Below, piece by piece: positions 1 to 64,000 of a stretch of 64,000 bases of DNA. A program made the translations under genes and the position numbers. Source of the DNA: Pestalotiopsis fici W106-1 (taxonomy: Eukaryota > Ascomycota > Sordariomycetes > Amphisphaeriales > Sporocadaceae); NCBI RefSeq assembly GCF_000516985.1, contig NW_006917095.1, positions 3,608,942 through 3,672,941 of the forward strand, read 5' to 3'. Numbering within the stretch: the first letter of the stretch is position 1; each line of letters starts with the position of its first letter. The notes under the pieces are model-generated. The model worked only from the letters and a program-made list of their open reading frames with translations. It ran no database searches and was not told the DNA's origin.

Positions 1-2573
1 ACTCCAACGTTGCCGCACAATCCGACGGCATTGCCGCATTCTGCGCCTTTCTCAAGTTCGGCGGCAAGGAGAACTGCGTGCGCTCACGCAATCAGGTTGT
101 CACTCCCATCTGCGAGAAGGCTCTAATTTCGACGAGACCGGCCACAAAGGCCTCGGCAATGGAGGCACTCTTGTTGCTCGTCGAGCTGGATGTTCCAGGT
201 CCTGTAATTGAAGATATACTCCCTGCTCTTTCAGCCAAGCTGCCAAAAGTCGTCGCTGCTGCGCTGGCTGCTCTCACCAGTATCTTTCACAACTATGGCT
301 GCAAGACTGCCGACCCAAAACCAGTCCTAAAGATCCTACCAAAAGTATTTGGCCATGCCGATAAAAATGTCAGAGCAGAGGCGACCAACCTTGCTGTCGA
401 GTTCTATCGATGGCTCAGAGACGCCATGAAGCCCATGTTCTGGGGTGATCTCAAACCAACACAGCAATCGGATTTGGAGGCGCAATTTGAAAAAGTCAAG
501 GCAGAAGGTGCGCCTAAACAGGAAAGATTATTGCGATCGCAGCAAGAGGCCGCAGCTCGTGCTCCAGCGGCTGGTGCCGGTGGTGAGGAAGAGTACGACG
601 AGGGCGACGCTGGAGAAGACCCCGGCGAGGTCGATGCCTTCGATCTGGCCGAGCCGCAAGAGGTCCTGTCAAAGGTTCCTGCCAGTTTCCACGAGAATCT
701 CGCCTCGTCAAAGTGGAAAGAACGCAAGGAGGCACTGGAAGCCCTGTACGCGCTTCTCAATGTGCCGAGAATCAAAGATGGAGACTTTGGAGAGATCAAC
801 CGCGGTCTTGCGAAATGCATGAAAGATGCCAACATCGCTGTCGTCACCCAGGCAGCCCAATGTATCGAGGTCTTGGCCCAGGGTCTACGAAAGAGTTATG
901 GAAAATACAGATCCGTCGTCATGGCACCCATCATGGAGCGCTTAAAAGAGAAGAAGGCGTCGGTAGCCGACGCTCTCGGTGCAGCACTCGACCAGGTCTT
1001 CCTGGCCACAGACCTGAGCGAATGCATGGAGGATATCACCACGTTCCTTGTTCACAAGAACCCTCAAGTCAAGGAGGGCACCATGAAATTTCTCGTCCGG
1101 TGTCTGAGGACTACCCGTGATGTGCCGAGCAAGCAGGAGATTGCAACCCTGGTTGAATTCGCCAAGAAGCTCTTGGCAGAATCAAGTGAAGGACTGCGCT
1201 CTGGCGGTGCTGAAGTCCTGGGAACTGTCATGAAGATTATTGGCGAGCGCGCCATGAATCCGCATCTTGAAGGCCTTGACGACATTCGCAAAAACAAGAT
1301 CAAGGAATATTTTGAGACAGCCGAAGTCAAGGCTAAAGACAAACCAAAGCCACCGCCGGCGCCTGCAACCCGCGCTCCACCTGGTGGACCGAAAAAGGTT
1401 GTCGGTGGTGCCAGGAAGGCCCCAGCAGGACTCAAGAAGCCACCACCAGCTGCCGCTGCGGCTCCTGCCGATGCAGCACCGCTTGCACCGCAGCCATCCT
1501 CGAGGCCGGCTCCGGCTGCAAACAAGATTGCCGCGCCCAAGACCGCGTTGGGTGGCTTGAAAGCCCCGCGTGGTCGTCTCGCCGGCCCCAGCGGACTTGC
1601 CTCTCCGCGAAGAGCCCCGGCAGCAGCACCGCCACCCCCGATGGAAGACGAAGAGCCCGTGCAAGCTTCGCCTCCGCCACGGCCAAGAATCGGCCTTGGA
1701 AGAGGCGGTCTTGCCGGACGATCTTTGGCAAAGCCGGCTGCGCCCGTTGCGGCACCACCCGTGTCTACCTCGCCACCTCCAACTAGCGGCTTCAGCGCCA
1801 TGGAACGCGCCGAGCTTGAGGAATTGCGGAATGCCAATGAGCGACTCTTGCGACAGGCCGATGAGATGCGCCAGGAAAGGGGCAAGCTGGCCTCTGAAAT
1901 CCAGGAGCTCAAGAACCAGAACGCACAACTCATTGAGGACCACACAAGAGATGTGCTCAGCATCAAGGCAAAGGAGACACAACTTGTCAGAGCACGCAGC
2001 GATGCCGAGGCAGCGGAACAGACCAACGAGCGGCTACGACGCGAGCTTGAGCGTCTCAAGAGGGCACTGAGCAAGGCCGAGGCTGCGAGCGCGAACTCAG
2101 GGGTCGTCAGTCCTGGTCTTGGCAGCCCGACGCATGATGACATGGGCATATACCGTGATGGCGGTGGTTTCCCGGGTGGTAGAGCGACTAGGTCGAGTTT
2201 CGCCAGCACATTTTCCGAGGAAAAAGAAAATGGCGACCCCCCGCCAAGCTACCCTAGAAACAAGATGATGAGTCCAGAGTTGCGATACGGCAGTGGATCG
2301 AGTGGCCGCGGCAGTCCGGCTCGCGGCTACCGGAGTACACCTATTGATGATAATGCCGGCGCCGGCGGAACGTCATCGATAGCGAGCTCAACGGCAACTG
2401 GCGGTGGCAACAGCAGCAGCAATGGGGTTGAAAGCTGGAAACGTGCAGCCGAGGTGACTAGTCAACTCAAGGCCCGGATAGAACAGATGAAGGTAAAGCA
2501 AGCAAATAGTCCGATACTCGTGTGGTCCAAACTAACATGATTACAGGCCAAGCAAGGTTTCAATCGGCCTTGA
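1..2573 (+). CDS. STU2: Stu2/Alp14 (XMAP215/Dis1) microtubule polymerase, 5' truncated
   Basis: The frame is open from the window edge, so the true start lies upstream. A TOG domain (HEAT-like helices) runs to about nt 560, followed by an acidic linker. A second TOG domain spans about nt 650-1320. Next come a Pro/Ala/Lys-rich basic stretch (about 1330-1790), a coiled coil (about 1800-2080) and a Gly/Ser-rich tail. Two TOG domains followed by a basic region and a dimerising coiled coil is the fungal Stu2/Alp14 layout. These proteins bind tubulin, speed plus-end growth and act at kinetochores and spindle poles. A final intron (2493-2546, branch site ACTAAC at 2531) joins the body to a last exon of eight codons and a stop. 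Without that splice the frame would end at 2540 with an unrelated tail. The family assignment is firm; the N-terminal length is not visible. Confidence 0.95.
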
Positions 2574-3323
2574 GGATCATGGGCACTCTCCGCTTTGGAT
2601 CTTCCAGCTCCCGCATGGAGCCTTGGGAACAAGCAATGAAGAGATACAGAAGTTTCTGCCCCCTCGTGCACGCTTAATCATCAGTGGTCGGAAGCTGCCC
2701 CAGTCCGTCCCTGCCAAGCGAGCAGATGAGGCGGTGACCTTCGATTGACACATACTTCTCTGTGGTACGATGGAATATGGAAACACCTGTAGAGCGTTTC
2801 TGGCTTGATACATGCATTTTCGTGGCGTCAATCGGAAACCATACCCCTTGTCATTGAGCCTCATTTTGTAGAGGCTGTTGTAGATGTTATAATGAGAAAA
2901 GTTGTTTGAGTGGTCTAGTTGGGACAGGCCCTGCTATTGAAGAAAAAGGAATAAAAGAACTTGTCCTCGCAGACCATTGCAATGTGTGTCTCTTTTGACA
3001 AGTGATCAGGTCTTTTTTCTTTCTTGTAGACCGTTTCCTCGTCCTCGTCCTTGTCCTTCTTTGTAAATGTGTGTAAATTCTCCCATTCTCCAATATTGTA
3101 TATTTGCCGTCGGATCATTGGTAGGTCGGTGGGGCTACTACATGGCAGATAGCCGATTTGTCTGCGCACGCATCTTGGTACATATCTAATCTACATACCT
3201 ATCTGCCCAGTGCTGCTGCTGGTATATACATACATCCGTCGTGAATCCGCCCGGCGCCTTTTCACAATCAAGACGCGATTATTTCATTGCCTCCCCAGGC
3301 GTAGATACATATTCAAGGCATCA
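2574..3323. other. Intergenic: STU2 3' flank and amidohydrolase promoter
   Basis: About 750 bases lie between two plus-strand genes. The stretch must hold the STU2 3'UTR and the promoter and 5'UTR of the amidohydrolase. A pyrimidine-rich patch lies near 3008-3060. I see no conserved reading frame, RNA gene or clear TATA box. Confidence 0.7.
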
Positions 3324-4760
3324 ATGACGCTGCTACAGATTGCGTTGGCCGGTGCCAGACAGCCGCGAGATGAAATGCAGCCTGGGGGCTCGAGAATCGC
3401 GGCCGACAATACAGAAAGGTTAATCAGGCCCTGGAAGCTCCCGCCTCGCAAGTCTTATACTTTTGCCAACGCTCTCGTTGTTGACCCGGCTGCGGGGCGG
3501 ATCCGTGCCGATGCCTGGGTCAAGATCTCGGGCGGTCTGATTGAACATGTCCGATATGCGGACAAACCGCCGGCGCCCATCGATGAAGATGAAGACAGCA
3601 TTGTGATAGACTGCACAGGTTTGTACCTTTGCCCCGGCCTCATCGACGCCCACGTCCACTTGGCAGCGGTGCCGGGCTCTCCGTCGCTCGACGGAAGCAT
3701 GGGCGATGATGCCGCCGTAAGCCACTTTCGTCAGCCATTTGTGGCATTACAGAGCCTGAGGCGGGGCTTCACCACTCTGCGCGACTGTGGAGGTGCGACG
3801 CTGGCTCTCAAGGAGGCTATTGCCGACGATGTGTTTCCAGGGCCCCGGCTGTTCATTGCCAACCGTGCGCTGAGTCAGACGGGTGGGCACGGAGATAGGA
3901 GGGGACCGCACGATCACACGGGATCGCTATGCTGCGGCGGACAGCAGGCGGACGGGGGTCTCAGCGTCGTTGTCGACGGGGTGGACGAGTGTATCCGCGC
4001 TGCACGTGAGCAGCTTCGGACGGGCGCCGACTTCATCAAGATCATGGTAGGCGGCGGCGTCGCCTCGCCGAGCGACAAGCTCAGCAACACGCAGTTCACG
4101 TCAGCCGAGATCGCGGCCATTGTCGAGGTGGCCGAGTCGTACGGCACCTTTGTCACTGCTCATGCCTACACACCGCGGGCCATTCGTCACGCCGTCGCCA
4201 ATGGCGTCAAGGGCATTGAGCACGGCAATTTGATTGATGAGGAGACAGCGCGGCTCATGGCGGAGCGTGGGGCCTGGTTGACGCCGACGCTGGTCACGTA
4301 CGAGGCCATGGCCAAGACGGAAAAGTACAAGGGCTTTTTACCGCCCGAGAACGCAGCAAAGAATAAGGAAGTCTTGGAGAAGGGGCTCCGGAGCCTTGAG
4401 ATTGCCCAGGCTGCCGGTGTCAGGATGTGCTATGGCAGCGATCTTTTGGGTCCCTTGACAGCAGAACAGAGTGGCGAGTTCGCCATCCGTCAGAGGGCCC
4501 TAGATAATGCCGATGTGCTCAGGGCCGCAACGGTGAACCCGGCTCAGATGCTAGGTCAGGAGGCTTTCCTTGGCCAGATCAAGGAAGGTTTCGCGGCGGA
4601 CCTGGTCATATTGAATCATAACCCGCTGCAAAATGTCAGCATCCTTGGGAACCCTGAGAAGAGTCTGGTGTCTGTGATTAAGGATGGTAGAGTGTGGGAC
4701 AGTCATTGGAAGTCTCTGCCTGTGGACGTGTACCAGGCTTCTTCGGCTTGGATTCGTTGA
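3324..4760 (+). CDS. Metal-dependent amidohydrolase (imidazolonepropionase/Xaa-Pro dipeptidase-like)
   Basis: This is a single-exon protein of 478 aa from the chosen ATG. The HxH metal site is H110/H112 (codons at 3651). Further expected ligands can be seen: a Lys in FIKIMVGGG (position of the carboxylated lysine), His in VTAHAY, His in GIEHGN and Asp in YGSDLL. The order HxH-Lys-His-His-Asp is that of the binuclear amidohydrolase superfamily, which hydrolyses amide or cyclic amide bonds. Substrate cannot be read from sequence; fungal relatives include peptidase-like and mycotoxin-amide-hydrolysing enzymes. No signal peptide is seen, so it is probably cytosolic. The frame extends upstream to 3210, but that N-terminus does not look conserved. 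An in-frame ATG at 3375 with G at -3 is the main alternative start. Confidence 0.92.
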   Translation: MTLLQIALAGARQPRDEMQPGGSRIAADNTERLIRPWKLPPRKSYTFANALVVDPAAGRIRADAWVKISGGLIEHVRYADKPPAPIDEDEDSIVIDCTGLYLCPGLIDAHVHLAAVPGSPSLDGSMGDDAAVSHFRQPFVALQSLRRGFTTLRDCGGATLALKEAIADDVFPGPRLFIANRALSQTGGHGDRRGPHDHTGSLCCGGQQADGGLSVVVDGVDECIRAAREQLRTGADFIKIMVGGGVASPSDKLSNTQFTSAEIAAIVEVAESYGTFVTAHAYTPRAIRHAVANGVKGIEHGNLIDEETARLMAERGAWLTPTLVTYEAMAKTEKYKGFLPPENAAKNKEVLEKGLRSLEIAQAAGVRMCYGSDLLGPLTAEQSGEFAIRQRALDNADVLRAATVNPAQMLGQEAFLGQIKEGFAADLVILNHNPLQNVSILGNPEKSLVSVIKDGRVWDSHWKSLPVDVYQASSAWIR

Positions 4761-5669
4761 GTGAACCGTCGACGATGTTTACCAGAATATTCCTTGGTAT
4801 AATGGATATAGTTTACCTTATTTGGCAAAACCTGCACATACGACCATACGCTCTAGAAAACTCGGCATCCCGTCCGCTCTGCCCTAGATAAACTGGAGAC
4901 GGCCGGATTAGTACTCAGATCGGTGACGGCTGGGGAATACCTGGTGTTGTATGTTTTACATTTTTTTGCCAGTTTCTACTAATTCCACGAATGTGTCATC
5001 GAAGCATGAGTTGGGAGGGAGACGAACAGTATAGAGTTCTATCCTAACAGCAAACTAAATCAACAAATGTTTTTATACACACAGATCCCATTTCCATTTC
5101 CTCATATATATATATATATATATGTCAGTCGTTGTCGTAACTGCAATGTTCAACACGTGCTAATCAATCAGTAAAACCAAATGTGGCAACGACAGACTGC
5201 GAATTATTACCTCCAGACTAAGCAAGTTGTTCATGTAGGAGTAGTTCTCATTGCCTCAACCGTAACAGCAGCTAACCAGGTCATCGGGTCGTCTTTGTAC
5301 TGGGTAAGGATTGCGGTGTGATCGGCAGTTTGAAGCTCGTCATTAAAAGATATCATGTAGTCAACCTTGCTTCCTTGGGGCAGCTGAAAGCATCCTCGAC
5401 ACACTTGCTCACTCCATGGTGTGTGTATCGGTCAAGGCGAACAAGGATGCTGTGTGAAAACCGGCCTCAGAGTGCAACGTCCAGATATTTATGCTGCTCG
5501 GATACCTCCAAAAAAAGATTTTATAATTTGTTCGAGTTTTGTGTGAGATGACACACAAAAACGTTGGCTATGTTTCTACACCACATCGGTCTTGAGACAC
5601 CAAGGGAAAACAAGGTAGAAGCGGCCATCTTGCGCGGGAAGGTGTACTCAGGGGCACAGCACAGGAAAC
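4761..5669. other. Intergenic between convergent genes
   Basis: About 900 bases lie between the 3' ends of the amidohydrolase (+) and the terpene synthase (-). The stretch contains a perfect AT dinucleotide run and otherwise AT-rich sequence with no convincing reading frame. It is most likely two 3'UTRs and spacer. Confidence 0.7.
5104..5123. repeat. AT dinucleotide microsatellite, 10 units
   Basis: An uninterrupted AT repeat is read directly in the spacer between two convergent genes. It is a simple-sequence repeat with no sign of a larger element around it. Confidence 0.95.
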
Positions 5670-7246
5670 TCAATGCCTCTCCGCTGGCGGGAACATGAGG
5701 ACTTCGACCTTTTCACCCTTCTCATTGCCTGGAATGACATATCTTCCAGTCTCATAACTGAATGGTCCGTTAGCAAGGGCAAATTAGGACGTAGCGGACA
5801 GAACTCACCTCCAGTAGAGGCTTCCTAGTGCCAAATCCCTATAGACATTCAGGAGCTTATGCACATTTTGATCGATGAGCCCATCCCAGGACGGTATCTG
5901 TGCCCTACTAGTGTGCCATTTCTCGAAGCAGCCCTGGAGCATTTCTCCGACCCTATCTACAGCCTCTTGCATGGTCAGGCCCACATCGCATAGCCGAATC
6001 ACGATATTATGCTCGACGCCGTTTTTCTGAACATTGGTCAGCAGTCTGTGGGTCTGTCAACGAAGACATGATGGGAAATTGTGCTGCTACCAGGTCGTTT
6101 CGCACAGACAAGAGATCATTGTGGCTGTGAAGACCTGTCAGTTTGGATCTGCGTCGACAAAGTTTCTTGGCCACGCACAGGAAAATGGTATCTACCATGG
6201 CTTCCTCACATGCGACAATGGACGGGTGCTCCGTGACCATGCGCGGTAATTCGACACCCATCGCACACCTGCGTTGTGGTCAGTGTATGGGCGGCACCAG
6301 AGATGTAGGCGTCTCTTTTACTCGACTACAGCAAAGGCAGGATATGCACCAATGGAGCCTCGTCTATACTCGACGTAGCCCTCGATTGTGATCTTCGGGT
6401 ATCCTGCACTCGCCCACAAAGTTTGCTTCAGGCATCCCAGCATATATTTTCTGTGAAGCTTTCTGAAGCGGTCTTGCTGATCTGTACCATTCATTAGTGA
6501 CCAATAAGTGAAAATTGTGCTGAGTAATATCACCAATTGTGCTTCTCTATGAAAACTCGTCAGAAAAGAGACATACGCCACACCAATACCACAGTTGAAT
6601 GTCTTACTTCTTTGAAGTGGAGCCACACAGTCTGGAACGCGTGGCTAATAGGGTTTTCTTCGGTTGAGATCAGTGGTTGTGTGTCGTCAAGGATTGCCAG
6701 GGTGTTCATAACTTCGTCTGCCGCCTTTGGCGCATCGAGCTTGAGATGGCCTTCATCAAACTCTAGATACGAGCATCATTATAATGATTTCTCAACAATA
6801 AGTTATCAGTAAGAGCTTACGGTCATCCCACGGGAACGCCTGCATGGGTACAACGTTTGTCAGTAGATGGGATCAATAATATGTGAAGACGAGGAGTGAA
6901 GTGACTACCGACCCAATGATTCCAATCAGTAACGAGTCTCAAGCCCCATTCATCCCCTTCTGGAGTCCACAGGGCACTCAGCAGGCAAAAGTCGGCCTTT
7001 TTGTTTCTTTCGACGGCCTTTTCATCCATCTTCAGTGTCCTACGCGACAAAGCTTCATGTCAGCGAGAATTTGACAATGTCGTACCATCATACCCTCTTG
7101 ACATACTGCTCTATCCAACGTTCGGCCACTGACTTGACCTTCTCATAGAATACATTTTTAGCATATTGACCAGCCATAACGTCAGTGAACAAGTTAGGCA
7201 AGCGGATCATAAGCTCCTCTGAGCTGTCCAAGTCAGAAACCACCAT
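5670..7246 (-). CDS. Class I terpene synthase (fungal sesquiterpene-cyclase type), nine exons
   Basis: Exons on the minus strand: 7246-7107, 7039-6913, 6839-6821, 6762-6608, 6476-6322, 6268-6179, 6124-6091, 6026-5809, 5757-5670. Joined, they give 341 aa, the normal length for a microbial class I cyclase. The aspartate-rich motif DDQFDE is at residues 94-99 (canonical DDxxD/E). The second metal motif is NDLLSVRND at 231-239, with Asp in place of the usual final Glu. An R-R-G pyrophosphate-sensor region lies near 185, and the terminal R-Y pair is R318/Y319. The family ionises a prenyl diphosphate (usually farnesyl-PP) and cyclises it using three Mg ions. Introns are 51-131 nt. The start ATG has G at -3. 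Weak spot: the donor of intron 2 reads GTCGGT. The product cannot be predicted. The next gene upstream, on the same strand, is the glycosidase-like protein. Confidence 0.92.
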
Positions 7247-7908
7247 CGCGAATGAAGTAGGCAGTTCAAGGTCCTCGCTTGGTTTGGTAATCGACTTCTC
7301 ATCAGTGGTCGTCTTCAGAGAAGGCGAATCAACGAGACCGTATTCATTCGACGTCCAGGATATAAATCCTTATCAAGTGCGTGAAGTATCCAAGTTGATT
7401 CTATCGAAATACAAAAAGAGAGAGGGAACCCTCGGCACCGGAGAGCCACTTAATATACACAAATAGGTGATCTGCAGTGGGTACTTGCAACAGCTTGCAT
7501 CATCGCGATCCTTCCTTCAGCTCTTGATAGGAAAGGGGTATCCGAGCACATTACTACGGGTCTTGGATACTGACTTATACTGATTCAACGACAGGCTTAT
7601 CGAAAGAAGCTGCTGATTGGTCGGTTCGGGTTTTCTCGTCGTAGGATTCATTAATAGGCCGGGCTAAACCACATACGTACCTACATTGTAATCACCTCGG
7701 CGCCATGGATTACTATTGCTTTGATAAAGTGCGAATGAGATGCATTTACGAAATATAAATATTGTTATATTTCCTTAATTAAAAATTAGCCATTATTTGA
7801 ATAAGTCTACGTGTATTTTTGTCTCTTTATTCTCCATGCTACGTAGGGCCATAAGAGTGATCCGCATCACTGGAATCCTCCCGCCCCGAGGTTTATCTTG
7901 GATAGATA
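7247..7908. other. Terpene synthase promoter region / glycosidase-like gene 3' flank
   Basis: About 660 bases lie upstream of the terpene synthase ATG and downstream of the next minus-strand gene. The part near 7740-7800 is strongly AT-rich. I see no reading frame with family features. The 93-codon plus-strand frame here mostly lies antisense to terpene synthase exon 1 and its leader. Confidence 0.65.
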
Positions 7909-10011
7909 TTACCAGGCTACAAATGATTGCAACTGGAGGTAGTGAGCCAAGGCCCAGTCCTGGTCGTTGGCGTAAGCATCCTTGTAATGCCCAGATCTCC
8001 CGTTGACGGTCAGCGGGTAGAGCCAGGCACATGAAGCACTTCCGTCGGAAGCAAAGAGGGCCAGATTCGCCCTCATGATGCCTTCTGCTCGGTCTATGTA
8101 AGAAGTGTCATTGGTAGCAAGCCCCCAAAAGTGCATGGCAAGCCCAGTCAATGTGCTCCAATAATGAGGAAAGACATCCCCCCACATGCGGTCTTTGCCA
8201 AACCAGTATCCATCCCAGTGGCGGATGGCAATGTCGTGCAGGTGATAGTCTGGCTGGCGACCGCCAAACTGGACGAGCAGACCGAAATGAGGTTCAGCAA
8301 CCGCGATCCACGTCTCGTTGCCAGTGTGCAAATACAACTCTAGCGGGAGAATAGCTGCTGGCGCAACGAGAGATTGCTCATAGTTGACCTCCCCGGCCGG
8401 GTAGTTTGTACCAATCTTTGCGATTCGTTCTCCGTGGGCGACAAAGAGCTCAAGAGCTCGCTCATAAGCAGTCTCGTTGCCGGCAGACTTGAGCAAACCA
8501 AGGCCCTCGTAGACAGGCACCCCGATGGGATAAGCGTCGGCTCCCCCATTGGCATACATGCTCTCGAGCGTGAGCATGAACCGCTCTAGTGGTGTCGGTG
8601 AAGCGAGATCATCGGGCAATGTGATGTTGGACCTTGCAATTTGCAAATGTAGCTGCGCCACCCATGGGAAGTTGTACACACGGAGACTTTGCACGCCGGG
8701 CCCATTGTACACGTACCCATCGTCTCGCTGCAGTTGGGTACACACGAAGCGGTAGTAGTCGATCAATGAGCTTTCCAGGTCGGCATCCGCCGTGTCCACC
8801 AGCTGCCTTCCCACCAGCACCCCCATACCAACTCTCTCCCGGCCAGAGTTTCGATCAGAGGCTGTGTCGAACGTGACGCGTCCGTTGATCTGGGTATCAT
8901 ATACTACGTAAGCCCCATCCAGGGTCGTGTTCTGATTTGGCATCTGCTGGTTCAAAGCAATAAACTGTGTCCTGCTGGCGACAAGTCCGTCTAGGTCCGG
9001 AACTACATTGACGACAATGGTCGAATTCCTGGTTGATCCAGCAGGGCCCGTTGATACTGTCAGGGACTTCTCTCCTATGGAACTCCAGGACAAGGTCACA
9101 GCATATCCTGATCCGTCGGACAAGGCAGTGACGGGGGTGCCCGCCACCACTGTGGTGTCGTTCACGGCACCCTTCATGGTAATAGTGGTGTTCTCGTTTG
9201 GAAAGACGGTCCACAATGTGGCGTTGAATTCGATAAACTGGTCCGACAGAGCAACAGCCTTGTTGAAGAAGTCGTCCCAGCTGTCATGCCAAAACAGTGT
9301 CCAGCTCAGGGTTGTCGACTCTTCAGCTTCCAACGTTGGCACGACTGGATGTACCAGGATGACGCCCCGCGTGTTGGACGAGGTGACCGTGTCCCGGGCT
9401 TCAATGCTGTATCCCCTCAGACTGCCCGCAGTGATGACCAGACCCAGGTGTGGGCCATTGCCGTTCATGCGTGTGGTCTTGATCCACGACGAGGTGAGGC
9501 CGTTGGCCCAGATATGCGCGTGGGTTCGGTTGGCTTGCACATCCAGGGAGTTTGTGTAGTGATCGTTGAATGGCGTATATATGGCCAAGGACTGCTTGGA
9601 AGCCTGCTGCAGGCTAATGCTGGAGTTTCCAATATTGGTAAAAGTGAAGCTCTCACCAAAGGACTGACTCGAACTGTCCAGTGTTCTTTCCACCGTGACG
9701 TTGAGCGTGCCAACATTGTAAGATGACGAGCTCTGTGTGGTTGCAGCATCAGAGACCACCGATGCATGAGACCAATATCCACGATGGAGCGATGCCGCGC
9801 CTATGTCTGCGTATCCCAGGCCCCATCGGCTCGACAGCGGTAACCATGGTACATTGTCTGGTGAACTGACCCAGTTTAAAGAGTCAACGTTAGGATTACG
9901 AATAGATACGATGGCCCCAGTGTCATCATCAATTGCAATGTCAAAGAAATCATCTCTCAGCCGAAGTGCTGGAACGGCAGAGACGAAAAGAGACACTCGA
10001 AGCAACATCAT
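7909..10011 (-). CDS. Secreted six-hairpin glycosidase-like protein (probably DUF5695 family)
   Basis: A single-exon frame of 700 aa. The N-terminus is a short hydrophobic leader (MMLLRVSLFVSAVPALRL), read as a signal peptide, and many N-x-S/T sequons follow, so secretion is likely. The N-terminal half is beta-rich with a SRWGLGYADIG segment. The C-terminal half is rich in aromatic helical segments (YNFPWVAQLHLQIA, DIAIRHWDGYWFG, VFPHYWSTLTGLAMHFWG), like the (alpha/alpha)6 barrel of six-hairpin glycosidases. I recognise this as the DUF5695 type from memory of the family pattern; exact family and substrate are not established. A plant or fungal polysaccharide is a reasonable guess. Two adjacent ATGs (10011 and 10008) are possible starts. 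Confidence 0.88.
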   Translation of the reverse strand: MMLLRVSLFVSAVPALRLRDDFFDIAIDDDTGAIVSIRNPNVDSLNWVSSPDNVPWLPLSSRWGLGYADIGAASLHRGYWSHASVVSDAATTQSSSSYNVGTLNVTVERTLDSSSQSFGESFTFTNIGNSSISLQQASKQSLAIYTPFNDHYTNSLDVQANRTHAHIWANGLTSSWIKTTRMNGNGPHLGLVITAGSLRGYSIEARDTVTSSNTRGVILVHPVVPTLEAEESTTLSWTLFWHDSWDDFFNKAVALSDQFIEFNATLWTVFPNENTTITMKGAVNDTTVVAGTPVTALSDGSGYAVTLSWSSIGEKSLTVSTGPAGSTRNSTIVVNVVPDLDGLVASRTQFIALNQQMPNQNTTLDGAYVVYDTQINGRVTFDTASDRNSGRERVGMGVLVGRQLVDTADADLESSLIDYYRFVCTQLQRDDGYVYNGPGVQSLRVYNFPWVAQLHLQIARSNITLPDDLASPTPLERFMLTLESMYANGGADAYPIGVPVYEGLGLLKSAGNETAYERALELFVAHGERIAKIGTNYPAGEVNYEQSLVAPAAILPLELYLHTGNETWIAVAEPHFGLLVQFGGRQPDYHLHDIAIRHWDGYWFGKDRMWGDVFPHYWSTLTGLAMHFWGLATNDTSYIDRAEGIMRANLALFASDGSASCAWLYPLTVNGRSGHYKDAYANDQDWALAHYLQLQSFVAW

Positions 10012-10741
10012 CTTGAACGATAAATTATGTCTTTATCTGCTCAATGTTCAATGTACAACTGCCTTCCTACCTTCAAGGAGGTGCATATGGACAGACGACT
10101 TATATAATGATTCCATTCAGTGATTGGCGATGGTACCTGGCCCCCAACGTCACAGCGTCGCAGTGTCACTCCAAGGCGGGGGGTTTCGGTTGATCGGCCG
10201 TTAGTATTGAGTCTCGTTGCGTATTCGTTGCAACGATGAGCGAGCGTGGACGGCCCAATTCTTCCGCATGTACGTCAGCAAACACGCCTTTCTCTCCCTC
10301 TTTGTCTTTCCCCCGGTTGAACTACTAACGTAGAGTGAAGGGTGAAGGACCGAGAGGAATACCTAGTAAACAAGAATACTCTGGCGCGTTGAATAGCGGA
10401 AAACACTCCCGCCCCCTCTGAACCAGTCAAAGACAGAATTGAGCATTGAGATCTTGGGCGTTCATTAAGTTGTACCAATGGTAGCGCCAAGTCCAAGGAT
10501 CAATTGCGTTGCCAATAGGATCGAGTCTGCAAACTCATATATACGTAGACTTTGGCATCGCGTTTTGCTTGCAATTAGCTGACTAACCCAGACTCTTGTC
10601 TTCGCGTGGAGAAGAGTAGAACCGCCACATGATTCGATAGAACCTTGAAGGGGAAAATCTCATGATCTTTGGGACATCTCAGACTATATGAACACCCTGT
10701 CCCTTGTTGTTGTTTCTATTGTGGAAATATGCCATCTATCA
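10012..10741. other. Promoter of the secreted glycosidase-like gene / hydrolase 3' flank
   Basis: About 730 bases lie between two minus-strand genes. The stretch holds the promoter of the glycosidase-like gene and the 3' end of the hydrolase. A G-rich patch (GGCGGGGGG near 10175) is visible. No coding frame or RNA gene is supported. Confidence 0.65.
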
Positions 10742-11746
10742 CTAGAAGCTAGCTCTCTGTCTTTCGGTATGTTTTACCAAGAACTCTTCCAACGCAATAT
10801 TTGTCTCTGCGCTTTTCTCCATGTGCACCCAATGACCAGAGTCAACCTGTACTACATTCATTTCTGAAACCCAAGCAAAGAGCATCTGGGACTGCATCTG
10901 GCTTGATTCAGCGGGCTCTCTTGGTATTACAAGCAACACGGGTTGTTCAATCGTAAAGTCCACCAAGTGCTCTTCATCGGGTACTGACAGATTCTGATCG
11001 AGCATCTTGTAGTACTGGGAAGCGCCCAGATAGCCGTCCTTTCTCCCAAAAACACTCAGGTGCCTCTCGCGCAGTTCCCGCGGAAACCAATCCCCCATGA
11101 CCTGGCCGCCACCGTCTTGGACAAGCGACTTGAACCCATGAAAGGGGCGTAGGTGACGGTTCCAGCACTCTGGATCCGCGGCAAAGAGGACACTCATGAC
11201 GGACTCGGAGTTACGCTCCATAGCGCAATGAGAGTCGGGGTTGCGGCTGATGTACGCGACATATCCCAGCATCTCAGATCCCGTCGCCTTCTTGGTCATT
11301 TCGTTGATAGCATCAAGGTCGAACATGGTTCCCGGCCTGGAAGCCCCGATCCCCAAGAAAGCCAGAGCCGACAGACGTTCAGGGTTATACATGGCAAAGC
11401 GGGAGAGGATCGTCGCACCCCAGTCGTGACCAACACCCACCACCCTCTGCAACTGCTCTTGGTCAAGAAGCTCACCCAGGTCACGGGCAATCAGACTAAG
11501 ACGGTATGCGCTGGCATCCGATGGTGCGCTGCTATCGCCGTAGCCAAGCATATCTGGAACAATGATGCCATGACCTCTAGCAGTGAAATAACGTATCTGG
11601 AAGACCCAGTCGTCGATATGAGATGGCCAGCCGTGAATTAATAGCAGAGTAGGTTTGGCGATTATTGAGCTCGGGATATGCACATACGAATAACGGTAGC
11701 CCCGTGAGGTGAGAAGCTCTTGTCGTGGAGGTAGCGAAAATTCCAT
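10742..11746 (-). CDS. Epoxide hydrolase-like alpha/beta hydrolase
   Basis: An intronless gene of 334 aa. The oxyanion-hole motif HGWP, the GYGDSSAP turn, a nucleophile elbow GHDWGA with Asp as the predicted nucleophile, and a C-terminal GHWVHME with the catalytic His fit the epoxide hydrolase/haloalkane dehalogenase branch. These enzymes open an epoxide through an ester on the Asp. The acid expected before the His (usual strand plus D) is not obvious here: the segment reads LLVIPREPAESSQ. The longest frame begins at a GTG; the ATG at 11746 with G at -3 is the start. No signal peptide is seen, so it is probably cytosolic. It is two genes upstream of the terpene synthase on the same strand, so a role in modifying an epoxy-terpenoid is possible but only inferred. 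Confidence 0.92.
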   Translation of the reverse strand: MEFSLPPRQELLTSRGYRYSYVHIPSSIIAKPTLLLIHGWPSHIDDWVFQIRYFTARGHGIIVPDMLGYGDSSAPSDASAYRLSLIARDLGELLDQEQLQRVVGVGHDWGATILSRFAMYNPERLSALAFLGIGASRPGTMFDLDAINEMTKKATGSEMLGYVAYISRNPDSHCAMERNSESVMSVLFAADPECWNRHLRPFHGFKSLVQDGGGQVMGDWFPRELRERHLSVFGRKDGYLGASQYYKMLDQNLSVPDEEHLVDFTIEQPVLLVIPREPAESSQMQSQMLFAWVSEMNVVQVDSGHWVHMEKSAETNIALEEFLVKHTERQRASF

Positions 11747-12323
11747 GGCCACTTCTTTTCTTCCATCTCTTTTTCTTGTATCGTCGTTGTCGTCGTTGCT
11801 ACTAGTCGTCGCTCAATATATAAGCAGGCAAGTATGTAAACATATAGGCTTGTATGGATGTATCCTAGGCCAAGTCAAGGTTTCAAAAGGACTGGGTGGT
11901 CTGTGGACTGGATTAAATGCTCCCTCGGACACTTTTTCAGGCATATGATCGCTACAAGTCTAGGAAGACTGGAAAAGTTTCCGAGAATCTAAGTACCCAC
12001 CTACCACGTACTTTAGCGTTTTGCTTTTCTCTCTCTCTCTCTTGTAATATTATCGTGATTCCTTTGGCAAGGATGCGCAAATTGATTTGATATGATTCGA
12101 CTGTCCCAAACAACATACAAACCACGTCAGCTTTCCACCTTGGCATTTGGTGGCATGTCATGCAGTATAATCATGATAATCGCAGAGCTAGTAGTCCTAT
12201 TTGGCTTGCTCGCCGTCATCAAATATATAACAGTACTAACTAGTAATATACCTATATAGGTAAGCCGATTCTATTTTCAACCATGTACTCTCACTTGGCC
12301 GTCTCTACCAAATTGAAAGCTCG
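11747..12323. other. Hydrolase promoter region / acetyltransferase 3' flank
   Basis: A spacer of 577 bases between minus-strand genes. It contains a CT-rich run near 12030-12042 on the plus strand and short AT-rich patches near 12220-12260. No gene is supported. Confidence 0.65.
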
Positions 12324-13061
12324 TCAAACCGTTCTACTACGGCTTGACTCCAGCTCTTTGCGGATTTCTACCAAACCTCGCCTCTGTCGACCATTCTCGT
12401 CGAAATTCTCGGCCCTCAACCAAGCCTCTAGCGCACCCTTGATCGTCGGCCACTCATTGTCCACAATGGAGAACCAAGCCGTATCGCGGTTACGGCCCTT
12501 GACAATGAAATGCTTTCTAAAGATGCCCTCAAACACGAAGCCGTACCGTAGCGCTGCCCGTCGGCTTTTGGCATTCAGGCTGTCGCACTTCCACTCGAGC
12601 CGCCGATTGCCCAAGGCCTCAAAACAGTGCCGCATGGCCAAAAAGAGTGCCTCTGTCGCCACCGTGGTACGTTGCAGCGCCGCCGAAAATGTCACGTTGC
12701 CAATTTCGATTCCTCGATTCTTCTCATCCATGCGCATCAGGCTCAGGTAGCCCACGGGACTGCCAGCAGCAAGTCCGGGCAAGTCCACCTGGGTCATGAC
12801 CGTAAAGAACAGCGGGTCCTTTGAGACAACGAGGTTTTCAATTTGCCTGGTAAACGCTTCCTCGCCGGTAAAAGGTCCGGCGGCCATGTACGACCACGTC
12901 TCCACGGGCGAGTCTCGGCACAGGCACTGATACAGTGCTGATGCGTGTCTTGTAGCGACGGGTTCGAGTCTCGTATACTCTCCATCAATTGCCAAATGCT
13001 CTGGACTCTTGGCTGGTCCGGCATTGTCCAGCACCTCGCCCAGTGGTACACTAGTAGACAT
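12324..13061 (-). CDS. GNAT-family N-acetyltransferase (RimJ/RimL-like)
   Basis: A single exon of 245 aa. The fold is recognised by GYLSLMRMDEKNRGIEIGNV (beta strands 2-4), the acetyl-CoA loop region LQRTTVATEALFLAM, and the late segments WKCDSLNAKSRRAALRYGF and GIFRKH. The N-x-x-S-R-x-A-x-x-x-G-F pattern is typical of RimJ/RimL-type acetyltransferases. The glycines of the classic Q/R-x-x-G-x-G/A loop are replaced by Thr, as I recall for this fungal subgroup. Substrate is unknown. The ATG at 13061 lies in an AACATG context with A at -3. An in-frame ATG at 13097 would add 12 acidic residues and is less likely. Confidence 0.9.
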   Translation of the reverse strand: MSTSVPLGEVLDNAGPAKSPEHLAIDGEYTRLEPVATRHASALYQCLCRDSPVETWSYMAAGPFTGEEAFTRQIENLVVSKDPLFFTVMTQVDLPGLAAGSPVGYLSLMRMDEKNRGIEIGNVTFSAALQRTTVATEALFLAMRHCFEALGNRRLEWKCDSLNAKSRRAALRYGFVFEGIFRKHFIVKGRNRDTAWFSIVDNEWPTIKGALEAWLRAENFDENGRQRRGLVEIRKELESSRSRTV

Positions 13062-13808
13062 GTTGATGTTTTCTTCTTCTTCTCTGGAAAGAACCAATAA
13101 TGCTGTTGGATGAGGTGGAGGAGGAGAGATGTGTAATTAGCCAGTAGCCAGTTCGTCAGCTCCCTTTGCTATTGCCCGGGCAATGTAGTTGGGCAGTGCC
13201 TGAATATCTTGTTGTATAGGTGTATGTATATATAGCTATGTTTTATGCGTGCTACTTAGGTGCTCTAGACTCTGGTGACTAACCTCCTACATAAGTGAAC
13301 ATGACCGAGTCGGAACTTCCGATATTAAGACCGCCCCGGTATCGGAGAATGACAAGGGATATACCGTCCGTCTACTTGCCTCAAGGTCATAATATGCGAT
13401 CAAAAGTGGCACCTCGGAACCCATTCATGTTTGCTAGCAACTCACAGATTCAAATCACGTATGCGGTCACGATAACAAAGTCGCAAAGAAACAACAGCTT
13501 CATCAAGACAGACCTTCCGAGTACTATACACGCAGTACAACCGCCTTGGGCGGCAATCCTAGAAACACATTTATTATACATAAATCCCATAACGGTGCCT
13601 GCGACCTCCGCGCCATACCAAGAAGCAACGTCTTTCTAGACGCGGTATTTCCTCCATATCATTTCATGCTCAGCAGCGAATCTCTCTATCCCTGTCCTGC
13701 CAGACATTCTTCGTGCAAACAAGTCAAATGGTAACGAGGCTGAAAATGCCTCAAACCCTCCCCGCCACGTATCACTAGGTCGGGGAAACATCAAATAGAA
13801 CAAGTGTC
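13062..13808. other. Acetyltransferase promoter / SAPS gene 3' flank
   Basis: About 750 bases between minus-strand genes. A 114-codon plus-strand frame at 13295-13639 has no recognisable features and biased composition. I treat it as chance. Confidence 0.6.
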
Positions 13809-16800
13809 CTAGACGACAACCTCCTCATCGTCAGGGTCCTCGATACTCGACCGTGCCTTGGCCTCATGGGTGCTTTTAATCTTTCCCCCATCATCACTGC
13901 TGATCTCCTCGTGCTCCGGTTTCTCAGAGTCCCCCTCTTTTGATTTCTCCTTTTCTTTGTCCTTGGATCCGAAACCTTGACTACTGAACGGCCATAGACT
14001 TGTGAAAGCTGAACTTTTCTGGTTCTGATTGGGAGGATGAACCGGCAGGGGTTTCACAATGACATTGCTCTTCTCATTGTGGGCTTCTTCTTCAGGCATG
14101 GCAAAATCGCCGAATTCCTCGTCTTCTTCGTCGCCTTGGTCGTCATTGTCCGAGTCAGAATCGTCACGCCCATCGCCAAACTTTTCTTGCCGGTTCCGCG
14201 AGAGCGCACTTCGCCACCAGCTACCGCGTCCATGAGAGTTCCAGGCCGAGTTCTCGTCTCCACCTAGACCATCATCGCTATCGTCGTCAACATCTTCGGC
14301 ATCGTCCTCAAATGGATTCCGTAGAATGCTGTCAGGCTCTCTTGTGAGTTGCAAATCACCATCTTCGTCCTCATCGTCGCCACCCTCGATATGAGCAGAC
14401 TGAGCAGAAGCACCCGCACTATTCTTCTGGTGCATAGCTAGGCGGGCCGCCAATTGCAAACGGGCGCGAGACGGCGGAACATTCAACGGCGGCGGGGGCG
14501 GCGGGGGAGGCGGGATTGAGGGTGGATCCAGGGACGATTGATCGTTCAAAGAGCCCGTATAGGAGCGGAACTATTGGCTGTCAGACCATTGGCCAAAACA
14601 CATGTAGGCTTTCAAAACAGCCACAAGCAACAAGTAGCCGCCACGCGGACAAGCAAGAGTCATTCCACCTGGTAGCACGCAAGAATAATTAAACAATATA
14701 AGGGGGAGGGGCACGTACCCGCGAAGGTTGGGACGATGAACTAGTGACTAATAAAGACTTACCTCATGAACTGCGTCCTCTTCGTTCTCTTCCGAATCTT
14801 CGTCCTCGTCGCTAGAGTTGCGATCAAAGTCCGAGCCTGATCCAGCAATGCCACCGCCAATCGCGAAGGCGCCGCCGTAGCTACTCGCACTTCCATTGTC
14901 GTCTGCTCCGCCATTAAGACCTGCTTCAGAAAGAGCATTCGAACCCTGGGTACTACCAAGGCCGATCTGTCCAAGGGCCATACCAAGATTGTTTCCGGCC
15001 ATTGCCGCACGATTACTCATGGCAACCTCGGGCCTGACACCGCCGAGAATGGCATTATCTCTCTCGCGCGTCTCTGCTAATGCGCCTTCGACATAATTGA
15101 TCCAATCTTGACTCATGACTCGGTCGAGCACCAGCTCGGACAAGAGCTCCGGAGGGTTGCGCTCCGTGAACTTGACTACCTCCTCGGCAATAAGGGTAAG
15201 ATGACCCATGTAGCCCATGCGGGTCTTGTTCTTGGCTTGAGACTCCTCGCTGCGGTTTTGTCCATCTATAATGGCATTCGTAATATCGGCGGCCTCGAAT
15301 AGAGAAATCGCTAGAGTCGGGTTGAACCCGCGATCAATAGGGCCGTTGAAGACTTGTTGCACAATATCATAGACTACATTGTGAAGGAAATTGTTCCATG
15401 GGTACTTGAAGAAAAACGACTGGAGCAGAGGGTAAAGGAATAAAGTATTAGCAGGATATTAGTGCTGGGGGTTAGACGTCGACTCACCAATATCGTCGGG
15501 ACAACCTTATGTTCGACAAATTGCATCTTGAGATAGTCACCCACAACTGGCTCAGTCGATTCATTGATAGGGCGCTGCTGAGTAGGTTGCTCAGCATCGT
15601 GTCCCACCACAATGGAGCCGTCGCCGGAGTCGGTGGCAGGTGTCGCTTCCAACTCAATAGCTCCTGGTTTTGCGCCAGTGACTGTGTGGGTAGATTCAGA
15701 GTCGCCTTCGAGCCCTTTGGTTGGAATTTCAACCTTGTTGCTCGCTGTCAGATCAGAAATGGTCGACTCTAGCTCTGCCTGCAGCTTATCACCGGCCAAT
15801 TGGCTTTCTGCTGCGGCCACCTCTGCGGTGTTCTCTGATGAAGGGGCACTGATGCTTGTAGCTTCCACACCCTCTTGTCCAACTGGCGCGATATCCAATG
15901 CTGCTGTGGCAGAGTCTTCCGAAGATGTCGTTTCATTACTCTCGGTCTGGCCGACCTGAGCAGCGGCAGGTTCGGCAGCAACCTTCTTAGGGGACAGTGG
16001 CGCAACAACCATGTCGGGATTCTCAATATCTGGCAAGTCATTGACCTTAGCGTCCTGGACGTGCAGTCTCGGTGAGCTGAGTGGTTCATCGACAAAATCA
16101 TCATCATCATCCTTGTCCAAGAATGAAGAGATGGGTCCTGATGGCATTTCGTCCTCGGCCTTGACAAATTCGTGGGATGTGTCCTCTGTCATATCGCCGG
16201 AGGGTGTGACCTCCTCAAAGCCGTCGTCGTCAGAGGCATTGGTGATCTCTAGACGTCGGCTGTCATCTGGCGAGGAGTGACGACCACGCATGGTCAGATC
16301 CTCGGCGGAGGACTGTGCCTCTTCGGTGCGGATAGGCACGAGCTTGCCCTCAGCTCGCAGTCTCCGCCTTTCCTGGTCGCGCAGAGCGATGACCTGCTCC
16401 GAACCAACTTCGTTAAGCAGAGCCATGTTGCTGCAGTGCAGCAACTCGGCCATCAACTCACAGGTTTTAAAGCGATCAAAACCCAAGGGTTCGATGTCAT
16501 CGTCAAAGGTTGAGGCAATACGCTGTTTCTGTGCATTGGTATTCATGATAAGATTCATGAAATCAGGGACTCGATCGGCGAAGCGGCGGAGGAGCGTTCC
16601 TAGGTAGATGGGGTCCCGAGAAGAGGGAGCCGCGTTGTTATCGGGGCCGACATCCGGATCGTAGTCAGAGTTGTTTTTTCGTATAACCTCGATAATGATG
16701 CCAACGCCCACTGTCAAGGGGTTGCCACCGCCGAGCATATAACCGATCAGCTGCTCGACACAGGGTTTCGAGACGAGCTGACGGGTGAGCTCGTTAGGTC

Positions 16801-17709
16801 CGATGCAGGCTTGCTCATTCTGTGAGGCGTTGGCCGATACGGTAATGATAGCCTTCATGAAGTCGCCAGCCGAAGTCTGGGTTGCCCAACTGTGTTCAGG
16901 TCCGAGGAAGGATAGCAACGTGGGCATCACATCTTTAGTATACAACCACTAGAAAATATAGTTTTTTTGGTTAATGCCTGGTGACGGTACTTGGAGGGGG
17001 GCGCACAATCTGTGCCCTGGAGATCATGACATACCTCGACTATACCCTGGCCCGAATCGGTTCTCTCGAGACTGATGATTTTGAGCAGTAGATCCATGAT
17101 CATGGGACAATCAACATGGCGCAGCATATCTGGAATAGCCCTATCAAGCGACTTGAGAAGGTCGAGCATCTCCTCAGTCTTCTTATCAAACAAGGACTCG
17201 TTGACCTTTGTAAAGTAGCTTGCTTGCAGAGGATCGAGAGGGGCAGGCAGTTTCAGAAAATTCCAAAAGTCGCGAAGCAACGAAGTGCTTTCCATGAGTG
17301 CCTCATAGATGCTCCAGTTATCTGAAGACAGCACCTCGGCGGCAACGTAGGCATAGCGGTTGCGCTTCTTCTCGCCCTCGTCTTCATCGTGCTCACCGTC
17401 GGTGGTGGCGCCGGATGAGGCACGCGGGCGGCCAAAGGGCAGAACTAATTTGCCCTTCTTCTTATCTTCGTCTCCCTCCTTGTCCTCATCAGGGTTCTCG
17501 ACAGGTTCGAGCTTGGGTGCGACGACATATTCGAGAAGCTTTTGCAGAACCTTATCCTCGCGCAGGTACTCGATGAGCTTCGTATTGTGCTGCTTAAGCT
17601 CTTGTATCAAATCGCTCTCGTCTAGGAGATCCTCTAGAGAGAAGTCTGGCTTCTCGAGGATTGTGTCAATGGTCGAGATGTTGGCGTAACCGCCGAATCT
17701 CCAGAACAT
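13809..17709 (-). CDS. ekc1: SAPS-domain protein, Sit4/PP6 phosphatase-associated (Ekc1-like)
   Basis: Four exons: 17709-17035, 16948-15488, 15419-14763, 14570-13809. They give 1,184 aa. The N-terminus (MFWRFGGYANISTIDTIL) and the helical repeats that follow are the SAPS signature, continuing through FFFKYPWNNFLHNVVYDIVQ across the exon 2/3 junction. The middle (about nt 15500-16330) is a long acidic, Ser/Thr-rich low-complexity insert. The C-terminal exon is acidic with a proline run, then basic. Family members bind Sit4/PP6-type phosphatase catalytic subunits and govern the G1/S transition, kinetochore function and nutrient signalling. All three introns are phase 0 (86, 68 and 192 nt) with good donors (GTATGT, GTGAGT, GTAAGT). 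The frame is intact and well conserved by eye. Confidence 0.96.
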
Positions 17710-20700
17710 GTTGACGGGTGTTCTGGTCTGCGCCTGAGTTCAGAGCGCGATGGGCCGGACATGCGAGAAGTGTTTAGCGGTCCAGAGGTCTTTGCAAATC
17801 CAGCATGCAAAAATGCTGCTATCGGCGCCTGATCCTTCGGTCAATGCAGGGTGGGCGCGGACCTTGTTCAGCGACCGGGGCCAAAGGTCGCACGGGTCAA
17901 TAGGCTGTAGGGTCGATATGCCTGACGGGACTCTACAAGGCGTGGGAAAAGGTCTGCATCGAGACAGGTCGGAGAATACGTGGATGATGGATAGGGTGAT
18001 TGAGACGGGTGTGTGTGTGTGTGTGTGTGTGTGCAATGTGTGAGCACACAGCTATCGTCGACGGCCGTTTGGTCGTCGCGGGTGGGGGGCTGGGTTGGTT
18101 TAGTCAGTCAGGGTCCGCAGTCTGTACCTAATGTAGAGTGGTCTAGATTAAGGCAGACCGGGCACTGGGCACATGTGGTAGGCTCCAGCGAGTGACCGGG
18201 CGATCTGAGCTGCGGAGAAGGGCGCCGCCACAAGATGGAAATTCTCCTGCCACCTATCTGCCTCCTTCTAGTAATCGAACGTGATGATGGAGTAGGTAGG
18301 TAGGCATTGGACGGAACAGCGTCTGATGAAACGTACCTGCACGTCTGATTGTGATTGAGTAGGTAGATTTCAAAATGGCTGCCAGAGCACACACCAATTT
18401 ACCTAATGGGCGAGTGATTCGCTGCTTACAACGTCCAGCGGAGCATAAATAAGCGATGCAAATAGAGCCCGAGGGAATATGTAGTGATGATTGGAAATAG
18501 CGTAGGTACACTGTAGATAGGCCTACCTCGTTTAAGCTCAAGGGTGCATAGGCACCTACCAGGTAGCTGTATTTGTATCAGATGGTTTTGGATGGTGATT
18601 GCTTTGCCACAAGGTGCCTGGCGCGCTAGGGCCTGAATGTACCTCAAGCTGGAATTTCCTTTGCTTTTATCTCAATACTATTTTCCGCATCTAGAAAGCC
18701 AGAGGGCAATACCGAAAAAAGAAGAGAGATAGAGAGAGAGCAAATAAGGAAGGAAAAATTAGGAAAAAAAAGGAAGGGCTATGGCTACCTCTCAGTACCT
18801 AGGCAGGTAAATATGCATGGATGCATTAAGTGAGATGTTGGAGGAAGCGGATGCTGAGTGACATGGACCTGCGAGCTGACCTGGAAAGGTTGTGGCTCGT
18901 TGGCAACAGGCCGTGGGTAGGTCAGCTTGGTCATTCTTTTTTCAACAGAATCCGATTGATCGATCCATGACAGGATTTGCCCGGGTAGGTCGCGCCCTTG
19001 GTGCCTTAATACAGGACCAGGACTATTGCTTCCTTGACGAGCTTGGGAACTGCTGCCAACAGCTTGGTTGACGTGTAGATATGAAATACGCACATACCTG
19101 TATTAACAACCTTGTCATACGTACCGTATCAACGCTTGTAATGATGAAGCCTTCCATCTCACAGTAACGTTTGGCTCTTCTCACGTTTTCGTAGGTCCTC
19201 AGAGTTTCAACAGAATCTTGAATTTATTCGGTATCTTCCTTTCCCATCGCTCGACGACTGCCTGGCAAGACTAGGACTTATTACCCAATCTAAAGTGTAT
19301 GTCCTCGACCTAAAGGGCGGCCAGCCTCTGCTAGGATTTCCTTCCTTTATATGATTTGCTCTCTATATGGTACCTGGTCAAAAGTCATAAGCACTGAGTG
19401 CATGAGCCGCCGCTGGATCATAAAACTTGGAATTTGGACGCGTTAATAAGTCAAGTTGATGTGAAAGGATGTTATAGCATTTTGCACCTACTATAAATAT
19501 CTATAGTAGGAAGGTACAGAGTACGCAACCAGTCCTATAACTTTACTACTGGCCGACTCCATACAATGAATCAAAACCACAGTGGCCAAGTAGGAGAGTG
19601 CGCGGGCCATACGTAGGCGTGTCAAGCCTGTTCAAAACTACTACCTACACACACAGTCATAGACGTACCTAGGTACACAGTACAGGTAAAGGCAGATCTG
19701 CAAATCTTTATTCCTAGCGGTTTCGGAGACTTTATCATCGAGTTCCAATGAGATTCTCCGAGATACGTAGTTCAAGAGGGGAGAACCCGCTTGCTGTTTC
19801 AGCGATAGGGCAACGAAAGAATAGGGGCGAGAAAAGCAAAAATCGCAGCAGCAACATGATGATGGCACCTGCGATTGGCGGACTTCAGTAGCAATGCTGG
19901 GGCCATGATGGAGACAAGCCCTGACATGCCAAAGGGCTCAAAGAGTCAAGGCCCAAGGGGCCTCTGGCTCTGGCTTCCTGGCGAGCTCCTGGCAAGCGTC
20001 TCGGCACAGAACGCTGCCAAGCAACCAAGCCACGTGAGGACGGGGCCTCCAAATGTTTGACGCTTCACGCGATCTGCATAAGCCCCACCACCACTGAACT
20101 AGGTTATGTAGTATTGCGTACCGTCTTCCATGTAGGTACTAAGGTAAAAGGTATGTAAAGAACATTGAATAGGACTGATGACTTACTGACTGACTGACTG
20201 ATAGATCAAAATATCGGCAGAAGGATCCCGGTCAGCCATTATGTCGCAATTGGATGTAACTCGAACTATTACAACAAAAGTATTCTCTCTCTTTTTTTTA
20301 TATATATCTCTCTTTCTCAATATTAGTTACATATATCCTGGCCTTACATCACTCTCGACGCACTTGGATTAAACAGTCAATAAGTGGTCCAAGCGACACC
20401 ATATACTCGCCGGCTCATATTAACGTATCCAGACTTGGAAACATCGGAGGAAATACCACTCTAACCATTCATGCTTGGCAGTTGATGTCGGCGCCTACTC
20501 GAAGGCCGTCCCATCTGCTTCTGCTCGCCAAGCAGACACTTGGAAGAGTGTCGGTACGGTTATATCGATGGGCCAACCTCTATGTGAGAGTTCGTCATGA
20601 GTCACACATGTATTCAAAAGATGAATATGTTTCCCCGACCAATGAATCCCTTAGGACTTTGCTGGCATATTTCATGTTCATCCTTGGTCGTTGATTGTGG

Positions 20701-22780
20701 TCACAATACTCCGTTTGGTATAAGTAACGACAAGACTTGGACGCCGCCTTTCCTTCTCTTTACATAAACCCCGTGACTTTCACGGCCTCAAGGTCACTAA
20801 GCTCGTTCCTCTGGTCGGATAGTGTATATTGGTAGAAACGATCGAAGAAATTGGCCTCGATCGGAATGGAATGTACGTCACAAACATGTCGGCAGAAGGC
20901 AAATTTGCGAGAAGTAAATCAATCTTAATGCACAAATAGTCTGACCATCTTGGACATTGGGATAGCTCATTTGTCTGTGACCAGTGCTTCGGCAGACGTG
21001 TGATTAATGTCTATTTATGTTACCATACTTAGAGTGTTCCGGTCTGGGACAACTCGTGGATGACACAAACTATACTGCTGGTAGTCACCACCCATGGTGT
21101 TTCCCCCCCTTAGCCTCTCGTCGGCTAATCGCCCAGCAGCTACTTGTGGCAGGGAAAAAGTCGGATTCACTGCCTGCGTAAATAAAGAATATGACATCTC
21201 GGAGAAGCGGGCGTGTTGTATCCATCCACGCGCGGAGGAGAAGAGTGCATCAAAAAGAAAGGGAAGCGGCCTGTATGCTGTTGGTTGATATCATGTCTTA
21301 TGCGTTATGTGGATGCATCATGTCACTATTCCAGCACCGTTCTCATACAGAACCGTGTTTGCGAGTAGTGAGAGGTACTGGTTATTTCACCGCTGAGGAT
21401 GTATGAGTCCGTGGATGAACAAACTCCAGAAGAGCGGCGCATGGACTTCCCGGCAATGTCACGAGAATTGTTTGAAAAATTCCGAGATTTGACTCCTAAG
21501 ATCGCAGGAGCTTATTGTCCTCAAAGCAGATTTGAACGGCCACATAACAACGTGACTTCTTATGGGTAGGAATCCAACAAGTCCGAACAAAAAGGACAAA
21601 GACGGACAAGACTTGGCTTTTCTGTCATGTTTATTGCTGCTCAAAGTGGCATATGAATAATATGTTCCCAGAAGACCCGTTTGTCCAGAGTGGTTGCAGG
21701 ATAAAATTGATTAGTGATGCAGACAGAACTAACCTAGTTTAAACCACGAAGTCGAAGCATTAGCCAAATAGACCATCATCAGTCATATACATGTCACAGT
21801 CGGGGACACGAAAGAAAGAAGACAAAGGGGCAAAAGCAAAAAAAGAAAGAGAAGGTATAAAGCGGACATGTTCATGGAGAGATCAGCAGAAAACGGTTGG
21901 CAGTGTATGTACTATGTATGGGCTTAGACAGCTAAAAGTGGCCCACGTATGTTAGTCACTTGCACGGGAGAAGAAGGACCCAGCGCTCAGCCGCAAGTTC
22001 TAAACTTGTTTCACCATTAGCTCGGATGCTGTGATTGGCCTTTCAGTCTCTTGGAAATTAGTAAGCCATATCCGGCAAAGTCTTGCCATACCGTTTCCCA
22101 TGGATCTGGGTATCTTGGTAGTATCGGTTATGGTTTATTGCCGCCAGTGACTCCCTAGCCCTTAGCGCGCCCGTGGGGAATACGAGCTGGGCAATTGGGA
22201 TCGTTACATTCCATTCTCGTAATAACCCACAGCTCGGAAGCCCGATGAGTGTACCGAAAGCATGGCTCACCTTGCAGCAATTGCGGCTTGAGTCCATGAG
22301 TTTCAGTTTCCCATCATGGCTATGGGTCAATCGACGAGATTGATGATTGCAGCAAGTGAGGGTCTTGAAACTCACTCTCCATCCGCCGGCTGCCTCCCAA
22401 AAGAAGGAAAAGAGGAAGAAGAAGAAAAACGGTCTTGTGTGGAGCTCCGCTGATCAGAGGAGCGACTCCAGCAAGAGTCCAGTCATTGGGTGATTCTGTA
22501 TTGATGAGCAAGGATATCCAGGAACCACAAGGCCGACCAACAGCTCCCCAGTCACCACACAGTAGTCAAGGAGTATAGAGCACTACTCCCTGCCTCATGT
22601 CTCGACTCTGATGTCTATGGTTCTCATTGTCTATGCCGACCCCAGGAACAAAATTCTCGTTCCTGGTTCTGATGGATATCAGAAACAGGAACAGGGGGCT
22701 TTGCTTTTGCGCTAGTAAATGCGGGTGCTCGGGTAGAGTAATTACCTAGGTACAATGACCGGAACTTTATATGCGTGCAC
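17710..22780. other. Gene-poor spacer with microsatellites
   Basis: About 5 kb upstream of the SAPS gene without a supportable coding gene. All frames are short and lack domain features. Visible structure is limited to a GT repeat, purine-rich tracts (18710-18780), a GACTGACTGACTGACTGA run near 20185, and short TAGGTA-type arrays (for example 18293-18304). The first few hundred bases should include the SAPS promoter. No tRNA or rRNA pattern was found. Confidence 0.6.
18009..18033. repeat. GT dinucleotide microsatellite, 12 units
   Basis: A perfect GT repeat about 300 bases upstream of the SAPS start codon, read directly. Confidence 0.95.
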
Positions 22781-22899
22781 GGACCAAAATGCATAAATTT
22801 TCAGTTCCAATTACCACTTTTTAATTACGATATCTCAGCCACCACGGGGTTTACGGAATTGGGAATAAGCTTATTTTAATCGTTATCTAATACTTTATA

Positions 22900-22910
22900 T
22901 ACCACCCTTT
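22900..22910 (+). repeat. Left terminal inverted repeat of the relic
   Basis: TACCACCCTTT, preceded by TA. It is a perfect inverted match to 24027-24037. Confidence 0.75.
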
Positions 22911-24026
22911 AGCTTTTTTAATTATACGTAGCCGGTCTGGGATAAATTAAATTAAAGTGTTAATTAAGTTTATTTTTATCTCCCTTTACGCATTTTAAAT
23001 TAATTTTCTCGCGTATGCTTCGTCGGTAATATTTTTTTTAAGCTTTAAAAAAGCAGGTTTTAATTTACGGATTTGCTTTTTTAATTCTTATTATACGTAT
23101 TCGATAAAATTAAAATCCGGGCTATAAAGTGGCTATTCGATAAGCTTTACCCCCTCGTCGGACAGCTATTTTATCGTACGGTAACTTTTATATATTAAAG
23201 CGTTATTTTAAACGAAAAAATCGCTAAATATATATAGCGGAAGCAGGCCTTCCTCGAGGACCTTTATATATAACTTTAAGCTTATTCTTTAGCGCGGTGC
23301 ATCCGGATTTTTTTAGCAAAATACGATCGGGGACCTTCTTTTTTTTTTACGGTTTTGCTATATTATTCCCTAAATTATTACGGAGATTTTCGGCTTTTTA
23401 TAACTTTATATATTTACGAAATCGGGACGGAACCTTTCGCTTGCTAAACGGAAGATTTATTAGCTAAGTTTCCCGGATTTATTACACACCGTATATTTAT
23501 CCGAAAATAAGGCTCGGAAAAGCTTACGTAGCTCCGCCGGTTTTAAATATTTTCGTGCGAAAGCAAGCCTAGCCGCTGCGTTTTTTTCCGTAAAAAGGAT
23601 CCTTTTAGCTTTTTTCTAATTTTTAAAATAATAGCGTTAAAAAATCCTTTTATAAGTTTTTATATAAATAAAAAAGGTGCTCCTCCTAATAAGCTAAAAA
23701 TAAGTATCTTCCGGGTATTTACGGGCAAAAATAATTAAATAGCGTTTTTCCCGGAAAATTATTTTATATTTCCCTTTCCTTCGATTACCTATTTTCCTAA
23801 TTTATTTTATTTATATACGGCCGATTATTTTAATAATGGTTTAGCGCCGTACGGTGCCGAACGCGTCCGCGAAATCGCTATGCTTTTTACTAGCTATAGC
23901 GGCACCGGCTATAAATATACGGGCATCCGATATAAATTCCCCGTTACGCCTACGATTTCCCGATAATTCGGTACCGAATTAACGTAAAATAGCCATCGTA
24001 ATGGTGCATAGTAAAAAAAATAAAAC

Positions 24027-24037
24027 AAAGGGTGGTA
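24027..24037 (-). repeat. Right terminal inverted repeat of the relic
   Basis: AAAGGGTGGTA, followed by TA. It is the inverted partner of 22900-22910, and the TA on each outer side is the candidate target duplication. Confidence 0.75.
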
Positions 24038-24070
24038 TACGCGTTATTTTGATTATGGCGCGTCGACTAG

Positions 24071-25770
24071 CGTGGCACGGATAAAAAGTTCCGATTTCTG
24101 TAGGTAGCTTGGTAGCCTCTGACAAGTTTGACAAGCACCTACTATCTATTATTGAGTTCTTTTCTTCTTGTTCTTTCCCCCTGTGTCATCATATCACATG
24201 CAATAATTATCGATTGTTGGTTCGCTTTGCTAGTGTTATTCGTCATTCAAATCAGCCAGCTTCACGCAACATCTCCCACAAAATAGCTCGCTCGTCCAGA
24301 AACCAAGCATTGAAATGAAGTTTGCTCCCACTCATTCTATACTGTAATTATCACCACCTTGTCGCCATTGCAACCTAGAACAAAGGAGCTTTTCGTACTT
24401 GATAACTTATCTCGAACCTTTCCGGAATCTCACTGGATTTGCGATCTGCACTGATGGAGTAACGTTGAGTCAAAGTCAAAAGAGGCTGAGCAACAGGATG
24501 GCTGGCTACCAAGAGATTGGTGCAGACATAGGACAGAAGTGGAAAGTCGAGAAGATTGTCAAAAGATCTGCAGTCAAGGTCATATTAATGCTATCACGAT
24601 GCAGAAAGCAATCGAATCAGAAAGTCTCGGAAATCGCGACACTCATTCTCCACGAAGTTTGATGGTGGACCGCCATCTGCCGTGGAGTAAAGTGACCGCT
24701 TGATGGGTAAACAGGCAGAGTCAAGAGTGAATAGATGATTCGTCCCTTTACGGCGATGAAGGCAATATGGTACATTGCCGAGAATCATCGCGGCTATTGC
24801 AATGAATAGCATTCGTCACTCTTATGTGGACGTCTGCCACGGAGACGGGATGCATAATGAAAGGAGCGTATCTGGTAGAGAGCCGCTCTCGGTTACTGCC
24901 ATGAGGAATACGCGCCAATGCGCTTAATGGGCTTTGAAATATACAGAACGAGTGATATGGTAACAAAGTCCCGCCTGAGAGCGACAACGAGGACGCCAAG
25001 CTCAAAAAATGTCACCTAGGTTGAGCGCCGTCAGGAGATCGTGATAATTGAAATCCGCGTGGGCAAAAATCACCCATTTCCCGATACTGGCTGCTCGTTG
25101 GCTCGCACCCGAATCTTCCCTCATTCATGATGGAATGACGACTCTCCCCACGACATCGTGATAGAGCCTTAGCATCTTGAAATAATTCTCCGATTTCCAC
25201 TCGTGCCTCGTCTTTAAAGCATGGCCCGATCGCCAGCTGGGGCGGCGCCGCGGCCTCTGAGACCACAATACGAGGCTCAGCTGACAGGCTAGCCCGAGGA
25301 GCCAATCAGTGTCGCCATCTCCACCGTATACCCTGCGGCAACCTTCCGCATTGGCTTACATACGTCCAGAACGTGCCCGGGGCTTGACTACGACACGAGA
25401 AGTCGATGAATACGGATTCCCATACTCGTCCTTGTCCCTTTTTTTTTTCTGCAGACCCACGAGAAAATGACAACGGCCGTGTTGCCCTGGGTCGCGGGCG
25501 CGGATACTACGCATATTGGGAATAACGTCACTTTCTGACTTCGTGATGGAGACACTTAGAATAGACACTCGACCTGATCCGAAACGGAAGCTTGCATCCC
25601 TCCACAGGCTGGGGTAACCACTTCGGAAACGTTGACATACTACAACTCGATCGGCATATAATATATATATCACCAGCATGTTCAAGCAGTGGTGATACTG
25701 CACTGGCGCAACACGTTCGAGGCAATGGCATCAGGGACTACAACGTACAAGTATAACCAAACACTCAACC
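24071..25770. other. Spacer between relic and esterase-like gene
   Basis: About 1.7 kb with normal base composition and no supportable gene. The short frames at 24109, 24399 and 25012 lack family features. The last few hundred bases should contain the promoter of the following hydrolase gene. Confidence 0.55.
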
Positions 25771-26947
25771 ATGATTACGATTGGAGAACTATACCGGTCA
25801 ACCTGGCCACCAATCAGCCGTCCGACTTTCGTCAAGCAGTATGAGATCCGATCTTATCTGCCCGTACGGTGAGTGATATTCTCGCAAAGACCGACAGCAA
25901 TGAGAAACATTTGCAACCCAGCGCGGTCAAACCCCGAAATGAATCGACATTGGACTGCACCTGCTAACAAGGCGAAGCATCTTCCTGCCAAGTACCTATG
26001 ATCCCTCATCCGGGACAGTCCTACCGATAGTCTTCACCGTACACGGCGGCGGGTTTTCGACGGGTAGCGCAACAGATGACGACCGCTGGAATCGGCTTAT
26101 GGCAGACATGCATAGCTTCATTGTGATAGGGTTGAATCACTCAAAAACACCACAAGCACCGTACCCGGCCGCGATATATGATTTGGAAGCTGTGATTCTC
26201 GCCATCATGAGTGATCCGACACTGCCCATCGATCGTACACGGACTGCAATAGGAGGTTCCTTCTCTGGCGCCACACTCGCATTTGCCGTCGTGCAATTGC
26301 AGAGTATTCGACAGCATGTTGGCTTTCAAGCAGCGTTCAGCAGCTGCGGACTGCTGGAGCTTGGGATTGCCGCATCAGCCAAGGCCAAGACACGTCCCTA
26401 TAAGGAGGAGCTCAGTATTGCGCGATCGGGAAGCGCAGACAGTCTGAATATGGCCCTACCACCAATTCAATGGAGCTATACTCCAGAGGGGACGGATATG
26501 ACAGATCCCCTGTATGCTCCGTTCTATGCTCCAGCCAACGCCCTGCCACCTCACGTGTGCCTGGTGGCAGCTGAGCTCGACAGCTTGGCACACGACTCCT
26601 GGCGTATGGCATGTCGTCTTGCGGAGCGGCAGATACCGAGCATGAACGAGCCCGTCGGCCGGCCTAGATCGGGGGATGGAAAAGCCTTGAAGCTCGACGA
26701 CGAGAGGTTCTCCTTTGAGCGCGTCACACTGCGGTCGAGCGGGGAGAGGAGCAGCATCAAGTGGTTGCTCGTACCCGACGTCCTGCACGGCTTTGATCTT
26801 CGAACCCCAGAAGCGTTACTCGGAGATGAATCGACCACAGAAGATGCTCTTGAGAAGACGAAACAAATGATGGCTTTGCTCGGCCAGTGGCTACGGAATA
26901 CAGTTTGGTCAATTGGGTCGCCGGCCTGGCCGGGAGACGGGAGCTGA
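25771..26947 (+). CDS. HSL-type alpha/beta hydrolase (esterase/lipase-like) with altered nucleophile elbow
   Basis: Two exons (25771-25868 and 25978-26947) encode 355 aa. The 109-nt intron has a GTGAGT donor, a CTAAC branch site and an AAG acceptor. The oxyanion motif HGGG (H55) and the order of elements match the hormone-sensitive-lipase branch (alpha/beta hydrolase-3). The elbow reads G-G-S-F-S-G-A (about 125-131). Aligned with the usual G-F-S-A-G-G of fungal members, the nucleophile position is Phe, with Ser on each side. The acid (ELDSL) and histidine (VLHGFD) regions are present. It may therefore be catalytically dead, or use a shifted serine; both are inferences. No signal peptide is seen. 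It stands alone in a gene-poor stretch. Confidence 0.88.
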
Positions 26948-28114
26948 AGTCAAGCTGAACCAAAGGTGCAATCAGGCGCGCCACTCCGCCTTGACTACCT
27001 TGCTGCGCTATATATTATTGTTATTATTGACATGTAACGGGATGTGTGGCGTTGCGGTCTCGGGAGTAGAGGTTTGAAAGGTGTGCTGGAACTGATCCAT
27101 GCCTGCTGCTATGGAATCAGAGAGAGCTGGTTTCTCTACATAATTCTTTTCTACCTAAATTGTTTTAATACCTAGATAATGGACCAGTACATACTTGATA
27201 TGTTCTCACGGACATAGTTGAAAAAGTTTCCTTTCTCGGATGATCTTTCTAATACTTCAAGCTGGGTTTCTAAGCGAGACAAAGGATCCTCTTGGCATTT
27301 TGATAAGATGAGGCTTTGTATTTGGTATTCCAAAACTGCATGAGCCTAGGCGGTGATCATACCCATTGCACCCTCAGGTAACGATCGGAAGGTCAAACAT
27401 GTCAAGTCAGATCCTTATGGCTGGGCTGAAGACTTCTTGATAAACTGTCGTCCTCTACCACTACAATCTGACCATCCCGAGTGCCATTGACTTGAAGCCC
27501 TGAATGAGCTACCGGTATCAGCACAAGCACACATGGAGACGGGTAGAGGCGAGGGCAAGAGATTATGAGTCTGCATCCCGCGAACCCCACACAGTGACAG
27601 GGTGGCTCGGGAACCTCGCTTTGCCTCGACCAAAAGGGCGCTGGGCGACCAATAGCAATATGACGGAAGCGAGCGCGCATCGATCGATCAGCGCAATGGT
27701 TGCTCGAATGGGCGCGGCACAGGTAGGTACCTACTACCCTTGCACGACAAGGATGGTCATCTCTGTGAGCACTGACATGCGCAAACTATGAAATCACAAA
27801 TGTTTTGATGGCCAGGCCTGATGAGGTCTTTGTTCCCGAGTTTCAACCCCAGTAGAACTTGGCTCGTGGCGGGAGGGAGGCACAGTTGTATGGTGTTGGA
27901 CGATATTTGTCATGACGATTGTATGTTATCATTGGCCTTGACAATCGGCAGTAGGTATCGATTACCAGGGCAGAACCTGCTATGGCGCAAAGACAATCAG
28001 ACTAACAACGTACTGACTTACTAGGCATGATGCACAAAATGGAGAAGACTCGCAAGCCATCCCTTGAACACTGCACTCACGACAAGACAGGTCACAGTAA
28101 CGGCCCGAGGGTAG

Positions 28115-28137
28115 TTTTTTTTTTTTTTTTTTTTTTT
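28115..28137. repeat. Poly-T tract, 23 bases
   Basis: An uninterrupted T run followed by GGG, read directly. It could be a remnant of a retroposed poly-A tail on the minus strand or simple slippage. No flanking element is visible. Confidence 0.9.
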
Positions 28138-29463
28138 GGGACGACGTACATATATATCCATTGCCCTGGGATCAATGGCCACGTTTACGGGCAAGGTTGA
28201 GTCCTGCAGAGAGGGCCGATCTCTGTTTCATTTGGTGAAATCAACCCTGCCGCTGGAATCTGACCAAAGAAGCCCAAAAATTGTCATTCGCCATGGCAAA
28301 ACCGTGCTTACTCTACACTAACTACGCCTGCGAGCTGCCACGGCTGCTTACCTATGTACATGGCAATAGTGATCAATTAGTCAATCACTCAATACTTTAA
28401 TGTCCCTACCTACCTACTCCAGACTCCAAAAATGGTCCGTCGTATTTAGCGCGTGGGGGGTTTTCGGCCTCTCGGTTTCCGGTTGGTTGGCCGTGTTTGC
28501 TTGATGGCGAACACAACCAAATTGAATGCAGCGGTCTCCTTAGGGCTTAGTACGACTGACTGATAGATATATACAAACTATCGTGCTACATACATACCCT
28601 CTGCTTGTCTTTTAAATGAGCCAGCTTTGCACGCGAAGACGCCGGGTTTCGATGCGACGACGTTGGCAGGGTCCTTGCAGTACGGGAAGCTCGCTCGGTG
28701 CGGTGCCAGCCACAGGATTCTGAGCCTTGAAGAAGCCTGCAGCCACTCGGGGGGTCAATGTGCAACAAGTTTGAAATCCTAGTCTGCCCATCAGTTCTGA
28801 TGCGCTGCGCATACTCATTTACTGCTACCTGAACCAGCGTCGGCGTGGGCTCGCCGGATCTTTGTGATTGCTACCTACCTAGGTATTCAAGCGCAGCAAC
28901 GAGCACTGCTTAATGTACAAAGTCTTGTTGGTACAGATATAAGTGCCAGGTAGTAACAAGCGAACACTGAAGGACTCGACTAGCAATACCCCCCCAGGGA
29001 AAATGTGGAATCTGCACATGGACAAACATGCATACCTAATGTACCTACCTACACAGTAGCCTGTCCACCTTATCGCTCTTGAATCTGTTATTATTATTAC
29101 GATGCATTCCCAATCCCCAAAATGCTACGATACTACTACAATACACTGCACTACCCACATTTCACCGGGGGTTGGACTGCGCGGGCTTTGCCTCTATCAG
29201 AGTAGACAGGCGAAAAGGAGCAGAGTTTTGTCACTTGTGCTGTAGCATTGCAGCAGGAGGATCTCAAGGAAGAGCCGGGATGTCGATCCCATGGGACCAG
29301 ACGCGTTACGAAGTTGTGTCTGGTTTTGTCTGTTGCGCCCAACTCGAGCAGGTCAAGGGGGCCGAGGCCGCGGGGAGGACGTAGGTTGGTTGTTTTGCTT
29401 TGGAATGTACCTAGGTAAAAGGTAGGAAACCAAATGAAATAAATGTTCGAGCCCATTCATGAG

Positions 29464-29483
29464 TACCTACCTACCTACCTACA
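29464..29483. repeat. TACC tetranucleotide array
   Basis: A short tandem array of CTAC/TACC units. It is the longest of a set of similar arrays scattered through the intergenic DNA of this window. Confidence 0.85.
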
Positions 29484-31740
29484 TGCACCCAGCTTATTAC
29501 ACGTTCCGGACAGTGGTTTACTGGACTGAAAACGAATCAGAATAGAAACCACTAAGCGCTAGTCAAAGTGTCAAATCGTCCACCTCTGGTTTCGACTCTG
29601 ATCTACGTAATCATATCAAAGTAATCACTGTATTGTGTCGGGTCCGATGCCTTCCAGATTGCTGGTCTACTGTGATACTGTGACTGACGAATTGTACGTA
29701 GGTAGTGCGGGTACCTACCCACATACATTAGCACCAACCATGTCCACGGGTACGTTATACTAGGTACAGCCTTCACTGAGTGGATATTGACCTACAGGCG
29801 ATTTTGATTTATGGCGGGGGCGAATGATTGCGACCTCTGCCTCAAGCAGGAACGGACACCACTGGGAGTCCCTGCTCTATGTATGCAAGACAACGGCCAA
29901 CCTATAACTCGAATAGACATTATATCATGAACCAAGCCTCACCACTATTGGGGATATGTTTTATGCTAGCAGCAGTGCAGATATGTATATAGAACAATAA
30001 GATGATCTTTCTACTCTACCTACCTTGGGAACAGTGTTCGAGTCCGTTGAAAGTCGTTTCGCAGCGGCCCCCATTCGCACTGCCGCCGCTCTAGTCCAAC
30101 TCTGGGCTAGTTTGTTTCTAAGTTTAGGATCCCAAAAGGCCAATGTTACATTAGGTACATCCAGTAGTACATAGTAGCGTAATGCATCCATGTTGCGTGC
30201 ACAGGGGACGAGGGGGGCGCTCTGGGTTGTTGGTCTGCGCTCCTGTCATCAGTCTGCTGAACGGACGTGCGCTGACTTTGGAGACCCTCTACGCCTCTTG
30301 ATTCTTTCCCTTCCCACTGCTAAACCCTGACCACTTTATTCGGCACCCGAGGCCACCTCTCTATGACCTCAGTCCTCAGTAAACTTGTTACCCGCCAACT
30401 CCAATCGGCCTTAAGGCTAAGAATTCCGAAGTCCACTGTGGAAGTGAAAGGAATAATATATTTTTTTTTTTCGTGACGTGTTGGCTTGCCATCGTCGTCA
30501 CTGGCTTGCTTGCCCTTTGTGCGTCCAGTTCCTCTCCAACACACAAATAAACCACTGGAGGCGAGAGTTTGGAGGCGAAGGGAAGGAGAAGGGGTGGGAA
30601 ACTCCCGTCAGGTCGAGCAGCCTGCCCTTCGCCTCCATTATTACATACAAAGCACTCACACCCTACCTGACCTGGCTACGGCGGCTGCCGACGAGTTGGA
30701 GAAGTGCCCAGTCCCAGTCTCTTATTACTTTTTGTAGTGAAGAATGCAGTGCGGCGTACGTAGTTGAGGTATTGTAGTGTGCCCTCCTACCCCGACCGTC
30801 CGGTCGTGACTAGATCCGGCCTTCAGCTAGCAAATGTTATACTTCCCCGATAGCTGGCAATTGCATCTTGATGTTGCCTCGACTGTGGAGCCCTCGCGGA
30901 TTAGGAGGTCATGGCCTGGCTATTGCAGTACTTGCCCATCTACCTGATCCCCAGAGCGACTTGAGTGCTTACTATGATCGACCATCAACCATTTAGCTGC
31001 TCATGCCCCAGACTCGTTCGAGTACCCTACAAGTATCTACCCACCCTTCAACGCCCAGGTCTGCCCAAATGGATATGCAAAGACATGGAAGAGGAGGGTG
31101 GGCCTCCCCCTTCCCCCCCCCCCGGCCGTCTACCCGTCGTACTAAACCATCCCGTCTGCTGAGTACATGGTAGTTCTCACTTGAGTTCGGTCGAAAAGTC
31201 GAGACACCCTCCCAACACCAGAGCCCACATTCTCCGTCAGCCTGCCGAGCTGTGCTGCTGCTGCGCCCAATGGAAACCCTTCAGCCCATGCCTGAGTTGG
31301 TGTGATGTCAATGGGGGGGAAATAGTAGGCTGATCCTACCATGCCAGACATGCCTGCCTACCTAGCTAGTTACATACATAGAACACCATACATGTCCCAC
31401 CTTGACCTGACTGACCATCCGCCTTCCTGTCTGACCCAGCCTAATAATCGTGATGCTGTTCGCTTACATCTTACGTTCTACCTAATTTCTGTCATTGTTT
31501 TTTTTATTGTCTTATTCCCTTCCTTAGTGCATACCTACTTGCCCAAATTTGCACACAGAGGACGACGACATTACGATCTGGAACACTCGCCAACAACCGC
31601 ATCGTGCTCGCCCGTCGTCAACCATGCCGTGCTAGCCTCCTCCGTGACACTACCCATAGCTTGCTGCTTATATCGCCCTTTTTCCCCAAATCGCCCTTTT
31701 TCTGGACAAAACTCTTTTTCTTCTTCTTTTTGGCATTCAG

Positions 31741-31819
31741 GTGAGACACAGACCAAGTACTTGACCGGAGCATCGCGTTTCCCCGTCATATCACTTGTCA
31801 GCTGCTAACTATACTCCAG
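31741..31819 (+). promoter_or_regulatory. Probable intron in the 5' leader of the NRPS-type gene
   Basis: A GTGAGA donor follows CATTCAG. A CTAAC branch site at about 31804-31808 and a CCAG acceptor at 31818-31819 sit just before the start codon. The 79-nt length is normal here. It would be a leader intron, since no upstream coding extension joins it in frame. Confidence 0.55.
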
Positions 31820-31823
31820 GGAG

Positions 31824-34800
31824 ATGTCTTCAACATATCTAGTATTGCCCCCAATCGATACCTCATTGGGCTTGTTCGATTCCGATGCGGTGCTGTCCGG
31901 CTCGAGGCGGAGACCTCTGCCTCGTATCGACACTGCCATTCGACCACTGAGTGAAGAGATAACCGAAGATGTCATCGCTTCAGCAGCTGAAGCGGTAGCA
32001 GAGGCCCTCGGGGTGTCTCTCAACGATATACCGGAAACTTGTGTGACAGCATCCCGCCCAGAACCAGAATCGAGGAGGCCGAGCTCCTTTTATCCACCAC
32101 CACCCGAGAAAACATGGTCCACGCCAGCGCAGGCGACGTCGATAGAAAGGCGGTTGAGCATTGCCGTTGCCGAGACCCTGGGAATTGACATTGGCACAGT
32201 ACCACGGGACGAGTCCTTTGTAGACCTCGGTGGGGACAAGCGCGCTGCGATTGCTCTGCGGGCAAAATGCTTAAAGGCAGGTCTGTCTGTCCAGACCAAG
32301 GATATACTGGGCTCCAAGACTATCGCCGAGCTCGAGACTCATGTCACGCCCTTCAGCCCGTCGCCGCTAACTAGTAGAACTGCCGACCTGCCACCAACCG
32401 GCCTAGTAAGCCCCCTTCAATTAAGCTCGCCGTTGGCCGCCGTTAGTTCCGCGACCAAGGCCGCAGCCACGCGGCGCCGCTCCGCGTCGAGTGCCGAGGC
32501 CCAGACGCCTATCGTACCCAAAGCGCATCTCAAACCCAAATCGTCCAAGCGCTATCACAATCAGGTTGAGCAATGCCTCTCGCTCAATGGGGAAGTTGCA
32601 AAGGCTTCAGTGCTCAAGCCGAAGGCTGGATTGTTCGAAGGTCAAGTCACAGCCTTTTTGACATTGTCGAGTTGCGTGGTTGAGGGACCAAACACGGGTG
32701 ATATCAAGCTGCTCAATGCTTATTACACCATTCCTCTGCCCTCAATACGGAAAGCGGTCGAGGCAAAGGTGCCGCCAAACGTGGTACCAAAGGTGTGGAT
32801 AGTTCTCGAGCAAATGCCACTGGATGAGAATGGCAAAATCCAGCGACGAAAGCTGCAGACGTGGATTCAGAACGCAAACGAGGATCTCTACCAGAAAATC
32901 ATGTCCATCGACTCGCAGGACCGTTCCGGGCCCCCAGAGAGCGACAATGAGAAAAAGCTCCAGAAGGCGGTAGGCAAGGTCTTGAATCTGGACATTGCAG
33001 ATGTTGGCATGAACTTGTCATTTCAGAGCTTGGGGGGAGACCAAACCACAGCGATGCAGCTAGTGGTGCGATGCAAGTCACAAGGTCTCTCATTCAAGGT
33101 TGAAGATATCCTCCAAGATATGCCTCTGATACAGCTGGCTGCCATGGCGACACCCAGCGAGATCTTTACCGACAAGATCAACGAAGACACCACTGAAGAA
33201 TTTGATTTGGCCCCGATGCAGCGTTTATACTTTCACACTGCCATGGGCCAGAGAGCGCCCCTCAGGGCCGACAAGAAGAATTCGTACCGCTTCAACCAAA
33301 GCACGTTGCTAAAATTTAGACGGCCGACAGCGGTCGAAGACGTCCGTGCAGCTGTCGAGGCCGTCGTCGGTCACCATTCGATGCTCAGGACGCGGTTCCG
33401 AGCGAGACTCGGGTCGTGGTCTCAACACACTCTCACAGATATTCCCTCTTCGTATTATTTTGGCCATCACACGGTAGGCACAAACACTGAGATTGAGACC
33501 ATTATCCAACAAGCACACGGTAGCATCGATATCGAAAACGGACCTGTATTTGCAGCCCATCATTTCCACACTCATGATGGCCATCAGCTTCTATATCTGG
33601 TCGCCCATCACCTGGTCACCGACCTGAAGTCGTGGCGAGTCATCATCGATGACTTGCAGGAGCTCATGATGAACGGAAGCCTGGTCTCGGGTCGTCGCAT
33701 TACGTTTGCCGAGTGGAATGCCCATCAGCGAAGCCAGGTGGAAAGTGCCGAGGCGGCGACAAAGCTCCCCTTCGCCACGAGTGCTGCCGATTTGGACTAT
33801 TGGGGAGTCAATGATCTGAGCAACAAGTACGGCAACACGGCATCGCTCGGGTTCACTTTGGAGCGGGAAGTCACCTCGGCCTTGGATGCTAGCAACCGCG
33901 CATTCCGCACCGACTCGTCGGATCTTTTCATGGCCGCTCTGCTCCTCTCCTTCTCGCAGACTTTCCGCGACAGGCCAACTCCGTCGATATGGAACCAAGA
34001 ACATGAGCGCATCGTACTTGACACCGAAATCGATCTGTCCGAGACAGTTGGTTGGTTCACAGCCCTCTGCCCTGTTGGACTTCAGGTCACGCCGACGGAT
34101 GAAATACCCGATGTGCTTGCCCGCGTAAAAGACGCGCGCCGCTCGATAGCTGGGCGAGGCGTCCCCTTTTTCGCAGCCAATATGCTCAATGCCGAATCCG
34201 CCGACTGTTTTGTAAAATCCAGGTGCCCCATGGAAATCATCTTCACTTATGCGGGCTCCGTGGAGAGCCTCGATAGTCAAAAGAACCTTTTGGAGCAACT
34301 TCCGGTGACGGGGTCATTGGCTTCCAGTACGTCAGATATTGGGCATAATGTCGGAAGAATTTCATTGTTCGAGGTATCTGCAGCTGTCGATCATGGAGAG
34401 GCCAAATTCAAGCTACTTTACAACAAGTGGTCCCGACACGAAGATCTCATCAAGGCGTGGATGCGCAACTTTGAGACACTCGTGCGCGAGACGGTCTTCC
34501 GACTCCAGTCTCAGCCTCCAGAGCTCTCCATGGCCGACATTCCCTTGATGGACGTGACCTATGATAATCTCGCCAAACTCAACCGCGAAATCCTTCCCAA
34601 CTTGGGAATCGACATTTTAAACATTGAGAACATGTATCCCGTCACAGCAAATCAACAGGATCTGCTTATCAGTGAGCCTCTGAACCCGGGCAGCTCGCGT
34701 TCCCAGACTGTGTATGAGCTCAATACTCATGGTAAATTTGTGGACATTGGCCTTCTCTGTGCAGCCTGGCAGCAGGTCGTACAAAAGCACCCTGCACTCC

Positions 34801-37800
34801 GAACTGTCTTCATGGAAAGCATATCTCGGTTCAGCCTCTTTGACCAAATCATCCTACGGCGACACTCCCCCAATATGCTGTTCATCGAGAACGACCGACC
34901 TGACACTGCATTGTATTCAATGGAGAAGTTGACGCCCATCAACCTCATGAAAGGCACACCATGGCACCGCCTAGTCGTCTGCCAGGCACCAGGCAAGACA
35001 CTTCTCATGCTGGAAGTCAGTCAAGCCTTGTGCGATGTAAGCCAATATCACCCAAATGTGGACAGCGCTCTCTGTACTAACGAAGCGAATCTCTAGGCCT
35101 CGAGCATCACTATCCTCTTCAGTGAGCTTCAAGAGGTATACTTTGGTCACGCTCTGCCCAACACAACGGATGTACATTACCCAGAGTATCTGCAGTGTCT
35201 TAAAACCACGCCCGTCAGCACGGAATTCTGGCGAGAGCTGCTCCAAGGCATCCAAGAATGCCATTTCCCTAGCCTCATTTCCAAGTCGCTGGATACTAGA
35301 GCATATGAGCACACCTTTGTGGACTTGGGGGTCGCCCACGCAGATCTCGAAGCATTTGCTGAGAAATACAAGCTAGATATAGCCGCCGTTCTGAGGGTTG
35401 CATGGGCACTCGTCCTGCGAGCATATGTGGGCTCGGATTCGGCGTGCTTTGGCTACCGTACGTCTGGCCGCGACATACCTGTCGATAACCTCTCAGACGC
35501 TGTTGGCTGCTTTTCAACGGAAATGATCTGTCGCCTAGACGTGCACTCGTCGCAGTTCATAGCACAACTACTCCTCGACTCGGCAGAGATTCATCAAGAG
35601 GCCCTCCACCATCAGCATGTGTCGGTGAATAGCATCCACCACGCCCTTGAAACAAAAGGCCGCCGCTTGTTCAACACTTGCCTATCATTTGGGTACGAGT
35701 ATATTGCCGAGGAGCCTCCTGTTGGTGTCAAATTCCGGCACGTCCGGAATATGCAAGCCTCCGAGTACGACGTCAATATAGACGTCGTGTTCAAGAATGG
35801 CACCGTGGTCATTGATCTTGGACACCGCATCCTGACGTCAGAGCAAGCAAGTCATGTAGGCCACGCATTTGGGCGGGCAATTTCAGCCGTCATGGAGATT
35901 ACCGGTGGACAAGTCAAGGAAGTTGACCTTTTCAGCGATCATGACCACAGGCAGATCCTCGTATGGAACGGCCAACCAAAGATCTCGCCTCCAAAGGAAC
36001 ACGTGCATGAGCTCATTGCCAAGAATGCCATCGAGCACCCCGACATCCAGGCCATATGTGCTTGGGACGGGGGGTTCTCTTACGCCGAGCTCGACAAGAT
36101 GTCAATGATACTAGCCGGGGCGCTGAGCCAAGCTGGTGTCAAGCACCAGACACCCGTGCCCATCATCATGGACAAGTCCCGCTGGGTGGTTCCGGCAATG
36201 TTGGCTGTGCTGAACATTGGGGCCTGCATCGTGCCAGTCGATACGTCTCTGCCATCAATATTTTCCTGGGTCATCAAAAGCGTTGGCGCAAAAATCACGC
36301 TTGCATCCGAGAGCGTCAGGAAGCACCTCAAAGATGTCAACTGTGATATTGTCTTCATTAACGAAGAAACCATTGCATCTTTACCAGAAGAGCCAACCTT
36401 GGTGACCTCGGCGAGAACTGATGATGACGATGTTGCCTGCATTCTGTTCAACTCTGATGTGGTACAAACACGCCGAGGCATCACTTACAGCCACTCGGCC
36501 CTGGCAACGGCTTGTGTTGGGCAGGGGCCGGCCCTGAGAATCAATCCATCCAGTCGAGTTATGCACTACTCTTCACATAGTAGCGACATAGCCTTGGCTG
36601 AGATCTTCACGACCTTGACTAATGGCGCCTGCATATGCATTGGAAAATCTGTCAAAGCAAGCGATTTTGCGATTGCCGCCCAAAGGATGAATGTCAACTG
36701 GACATACCTGACTCCGACGCTGTCTCGCAGGCTGTCACCCGAGAGCATGCCTGACATGGCAATTGTGTGCTTTCGAACGCAACAGCTAGACGACGACGTG
36801 TACAGCCAATGGGCCGGCAAGGCCAAGATCATTCTGGCTTACGGTTCTGCCGAAGCCTGTGTACTGGGTCTTTCTGCTTCCGAAGTGCGCGATCCTTTCG
36901 CCGTCCGTGGAATTGGCAGCCCCTACTGTGGTAACTTCTGGGTGGTGAACCCCTCGGATAGCAACAAACTGATGCCTATTGGTGCTGTCGGCGAACTCGT
37001 CATCGCTGCGCCCACGTTGGCCGTAGGCCGAGACCTCGACGCCGGGCCAATTCAGCTGAACAGCAATAAGAAGAAGGCCAGCACTGCTCGCGATGGACGC
37101 TCGAACCGCCCAGGACGCTTACTGAAGACTGGCCACTACGTTCGCTATGTCGAACATGGCCAGCTTGAGCTGGTTTCGGCCCAAGCAGACAACGTCGACC
37201 TCGGAAGTGGCATTGTGAACACAGCCGAGATTGAACGCAAACTGCGCCGATGTCTTGGTCGCAGCATCGACGTGGCAGTTACCAAGATAGCCTTCAACTA
37301 CACTGACAGCGACTCAGCCCCAATAATTGCTGCCTTTGTAGAGCTTGACGACGAGCTGTACCATGGGGAGGACCTATCAAGACTCAAACCCCAGACAAAA
37401 GAGCGGCTGTACTTGGCCAAGCAAATGGCAGGTCTTTCTCTCAGGGGTGCCCTTCCGGACACATTGGTACCCGTGCGGCAGCTTCCACTGACACCCGCGT
37501 ACGAGGTCAGCCATCGGGAGCTTCAGAAGATGATCAGGGGCCTCTCCAAGACGCAACTGCTGGGCCTGGCTCAGGTACCCAACCCACAGGAGGTCAACTC
37601 AGCGGGCCTTGAGCCCCTGCCGCTGACAGCGACAGAGGAAAGGATGCGCTCGCTCTGGCAAGAGGTGCTTGGCTTGAACAACAATAGCCCCATTCGGCCA
37701 ACCGACGGCTTCATGAGCTTGGGAGGTGACCTTGACCTTGCTCATAACCTTGTGGTTGCATGCAGAGAACAGGACGTGGCCATATCCATCCTGGACGTGG

Positions 37801-40038
37801 TCCGCAACATGCCACTGGACGAGCTCTGCCGCGGTATCTCCATGCCCGACTCCCCCATCTACCACGCAGAACAGAGCAGGTACATGCAGCCAAGTCCTTC
37901 GAACGCGTTTGTGGACGACGCCATTGTCCCGCAGATTGGCGACCGCGATAGTATCGAGGATATTGCCGAAGCTTCAGCAACTCAGACCATGTTCTTGGAG
38001 GGTATGCTCAGCAGCCGGCCGGGAAATGTCAACTATTTTGTCATCAACGTCAATGGGCCGCTCGACTGGGGCAAGCTTGAGAATGCCTGCTACCTCTTGA
38101 CCATGGCCCACCCAATCCTCCGAACGGCCTTTGTCTCCCACAACCGCCAGCTATTCCAAACCGTCATTCGAACATACCATCCCGAATTCCAGCGATATCA
38201 GTCCAACAGCTGGAGACTCAGCGGGCTGGCAGCAAAGGTAATCAAGAGAGACCAAATAATGCCAGTCGACTTTCGCCAGCCGGCCACGAAGTTCTGGTAC
38301 ATTGATGCCTTGAAGCAATCTGTCTTGGTCATGAGGCTTTCTCGCGCGCAATACAATAATCTCACTTTGCCCACACTCATCTCGGATCTTTCCAGGTTTT
38401 ACGAGCAAGGCGATCTACCAACTCCCCGCTCAGGGTTCTGTGATGTTGTCAGAGCAACACAGCGCTCCTCCCTCAACAGCGCCCTAGACTATTGGAGGGT
38501 CTTGCTGGAAGGGTCCTCGATGACTGAAGTCATCAGCAAGTCGGGGCCAGATGTGCCAACGTCCAAGGCAGACTCAAAGACCTTGCAACAAGTCATTCCG
38601 ACAGGCTCTCTGAACAACTTGGGCATCCCCTTTGAGACAATCCTTAAGGGTGCCTGGTCAATTGTACTGTCAAACCTCTCGGGCTCTGAAGACGTCGTCT
38701 TTGGCGAGTCGAGATCAGGAACATTTCCTGGCCTGGCTGACGCTGTAGGCCCTCTTGGTGAGTCTCTGCTTATTTTCTTTTCCTACTTCCCCCCTTTAAT
38801 TTTCGACGATATTCCATCTGTCCGTCCGAGTGACTAATTGATTCGGTTAGGCAACATTATTCCAGTACGCACAACCATCCCGTCAGTTCCGACTTCGCCC
38901 CTTGATTATCTGAGGAACGTTCAAGTAGGTGGTCTTGACTCCCCCAATGACTTGAAGTATGCACATGGCTTATCGATTGACATAGAATCAACACATCACG
39001 AGCACGAGCATAGAGCATGAAAACATGCAGTGGTCAGACATTGTGAAGAAATGCACCAAATGGCCCGTTTGGGAGAAGTTCTCCACCGTGGTTGAACATG
39101 AGAACCACGGCGATCGCGACGACTTGATGAGCAACTTCAACATTGGGAGTGTGGCGTGCAGAATGAATTGCATCGAGTCCAACCACCAGAACACGGATAT
39201 ATTCGTACGGTCCACCAGGTCGGGATCGACGTATGCCAACATATCGCTCACTTTTTCGGAGAAGAAAATGCACCCCTTCTTTGTGCAAGAGGTTCTATCT
39301 ATGCTCTGCGCAACAATTTCTCTTCTCACGTCGGCTTTCATTATGGAGCCGATCTCGCTCAGAGGCCTCCATGACAATGGCAGCACTCCACGAATCCCGC
39401 TATCGGCACCGAAACGCGATGTGCAGTTTGCAGCGCCCGTGATTTCTGTCTCACCGGACCATGCGGGCGCGATACACGCAGTCATTTCATCTGGCTGGAA
39501 CGCCATCCTCGGAGCCCAGGGGGTGGCAGAGGACGTGCGCTCGGTTCCATTCTACCAATTTACATCATCCCTGGTTCCAGCAGCAGAGCTGGCTCGGTAC
39601 TACACGGACAGTATGCCACGGCTGAATTTGCCCGGCCTGGCGCATGCAAATTTTGCGCTCGAGGACATATTAGAAAACCCGACCATGATGAAGCAGTACG
39701 AGATGATAATCTCTAGGCAGCAAGTTCCACCGCAGTTGAGACGGAGCCAAAGTTTTGTGCACACGGTCCGGCGGCGGCTGACCGTGACGGGCGGACCTGG
39801 GCCTGCCTCGCCTGGCGCCAGCTCTTCGCCCATCAGGAAGACCAGAGGCGGCAGTGCCGGCAGCTCCATGGAATCAATGACTACGGGCAGTAGTCAGAGC
39901 GACGAGGAACACTATGATGAGGTACCAGAAATGGTGGCCCAGCCTCAGAGGAGGAAAACTGTGGCGAAACCGTTCGAGGTCAAAAAGCGATCTTCTGTAT
40001 TGTTCGGAAAGATGAAGCTATCTTCGACTGGTGCTTAA
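31824..40038 (+). CDS. NRPS-derived megaprotein with degenerate catalytic motifs (pseudo-NRPS)
   Basis: Exons 31824-35036, 35097-38757, 38851-38924 and 39016-40038 give 2,656 aa. Domain order: carrier-like (106-176); C-terminal adenylation subdomain only (240-355, keeps NGK at 336-338); carrier-like (375-445); epimerization type (455-900, HHLVTDL with H595/H596/D600); condensation (930-1350); adenylation (1360-1895); carrier-like (1915-1985); condensation (2025-2450); carrier-like (2455-2530); Ser/basic tail. The phosphopantetheine Ser of GGDS is Lys139, Gln407, Leu1950 and, in the last and weakest domain, Leu2502. Condensation motifs HHxxxDG read SQALCDA and SRAQYNN. In the adenylation domain A3 lacks its glycines, TGD is TGH, and the A10 Lys is missing (TPAYEVSHREL). 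By family knowledge such domains cannot load or join amino acids. Yet the frame has no stop, so the protein seems retained for another role. The start ATG has G at -3. Confidence 0.95.
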
Positions 40039-40854
40039 AAACATGGGAGACATTCTTTCTTTTACTTCTTTTCAAGGCGGTCTCCTTGATCATTATTATT
40101 ATTGTTTTCTTCTGCTCCGTATTTTTTTTATTCCCACTCCAAAATCTGTTTTATTCAAGCTTGGAACGGAGGAGGGCTATGCCAGTCAACGAAAATACAA
40201 TGCCATAAGTATTCTGTATCATGTAGTAGATACCCACCAGTCAGATATTTTGTCATAGAATTTATCACTTACATCATATATTGCAATGAGATAAACGTTG
40301 TCTGAACTCGTGTTGGTATTCCTTGATCAAAGTAATGAGTTACAAAGGTTGCTTGATAAAAGGGTTTGGCCAGATGTGCGTAATCTACATACACACATGT
40401 GCCCACGTCTTGTTTCGTCTCGGCGGTTTTGTCCATTTCTGGAGGGAGGGGGGACCCACGAACCGTCCAACCTCGTTTTTGGAGTGTAGGTACGTGTAGA
40501 AGATTTACTTGCTCTGGCCATGGGGTTTGACTAGGCTTTCCGCTATGGCCAAAGCCGGCTTCTCGATTCGGGCTGACGTTTTGGCGAGTAAAACCGCGGA
40601 GCCTTCCGTCTTCTTCATCTAGGTAGGTAGTTTTGCGATCAGACGAGTCGAATGACATCGTCGTGACCCTCACTGAGCCGTCGGTGGAGATATTTTCAAC
40701 GCCTGTCACGGTAGACTGGACGCAATGTTCTGTACCTACCTATGTATGTATGATACCTGTTATTGGACATGGTTGGGGGCGCCCCCCTACATTAAAAATT
40801 GGAGAGAGAACAAACGGAAGTATGTAGATATTTATCGTCACCTCCGCTTTTCCT

Positions 40855-40954
40855 NNNNNNNNNNNNNNNNNNNNNNNNNNNNNNNNNNNNNNNNNNNNNN
40901 NNNNNNNNNNNNNNNNNNNNNNNNNNNNNNNNNNNNNNNNNNNNNNNNNNNNNN
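40855..40954. other. Assembly gap (100 N)
   Basis: Exactly 100 N, the usual placeholder for a gap of unknown length. The true distance between the NRPS-type gene and the transporter, and any gene in the gap, cannot be known from this window. Frames spanning the N run are artefacts. Confidence 0.99.
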
Positions 40955-41263
40955 ACCGCTTTGTCTCCCCGCCCCCGATCCCCCGCCTCGCGTCCCTCTT
41001 CCCCGGACCCGAGGGATCGACATTCCCCGCGACTAATGTGTTGGCTAGTGAGACGACGAGTTGACTAAAATTGTACCTATCGACGTACGATGTTGCCCCC
41101 GGTCTAGGATTTCATGAACGGGGTGTCATCATCTACTCCATAAGCCAGCCAGTTAGTCTTCTTCTTGTCGTTGCATCAAATTCATTATCTGGATTCGTCG
41201 CGTCCCCTTTTCTTGTCTTGACATACGCAATCCAACCTACCTTTATACACTTGAGCCTCAATT

Positions 41264-41284
41264 CTTTTTTTTTTTTTTTTTTTT
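41264..41284. repeat. Poly-T tract
   Basis: About 21 T in the leader region of the MFS gene, 140 bases before its ATG. It is probably part of the pyrimidine-rich promoter or leader common in fungi. Confidence 0.85.
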
Positions 41285-41423
41285 GGAGACCTTCACTGCC
41301 CAGGCCGGCAGGTCAGCAGGACAGACAGCCGAGCAAATAGATAAGCTTGTTTCTGCTGTTTCTCCTTCTTCACACAAAATACGGACAAACCTTGGGCTTT
41401 CCTCGACAGAATCTCATGTCAAG

Positions 41424-43628
41424 ATGTCTGCCACTCACGATGCGGCGGGCGTCGACAAGGCCGAGGCAATCGGCCTCGAGCACAAGGCTAGTGTGGCTAA
41501 CGGGACCGCCACTGCGCTGCAACAGCAGTTTGCAAGTTCGGCACCAGAGTATCATCACGATATGACCAAGAGGCTCCTACGAAAGGTGGATTTCCATCTT
41601 CTGCCTTTTCTGATTCTCATGTACGTCAAGGGCAGAGAGAGATTGTCGCATCATTTTTCAAAGCGTGCCACGGTCTCGCGACGAGATACTTTGTCTGCGC
41701 TGTTTGTCTGGTGTCCTTAGAGATTTTAGACGACAAGATATCCGCACATATTCTAGAAAGCTGGTACATGGTACTGATATATACGATTATAGGTATCTAT
41801 TAAACTTCTTGGATCGAAAGTGAGCCCATTCCAGATGCCCATATGCGTCGCCACATGTGTGCGACACTATGAAGATTGTGCTAAATCAGATATTGTGGTC
41901 AGCAATCTGTCACAAGCAAGACTTGGCACATTGGAAGCTGAACTCGGTACGCCATCAAACCAACAAAGATGGGCAACAGGCTTAGACGTAATGTTTACAC
42001 GCTCTAGGTATGACCGGCACCGACTTTAACCTGGCGACCAGTATTCTCTTCGTTGGCTATCTATTGATGCAACTGCCATCAAATCTCATCATTACGCGGG
42101 TGCGGCCATCCTTATACTTAGGAAGCGTCATGACCATCTGGTAAGTCTACATGGTCCAGCCAACGTGTCGCTCCTCCCACGGTGATGAAGATCGCTCACA
42201 AAACCATGGGGAAAACACAGGGGAACTATTTCGGCATCACAAGCCGCGACGCACTCATTTGGTGCTCTCATTGCCTGTCGCTTCTTTCTTGGATTCGCTG
42301 AGGCGCCCTTCTTTCCTGGCGCCATCTTCCTCATGTCTTCCTGGTATACTCGCGCCGAACTGGCACATCGGATCGCCTGGTTCTATGCAGGCTCTTCGCT
42401 AGCCAACGCTTTTGGTGGCCTCCTCGGAGCCGGCGTATTGGGGAATTTGAGCGGAGCCCACGGGATCTCTGGATGGTAAACCAAAGACTCACCTTGGTCA
42501 CACGCGACCCTTGATGCTTCTGAAAATGCTGATGCGTTCTGACAGGAGGTGGCTCTTCATCATAGAGGGCGTCATCACAATCGGCGTGGCCATTACAGCG
42601 GCCTTTATCCTGCCCGACTATCCGGCAACAACAAAGTGGCTCTCGGAAGAGGAAAAGGCATATGCGCAATGGCGACTCGTTGATGATGTCGGAGAGGCCG
42701 ACGAGGGTGGCGCGGCGTCTGTCAAGGAGGGTGTCATGCTGGCTCTCAAGGACCCACGACTATATCTCTTCACCCTTCTCCAGCACATCAGCTTGCTCTC
42801 ACAGTCCTTTCAGTACTTTTTCCCGACAATTGTCAAGACACTCGGGTATGGAAACATTGAGACACTCTTGATCACGGCGCCGGTGTGGATTGGGACTTTT
42901 CTCGTGTCGCTCGTGGTGACGTATACGTCTGGAAAGTATCACGACAGAAGCATACATATTATATGCCTAATGTTCATATCGGTCATTGGTAACATTATTG
43001 TTGTCTCGTCGCTCAATACTGGTAAGTTGAGTCCCATTGCCTGCTGCGTCCGACAAACGCGGGAGAAGCTAAAGCAACCCTTATGACAGCGGCACGCTTT
43101 TTTGCAATGTTTCTCATGCCAATGGGCGCAGTCTCGGCCTATCAAATCATCGTGGCCTGGGTATCCAACAGCTTTCCCCGGCCCCTGGTCAAAAGGTCGG
43201 CTTGCATATCGATTGCCAATATGATTGGAAATTGTGCCAACATCTATGGATCGTACAGTAAGAGGAATATCTCACGCAATCCCTTGTTATGCATATATCA
43301 CCCAAACAACACCTAACCAAATATCTTCTACTTCTGTAGTGTATCCTTCCTCTGATGGTCCAAGATACCTTGCTGGTGGTAGCGCAACGGCTGCAGTTGC
43401 CCTTGTTGTGAGTGCTGGCTGGTCCCTGAAGGCAACTGACCTCGTTTGATCTCACAAAACTCGCAGGTGGCCATCATGGCTTTTGGTGTGCGCCTCGTAC
43501 TACAGCGAGATAACAAGAAGCTCGCTGCTCGTGAGCAGGCTGCGCGGGAAGCGGAGGAAGCAGAGGAAGCAGGGCCAAGGGAGGCGGCCTTTGAGAGCAG
43601 GGTCAATGGGTTTAGATATGTCCTTTAG
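41424..43628 (+). CDS. MFS transporter, allantoate permease (Dal5) type
   Basis: Nine exons: 41424-41620, 41793-41819, 41903-41946, 42008-42140, 42221-42475, 42546-43021, 43090-43257, 43340-43407, 43467-43628. They give 509 aa. The join across two tiny exons (27 and 44 nt) restores FLDRNNLSQARLGTLEAELG, the TM1/loop motif typical of the anion:cation symporter (Dal5/Tna1) family. Later motifs include RFFLGFAEAPFFPGAIF and an internal TKWLSEEE before TM7. About twelve hydrophobic segments are expected at the plasma membrane. Substrates of the family are small organic anions such as allantoate, ureidosuccinate or nicotinate. The C-terminus is an Ala/Glu-rich helix. All phases agree, so the gene looks intact despite its many introns. 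Start ATG has A at -3. Confidence 0.93.
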
Positions 43629-44180
43629 TTGGTTTTAGAAAACACCTGGATGGATACTCAGGTAAACTCTGGGAGCAAGCTGGAGCAAACCAGCTATAAA
43701 ACACGCCATACGTCGCGTTTGCATTGGAGGAGTCGAACTTTATATTTCTAGTTCGACTATACATCTCACAAAAGAGTGTTTTGACGTGGGTCCAAATGAC
43801 CATATGACAAATCAAAGCAGCCTGGTCGCATGGAGTCGGCCTATGTCAGAGATACACATCCGACCCTCTTACGTCTAATAGATTATGGAGCCATAACATG
43901 AACATGACATGTTATAAATTGCATCATTATCGTGCAATGTGCAGTCATACTGGTAGATAATGCGGGCGCCACTTGTAATCACGTGCTAGCGATGGTGAAA
44001 TAGTGATATGGGATTGCGACTTTTGTCTAACCTAGCTGCCTTCCCCGCCGTGAGCCGTGGATGAATCTCGAAGCAAGCTCAAGTGAGTGAGGTTCCTGTT
44101 TCTTGATAATTTCTCTGGTCTTTTTTTGTATTGTTCTTACCTTGGTATGATGCAAGGTGAAACAGTGGATGTTATAGATA
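43629..44180. promoter_or_regulatory. FMO upstream region with an 8-bp inverted repeat
   Basis: 552 bases between two plus-strand genes. The perfect arms ATAACATG (43893-43900) and CATGTTAT (43908-43915) with a 7-base spacer lie about 270 bases before the monooxygenase ATG. This could be a dimeric regulator site, but no known consensus is claimed. No coding frame is supported. Confidence 0.45.
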
Positions 44181-45948
44181 ATGCCACAAGAGTCGAGAAT
44201 CAAATCCGTCGCCATTGTAGGCGGCGGCGCGGCTGGTGAGTCTGGGTGGCTTCTGTTGACTTTTTACAAATGTCCACTTCCTATTAACAAAACGGAAAAA
44301 GGTGCGGTAACGGCCGCGGCTCTCAAAGCCGAAAACTACTTTGACAAAATTACCGTTTTCGAGCGGAGGGAGAAAGCTGGCGGGACCTGGTAAAGACCAT
44401 GATTGTTTGAGAGTAATAAGACCAGTCACATCTAATGAAATCAGGATCTATGATGCAGACCCTCAGCCTCCGTTGGCTGTCCATCCTGGCGCTCTTCCAG
44501 TCGAGATTGACCCGCCCCTGGAGGTTCCCAGCCAGCTCCCAGCTGTTTTGTCTCCATCAAAGCAGGAACGATATTCAAAAACACCAGTCTATGATTCGTT
44601 AACGTGAGATTGTGCCTCTTGAAAACGCTTCAAGTATCCCACTAAATGTACCTAGTACCAATGTGCCCGATATTGCCATGAGCTTCTCTGATGCCAAATT
44701 TGCCTACGGACCATTTGCACCCCACTATGTCCCCCGTCAATATATTGAAAATTACTTTGCGACCCATGGCATTGACAGGAACCTGGTACTAAACACGACA
44801 GTCGAGGACGTGTCGAAACTCAGTTCTTCCAACTCGGACCACGCTCAAGATAAGTGGAAGTTGACGCTGCGAAAATATGACACGGCTAGACACGTTGATA
44901 TCTGGTGGGAGGAGACATTCGATGCTGTCATCTTGGCCAATGGACACTATTCTGTCCCTTATGTATGTGGTTCTCCTCTAGCCTTGCTTCTACTGTGTAT
45001 TGCCTCATCCCCGCTGACTTGGTGGCGTTCAAGGTTCCGCAAGTCAATGGATTGGAACAATTCATGGACAAGTTTCCCGGGCGGGTAGTGCATTCCAAGT
45101 ACTATCGATCTCCAACAGTCTTTACCGATCAAAAGGTTTTGGTTATTGGCAATTCGGCATCCGGTCATGACATAACCTTTGAGCTCCTCAAAAGCGCCCA
45201 ACTCCCAGTGTATCAGTCAAGGCGATCCAAGTCTAGATGGGACGGCAAAGAGCCTCCACCGGGCATTGCCTGGAAACCAATCATCACGGAATATCGGCAG
45301 GACGGTCGCATTATATTCCAGGACGGTACACACCTGGAAGATCTTGATAGGATCATCTACTGCACTGGGTACAAGCCATCATTTCCCTTTTGGAACAGCA
45401 AAGCCAACGGCCGCCCGTTGTGGGATTATCAAGCGGAAAAATTGATAAACACCTACTGGCACACCTTTTTCCAAGACTTCAAGACACTTGCCATTGTTGG
45501 TGTACCGCGAGTACTGAGCTTTCGAAGTTGGGAATACCAAGCCATTGCTTTAGCCAGGCTTTTCTCAGACCGAAATGCTGCGCAATTACCTTCTATCGAG
45601 GAGCAGAAGAAATGGGAGCTTGATAGAGAAAATGAGACCACGAGGGAACGGAGACCATTTCATGGCATAAATTGGGATCAGGGAGAGACGCAAGAGTGGC
45701 TGAATGGGCTATTTCAGATCGCCGGGCTTGGGACGCTCGAGGGAGATGGAAGAATCCCACCAGTGCTGAGCAAAGAGCTCATATGGGCCTTGGAACACAT
45801 CAAGAAGTATCCGGAGCCGGAGCCGGAGCTAGAAGCAGAAGCAGAAGCGGGCGACGACGTCGATTTGCCCCAGCAAGTACGACATGAAGACAGCTCAGGC
45901 TGGGTTTTTGTTCCAGAGACTTGCAAAGATACGCTTGCGTTTATATAA
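44181..45948 (+). CDS. Flavin-containing monooxygenase (FAD/NADPH, FMO family)
   Basis: Five exons: 44181-44235, 44302-44389, 44445-44603, 44656-44962, 45034-45948. They give 507 aa. The FAD-binding glycine motif VGGGAAG is at residues 13-19 and is completed by exon 2. EKAGGTW follows at the end of exon 2. The FMO fingerprint FxGxxxHxxxY is at F217-Y227 (FPGRVVHSKYY). The NADPH motif GNSASG is at 242-247. The family inserts oxygen at soft nucleophiles (N, S) or performs Baeyer-Villiger-type steps. The fingerprint favours the N/S-oxygenating FMO class. The C-terminus carries Glu-Pro and Glu-Ala repeats from GAG/CCG and GCA/GAA triplets. No membrane anchor is obvious. It lies downstream of the transporter on the same strand. 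Substrate unknown. Confidence 0.93.
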
Positions 45949-46080
45949 AGATAGATAGGAGGTATCCAAGAACGCGGCGTAGCTGAGCGACGACGGTGCT
46001 GATTTGGATAGATTGTGGTCATGTCTCCCTGACTATGTGCTGACAATCCCGTGCATGGCGAAGAGGAATCTCGTGGTTAA

Positions 46081-46497
46081 TCATGTCTTGGTCTGTGGCT
46101 TTCTTTGATAGTATGACTGCCGAACATGTCTTCTTGCCGTGATTACCGCATCAGTTGAATACTGCAACGGCCGTGGCTCATCACTCCTCATTCCTCTTCT
46201 CACGTAACTCATCAGTGCTTCCTGTTTTGCCTCTATCGTTCTCAGATCTGCTGCCCAGTAAGCAAGGCCTTTGGCACTTTCCGTCTTCTCGCATTCTGGG
46301 CACCCATGGACGATGGCCTCCCCCTCATTCTGCACTATGCGGCAACCACTTCCGATTCGCTCTGCTTCTCCTTCTTTGTTTTGTTCTCCCGAAGACTGCT
46401 CTGCCATCCGACAGGGAAATGTCACGGGCAAAGTCTCTGCTGCTAGTGATGCTCTGCAGATGACGCAGCGATGGGTATAGGCGAACCGCCAGCACAT
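46081..46497 (-). CDS. Hypothetical small Cys-containing protein
   Basis: A 138-codon frame starting at an ATG in good context (ACCATG). The product begins MCWRFAYTHRCVICRASL and later has HGCPEC, so two CxxC pairs could bind a metal. The rest is a charged helix (EAKQEALMSYVRRGM). I do not recognise a family. The opposite strand has frames of similar length, and no homology was checked. It would converge with the monooxygenase and be divergent from the next plus-strand gene. It may be a real small gene or chance. Confidence 0.42.
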   Translation of the reverse strand: MCWRFAYTHRCVICRASLAAETLPVTFPCRMAEQSSGEQNKEGEAERIGSGCRIVQNEGEAIVHGCPECEKTESAKGLAYWAADLRTIEAKQEALMSYVRRGMRSDEPRPLQYSTDAVITARRHVRQSYYQRKPQTKT

Positions 46498-46937
46498 GGT
46501 AAGTTGGTGCGAGTTATCTGATCAGCTAGTAGTTGGAGGGTGTCTGGAATCCAATAAAGGTGGGATAACTAAGCTGTATTTGACTTGGCATTTGTCGCGA
46601 AACAAGACCCAAGGAAATATTGGGCAGTGAGCATGATGGCAGCGTATCTCTGACCCCTTAAGAGGGTACTTCTACCTTACATAAGTGAGAGCAGTAGCGG
46701 AAAGACAGATGCTCTGCTTGCCACTCTAGAAGGATGCGCGCCCATGGAGGCATAGATGCAGTCTTTGTTCTTTGAACTCTGACTAGCCAACTCCTTTGTC
46801 ACCGGGGCTTTGACAGCATTGCTCCTTTGAGCCAGCCTCACTCAACCAACACGTTTGACATGTGCCACAGTTTCAAATGATATTCATGGGGTACCCACTC
46901 AGACAGTCCGAGGCTTGACTTGAAATGCTCACACAAG
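46498..46937. other. Intergenic, possibly divergent promoters
   Basis: 440 bases between the putative minus-strand small gene and the following plus-strand gene. No specific signal was identified. Confidence 0.5.
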
Positions 46938-47689
46938 ATGGACATGGCCAGCACGCAATCACCGGCACGTAACGCGAGAATCCAGACATATCTCGGACAG
47001 CGCAAGAGACAGACTTTTGCTGAGCCATCGCGGCTCTCGGTTATCAAAGTAAAAGATGCGCAAAGAGCAAAGTTCTCCTACGGGAAGCCATTGAACGAGA
47101 GTGAATCAGATGTCTCAGGGCAAGACGGGAAGCGCGGATCCGCGCAAACCATTGGCTGGCTACTCGCGACTGCAACGAACCTAGAGCAAGACATCGAGAC
47201 TTGTAAGAAAGAGCTCGAGCTCGTCAGATCACTAATGGAGGAAATTGATCAGCGGTTGCAGGCGCACGACAAGTTGCCCAGTCGAAAACTTCGTGACCAC
47301 AAAGTTCTCATGGCTGCGTGTCGGGAATATTCCGACTCGATGATCCAGGTATGACATGTTGTTTTCTGATTGCTCTCCTGTCCTCCATCCGACCGACCGA
47401 GGATGTCATCAAGGTTTCTGACGCTCTTCCACGGTCATAATTTCAGGTCAAGAAGGAAAGGTTGAGGCAAGTCAGATTCTGGGCCAGTAGCCGGGAGATG
47501 GGGCGCTCTGCCCCTGCTGCAGCCCCCGGAGAATGGCTTGATGTTGATCTTGAATGGAGGAATTGGCTGAGCGAGCAAGCTGCCGCCCGCTCTGGAGCGT
47601 GGCCCATTGAAGCCTCAAAGGATACTGCTTGGAGAATTCTGGGGCCACTGCCTCATATCATCGCCGCGTACATCTGGCTTGAAGGATAA
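46938..47689 (+). CDS. Hypothetical coiled-coil protein
   Basis: Two exons (46938-47348 and 47447-47689) encode 217 aa. The 98-nt intron has a GTATGA donor and a TTTCAG acceptor, and both sides keep one frame. The N-terminus is basic (ARIQTYLGQRKRQTF). A heptad-rich segment at about 80-125 (LEQDIETCKKELELVRSLME) predicts a coiled coil. A Trp-rich C-terminus follows, with an amphipathic last segment (ILGPLPHIIAAYIWLEG). No catalytic motif or known domain is recognised. The ATG at 46938 has A at -3; the frame upstream begins only with a TTG. It may serve as a scaffold or DNA-associated protein, but that is a guess. Confidence 0.72.
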
Positions 47690-47999
47690 CTGCCATTGAC
47701 AGACAGGCGGGATGAGCGAAGGGGAAAGGAACTGGCGTATTTCGCCCAGCTCTACGGTGCGACCGGTGAATAATTTGTGTGAATAGGTGATATACTAGTC
47801 AGTACTACTGATGAGTAGTATACCGACGATACATCTTCGTGATGTGTAGTGAATGGGAGGTTTTCAAGATCGAGTCCGCCTATGCTAAACAAGGATTAGC
47901 CGTGGAAGGTTGGAATTACCTAATTCATCGATGAACCCCATACTACAACTCTGGGCTGAAGTGCTGCTATCTCGATGGAGCCACACTAATAATTTGGTT

Positions 48000-48018
48000 G
48001 GGGGGGGGGGGGGGGGGG
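48000..48018. repeat. Poly-G tract, 19 bases
   Basis: An uninterrupted G run read directly. Such tracts can form quadruplex structures and are prone to sequencing-length error. Confidence 0.9.
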
Positions 48019-51000
48019 CTCCACGCCATCATGCCGCGTCGAATGCGTACCTAGTAGCTAGCTAATGGCAGTCCCACAACTGATAACGGTCGAAACGAAG
48101 CCATGGTAATGAACCGCGCAACCGCGGCCTCCACCATAAAAGCCTAGAACCGGGGGACAGAGAGCAGGCACTGCAGCATGGAGGAGGAGGAGGATCTCGC
48201 ATCCGCCGTGACCTGAATCTCACTGTTGATCCACCAAAATAGCTCTCAGCTCTATACTACATTACGGGTATCACGTACTTATCTACTATTTCTATTACCA
48301 GTACTGTGCGGTATGACATGCGAACAGTGGAGCTTTCCGTAGTCCAGATCCGCCAGAACGGATTGCAAGAAATTTGTGAAACTACGTAGTAGGTTGGTGT
48401 ATCTACCCAGTACCGCAAGCACCAGATTGCGCGCCCGCATCTATACCATGATGGGCTTTACACAAGCCAGGATTGCGTGTAGCAAGTAGATCTTACACAG
48501 ATGGGGAGTAAAACGACGTCAAGCACATGTACGGATATGCTCGGAGAGATAATCATGATGGGACCTATAATATAACATTTTCATCCGCTCCGAAGACCCG
48601 GGCACACATCTACTATCTACCTACTACACGCCTACTAACTACAATACGCTATAACTTCCTTGGAGGAGAGGGTGAGAAAGTTGATCATGTTATTTGGTGC
48701 CGGTTGAAACCGGCCGGAACCCGACCGCGAGAACCCTCACTGTAAATGCTGGACGTCTCTATGTTGAATTATACCTGATTCATAATTGATCATTATTATG
48801 AGCTTTCGACTGTGGATTGAAATGTTCGAGCCTCGAGGCTTTTGTGTCCTGTAGTATCAAAGTAACCTTTGCTAGTCTGCAGCTGACAAGGGCGAGCTGC
48901 ATATTCCAACACTTGGAAGGAGAGCTGATGGACAAGATGGATTTGCTTAAACAGAAGCCCTCGACAGCTTATCTTTTCTTCGTCCGAACGATGCCCAAAG
49001 ACTTTTTTGGAGTGAGTTTACGGGCCGATTCTGGTTCCAATAGTGAGACATGGTCAGCTTTTGCTTCCTGCTCTTTAAGACGACCGGTAAAACTCTTGCT
49101 TGAATTTCGACCAAGACTTTCAGCAGCTCCCAATCACGACGCGTGACTTTCTGTAGTTTCCGTGCCTAGCAGCTAAGGCCGAAGGCTAAGGAATTCGCCA
49201 TGGCGGCCAAGTCGGTTGATTGTCCATTCAAGGTAATGTTCCAGTAGCCTTCCATGCATGTAGTGTGACAGTCAGGTCAGCAGGCGTCCCGGCATCCATC
49301 AAGAAAGAGAGCCAGCCCATCCAAACAGCATCGAGTGCATGGTAGCATTTTGAAAAAAAAAAAGGGCCGCCAGTAAGCGGGGACCGCCGGAAGGCGGATA
49401 CCGGGGAACAGCATAAACATGCATCCGGAGAGTTTCTGGTTACTCTATCTAAGTTCAGCCCAGTCCCGAGTCTATTCAAGGCACAGCGGATGATGGTAGT
49501 GACATGAATGGTGGCAGAGAAATTTGTTGCAGGACATTTGGTCAGATTTTGCCCTTTCTCAGGGTCTGCGCATACTGTGAGCAGAGAGAGGTACATGATA
49601 CGTAGTTGTTCAGATGAAGTTGTCCAGTGAAACGGGGCACAGTGGTGTCGTTCCTCAGGCCTCCAGACATACCCCATCTTGTTAGCCATCTTCTCCGCTT
49701 TCTTTATTTGATTCTATTACGTGTGCCAATGCTGCCAAAAGGCCTAAGATCCGCATGGGCCATGGGCGCGTACTCGGGGACTGTCCAATGCGAGCTGGCA
49801 TAACAGATCTTGCAACGTTCCTGATGGCTGGAGCACTTGACCAAAATTGATTAAGTTTTTTTTTTTTTCCTCCTCTCGTCTTCCCACTCCCCCCGAGCCC
49901 TTCCTCCTCTCTGCGACGGCTGGCGGATCGACCCATTTTGTGGCGCTCCCCAGACGCAAGGGGCTCGGCCCATGCTTGTCTCCCTGTTACCAGCAGTAGT
50001 GCATACGAGTGGACAGCCAGCCCTATGCGTTTGGCTGCTTGTATGGACGGACACAAGGAAACGGACTGATTACCTAGGTAGCAAGCTAGACACGTCTGGT
50101 ATAGGATGGCAATCATATCATGTTTGACTACTACGCGAACTGAAATCAAATGAACACGCGGTTTTATTACAAGCATAAACGACAAGAAAGAATAGGAAGA
50201 AGGAAAATTTTATAGCCAAGCGGCCAAGCACCCAGATATCCAAGCAATTCGAGGGGCCCCCCTAGTCACGCCCGAAATTGGTTCCTACAAGGGTTCATTC
50301 GTTATCTTAGGTTATGACCACAAGAATGCTCTCTCCCCACAGCCTACATTGGCAAGGTGTGTAGCTGATATGCGACTAATAATGATGCTAGCAGCTCTCG
50401 GATGAACTACATAGCTGATAGTAGCAGCATTCCATCCATCTCCACACGCCTGTCCAGGTCTTTCTGGCCTCGGGTTAAAAAGGGTTTAAAGTTTTGAATG
50501 ACAGTAAGCAATTACTGTTGGTAACAGCCTGTGAGCCGGGGAAACGGCATATGATACGTCAAACCCCATCATCTAATCAGTGAGCTGAAGAGAGCGTGTT
50601 ACCTACCTAGCACCTTGTACTCTGGAGCTGCCTGACGCTGTGAGCCCTTTGCGGTCATGCCGCACCTAAAGAAAGTTGTTGACGCCGCTGACAACGAACG
50701 CACCATTTCCCCGTTTTCTGGCACCCGGCATTACGCGAGCCTATTTCCTCTGTACCTAACTACAATACGAGAGATCCGAAGGAATACTCAATTGCCACCA
50801 TGTCTTCTGACAAAAAAAAAAAAACATGGAGGAGATTTTGAGAGATGATATATAACAGGTATTTGTCAAAGCAAGTAAAGAGAGACACAAAGACCCATGG
50901 CTTTATCCATAGAGGAGACGCCTCAGATAGCTACTGTGTACATGAATAGATAGACAATTATTAGGTCGTGACGGATCGACCTCCCTTCCAACGGGGTCTC

Positions 51001-51120
51001 TCTCGAGATGTCGCGCCATGTGGCTTGACCGAGTGAGCTCCGGAAGAGACGAATCGAGAGAGGCAAAATTTCGACAGGATCAAGTTACCAACGTGGGATC
51101 CTGATCCCCACCCCCTTCAG

Positions 51121-51145
51121 CCAAGACTACCTTTATTAGTCTTGG
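51121..51145. repeat. Perfect 9-bp inverted repeat (hairpin)
   Basis: Arms CCAAGACTA (51121-51129) and TAGTCTTGG (51137-51145), with a 7-base loop, in the permease promoter region. It could be a dimeric factor site or a chance palindrome. Confidence 0.6.
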
Positions 51146-51536
51146 TCCCTTGGAGGAGAGGGATATGTTACATAGTAGGTCGCGGTGATCTGCATGGGGG
51201 CATGGTTAGCAGCACGTAACCCAGGTAGGTGTAGGTACGGCCACCTCCAAGCTAGCTACCGACTCGCAGGGCCGTTTCTTTGGGACTTTCTCTCTTCTCT
51301 TTCCCTGCGCCTTCTTGGCTCGCCCCGGCATCTTCCCCAAGAGTGCGCGGCTCCCGTCGTCTTATATTATTACGAGTCCCCACACTCTCAAGCCGTACCC
51401 GTTCATATATTACTGCCTCTTGCCCTGCGCGTGGCCACCTCCCGTGTCTACCTCCTTCAGTCTCATCCATTGACCTTTCCTTGTATTCTTGTTCTTGATT
51501 GCGAGATTCCCTTCGCTTTCTTCAAAACAGAAAAAA

Positions 51537-53644
51537 ATGGCTACGCTCGAAAGTGCTCAAGCCAACTCCTCCTTGGAGAAGGACGGAGCCCTTCCTGGCT
51601 ATTCAGCCCCAGCTCATGAGCATAGCCATCAGGATGGCGCTGTTCGCTCAGACAACTGGTTTACCCGCAATGGTCTTAACCTCGAGTCCTTCAAGAAGCG
51701 AGACTATGGCCATGGCCTTGTCGAGTTGGATCGCTCCATGAAACCGAGGCATCTGCACATGATCGCCATTGGAGGTTCCATTGGTGCTGGTTTCTTCGTC
51801 GGTTCCGGTGGTGCTCTGGCCAAAGGTGGACCCGGCTCTCTCTTGATTGATTTCCTGATCATTGGTATCATGATGTTCAATGTCGGTGAGTCGTAACTGT
51901 TGGATACACGCACCGATCGATTTGTTAGCTTACACTCAACCTCACAGTCTATGCTCTTGGTGAACTCGCTGTCATGTATCCTGTAAGTTATCCCATGGAT
52001 TTTAGCACCCCGCAATTTTGTAACATCTCCCATCTCGGTCTTGTCGCTCACACTACACATTAGGTCTCTGGTGGTTTTTACACATATGCTGTCCGCTTCA
52101 TTGATCCTAGCTGGGGTTTTGCCATGGGTTGGAATTACGTGATGCAATGTAAGAGGCCGCCGTCCTTTCATTGAGGCCACCCCATAACTAACCAGGTATC
52201 TCCAGGGGCTGTCGTGCTGCCACTTGAACTGACTGTGTGTGGTTTGACCATTGGGTATTGGGACACGGAAGGAAAGATCAGCGTCGGTGTCTGGATCACC
52301 GTCTTCTTCGTCTTGATTCTCATCACAAACCTGTTTGGCACCTTGGGATATGCCGAAGAAGAGTTCTGGTCTGCCGTCATCAAATTATCGGCAACCGTCA
52401 TCTTCCTTATCATCGCATTCGTCATGGTTTTGGGAGGTGGCCCTTCCAACGGTCAATACAGCGAATACTGGGGTGCTCGGCTCTGGTACGAGCCTGGTGC
52501 TTTCAACAACGGATTCTTGGGTTTCTGCTCCGTTTTCGTCACTGTAAGTGCTTCTTTGTCACTTGTTCAATGCCCGACCCGGAAGCTCACCACTATTCTA
52601 GGCTGCTTTTGCTTTCAGCGGCACCGAACTTGTCGGTCTTGCGGCTGCAGAGTCCGAGAACCCAGTCAAGGCTTTGCCTGGTGCCATCAAGCAAGTCTTC
52701 TGGCGTATCACACTGTAAGAGAAATGACTTCAAGACTCAAAATCGAAAGAAATCTGTATGCTCACTGTTTCTCACTAGTTTCTACGTCCTGGGACTCCTG
52801 TTCGTTGGCCTGCTGATCCCCTACGACGACCCGAACCTGCTTGGTTCCAACGCCTACATCAACGTCAACGCTTCTCCGTTTGTCCTGGTTGGCAAATACG
52901 CCGGTCTCAAGGGCTTTGACAGCTTCATGAACGTCGTTATCCTGGTTTCGGTCCTGTCCATTGGTGTCTCGGCCGTCTACGGAGGTAGCCGTACTTTGAC
53001 GGCTCTAGCCCAGCAAGGATACGCTCCCAAGATCTTTACCTACGTCGACAAGTCTGGCAGGCCCCTATTCTCTGTCAGCGCTGTCCTGATTTTTGGTCTG
53101 CTCGCCTATGTCAACCTGAGCGCCAGCGGTACTACCGTCTTTACCTGGCTCCAGGCTCTGTCTGGACTTGCCGCCCTCTTCACCTGGGGCTCCATTTGCT
53201 TGGCGCACATTCGTTTCCGCTCCGCCTGGAAGTACAATGGTCATACTCTGGATGAGATCCCTTTCCAGGCCATTGGAGGTGTCTACGGCTCTTGGCTCGG
53301 TCTTGTCCTGATTGTTCTTGTGCTCATTGCCCAGTTCTACACTGCTGTTGAGCCCATGGACGCCGAAGCTTTCTTCGAGTCCTACCTTGCTGCTCCCGTC
53401 GTTCTCTTCTTCTGGGCTGTCGGCTATGCCTGGAAGCGTGAAGGTAAGCTACTTTCTTATTCGCTTATATGTTCAGCTCTTATGTATCGGTTTTTAACTA
53501 ATTACGATGATAGGTTGGCTCAAGATTAGCCAGATGGACGTTGATACCGGTCGCCGTGAGCTTGACTGGGATGAGATCAACGAATACAGACGCCACTTGG
53601 CTGCCCAGCCTGCATGGAAGCGCCTGTATCACGTTCTGTTTTAA
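51537..53644 (+). CDS. Amino-acid permease (fungal YAT/GAP family, APC superfamily)
   Basis: Seven exons: 51537-51885, 51948-51982, 52064-52148, 52206-52543, 52602-52714, 52779-53443, 53514-53644. They give 571 aa, normal for the family. The hydrophilic N-terminus is followed by the TM1 signature [20 protein letters not shown]. Later segments include [19 protein letters not shown] (TM3), [18 protein letters not shown] (TM6 and loop) and [17 protein letters not shown]. About twelve membrane helices are expected in the plasma membrane, where it takes up amino acids with protons. The C-terminus (WKRLYHVLF) is typical. Splice phases agree throughout. The leader is CT-rich and ends in a run of A before the ATG. 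Nitrogen-dependent control is usual for the family but not shown here. Confidence 0.96.
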
Positions 53645-54598
53645 TGTAATGGAAATGTATAGACTGGAATATGTGGCGAATGGTATCCATGAAAGATGTC
53701 GGCTTCAGTATGAAGAAGTTACTTACACACAATACCCCTGTTAGTAGGCGTGGCTGCGCCGCCCCGAGATGGCTGGAATAGGCGCATGTAGCGAGAAAAG
53801 AATGTCCGGATTGGTTAAAACACGTCGAGTAATCCGGTACCGCTCAAGTTGGGCGTGCAAATTACAGTATATTGTTCATGCTTGTCCTCAATGCCCTATT
53901 TTACCAAGAGTCCCTTTCATTGCGATTGCATATCAAGCCGGATACTGTAGGTTGGAATCATCGACAAATACAGACCCGTGTGATTATACTCTGCGACTTG
54001 CTTCAACCCAACAAATCCGTCTGTGCAATGGTAAGCGCAGAATACCACTCCATGGAAGCTGTGAGAGACGTACTGAGAGGCCACAACCATAGGGCTTAGG
54101 TAGTTGGCGAATAAAGGATCAGGGATATATTTGGCTCGACGTCTCGTTAAGCATAAGCCCAAGCGCCAAACTATTTACATTGAAAGGTCCCGCTACCGTT
54201 GGGAACACTTGTTTGTTAGAGCTTACAAGACTAATTTAGACACCAATGGATGCTGACTGTGGCGGCCTTTACTTGTCATACGTCTACTCTCTGATGTGGA
54301 GATTTGCTTCTTCGTCTGCCGAGACCGTCTCTTTGATGGTGCATGTTGTCTGACCCTTGAGGAGCATACCTGTTGTGGCAATGTTACTAACCCTAGGCAT
54401 CATGGTAATGATAAACTTTGGCCGCTAGAGAAGACTAGGTAGAAAAGGTTCTCTCTCCTTGACGACAGCTTACGCAGTAAGACCTAACAACTCAGGATGG
54501 GGCAAGCTGTCCTATAAGAAGCTTGAAACTCCTGGTCCTGGGAATATCCACAATCGCAGGCAACGTGCTGTTCCAAGTCTTGAGAGAAAAGCAATAGG
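53645..54598. other. Intergenic between permease and FAD oxidase
   Basis: About 950 bases. A 107-codon plus-strand frame at 53769-54092 overlaps another frame of similar length and lacks features. No gene is supported. The right part should hold the oxidase promoter. Confidence 0.6.
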
Positions 54599-56522
54599 AT
54601 GGCGTTTTGCGCCCCTCCCAAGTATCGCTTCACTCATCTGAAGCCTTCGACTTCAACCCATGTGGTTCTGGAAGCGCCAGAGTTATTGCCCCTAACGGGG
54701 CATGATGATGTGTTCCTCTACACGAGATGCTCGCCCCACTTTGCCGCCGTGAGCAAGGTCTGGAATTGGAACAACACGGCTGAGCCGCTCGCAGTAGCTC
54801 GTTGCTTCTCCATATCAGCTGTGCAGAGAGTGATTCGCTTCTGCTCGGGACAAACCCCGAATGGGCAACAGGCGGGACGACAGATGCCCTTTGTCGTACG
54901 CTCCGGTGGCCACGATGCGTTTAATCGGTCGACTATCCAGCATGGCTTGATGTTGGACGTCCGCGGCCTCGACTCAATCACCCTCTCGTCCGACCGGCAG
55001 TCTGTGACAATCGGAGGAGGTGTCAGCGGCGGCAATCTGATCAATTTCCTCGACGAACATGGCCTCATAACACCTAGCGGATATTGTAATACTGTGGGTT
55101 ACGTAGGCTGGGCGGCTGGCGGTGGTTACGGCGTGCTCGCCGGGCCTTACGGTCTAGGAGTCGACCAAATCTCGGGGGCAACCTTGGTCGACGCCAAAGG
55201 GAATCTTGTCGATACAGATTCTGACCCGAATCTCTTGTGGGCTCTTCGCGGGGCAGGTACTGGGAACTTTGGCGTCGTTGTCAGCATGCGCGTCAAAGTA
55301 TATGAGAGGCCGCCTTACCTAGGCGGAATGATACTCTTTCCTGGTTCTGAGATTGGTCAGGTAATGACTGGGCTACAGCAAGTTACGGAGGAGGTGGGAT
55401 CCCCTGATGAATTCAGTGGCGATTGCACAGTGGGCCAGGTGAGTCAACCGGGGAGAGACTGGGAACTTGGCGCGCAGCTCAACGTCCAGGGCACCAGTAC
55501 CTTCGTAGGAAATTCTCGAGGCTGATTTGCTATACTTTATAGATGCCAGGATTGGGCGCTGTTGTCGCCATCATATTTTCATGGGCCCAAAGACATGGAT
55601 GTGGTAGTGATCCCCTCAAAAGAGCACGAGAAGTACTCAGCAGATGCGAGGGTTTAGGCACCGTATTGCTTAACACTGTTGATGAAAGTAAGTGCTCGAT
55701 CTATTCTTCATCTATGGTATTGGCCAGAGGCTGTCAATATGCCACATTGGAACGAGTACAACCATCCGTTTGGTATTCTTTAGAGCTTCCACACCGAGAC
55801 ATTGCATCATGCCTAACATTGTACTGCTAGCAACACCAGTCGCCTTGATGAGCACTATGCAGCCAATGACCTCGGCGCCAATGAAAGCCAGGATGCAGAC
55901 CTTTACCGTCTCCGGATTGAGCAAGAAGTTGGCAGCAATACTAGCTCAGAGTCCAGTTCCAAGCAATTCATCCATGGTTATCATTCATCGCAGCCACGGC
56001 GCCGCAACGTATCCTCACTCAACACACTGCGAGGATCCAGTAACGAGTACCTCTTGCATGCCAAACCGAAAACCGCATACAATTCTTTGCATAACGGGGA
56101 GCACGGTTCCTGGGGGCGAGGGCGGGATACCTGAAACTCCGTAAGCTATTAGTATAATGTCCTTACCTTATCCGATCAGTGATTTCTCGAGAGACGATAT
56201 CGCCAATACGAAGGCCAAGATATGGCACAGGAGCTCGACCAATGGTTGATTTCCCAAGAAGCTTCATTTTCCGGAAGGGGCCACTGACTCTGATCTTTTT
56301 AGCGGCGAATATAAAAAAGTGTCAGCATGGGTTGAGGAGATCTCGCAAAGGATTGTGCAATCAGGGATCGCGTTGCCACGGACCTATGTTAGTTGGACAA
56401 CGAACGAGGAGGCTGACACCCGTCGCTTATACGGCGATAAGATAGCCGAACGGTTGAAGGATCTCAAGCGCATCTACGATAGTCACAATCTTTTCAGCAC
56501 CGCTTATCCCAGCCTCGCGTAA
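54599..56522 (+). CDS. Berberine-bridge-type FAD-linked oxidase
   Basis: Proposed exons: 54599-55438, 55543-55687, 55728-55772, 55831-56140, 56303-56522. They give 519 aa. The PCMH-type FAD domain has RSGGHD (H105, expected 8-alpha-histidyl link) and GYCNTVG (C163, expected 6-S-cysteinyl link), so bicovalent FAD is likely. The C-terminus (YGDKIAERLKDLKRIYDSHNLF) is the BBE substrate-side signature. The family oxidises C-N or C-O bonds or closes rings, with O2 as acceptor. No convincing signal peptide is seen. Uncertain points: intron 3 (55773-55830) could instead be a one-base frame change, because its middle also translates sensibly. Intron 4 (162 nt) is needed to skip TAA and TGA codons in the same frame. 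A gene with recent damage in its 3' half is the alternative. Confidence 0.82.
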
Positions 56523-58071
56523 GGTGGTGGATGAGTGGGTGAGTGGGTGAGCGAGCTGATCTCGTTCCCCTGCAAAGAAAGACGAGCCAAAGCCATCCGA
56601 GGTTCGAACGGGAAAGCATACCTTGTCATTTGGGCGCAAATAGCGTTCAATATCATCCTGACCGTTAGATGGGTGAGACAAGGCGGGCGGGAAACTAACT
56701 TGATTAATAGGCATTACATCCCACCAATCTCATTGGTGAATGTTTACTTACCCTGCAGCTGATAACTGGAAAAAGAGGAGATTTTGTGTGTATGTACGAT
56801 GGTTGCCCGTCCATTTACTGGGCAGGACTCAGGAGGCGAATCATTGCAACTGATCGCAGCTATGATAACATCTCAGCTCCATGGCTATGAATTGGAGATG
56901 TGCGACTGGGACTTTTGGCGAGCTGGATGTGGGAGCAACTGCCAAGGAGAATATGGGACGCCCCAAGCAAATCGTACGACCTCGATTCTGGCCAAGCATT
57001 CTTGTTCGTACATAGTACGGAGATTCACCGAGAGACCTTTTAGTTCAAGATAATGTGCACCAGTTTATTGGCACTAAGGTATTGTTGAACAAATGGGCGA
57101 CTTTGCTGCTGCTGGGTAATAGGGTAAGGCAAGTAAGCACCATGGTGACAATGGGACTAAGAAGTCCTCCGCATGACCTCGGGAGCCATAGGACTTAAAA
57201 TCTATACATGCGCCAATCGCACGTACTGGAAGCAGTAGTATCCTGCAGGGAGGGTTATGTAGTTGTGTGGCGACTCGGATGTGCGCCGATACAGAAGAGG
57301 AACAAAACGGTGAACGTCGGGGTCCTGCAGCTACAGAGTACGTAGTGGGCAATGATACTGGGCTGGCCTGGGAGGTCAGCAAACCAAAAGTAGGCTGGCG
57401 GGATCGCAGTCAATCAATAATACATGGTAGGCAGCAGAGACAGACTTGACAAAACACGCCCTGTGCCATATACGAGCAGCATAGCGGTGTTTGGAGACTG
57501 CAGAGACAGATGCCACTAAACTTTGTTTGCGCATGATGTGCTTCGAGAAGCTCAGGCGGGAAGGCGGCACGTCTGCAGATCATGGATCGATCCTCACCCC
57601 GCTGCCCGAAAAGTGAGCAGAGTCCATGGGAAAGGAGGGTGTGGAGGGCCGTTGCTGTGCCTCTGTGGCGCTGTGCTGAGAGATCATAGATGGCCTGCTC
57701 ATTATGTATCTTGCACGCTTGTTGCTACGTATTCCGTAGGCATGGACAGGTTATCTATCCAGACGGATGGTCTTAGTTCATGATCATGTGTCTGCTATCA
57801 CGATGAGTGACGGGGTCGTTCTTCGATCGTTCCTCCTATCTGTTCTCAGTGTATGGTTTCCCTAGCCCACCATTCACTTGGCAACATGAGGCTAGATGCG
57901 ACCAGCCGTGCAGTGGCGTTTGGGGCGAGCAAAAGCCAAAGGGCTCGCTTGTTATCGCATGCAACTGAAAGTATCACCGCCACCTGCCTGATTCGAATCA
58001 AGAGCTGACAAGTGAGAGCGTGCGACTCAACAGGCGTTCTCTAGCCAATGAACGACGAGTAGCGGCCACCA

Positions 58072-58092
58072 CCCCCCCCCCCCCCCCCCCCC
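58072..58092. repeat. Poly-C tract, 21 bases
   Basis: An uninterrupted C run read directly. The length may be unreliable in the assembly. Confidence 0.9.
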
Positions 58093-60924
58093 TCTGTGCA
58101 CACTGGCATGTCTCAGCGTTGCTTCTGGATTCGGGAAACGGTGCAGTCAGTTGAGGACTGAACGGCAGCTTGACACTATCTGAGCGTAGAGACTGTAGCT
58201 TACATAGGTGACAATGGAAAGAGGTTATCTGTGTACCTGATGAGTAGGTAGGTAGTCGATAAGGCATGTACAATGGACTCTGTGCGGTGGTGTAGGGAAT
58301 ATTCGAGTGCTAGAAGGTACATTGTAATTAGAAATATTACCTTGGGTAAGTATGCATACACAGTGCCGTACTCACTTTGTATGCAGAGCACCCAACTACC
58401 TAGTGTACATCCAGCGCCAGCGGAAAGCAAGCCCTTGCAGATGTGAGAACTGGCGTGGCTGGCGGGGAAGAAGGTACTCTGTAGGAACCATGTAGAGGAG
58501 CTCGTGTCAGGTAGGTAAGTACATACATTACATACCTTGCCTGCCTAGGTGCACCGAAAGAAGAAAAAGAAGACCCTTGAAGCGAGAGCACGCCAACCAA
58601 CGATATTCTGTCGCTTGTTCGCGACATTGCTTCTCTGCCATGCATTAAAGTAGCAGTACAGGATCCCGAGAGTTGTCAACGTGAAGAATAGAGTCTTGAA
58701 GCAAGCGAAAGCTTCTTTTTGTCCCTCCCTTTGTTTCTATAGCTTCTGTCATATTACCAATGTTGTATGGCATTATTATCACTATTGCCATCGCAAAGCT
58801 TTCAGCTGAGTCTGATCTTCGTCCGGGGGGAAGAGGGCGAGAATTCTTCCCTAGAATTTGGAAGAAATTAGATATCCGCTGCCAATGACTGACGGGCTTG
58901 ACGGGAGGGGCGTGAGCTAGCACTGATCTCACCTTATGGCGCACGGTGGTAGCAGATCACCTCGATCCCTACTATACGTAATGTATTGCATGTCCCTGAT
59001 TACGATAGAACCTCGGTGGAAATCCGTGGTGAGCGATACTAAGTCTTGGTAGGCACTTATCATGTCTGCCATATTTGCAAACATTATTCCGCCTGCGACG
59101 GTATGCTTTCTGGGTAACTAAGTACACGGTACCTAGACACTCAACAAATGAATGGGCATGTAAAGGATTAGACAACCAGGCAAGTGGGCTGGCTGGGTAA
59201 TGGATGATTACACTCGAAGATTGTACGCCAAGGAAACGACAATCATCATCAGGTGATGGATTGACAAGCTGATTGCCATGCACGGCACCAACAAGTATGG
59301 TATTCCATAGGTAATCATAACTCTGGCGGTGTCGCGGCGCTCAGGTTGCTTGAAGTGGATGTCCTGTCGGCCAAGTATACTTAATTTAGTAGCGGTCGGT
59401 GGGACAGCGGACGGGGCCTATATCTCGATTCACTCTTCCCTGGGAGCGCCCCGCCGAGGCTCGAGCCATGTGGTTGCGTTGCATCTGAAGAAGGATGCTG
59501 CACTAAGGTGAAAAATGAATGACTGGACCGAACTCCGTCGGGTCGAGGGCGATGATCATCAAAAAATTGATGGAGCCTCAATAGAAGAAGACGAGGCAAG
59601 CCCTTGAATGCAAGCAAGGCAAGTAGTATGTAGGTACACTGGGAAGACTGACGGACTGGCTGGTAGGTATGTAAGCAGCTAACAATCCCACTACTCCTAC
59701 CTACATCGTACATATTGTATGTGCCTCCAGTACATTACTTATGGAGTGCCTACATTACATACTACCTCATACTATGCGGGCATGAGTGGTGGTTGCAACA
59801 CCCCCGGGTTCGTGGTTGGTGGGAGTACTAGTAGTGGTAGGCAAGCAAGTAGTAATGGGGAGATATCGCGGCAAACGGATTATGGAGACTGATTGACCTT
59901 GCGCAAGCATGTCGGGTATGCCTGTCAGTCATTTAGTCAGGTTGAGTCAGTTATGTTTGGCATGTGGTCGTGCGTACTCTTTTTCTTCTTTTTACCGAAT
60001 CGCGTTGTACACTAGTAGCTGGCACCATCTCGTGTGTTGCCGACGCTTGTGTTGCGTGGGGCCCCTAAAGTGCCCATTTCTCGACAGTACTGATCTTGCT
60101 CCAGGTACGAACACTACACTAGATGTGAAAATTCCAGCTCGGATTACGACTGTTATTAGACCGCTCATTCATGAAGAAAAAAGTCAAGTCAGCTCGCGAG
60201 AAGGTCAAGGCGGCTAGAAACATTGTCATAATGCCAAGGCCGGGAAGAAGAAGAAGAAGAAGAAAGAGTAGTAAAGGCGATGAGCTTTCCGTGGCTCTGG
60301 TAAATCTAAAAGCAAATAATTCAAAAGAACAAAGGCGAAGAAGTAAAAGAGAGAAGCTTAAAGTGCAATGTACCACCACCACAAGCCTCCCCATTGGAGA
60401 GATCTCACCTCACCACCGCTACACATACCTAACCTAGGTACTTTACTGTTGTTACCTTACCCTCACGCCCTTACATTAAGGTAGGTACGGGACACAGGCG
60501 AAAGAAAAAGGCAGCTAGCTGTTGAGCCGCTCATCCATCACCCATGGTCAACTTGAGGCCTGCCAAGAGTGAAGCTCTTTGCCTTTTCATCCTCTTCTTT
60601 CGCTTCAGTTGCTTTTTTTTTTTGCCAGTGCTGTGCCGCTGTTGTGCTTAATCAATTTAGCAAAATTGGCAGCGAAATAAGCTTGCTTGGCTTGACAAGA
60701 CCTACGCATGCTGCGGTGGCGCTAGCATTAATCCAATCCATGCTCTTTCATTTCTTCTTCCGCCGTCGTTGAAGGAATCTCAAGCCTCTTTATTTCCTTA
60801 GCTTGGCTTTTCTTTTTTTCTTTTTTTCTTCTTTTTTTAACCTCTACGTCTACGGTTTTGATGTAGATACTTGCCCAGAACATAATTCAAAAATAAAGAA
60901 CCAAAAAAAAGCAAAGATGTGTGG

Positions 60925-60930
<6 letters not shown>

Positions 60931-60958
<28 letters not shown>
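60931..60958. repeat. GA dinucleotide microsatellite, 14 units
   Basis: A perfect GA repeat in the spacer before the OPT gene. Confidence 0.95.
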
Positions 60959-60961
<3 letters not shown>

Positions 60962-61684
60962 GAAGAGGTGAGAGATGTTTCCCCAATTCCCTCATTCTCT
61001 CATACCCGTTGCCGTACGACTCGTCGAATCTCCCTTGTTTCCCTCCAACTAGATGTTTGAATAGACACACCACCACCACCCATGATTGGCGTGACGGGTT
61101 AACAAGCAACGGGCAACGGCCACGCGCCACACGACTTATCTAGTGTCCATACGTATCATTTAACTACCATGCACTAAAGGAAGAGACTCCGGAGAAAAAG
61201 AGGGCCAGGATCACCGACTGACTTTGGCACTGAAGCCGATGAACGGTTGAAACTGACGCGCAAATGGACGCGCCGAGATCCGCTATATCGTCTGCTCGAT
61301 CCTCGAAGTGGAAGGTCGGTTGGGTATCATCTACTGCCGAGCCCCCCTTAGCATTAAGCGGCCTGCAGGCCTGCAAATAGTGAGCTAGGGGTCAAGCCGG
61401 CGCACCATCTTCCCGCTGACTGCTCTAGCCATTCAAGATCACGGAAGACCCTGCCCTGCCTGCTTGCTCGTTCGTAAGTGAGGGTACATGGTCAGGTTCA
61501 GGTAGCTTGGCATCCACCCCCAGTTTGCAACTTGCCCACCCACCATCCCCCTCCCAATCCCTTCTGGCCCCGAGCACCCCAGCGACTCTTTCGGTGGTTG
61601 AGTGGGTAGATCCAACAAGTGGCATAATACCTACCTAGTACCACAGGTGCGCCGCAGACCTTGCCTACCTACACTCTTCCCGGC

Positions 61685-61724
61685 CCAAGTCCAAGTCCAA
61701 GTCCAGGTCCAGGTCCAGGTCCAG
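61685..61724. repeat. Hexanucleotide array, CCAAGT x3 then CCAGGT x3
   Basis: Six tandem hexamers plus a partial unit. The fourth base switches from A to G exactly at mid-array. It lies about 700 bases before the OPT start codon. Confidence 0.93.
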
Positions 61725-62403
61725 AGCAAATCATACACCCCTCCCCCTACTGCATGCCATTAAAAAAAAGAAAGAAAAAAAAGAAGGCTAACTCAGCCGG
61801 CGAGACCCTTTCACACGAGATAGCCAAAGAGAGAGAGAGGTTTGTGTCCCTGTCCCCGGCCTGCCTACCTACCATTGCAAAGCAACCCTTACCAAAAGTC
61901 CTCTATCTTTCTTTCTCTCTCTCCCACTCTCTCAATCACTCACTCTCTTTTTTTTTTTTTTTTTGCGCCCGCTATTCACTTGAGCGCACTTGCGAGACCC
62001 TGAACAGAGCCTACCCACCCCAAGATTCTCCCGTCTTGGATTGGCTGCATACGGCCGAACCCACCAGGCGGGAAACGGCAAGGGTTGTCCAGATTCGTTC
62101 CCTCGTCGGCTCTGGGGTCCGAGTCTGGTCTGTCTACTGAGATAGCCACTCTTATACCCATCCTTCCCTTGCAGTTATCATCGCGGACAAGTCGCAGGAG
62201 GCGAAGGGACCCCCATGTAACGATAACGTTCCTCCACACGCTTGGTTCCGAAATTCATTCGTTCGTCTAACCATCTGCGTGCCTGACCCGGCATACATAT
62301 TAGAGGTGCCGCTTCCACACCTCCATCGAGGGATTCTGAATACCTCTTTTCCTTCCCAACCCCACCATCTCTTCGCTCGAGCCGACTTGCCTCGCCCGCC
62401 ATC

Positions 62404-64000
62404 ATGTCGAGCGAAATCGAGTCCAAGCGTGTCAACACGACGGAGGGTATTCACGAGAAGGATGCCGATGGCTACAGGTCGAGCGACGTTGAGCTCCCGA
62501 TCGATGCTCAGGTCGAAACGTATGTCCCTGCCCCCTTGCTTCTTTTCTCTTCCCGCTCCACCTGCTGTTGTGCTTAACTTGCAATTTGTTGTCGCCCACT
62601 CACTGACTTGTCATTCGATAGGGATCTCAATGTCACAGAACAGGATTTGCAGGAGGCCAGGGAATTGGCTGGCAACCTGACCCTGGAGGAGATTCGTCCC
62701 ATGATGGAAAAGGTCCTAGCCATTCACGAGAAGGATCCCAACTTTCCCTTTAGCATCATTGAGAGAATCAGAGCTTTCTTGGGTAAGTTTTTCCAAGGCT
62801 TGCACATGTTTCCCCAATCATGGCCTTGTCTCTAATTACAGAAAAAAAAAAATCCAGGCAACGAGGATATCTTTGAAAACCCTGAGAAGCATGGCGTGTT
62901 GATTGAGGAGATGAAGTTGGAGGCTTCCCTGATTACAGTCAACAGTCCCTACGCCGAAGTCAGAGCCGTCGTCGACAACCATGACGACCCCAGTATCCCA
63001 TGTGGTACCATCCGTGCTGTGAGTACCTTCAAAGTCTCAAGTCTTGTCATGTCATGCTCATGTATTGCGCAGTGGGTCATTGGTTCTGGTTTTGCCATCT
63101 TGTTGGCTTTCATCAACCAGCTATTCTCTATCCGTCAGCCGGCCATCAATGTCCAGGCCAACGTGGCCCAGTTGCTCGCCTATCCCATTGGCAAATTCTG
63201 CGAAAAGACACTGCCCGACGTCGGATTCACACTCTGGGGCATTCGCCACAGTCTGAACCCTGGCAAGTTCAGCAAGAAGGAACACATGTTGATCACCATC
63301 ATGGCCAACGTCAGCTGGAACTGTAAGACTGCTTCCTTTCGAGGTGGTACAGTACAGACACGAGAGAATTTGCTAACAATTTGAAACTTGCAGACCCGTA
63401 CACGAACAACATCATCTGGGTGCAATATTTGCCAACCTACTTCAATCAAAGCTATGCCGGCCAGTTCTCCTACCAGATCTTGATCGCCCTTGCCACCAAC
63501 TTCATCGGCTACGGTATGGCTGGAATTGTCCGCCGATTCCTTGTGTACCCTTCGTACTGCGTTTGGCCTGCCAGTCTGGTGACTATCGCCTTGAACTCGG
63601 CTTTCCACAATGACAAGACTGGTCCAGTTGAGTCTCCGTTCGGCAGACTGTTCACCATGACCAGAATGAAGTTCTTTGGCGTTACCTTTGCCGCCATGTT
63701 CGTATACTTCTGGTTCCCACAGTACATCTTCACCGCTCTGAGCGTTTTCTCCTGGTTGTCCTGGATTTCGCCCAACAACACCACCCTCTCGGCCGTGACG
63801 GGTTTCAACAACGGCCTTGGCGTCAATCCTTGGCCAACTTTTGACTGGAACATTTTGCTGTTTGACAACACCGATCCCCTCATGATTCCATTTTTCTCCA
63901 CCATGAACAAGTTCATTGGATCCTGCATCGCATGTGTCGTGATTGCTGCGCTTTGGTGGAGCAATGCCTGGAATACAGCTTATCTCCCTATCAACTCGAA
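62404..64000 (+). CDS. OPT-family oligopeptide transporter, 3' truncated by window end
   Basis: Exons so far: 62404-62519, 62622-62782, 62858-63018, 63073-63322, 63394-64000 (continues). The hydrophilic N-terminus ends in the conserved FENPEKHGVLIEEMKLEASLI region and SPYAEVRAVVDNHDDPS. WVIGSGFAILLAFINQLFSI is the first membrane helix. LNPGKFSKKEH is the OPT signature (NPGxFxxKEH). Several helices follow up to the window edge. The family imports tetra- and pentapeptides, glutathione or metal-peptide complexes with protons at the plasma membrane. Introns have good donors (GTATGT, GTAAGT, GTGAGT, GTAAGA) and all phases agree. About half of a typical 750-800-aa protein is visible. Substrate is not determinable. 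Confidence 0.96.

Follow-up and report, generated by a model that had tools for sequence, protein, structure and literature searches.

A degenerate non-ribosomal peptide synthetase of Pestalotiopsis fici as a candidate pseudoenzyme of a sordariomycete family

Does a long, uninterrupted gene derived from a non-ribosomal peptide synthetase (NRPS), from which almost all catalytic motifs have been lost, represent a decaying remnant or a protein retained for another purpose? The question is raised by a locus of Pestalotiopsis fici W106-1 lying in a 64,000-nucleotide stretch of contig NW_006917095.1 (hereinafter the window), whose product we call the window protein.

Gene model and domain architecture

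A first-pass annotation had recognized a long stop-free reading frame with clean introns; this stands, although its codon count of 2,656 has to be replaced by 2,666. The gene model comprises 2,666 codons plus a stop and contains no internal stop; the orthologous proteins P0001 and P0003 are continuous across each of the three intron junctions. Pfam recognizes three Condensation, one AMP-binding and two PP-binding stretches, and the complete domain order is T1-(A remnant)-T2-E-C1-A-T3-C2-T4, with the following features:

31824..40038, + strand: whole gene, predicted pseudo-NRPS of 2,666 aa, 4 exons (gene model, Pfam, orthologues)
31824-35036, 35097-38757, 38851-38924, 38986-40038, + strand: exons 1-4 (gene model)
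35037..35096, + strand: intron 1, GT-AG, 60 bp
38758..38850, + strand: intron 2, GT-AG, 93 bp
38925..38985, + strand: intron 3, GT-AG, 61 bp
32145..32363, + strand: carrier domain T1, residues ~108-180, Lys139 at the Ser position, codon 32238 (Pfam, alignment, site rates)
32556..32927, + strand: C-terminal subdomain remnant of a lost adenylation (A) domain, residues ~245-368 (profile match)
32937..33164, + strand: carrier domain T2, residues ~372-447, Gln407 at the Ser position, codon 33042 (alignment, T2-E model)
33186..34493, + strand: E domain, residues ~455-890, His595, His596 and Asp600 intact, Gln725 in place of the catalytic Glu (comparison with solved E domains, model)
34587..35918, + strand: condensation domain C1, residues ~922-1345, spanning intron 1, His replaced by Gln1067 (Pfam, alignment, site rates)
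35931..37553, + strand: A domain, residues ~1350-1890, lacking the A3 loop, the A7 Asp and the A10 Lys (alignment, site rates, model)
37596..37850, + strand: carrier domain T3, residues ~1905-1989, Leu1950 at the Ser position, codon 37731 (alignment, site rates)
37929..39402, + strand: C2, terminal condensation-like domain, residues ~2016-2455, spanning introns 2 and 3, Arg2154 in place of the His (alignment, profile)
39469..39693, + strand: T4, degenerate terminal carrier-like domain, residues ~2478-2552, Leu2512 at the Ser position, codon 39571 (alignment, site rates, profile)

The earlier claim that Lys, Gln, Leu and Leu replace the phosphopantetheine Ser at these four codons is borne out by alignment. 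We regard a sequencing or annotation artefact, the former of which the same annotation had named as a possible refutation, as having a negligible chance: no point in its favor was found, the introns are regular, exon 2 has a single full match in the assembly (the next-best is 27% identical), and sequencing error is unlikely given that P0001 and P0002, the two closest orthologues, independently carry the same four residues.

Loss of catalytic residues and constraint across the family

A family search recovered 119 proteins with 37-93% identity; for 112 of these a single alignment spans at least 84% of the query, and a second search added further members. Across the 171 members scored (the window protein and 170 relatives), much the same losses recur, as the first-pass annotation had proposed to check in several species, and no member retains more than three of nine canonical catalytic residues. 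Among members with a letter at the site, the carrier Ser is present in 5/158 at T1, 24/141 at T2, 3/170 at T3 and 0/164 at T4. By profile-based counts, it is present in 63 of 70 carrier domains from 16 other NRPSs, fungal wherever named, and, in the P. fici genome itself, in all seven other carrier domains found in the retrieved pieces of its NRPS loci. The T2 region adopts a helical fold in the T2-E structure model; its Ser site lacks a letter in 30/171 members, and hence the T2 carrier may be absent from whole lineages.

The condensation motifs of the window protein, VSQALCDAS and LSRAQYNNL, both lack the His of HHxxxDG, as had been noted before. Family-wide, this His persists in 12/159 members at C1, all Colletotrichum proteins, and in 0/167 at C2, a domain that in the window protein is similar to the solved terminal C domain of TqaA. 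The first-pass annotation had, however, overlooked a third condensation-type domain, the E domain. This preserves an intact HHxxxDxxSW motif (AHHLVTDLKSW), and the T2-E model (pLDDT 87.1) matches solved PCP-E structures. Its second His is kept in 145/166 members; the remaining 21 include Monosporascus, Coniochaeta, Sodiomyces, Fusarium and Xylaria-type proteins. The Glu of EGHGRE (E4), Gln725 in the window protein, is found in 0/167 members, whereas 18 of 19 E-like domains from other NRPSs have it. Since this Glu is lost in every member scored and the second His in 21/166, we dropped the reading of the E domain as still catalytic. The frequent second E His and the occasional T2 Ser and C1 His could speak for a partial enzyme, with E or C1 acting in trans on the carriers of another synthetase or the T2 Ser being used in some lineages; against the absence of the E4 Glu and the C2 His from every scored member and the loss of the second E His from some, we hold this to be improbable.

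The claim that the only full A domain lacks the A3 glycines, the TGD Asp and the A10 Lys likewise holds: A3 reads LFNSDVVQTRRG, A7 reads TGH and A10 has Glu for Lys. In the family, the [ST]SG[ST]TG loop occurs in 0/171 members, the A7 Asp in 2/170 and the A10 Lys in 98/168. In 38 control A domains from 14 non-family NRPSs, the A7 Asp is universal (38/38), SG[ST][ST]G is present in 37/38 and the A10 Lys in 34 of the 35 with a letter. The more N-terminal A remnant retains an NGK motif, and a profile built from it hits the C-terminal region of A domains from NRPSs of the Pes1 type and others. The window protein thus lacks the residues by which a functional NRPS is recognized, namely the carrier Ser at all four sites, the condensation His, and the A3 P-loop, TGD Asp and A10 Lys, and we infer that it would be unable to make a peptide.

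The losses are uneven: most members retain the E His pair, and some still have the Ser of T2, the His of C1 or the Lys of A10. Every member with a displayed organism belongs to a sordariomycete, a class assignment that for the named organisms we take partly from general knowledge; six species that were looked up fall in Xylariomycetidae, Hypocreomycetidae, Sordariomycetidae and Lulworthiomycetidae. The gene tree broadly parallels the species tree. On sequence grounds, the family is predicted to be an ancient, mostly vertically inherited set of pseudo-NRPSs in these four subclasses.

Site rates computed on 86 non-redundant members place three of the four former Ser positions among the fast sites (94th percentile at T1, 85th at T2 and 97.5th at T3) beside slow domain cores, while His595 and Asp600 of E and Asp1071 of C1 lie at or below the 3rd percentile. 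The slowest 15-residue windows map to core stretches of the A, C and E folds. When the window protein is compared with five relatives, the exchanges are conservative: 25-31% of the substitutions have a BLOSUM62 score below 0 as against an average of 48-50% in neutral simulation. When neutral evolution is simulated as far as the nearest relative has diverged, the gene gains a mean of 6.9 stops, and none of 100 runs is free of them; this stop test is biased in that protein databases hold intact genes, whereas the substitution test is unbiased. A pseudogene decaying ahead of its first stop codon would agree with the loss of most catalytic residues, and the draft-genome annotation of the Scedosporium relative labels it a pseudogene (PMC6737921). 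Nevertheless, the much the same state throughout the family, the strong site-rate contrast, and simulations that yield stops in every run and far more radical substitutions than observed leave this reading very unlikely; the marks of a pseudogene, stops, frameshifts and relaxed constraint, are not seen. Instead, catalytic residues have been lost in conserved, constrained orthologues. Accordingly, the suggestion that selection retains the gene as a non-catalytic protein gains from the 170 relatives, the tree resembling the species tree, the slow cores, the conservative substitutions and the confident models, and we consider it very likely. Because the loss is family-wide, the former Ser sites of T1-T3 are fast against slow folds and the substitutions differ from neutral drift, the protein is best classed, as judged from its sequence, as an ancient pseudoenzyme and not a pseudogene. 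The sequence shows a multi-domain assembly line of the NRPS kind that has lost its carrier serines, the catalytic residues of C and E and the ATP-handling parts of A, with the domain folds staying constrained.

Relation to Pes1/NPS4-type synthetases and described genes

The closest active relatives seem to be the Pes1- and NPS4-type synthetases, which we take to be two names for one type, and we infer derivation from a synthetase of this kind. The window protein has in common with them the local order T-E-C-A-T-C, and Pes1-type modules give the best profile matches to its E, C1 and A domains, with a small margin for A. A single BLAST alignment joins its residues 247-2331 to residues 38-2124 of P0109, a protein that has Pes1-type giants as its longest relatives. 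Like T4, the last carrier is Ser-less (LGGDI) in four of five sampled Pes1-type synthetases, the fifth having no carrier detected near its end; for this reason the Ser loss at T4 is probably ancestral. The differences are also clear: Pes1-type proteins are mostly ~6,700-7,950 aa long, as compared to 2,666 aa, and those checked retain the Ser of the carriers, the Glu of E and intact A motifs; T4 and C2 of the window protein find better matches elsewhere (P0172, P0185). In weak domain trees, E groups with Pes1 and two others (0.66), C1 with one P0176 domain (0.78) within a Pes1-containing group (0.72), and the placement of A and C2 is not resolved. Given this weak tree support, an origin within Pes1 itself was not adopted.

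Inactive domains inside working NRPSs have precedents in the X domains. In part of PMC2823734, ChNPS6 homologues are likewise reported to have a degenerate A domain, and ChNPS4 and its Alternaria homologue, of the EAS subfamily, to have a role in the conidial surface or wall. X domains and the ChNPS6-type A domain resemble the window protein in that NRPS domains are retained without their chemistry; however, they represent one dead domain in a working enzyme, whereas here nearly every domain is dead. We know of no described pseudoenzyme made from a nearly complete NRPS, and our literature search found none among the papers that it covered. If the present reading is true, the window protein would be such a case.

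Two described genes appear to belong to the family. By elimination, with one of the two EAS NRPSs of Neurospora crassa presumably being NPS6-like, NCU04531 is probably the orthologue of P0090/P0108. The count of two comes from Table 1 of PMC2823734; NCU04531 figures in the relevant sections of PMC9239088 as an ordinary NRPS, the core gene of secondary-metabolite cluster 18. The same sections report phenotyping of 126 secondary-metabolite-cluster knockouts and name few with phenotypes, so that NCU04531, if among them, had none worth naming there. Judged from its published description, Scedosporium apiospermum SAPIO_CDS8684 is very probably a member: it has 2,708 aa, the order E-C-A-C with no recognized carrier domain, and 45-49% identity to uncharacterized Colletotrichum and Verticillium NRPSs (PMC6737921, in part). 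That paper handles it as one unassigned NRPS, in sections that contain no family or selection analysis.

In the sources surveyed, some in part, no paper recognizing the pseudo-NRPS family was found. Database names of its members include 'non-ribosomal peptide synthetase', 'fumiquinazoline F synthetase' and 'Nonribosomal peptide synthetase 12', and genome counts of peptide synthetases may consequently include a dead one. Fusarium NRPS10-13 were rejected as names for the family, as in the pertinent part of one paper NRPS10 groups with ChNPS10 and NRPS11-13 with ChNPS12.

The retained adenylation pocket and a possible role

The structure model of the A domain (pLDDT 86.4) matches 1AMU, and its amino-acid pocket sites Asp1568, Tyr1608, Phe1630 and Leu1661 are nearly invariant. 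In the 86 non-redundant members, Asp is conserved in 86, Tyr in 85, Phe in 85, Leu in 82 and Pro in 80 (the window protein has Val at the Pro site); the Asp is present in all 170 members with a letter there. Mean rate percentiles within the A domain are 19 for the pocket and 68 for both A3 and A8 (20, 67 and 70 in 18 representatives). In an active orthologous A domain from 119 Pes1-type proteins they are 18, 12 and 16. The surviving pocket thus appears as conserved as in the active orthologue while A3 and A8 have relaxed, a feature that we believe to be new and that would make this a natural example of an A domain whose substrate recognition and ATP chemistry look uncoupled. Pocket conservation is weakened as proof by itself by two controls: the pocket is not significantly slower than its immediate neighbors (P = 0.077), and in a second active orthologous A domain it is less conserved (39th percentile).

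Similar deadness across the class, with shape and pocket kept, probably signifies a different, non-enzymatic job. Since the Asp responsible for anchoring the alpha-amino group does not vary, we propose that the A domain may still hold an amino-group ligand which it could not activate, the remaining domains forming a large folded scaffold around it, and the whole would work as a ligand-responsive binding or scaffold protein. A vertically inherited pseudo-NRPS acting in this manner is the explanation we favor overall, with somewhat better than an even chance; ligand binding by the A domain taken separately is evenly balanced. The first-pass annotation had named scaffold, binding and regulatory roles without choosing; the pocket analysis leans to binding, tempered by the non-significant neighbor control. 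More tentatively, and with the odds somewhat against it, a whole NRPS could have undergone a single conversion, in an ancestral lineage of Sordariomycetes, to a non-catalytic receptor for an amino acid or amine; its A domain would have held on to the recognition pocket and given up ATP chemistry, with inert C, E and carrier folds relaying or scaffolding the signal.

Some observations count against the ligand step. The A10 Lys contacts the carboxylate; it is lost in the window protein and many relatives, the pocket is not clearly slower than its neighbors, and the bulky Tyr and Phe that are fixed there could plug it. A purely structural scaffold or protein-interaction platform, its pocket filled by these two residues and devoid of a small ligand, would also suit the slowest windows lying in core A, C and E segments, the neighbor control and the unconserved Lys. 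Yet an invariant Asp is hard to explain in a plugged pocket, as is pocket conservation equal to that of the active orthologue while A3 and A8 relax, and we deem this platform unlikely, if the most serious competitor of a ligand-responsive protein. With relatives in well-studied or common laboratory genera (Neurospora, Colletotrichum, Fusarium), the role is open to knockout tests.

A Pfam scan covered 20 of the window's 42 listed long reading frames, and none of these neighbors is another NRPS or PKS; they include an amidohydrolase, hydrolases, an acetyltransferase and SAPS. Downstream, at 42-63 kb, lie MFS, FMO-like, amino-acid permease, FAD-binding and OPT pieces, of which the FMO, FAD and MFS pieces may also suit a metabolite cluster.

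Domain layout and loss of catalytic residues

The pseudo-NRPS gene lies on contig C5 of the 51.7 Mb genome, with a gene model of four exons:

31824-35036, exon 1
35097-38757, exon 2
38851-38924, exon 3
38986-40038, exon 4

The model encodes an intact protein of 2,666 residues (not 2,656, as in the first-pass annotation), with no internal stop. Exon 2 has one full match in this genome, the next being 27% identical. An assembly gap of exactly 100 N (40855-40954) lies just downstream, outside the coding region. Pfam recognizes three condensation-type domains, one adenylation (A) domain and two carrier stretches; from alignment and profiles, the domains run T1 - A remnant - T2 - E - C1 - A - T3 - C2 - T4 (T, carrier; E, epimerization; C, condensation). 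The catalytic losses reported in the first-pass annotation are confirmed, those of the carriers at the codons it named and those of the histidines in two condensation motifs included. A correction concerns the first condensation-type domain, which is of the E type and retains HHxxxDxxSW in full.

Across 171 family members (gaps excluded), the carrier Ser is found in 5/158 at T1, 24/141 at T2, 3/170 at T3 and 0/164 at T4, and the condensation His in 12/159 at C1 and 0/167 at C2. The E-domain catalytic Glu is present in 0/167 (Gln in 148), the A7 Asp in 2/170 (His instead in 123/170), and the [ST]SG[ST]TG loop in 0/171. The second E His is kept in 145/166 and the A10 Lys in 98/168; no member has more than three of the nine canonical residues scored, A10 Lys lying outside these. 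As controls, the carrier Ser occurs in 63/70 carriers of 16 other NRPSs, the A7 Asp in all 38 A domains of 14 non-family NRPSs, and the catalytic Glu in 18/19 other E-like domains. The family is thus predicted from its sequences to be catalytically dead. Five of the seven Ser-less control carriers read LGGDI, four being the last carriers of giant Pes1-type (Pes1/NPS4-like) synthetases and one lying in the NRPS P0177; hence, the T4 state was probably inherited and forms no part of the decay. The T2 Ser site has no aligned residue in 30/171 members, chiefly Hypocreales, Monosporascus and some Annulohypoxylon-type proteins, suggesting that T2 may be lost there. At this site (window residue 407), 86/141 members have Glu or Asp (69 E, 17 D), which recalls a phosphate mimic and may be chance.

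Distribution and origin of the family

A homologue search from the window protein (best 120 of 2,171 proteins listed, 119 taken as family) and a second from a Lomentospora member (best 120 of 1,797) together yielded at least 170 relatives besides the window protein among the matches listed, the nearest organism-labelled ones being from Seiridium (80% identity) and Truncatella (79%). Their kinship places the window in Sporocadaceae, to which Truncatella belongs, or close to that family. Species looked up belong to the Amphisphaeriales, Diaporthales, Hypocreales, Microascales, Coniochaetales and Lulworthiales, within four subclasses of Sordariomycetes; members from Neurospora, Colletotrichum, Verticillium, Pyricularia and Xylaria represent further orders. 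No member outside this class appears among the matches listed, where Leotiomycetes, Dothideomycetes and lichen fungi show only Pes1-type or other non-family NRPSs. For the Scedosporium gene SAPIO_CDS8684, however, PMC6737921 describes a match of 94% from an assembly labelled as the dothideomycete Aureobasidium pullulans; this assembly may be mislabelled.

When the gene tree is midpoint-rooted and reduced to 29 members of labelled origin, with groupings read without branch support, Hypocreales, Glomerellales and Microascales form one group, Xylariomycetidae with Zalerion beside them a second, and Sordariales, Coniochaetales, Magnaporthales and Diaporthales a third, a pattern much like the one expected from vertical descent. 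Extra copies or duplicate assemblies occur, as Coniochaeta sp. 2T2.1 and Fusarium commune each have two proteins among the matches listed. Three members (P0147, P0149 and P0150, the last from Cytospora, Diaporthales) reach 3,446-3,546 residues; the main alignment of P0150 with the window protein stops at P0150 residue 2822, followed by a C-terminal extension of ~600 residues with no Pfam match reported.

In profile comparisons, E, C1 and A score best with modules from giant Pes1-type NRPSs, A by a small margin. For C2 the top match is P0185, followed by terminal condensation domains of Pes1; in PDB it matches the TqaA terminal condensation domain. T4 has its best match, a weak one, in P0172. 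The family forms one clade with support 1.0 in trees of each of four domains, its placement among NRPSs being weakly supported. ChNPS4, which we take to be a Pes1-type protein, is reported to affect conidial surface hydrophobicity (PMC2823734). In the window's own genome, a giant multi-module NRPS region (G000:C1:3432581-3459508) includes pieces that share 35-41% identity with Pes1-type proteins, which suggests that a Pes1-like enzyme coexists with the dead protein; in a six-frame search, the first stretch of this region contains 3 TGA.

Constraint and the adenylation pocket

Several lines of sequence evidence indicate that the pseudo-NRPS is constrained. Among 86 non-redundant members, the former Ser sites of T1, T2 and T3 lie at the 94th, 85th and 97.5th rate percentiles (T4 is intermediate, 38th), with the Gly pairs of T1 and T2 at the 20th-35th, while T3 Gly1947/1948, E His595 and Asp600, C1 Asp1071 and A-domain Tyr1653, Gly1654 and Arg1754 fall below the 9th. 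The whole of T1 and both tails evolve faster than the remainder. Negative-BLOSUM62 changes make up 25-31% of substitutions between the window protein and five relatives (94-71% identical), as against 48-50% on average under neutral simulation, where each of 100 runs gave at least 35% whichever pair was taken. The same simulation predicts ~7 to 32 stops where the window gene has none, though the relatives compared are database proteins, a source favouring intact genes. Both regions modelled with AlphaFold2 gave confident folds: the A domain (pLDDT 86.4, pTM 0.88) matches that of gramicidin synthetase 1 (1AMU), and T2-E (87.1, 0.78) matches solved PCP-E structures.

The ATP-handling parts of the A domain have relaxed: among the 86 members, A3 and A8 both lie at the 68th percentile of the domain, and a set of 18 representatives puts them at 67 and 70, against 12 and 20 for 32 active A domains from other NRPSs. 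The nine amino-acid pocket positions average 19-20, against 56 in those 32 domains. A fairer control is the orthologous active A domain at ~4229 of 119 Pes1-type proteins (pocket 18, A3 12, A8 16); by this measure the dead domain has active-like pocket conservation without that of A3 and A8. The Asp binding the alpha-amino group is invariant (86/86 in the non-redundant set, 170/170 in the 171-member set), and Tyr (85/86), Phe (85/86), Leu (82/86) and Pro (80/86) are nearly fixed. The pocket is slower than the whole domain (P = 0.0004) but not significantly slower than its immediate neighbours (P = 0.077). Also counting against ligand binding are a second Pes1 A domain, with its pocket at percentile 39, the still slow A7 with His for Asp, and the Tyr and Phe, which may fill the cavity. 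On balance, we give ligand binding by this domain about even odds, with pure scaffolding without a ligand next. The A7 site (window residue 1751) is at the 21st percentile, though its Asp is mostly replaced by His. Residue 1660 (pocket position 330) is Val in the window protein and Pro in 160/170 members, which may give the window protein a slightly different pocket from most of the family.

Earlier descriptions and neighbouring genes

Scedosporium SAPIO_CDS8684 is annotated as a pseudogene; PMC6737921 gives it the domain order E-C-A-C, with no carrier domain, and an identity of 45-49% to proteins of Colletotrichum and Verticillium. By that description it is very probably a family member. N. 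crassa NCU04531, which we infer to be another, is the NRPS listed for cluster 18 in PMC9239088. Among its named neighbours there are a laccase and two genes of nuclear migration or the spindle, and expression of the cluster's genes is coordinated during conidiation and sexual development. Our literature search, which covered few subscription journals, found no paper recognizing a conserved pseudo-NRPS family.

Pfam assigns the following around the gene:

3153-4757, amidohydrolase frame
12327-13136, acetyltransferase frame
14751-17739, minus strand, SAPS (SIT4 phosphatase-associated) protein gene, upstream of the pseudo-NRPS gene
42451-43083, MFS transporter stretch on a reading frame downstream of the pseudo-NRPS gene
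Other frames in the window, FMO-like piece, amino-acid permease and OPT transporter piece

The orthologue cluster P0002 bears the name of a glycerophosphoinositol permease; taken with the downstream MFS stretch, this may point to gene models fused in a relative or to a neighbourhood conserved there.
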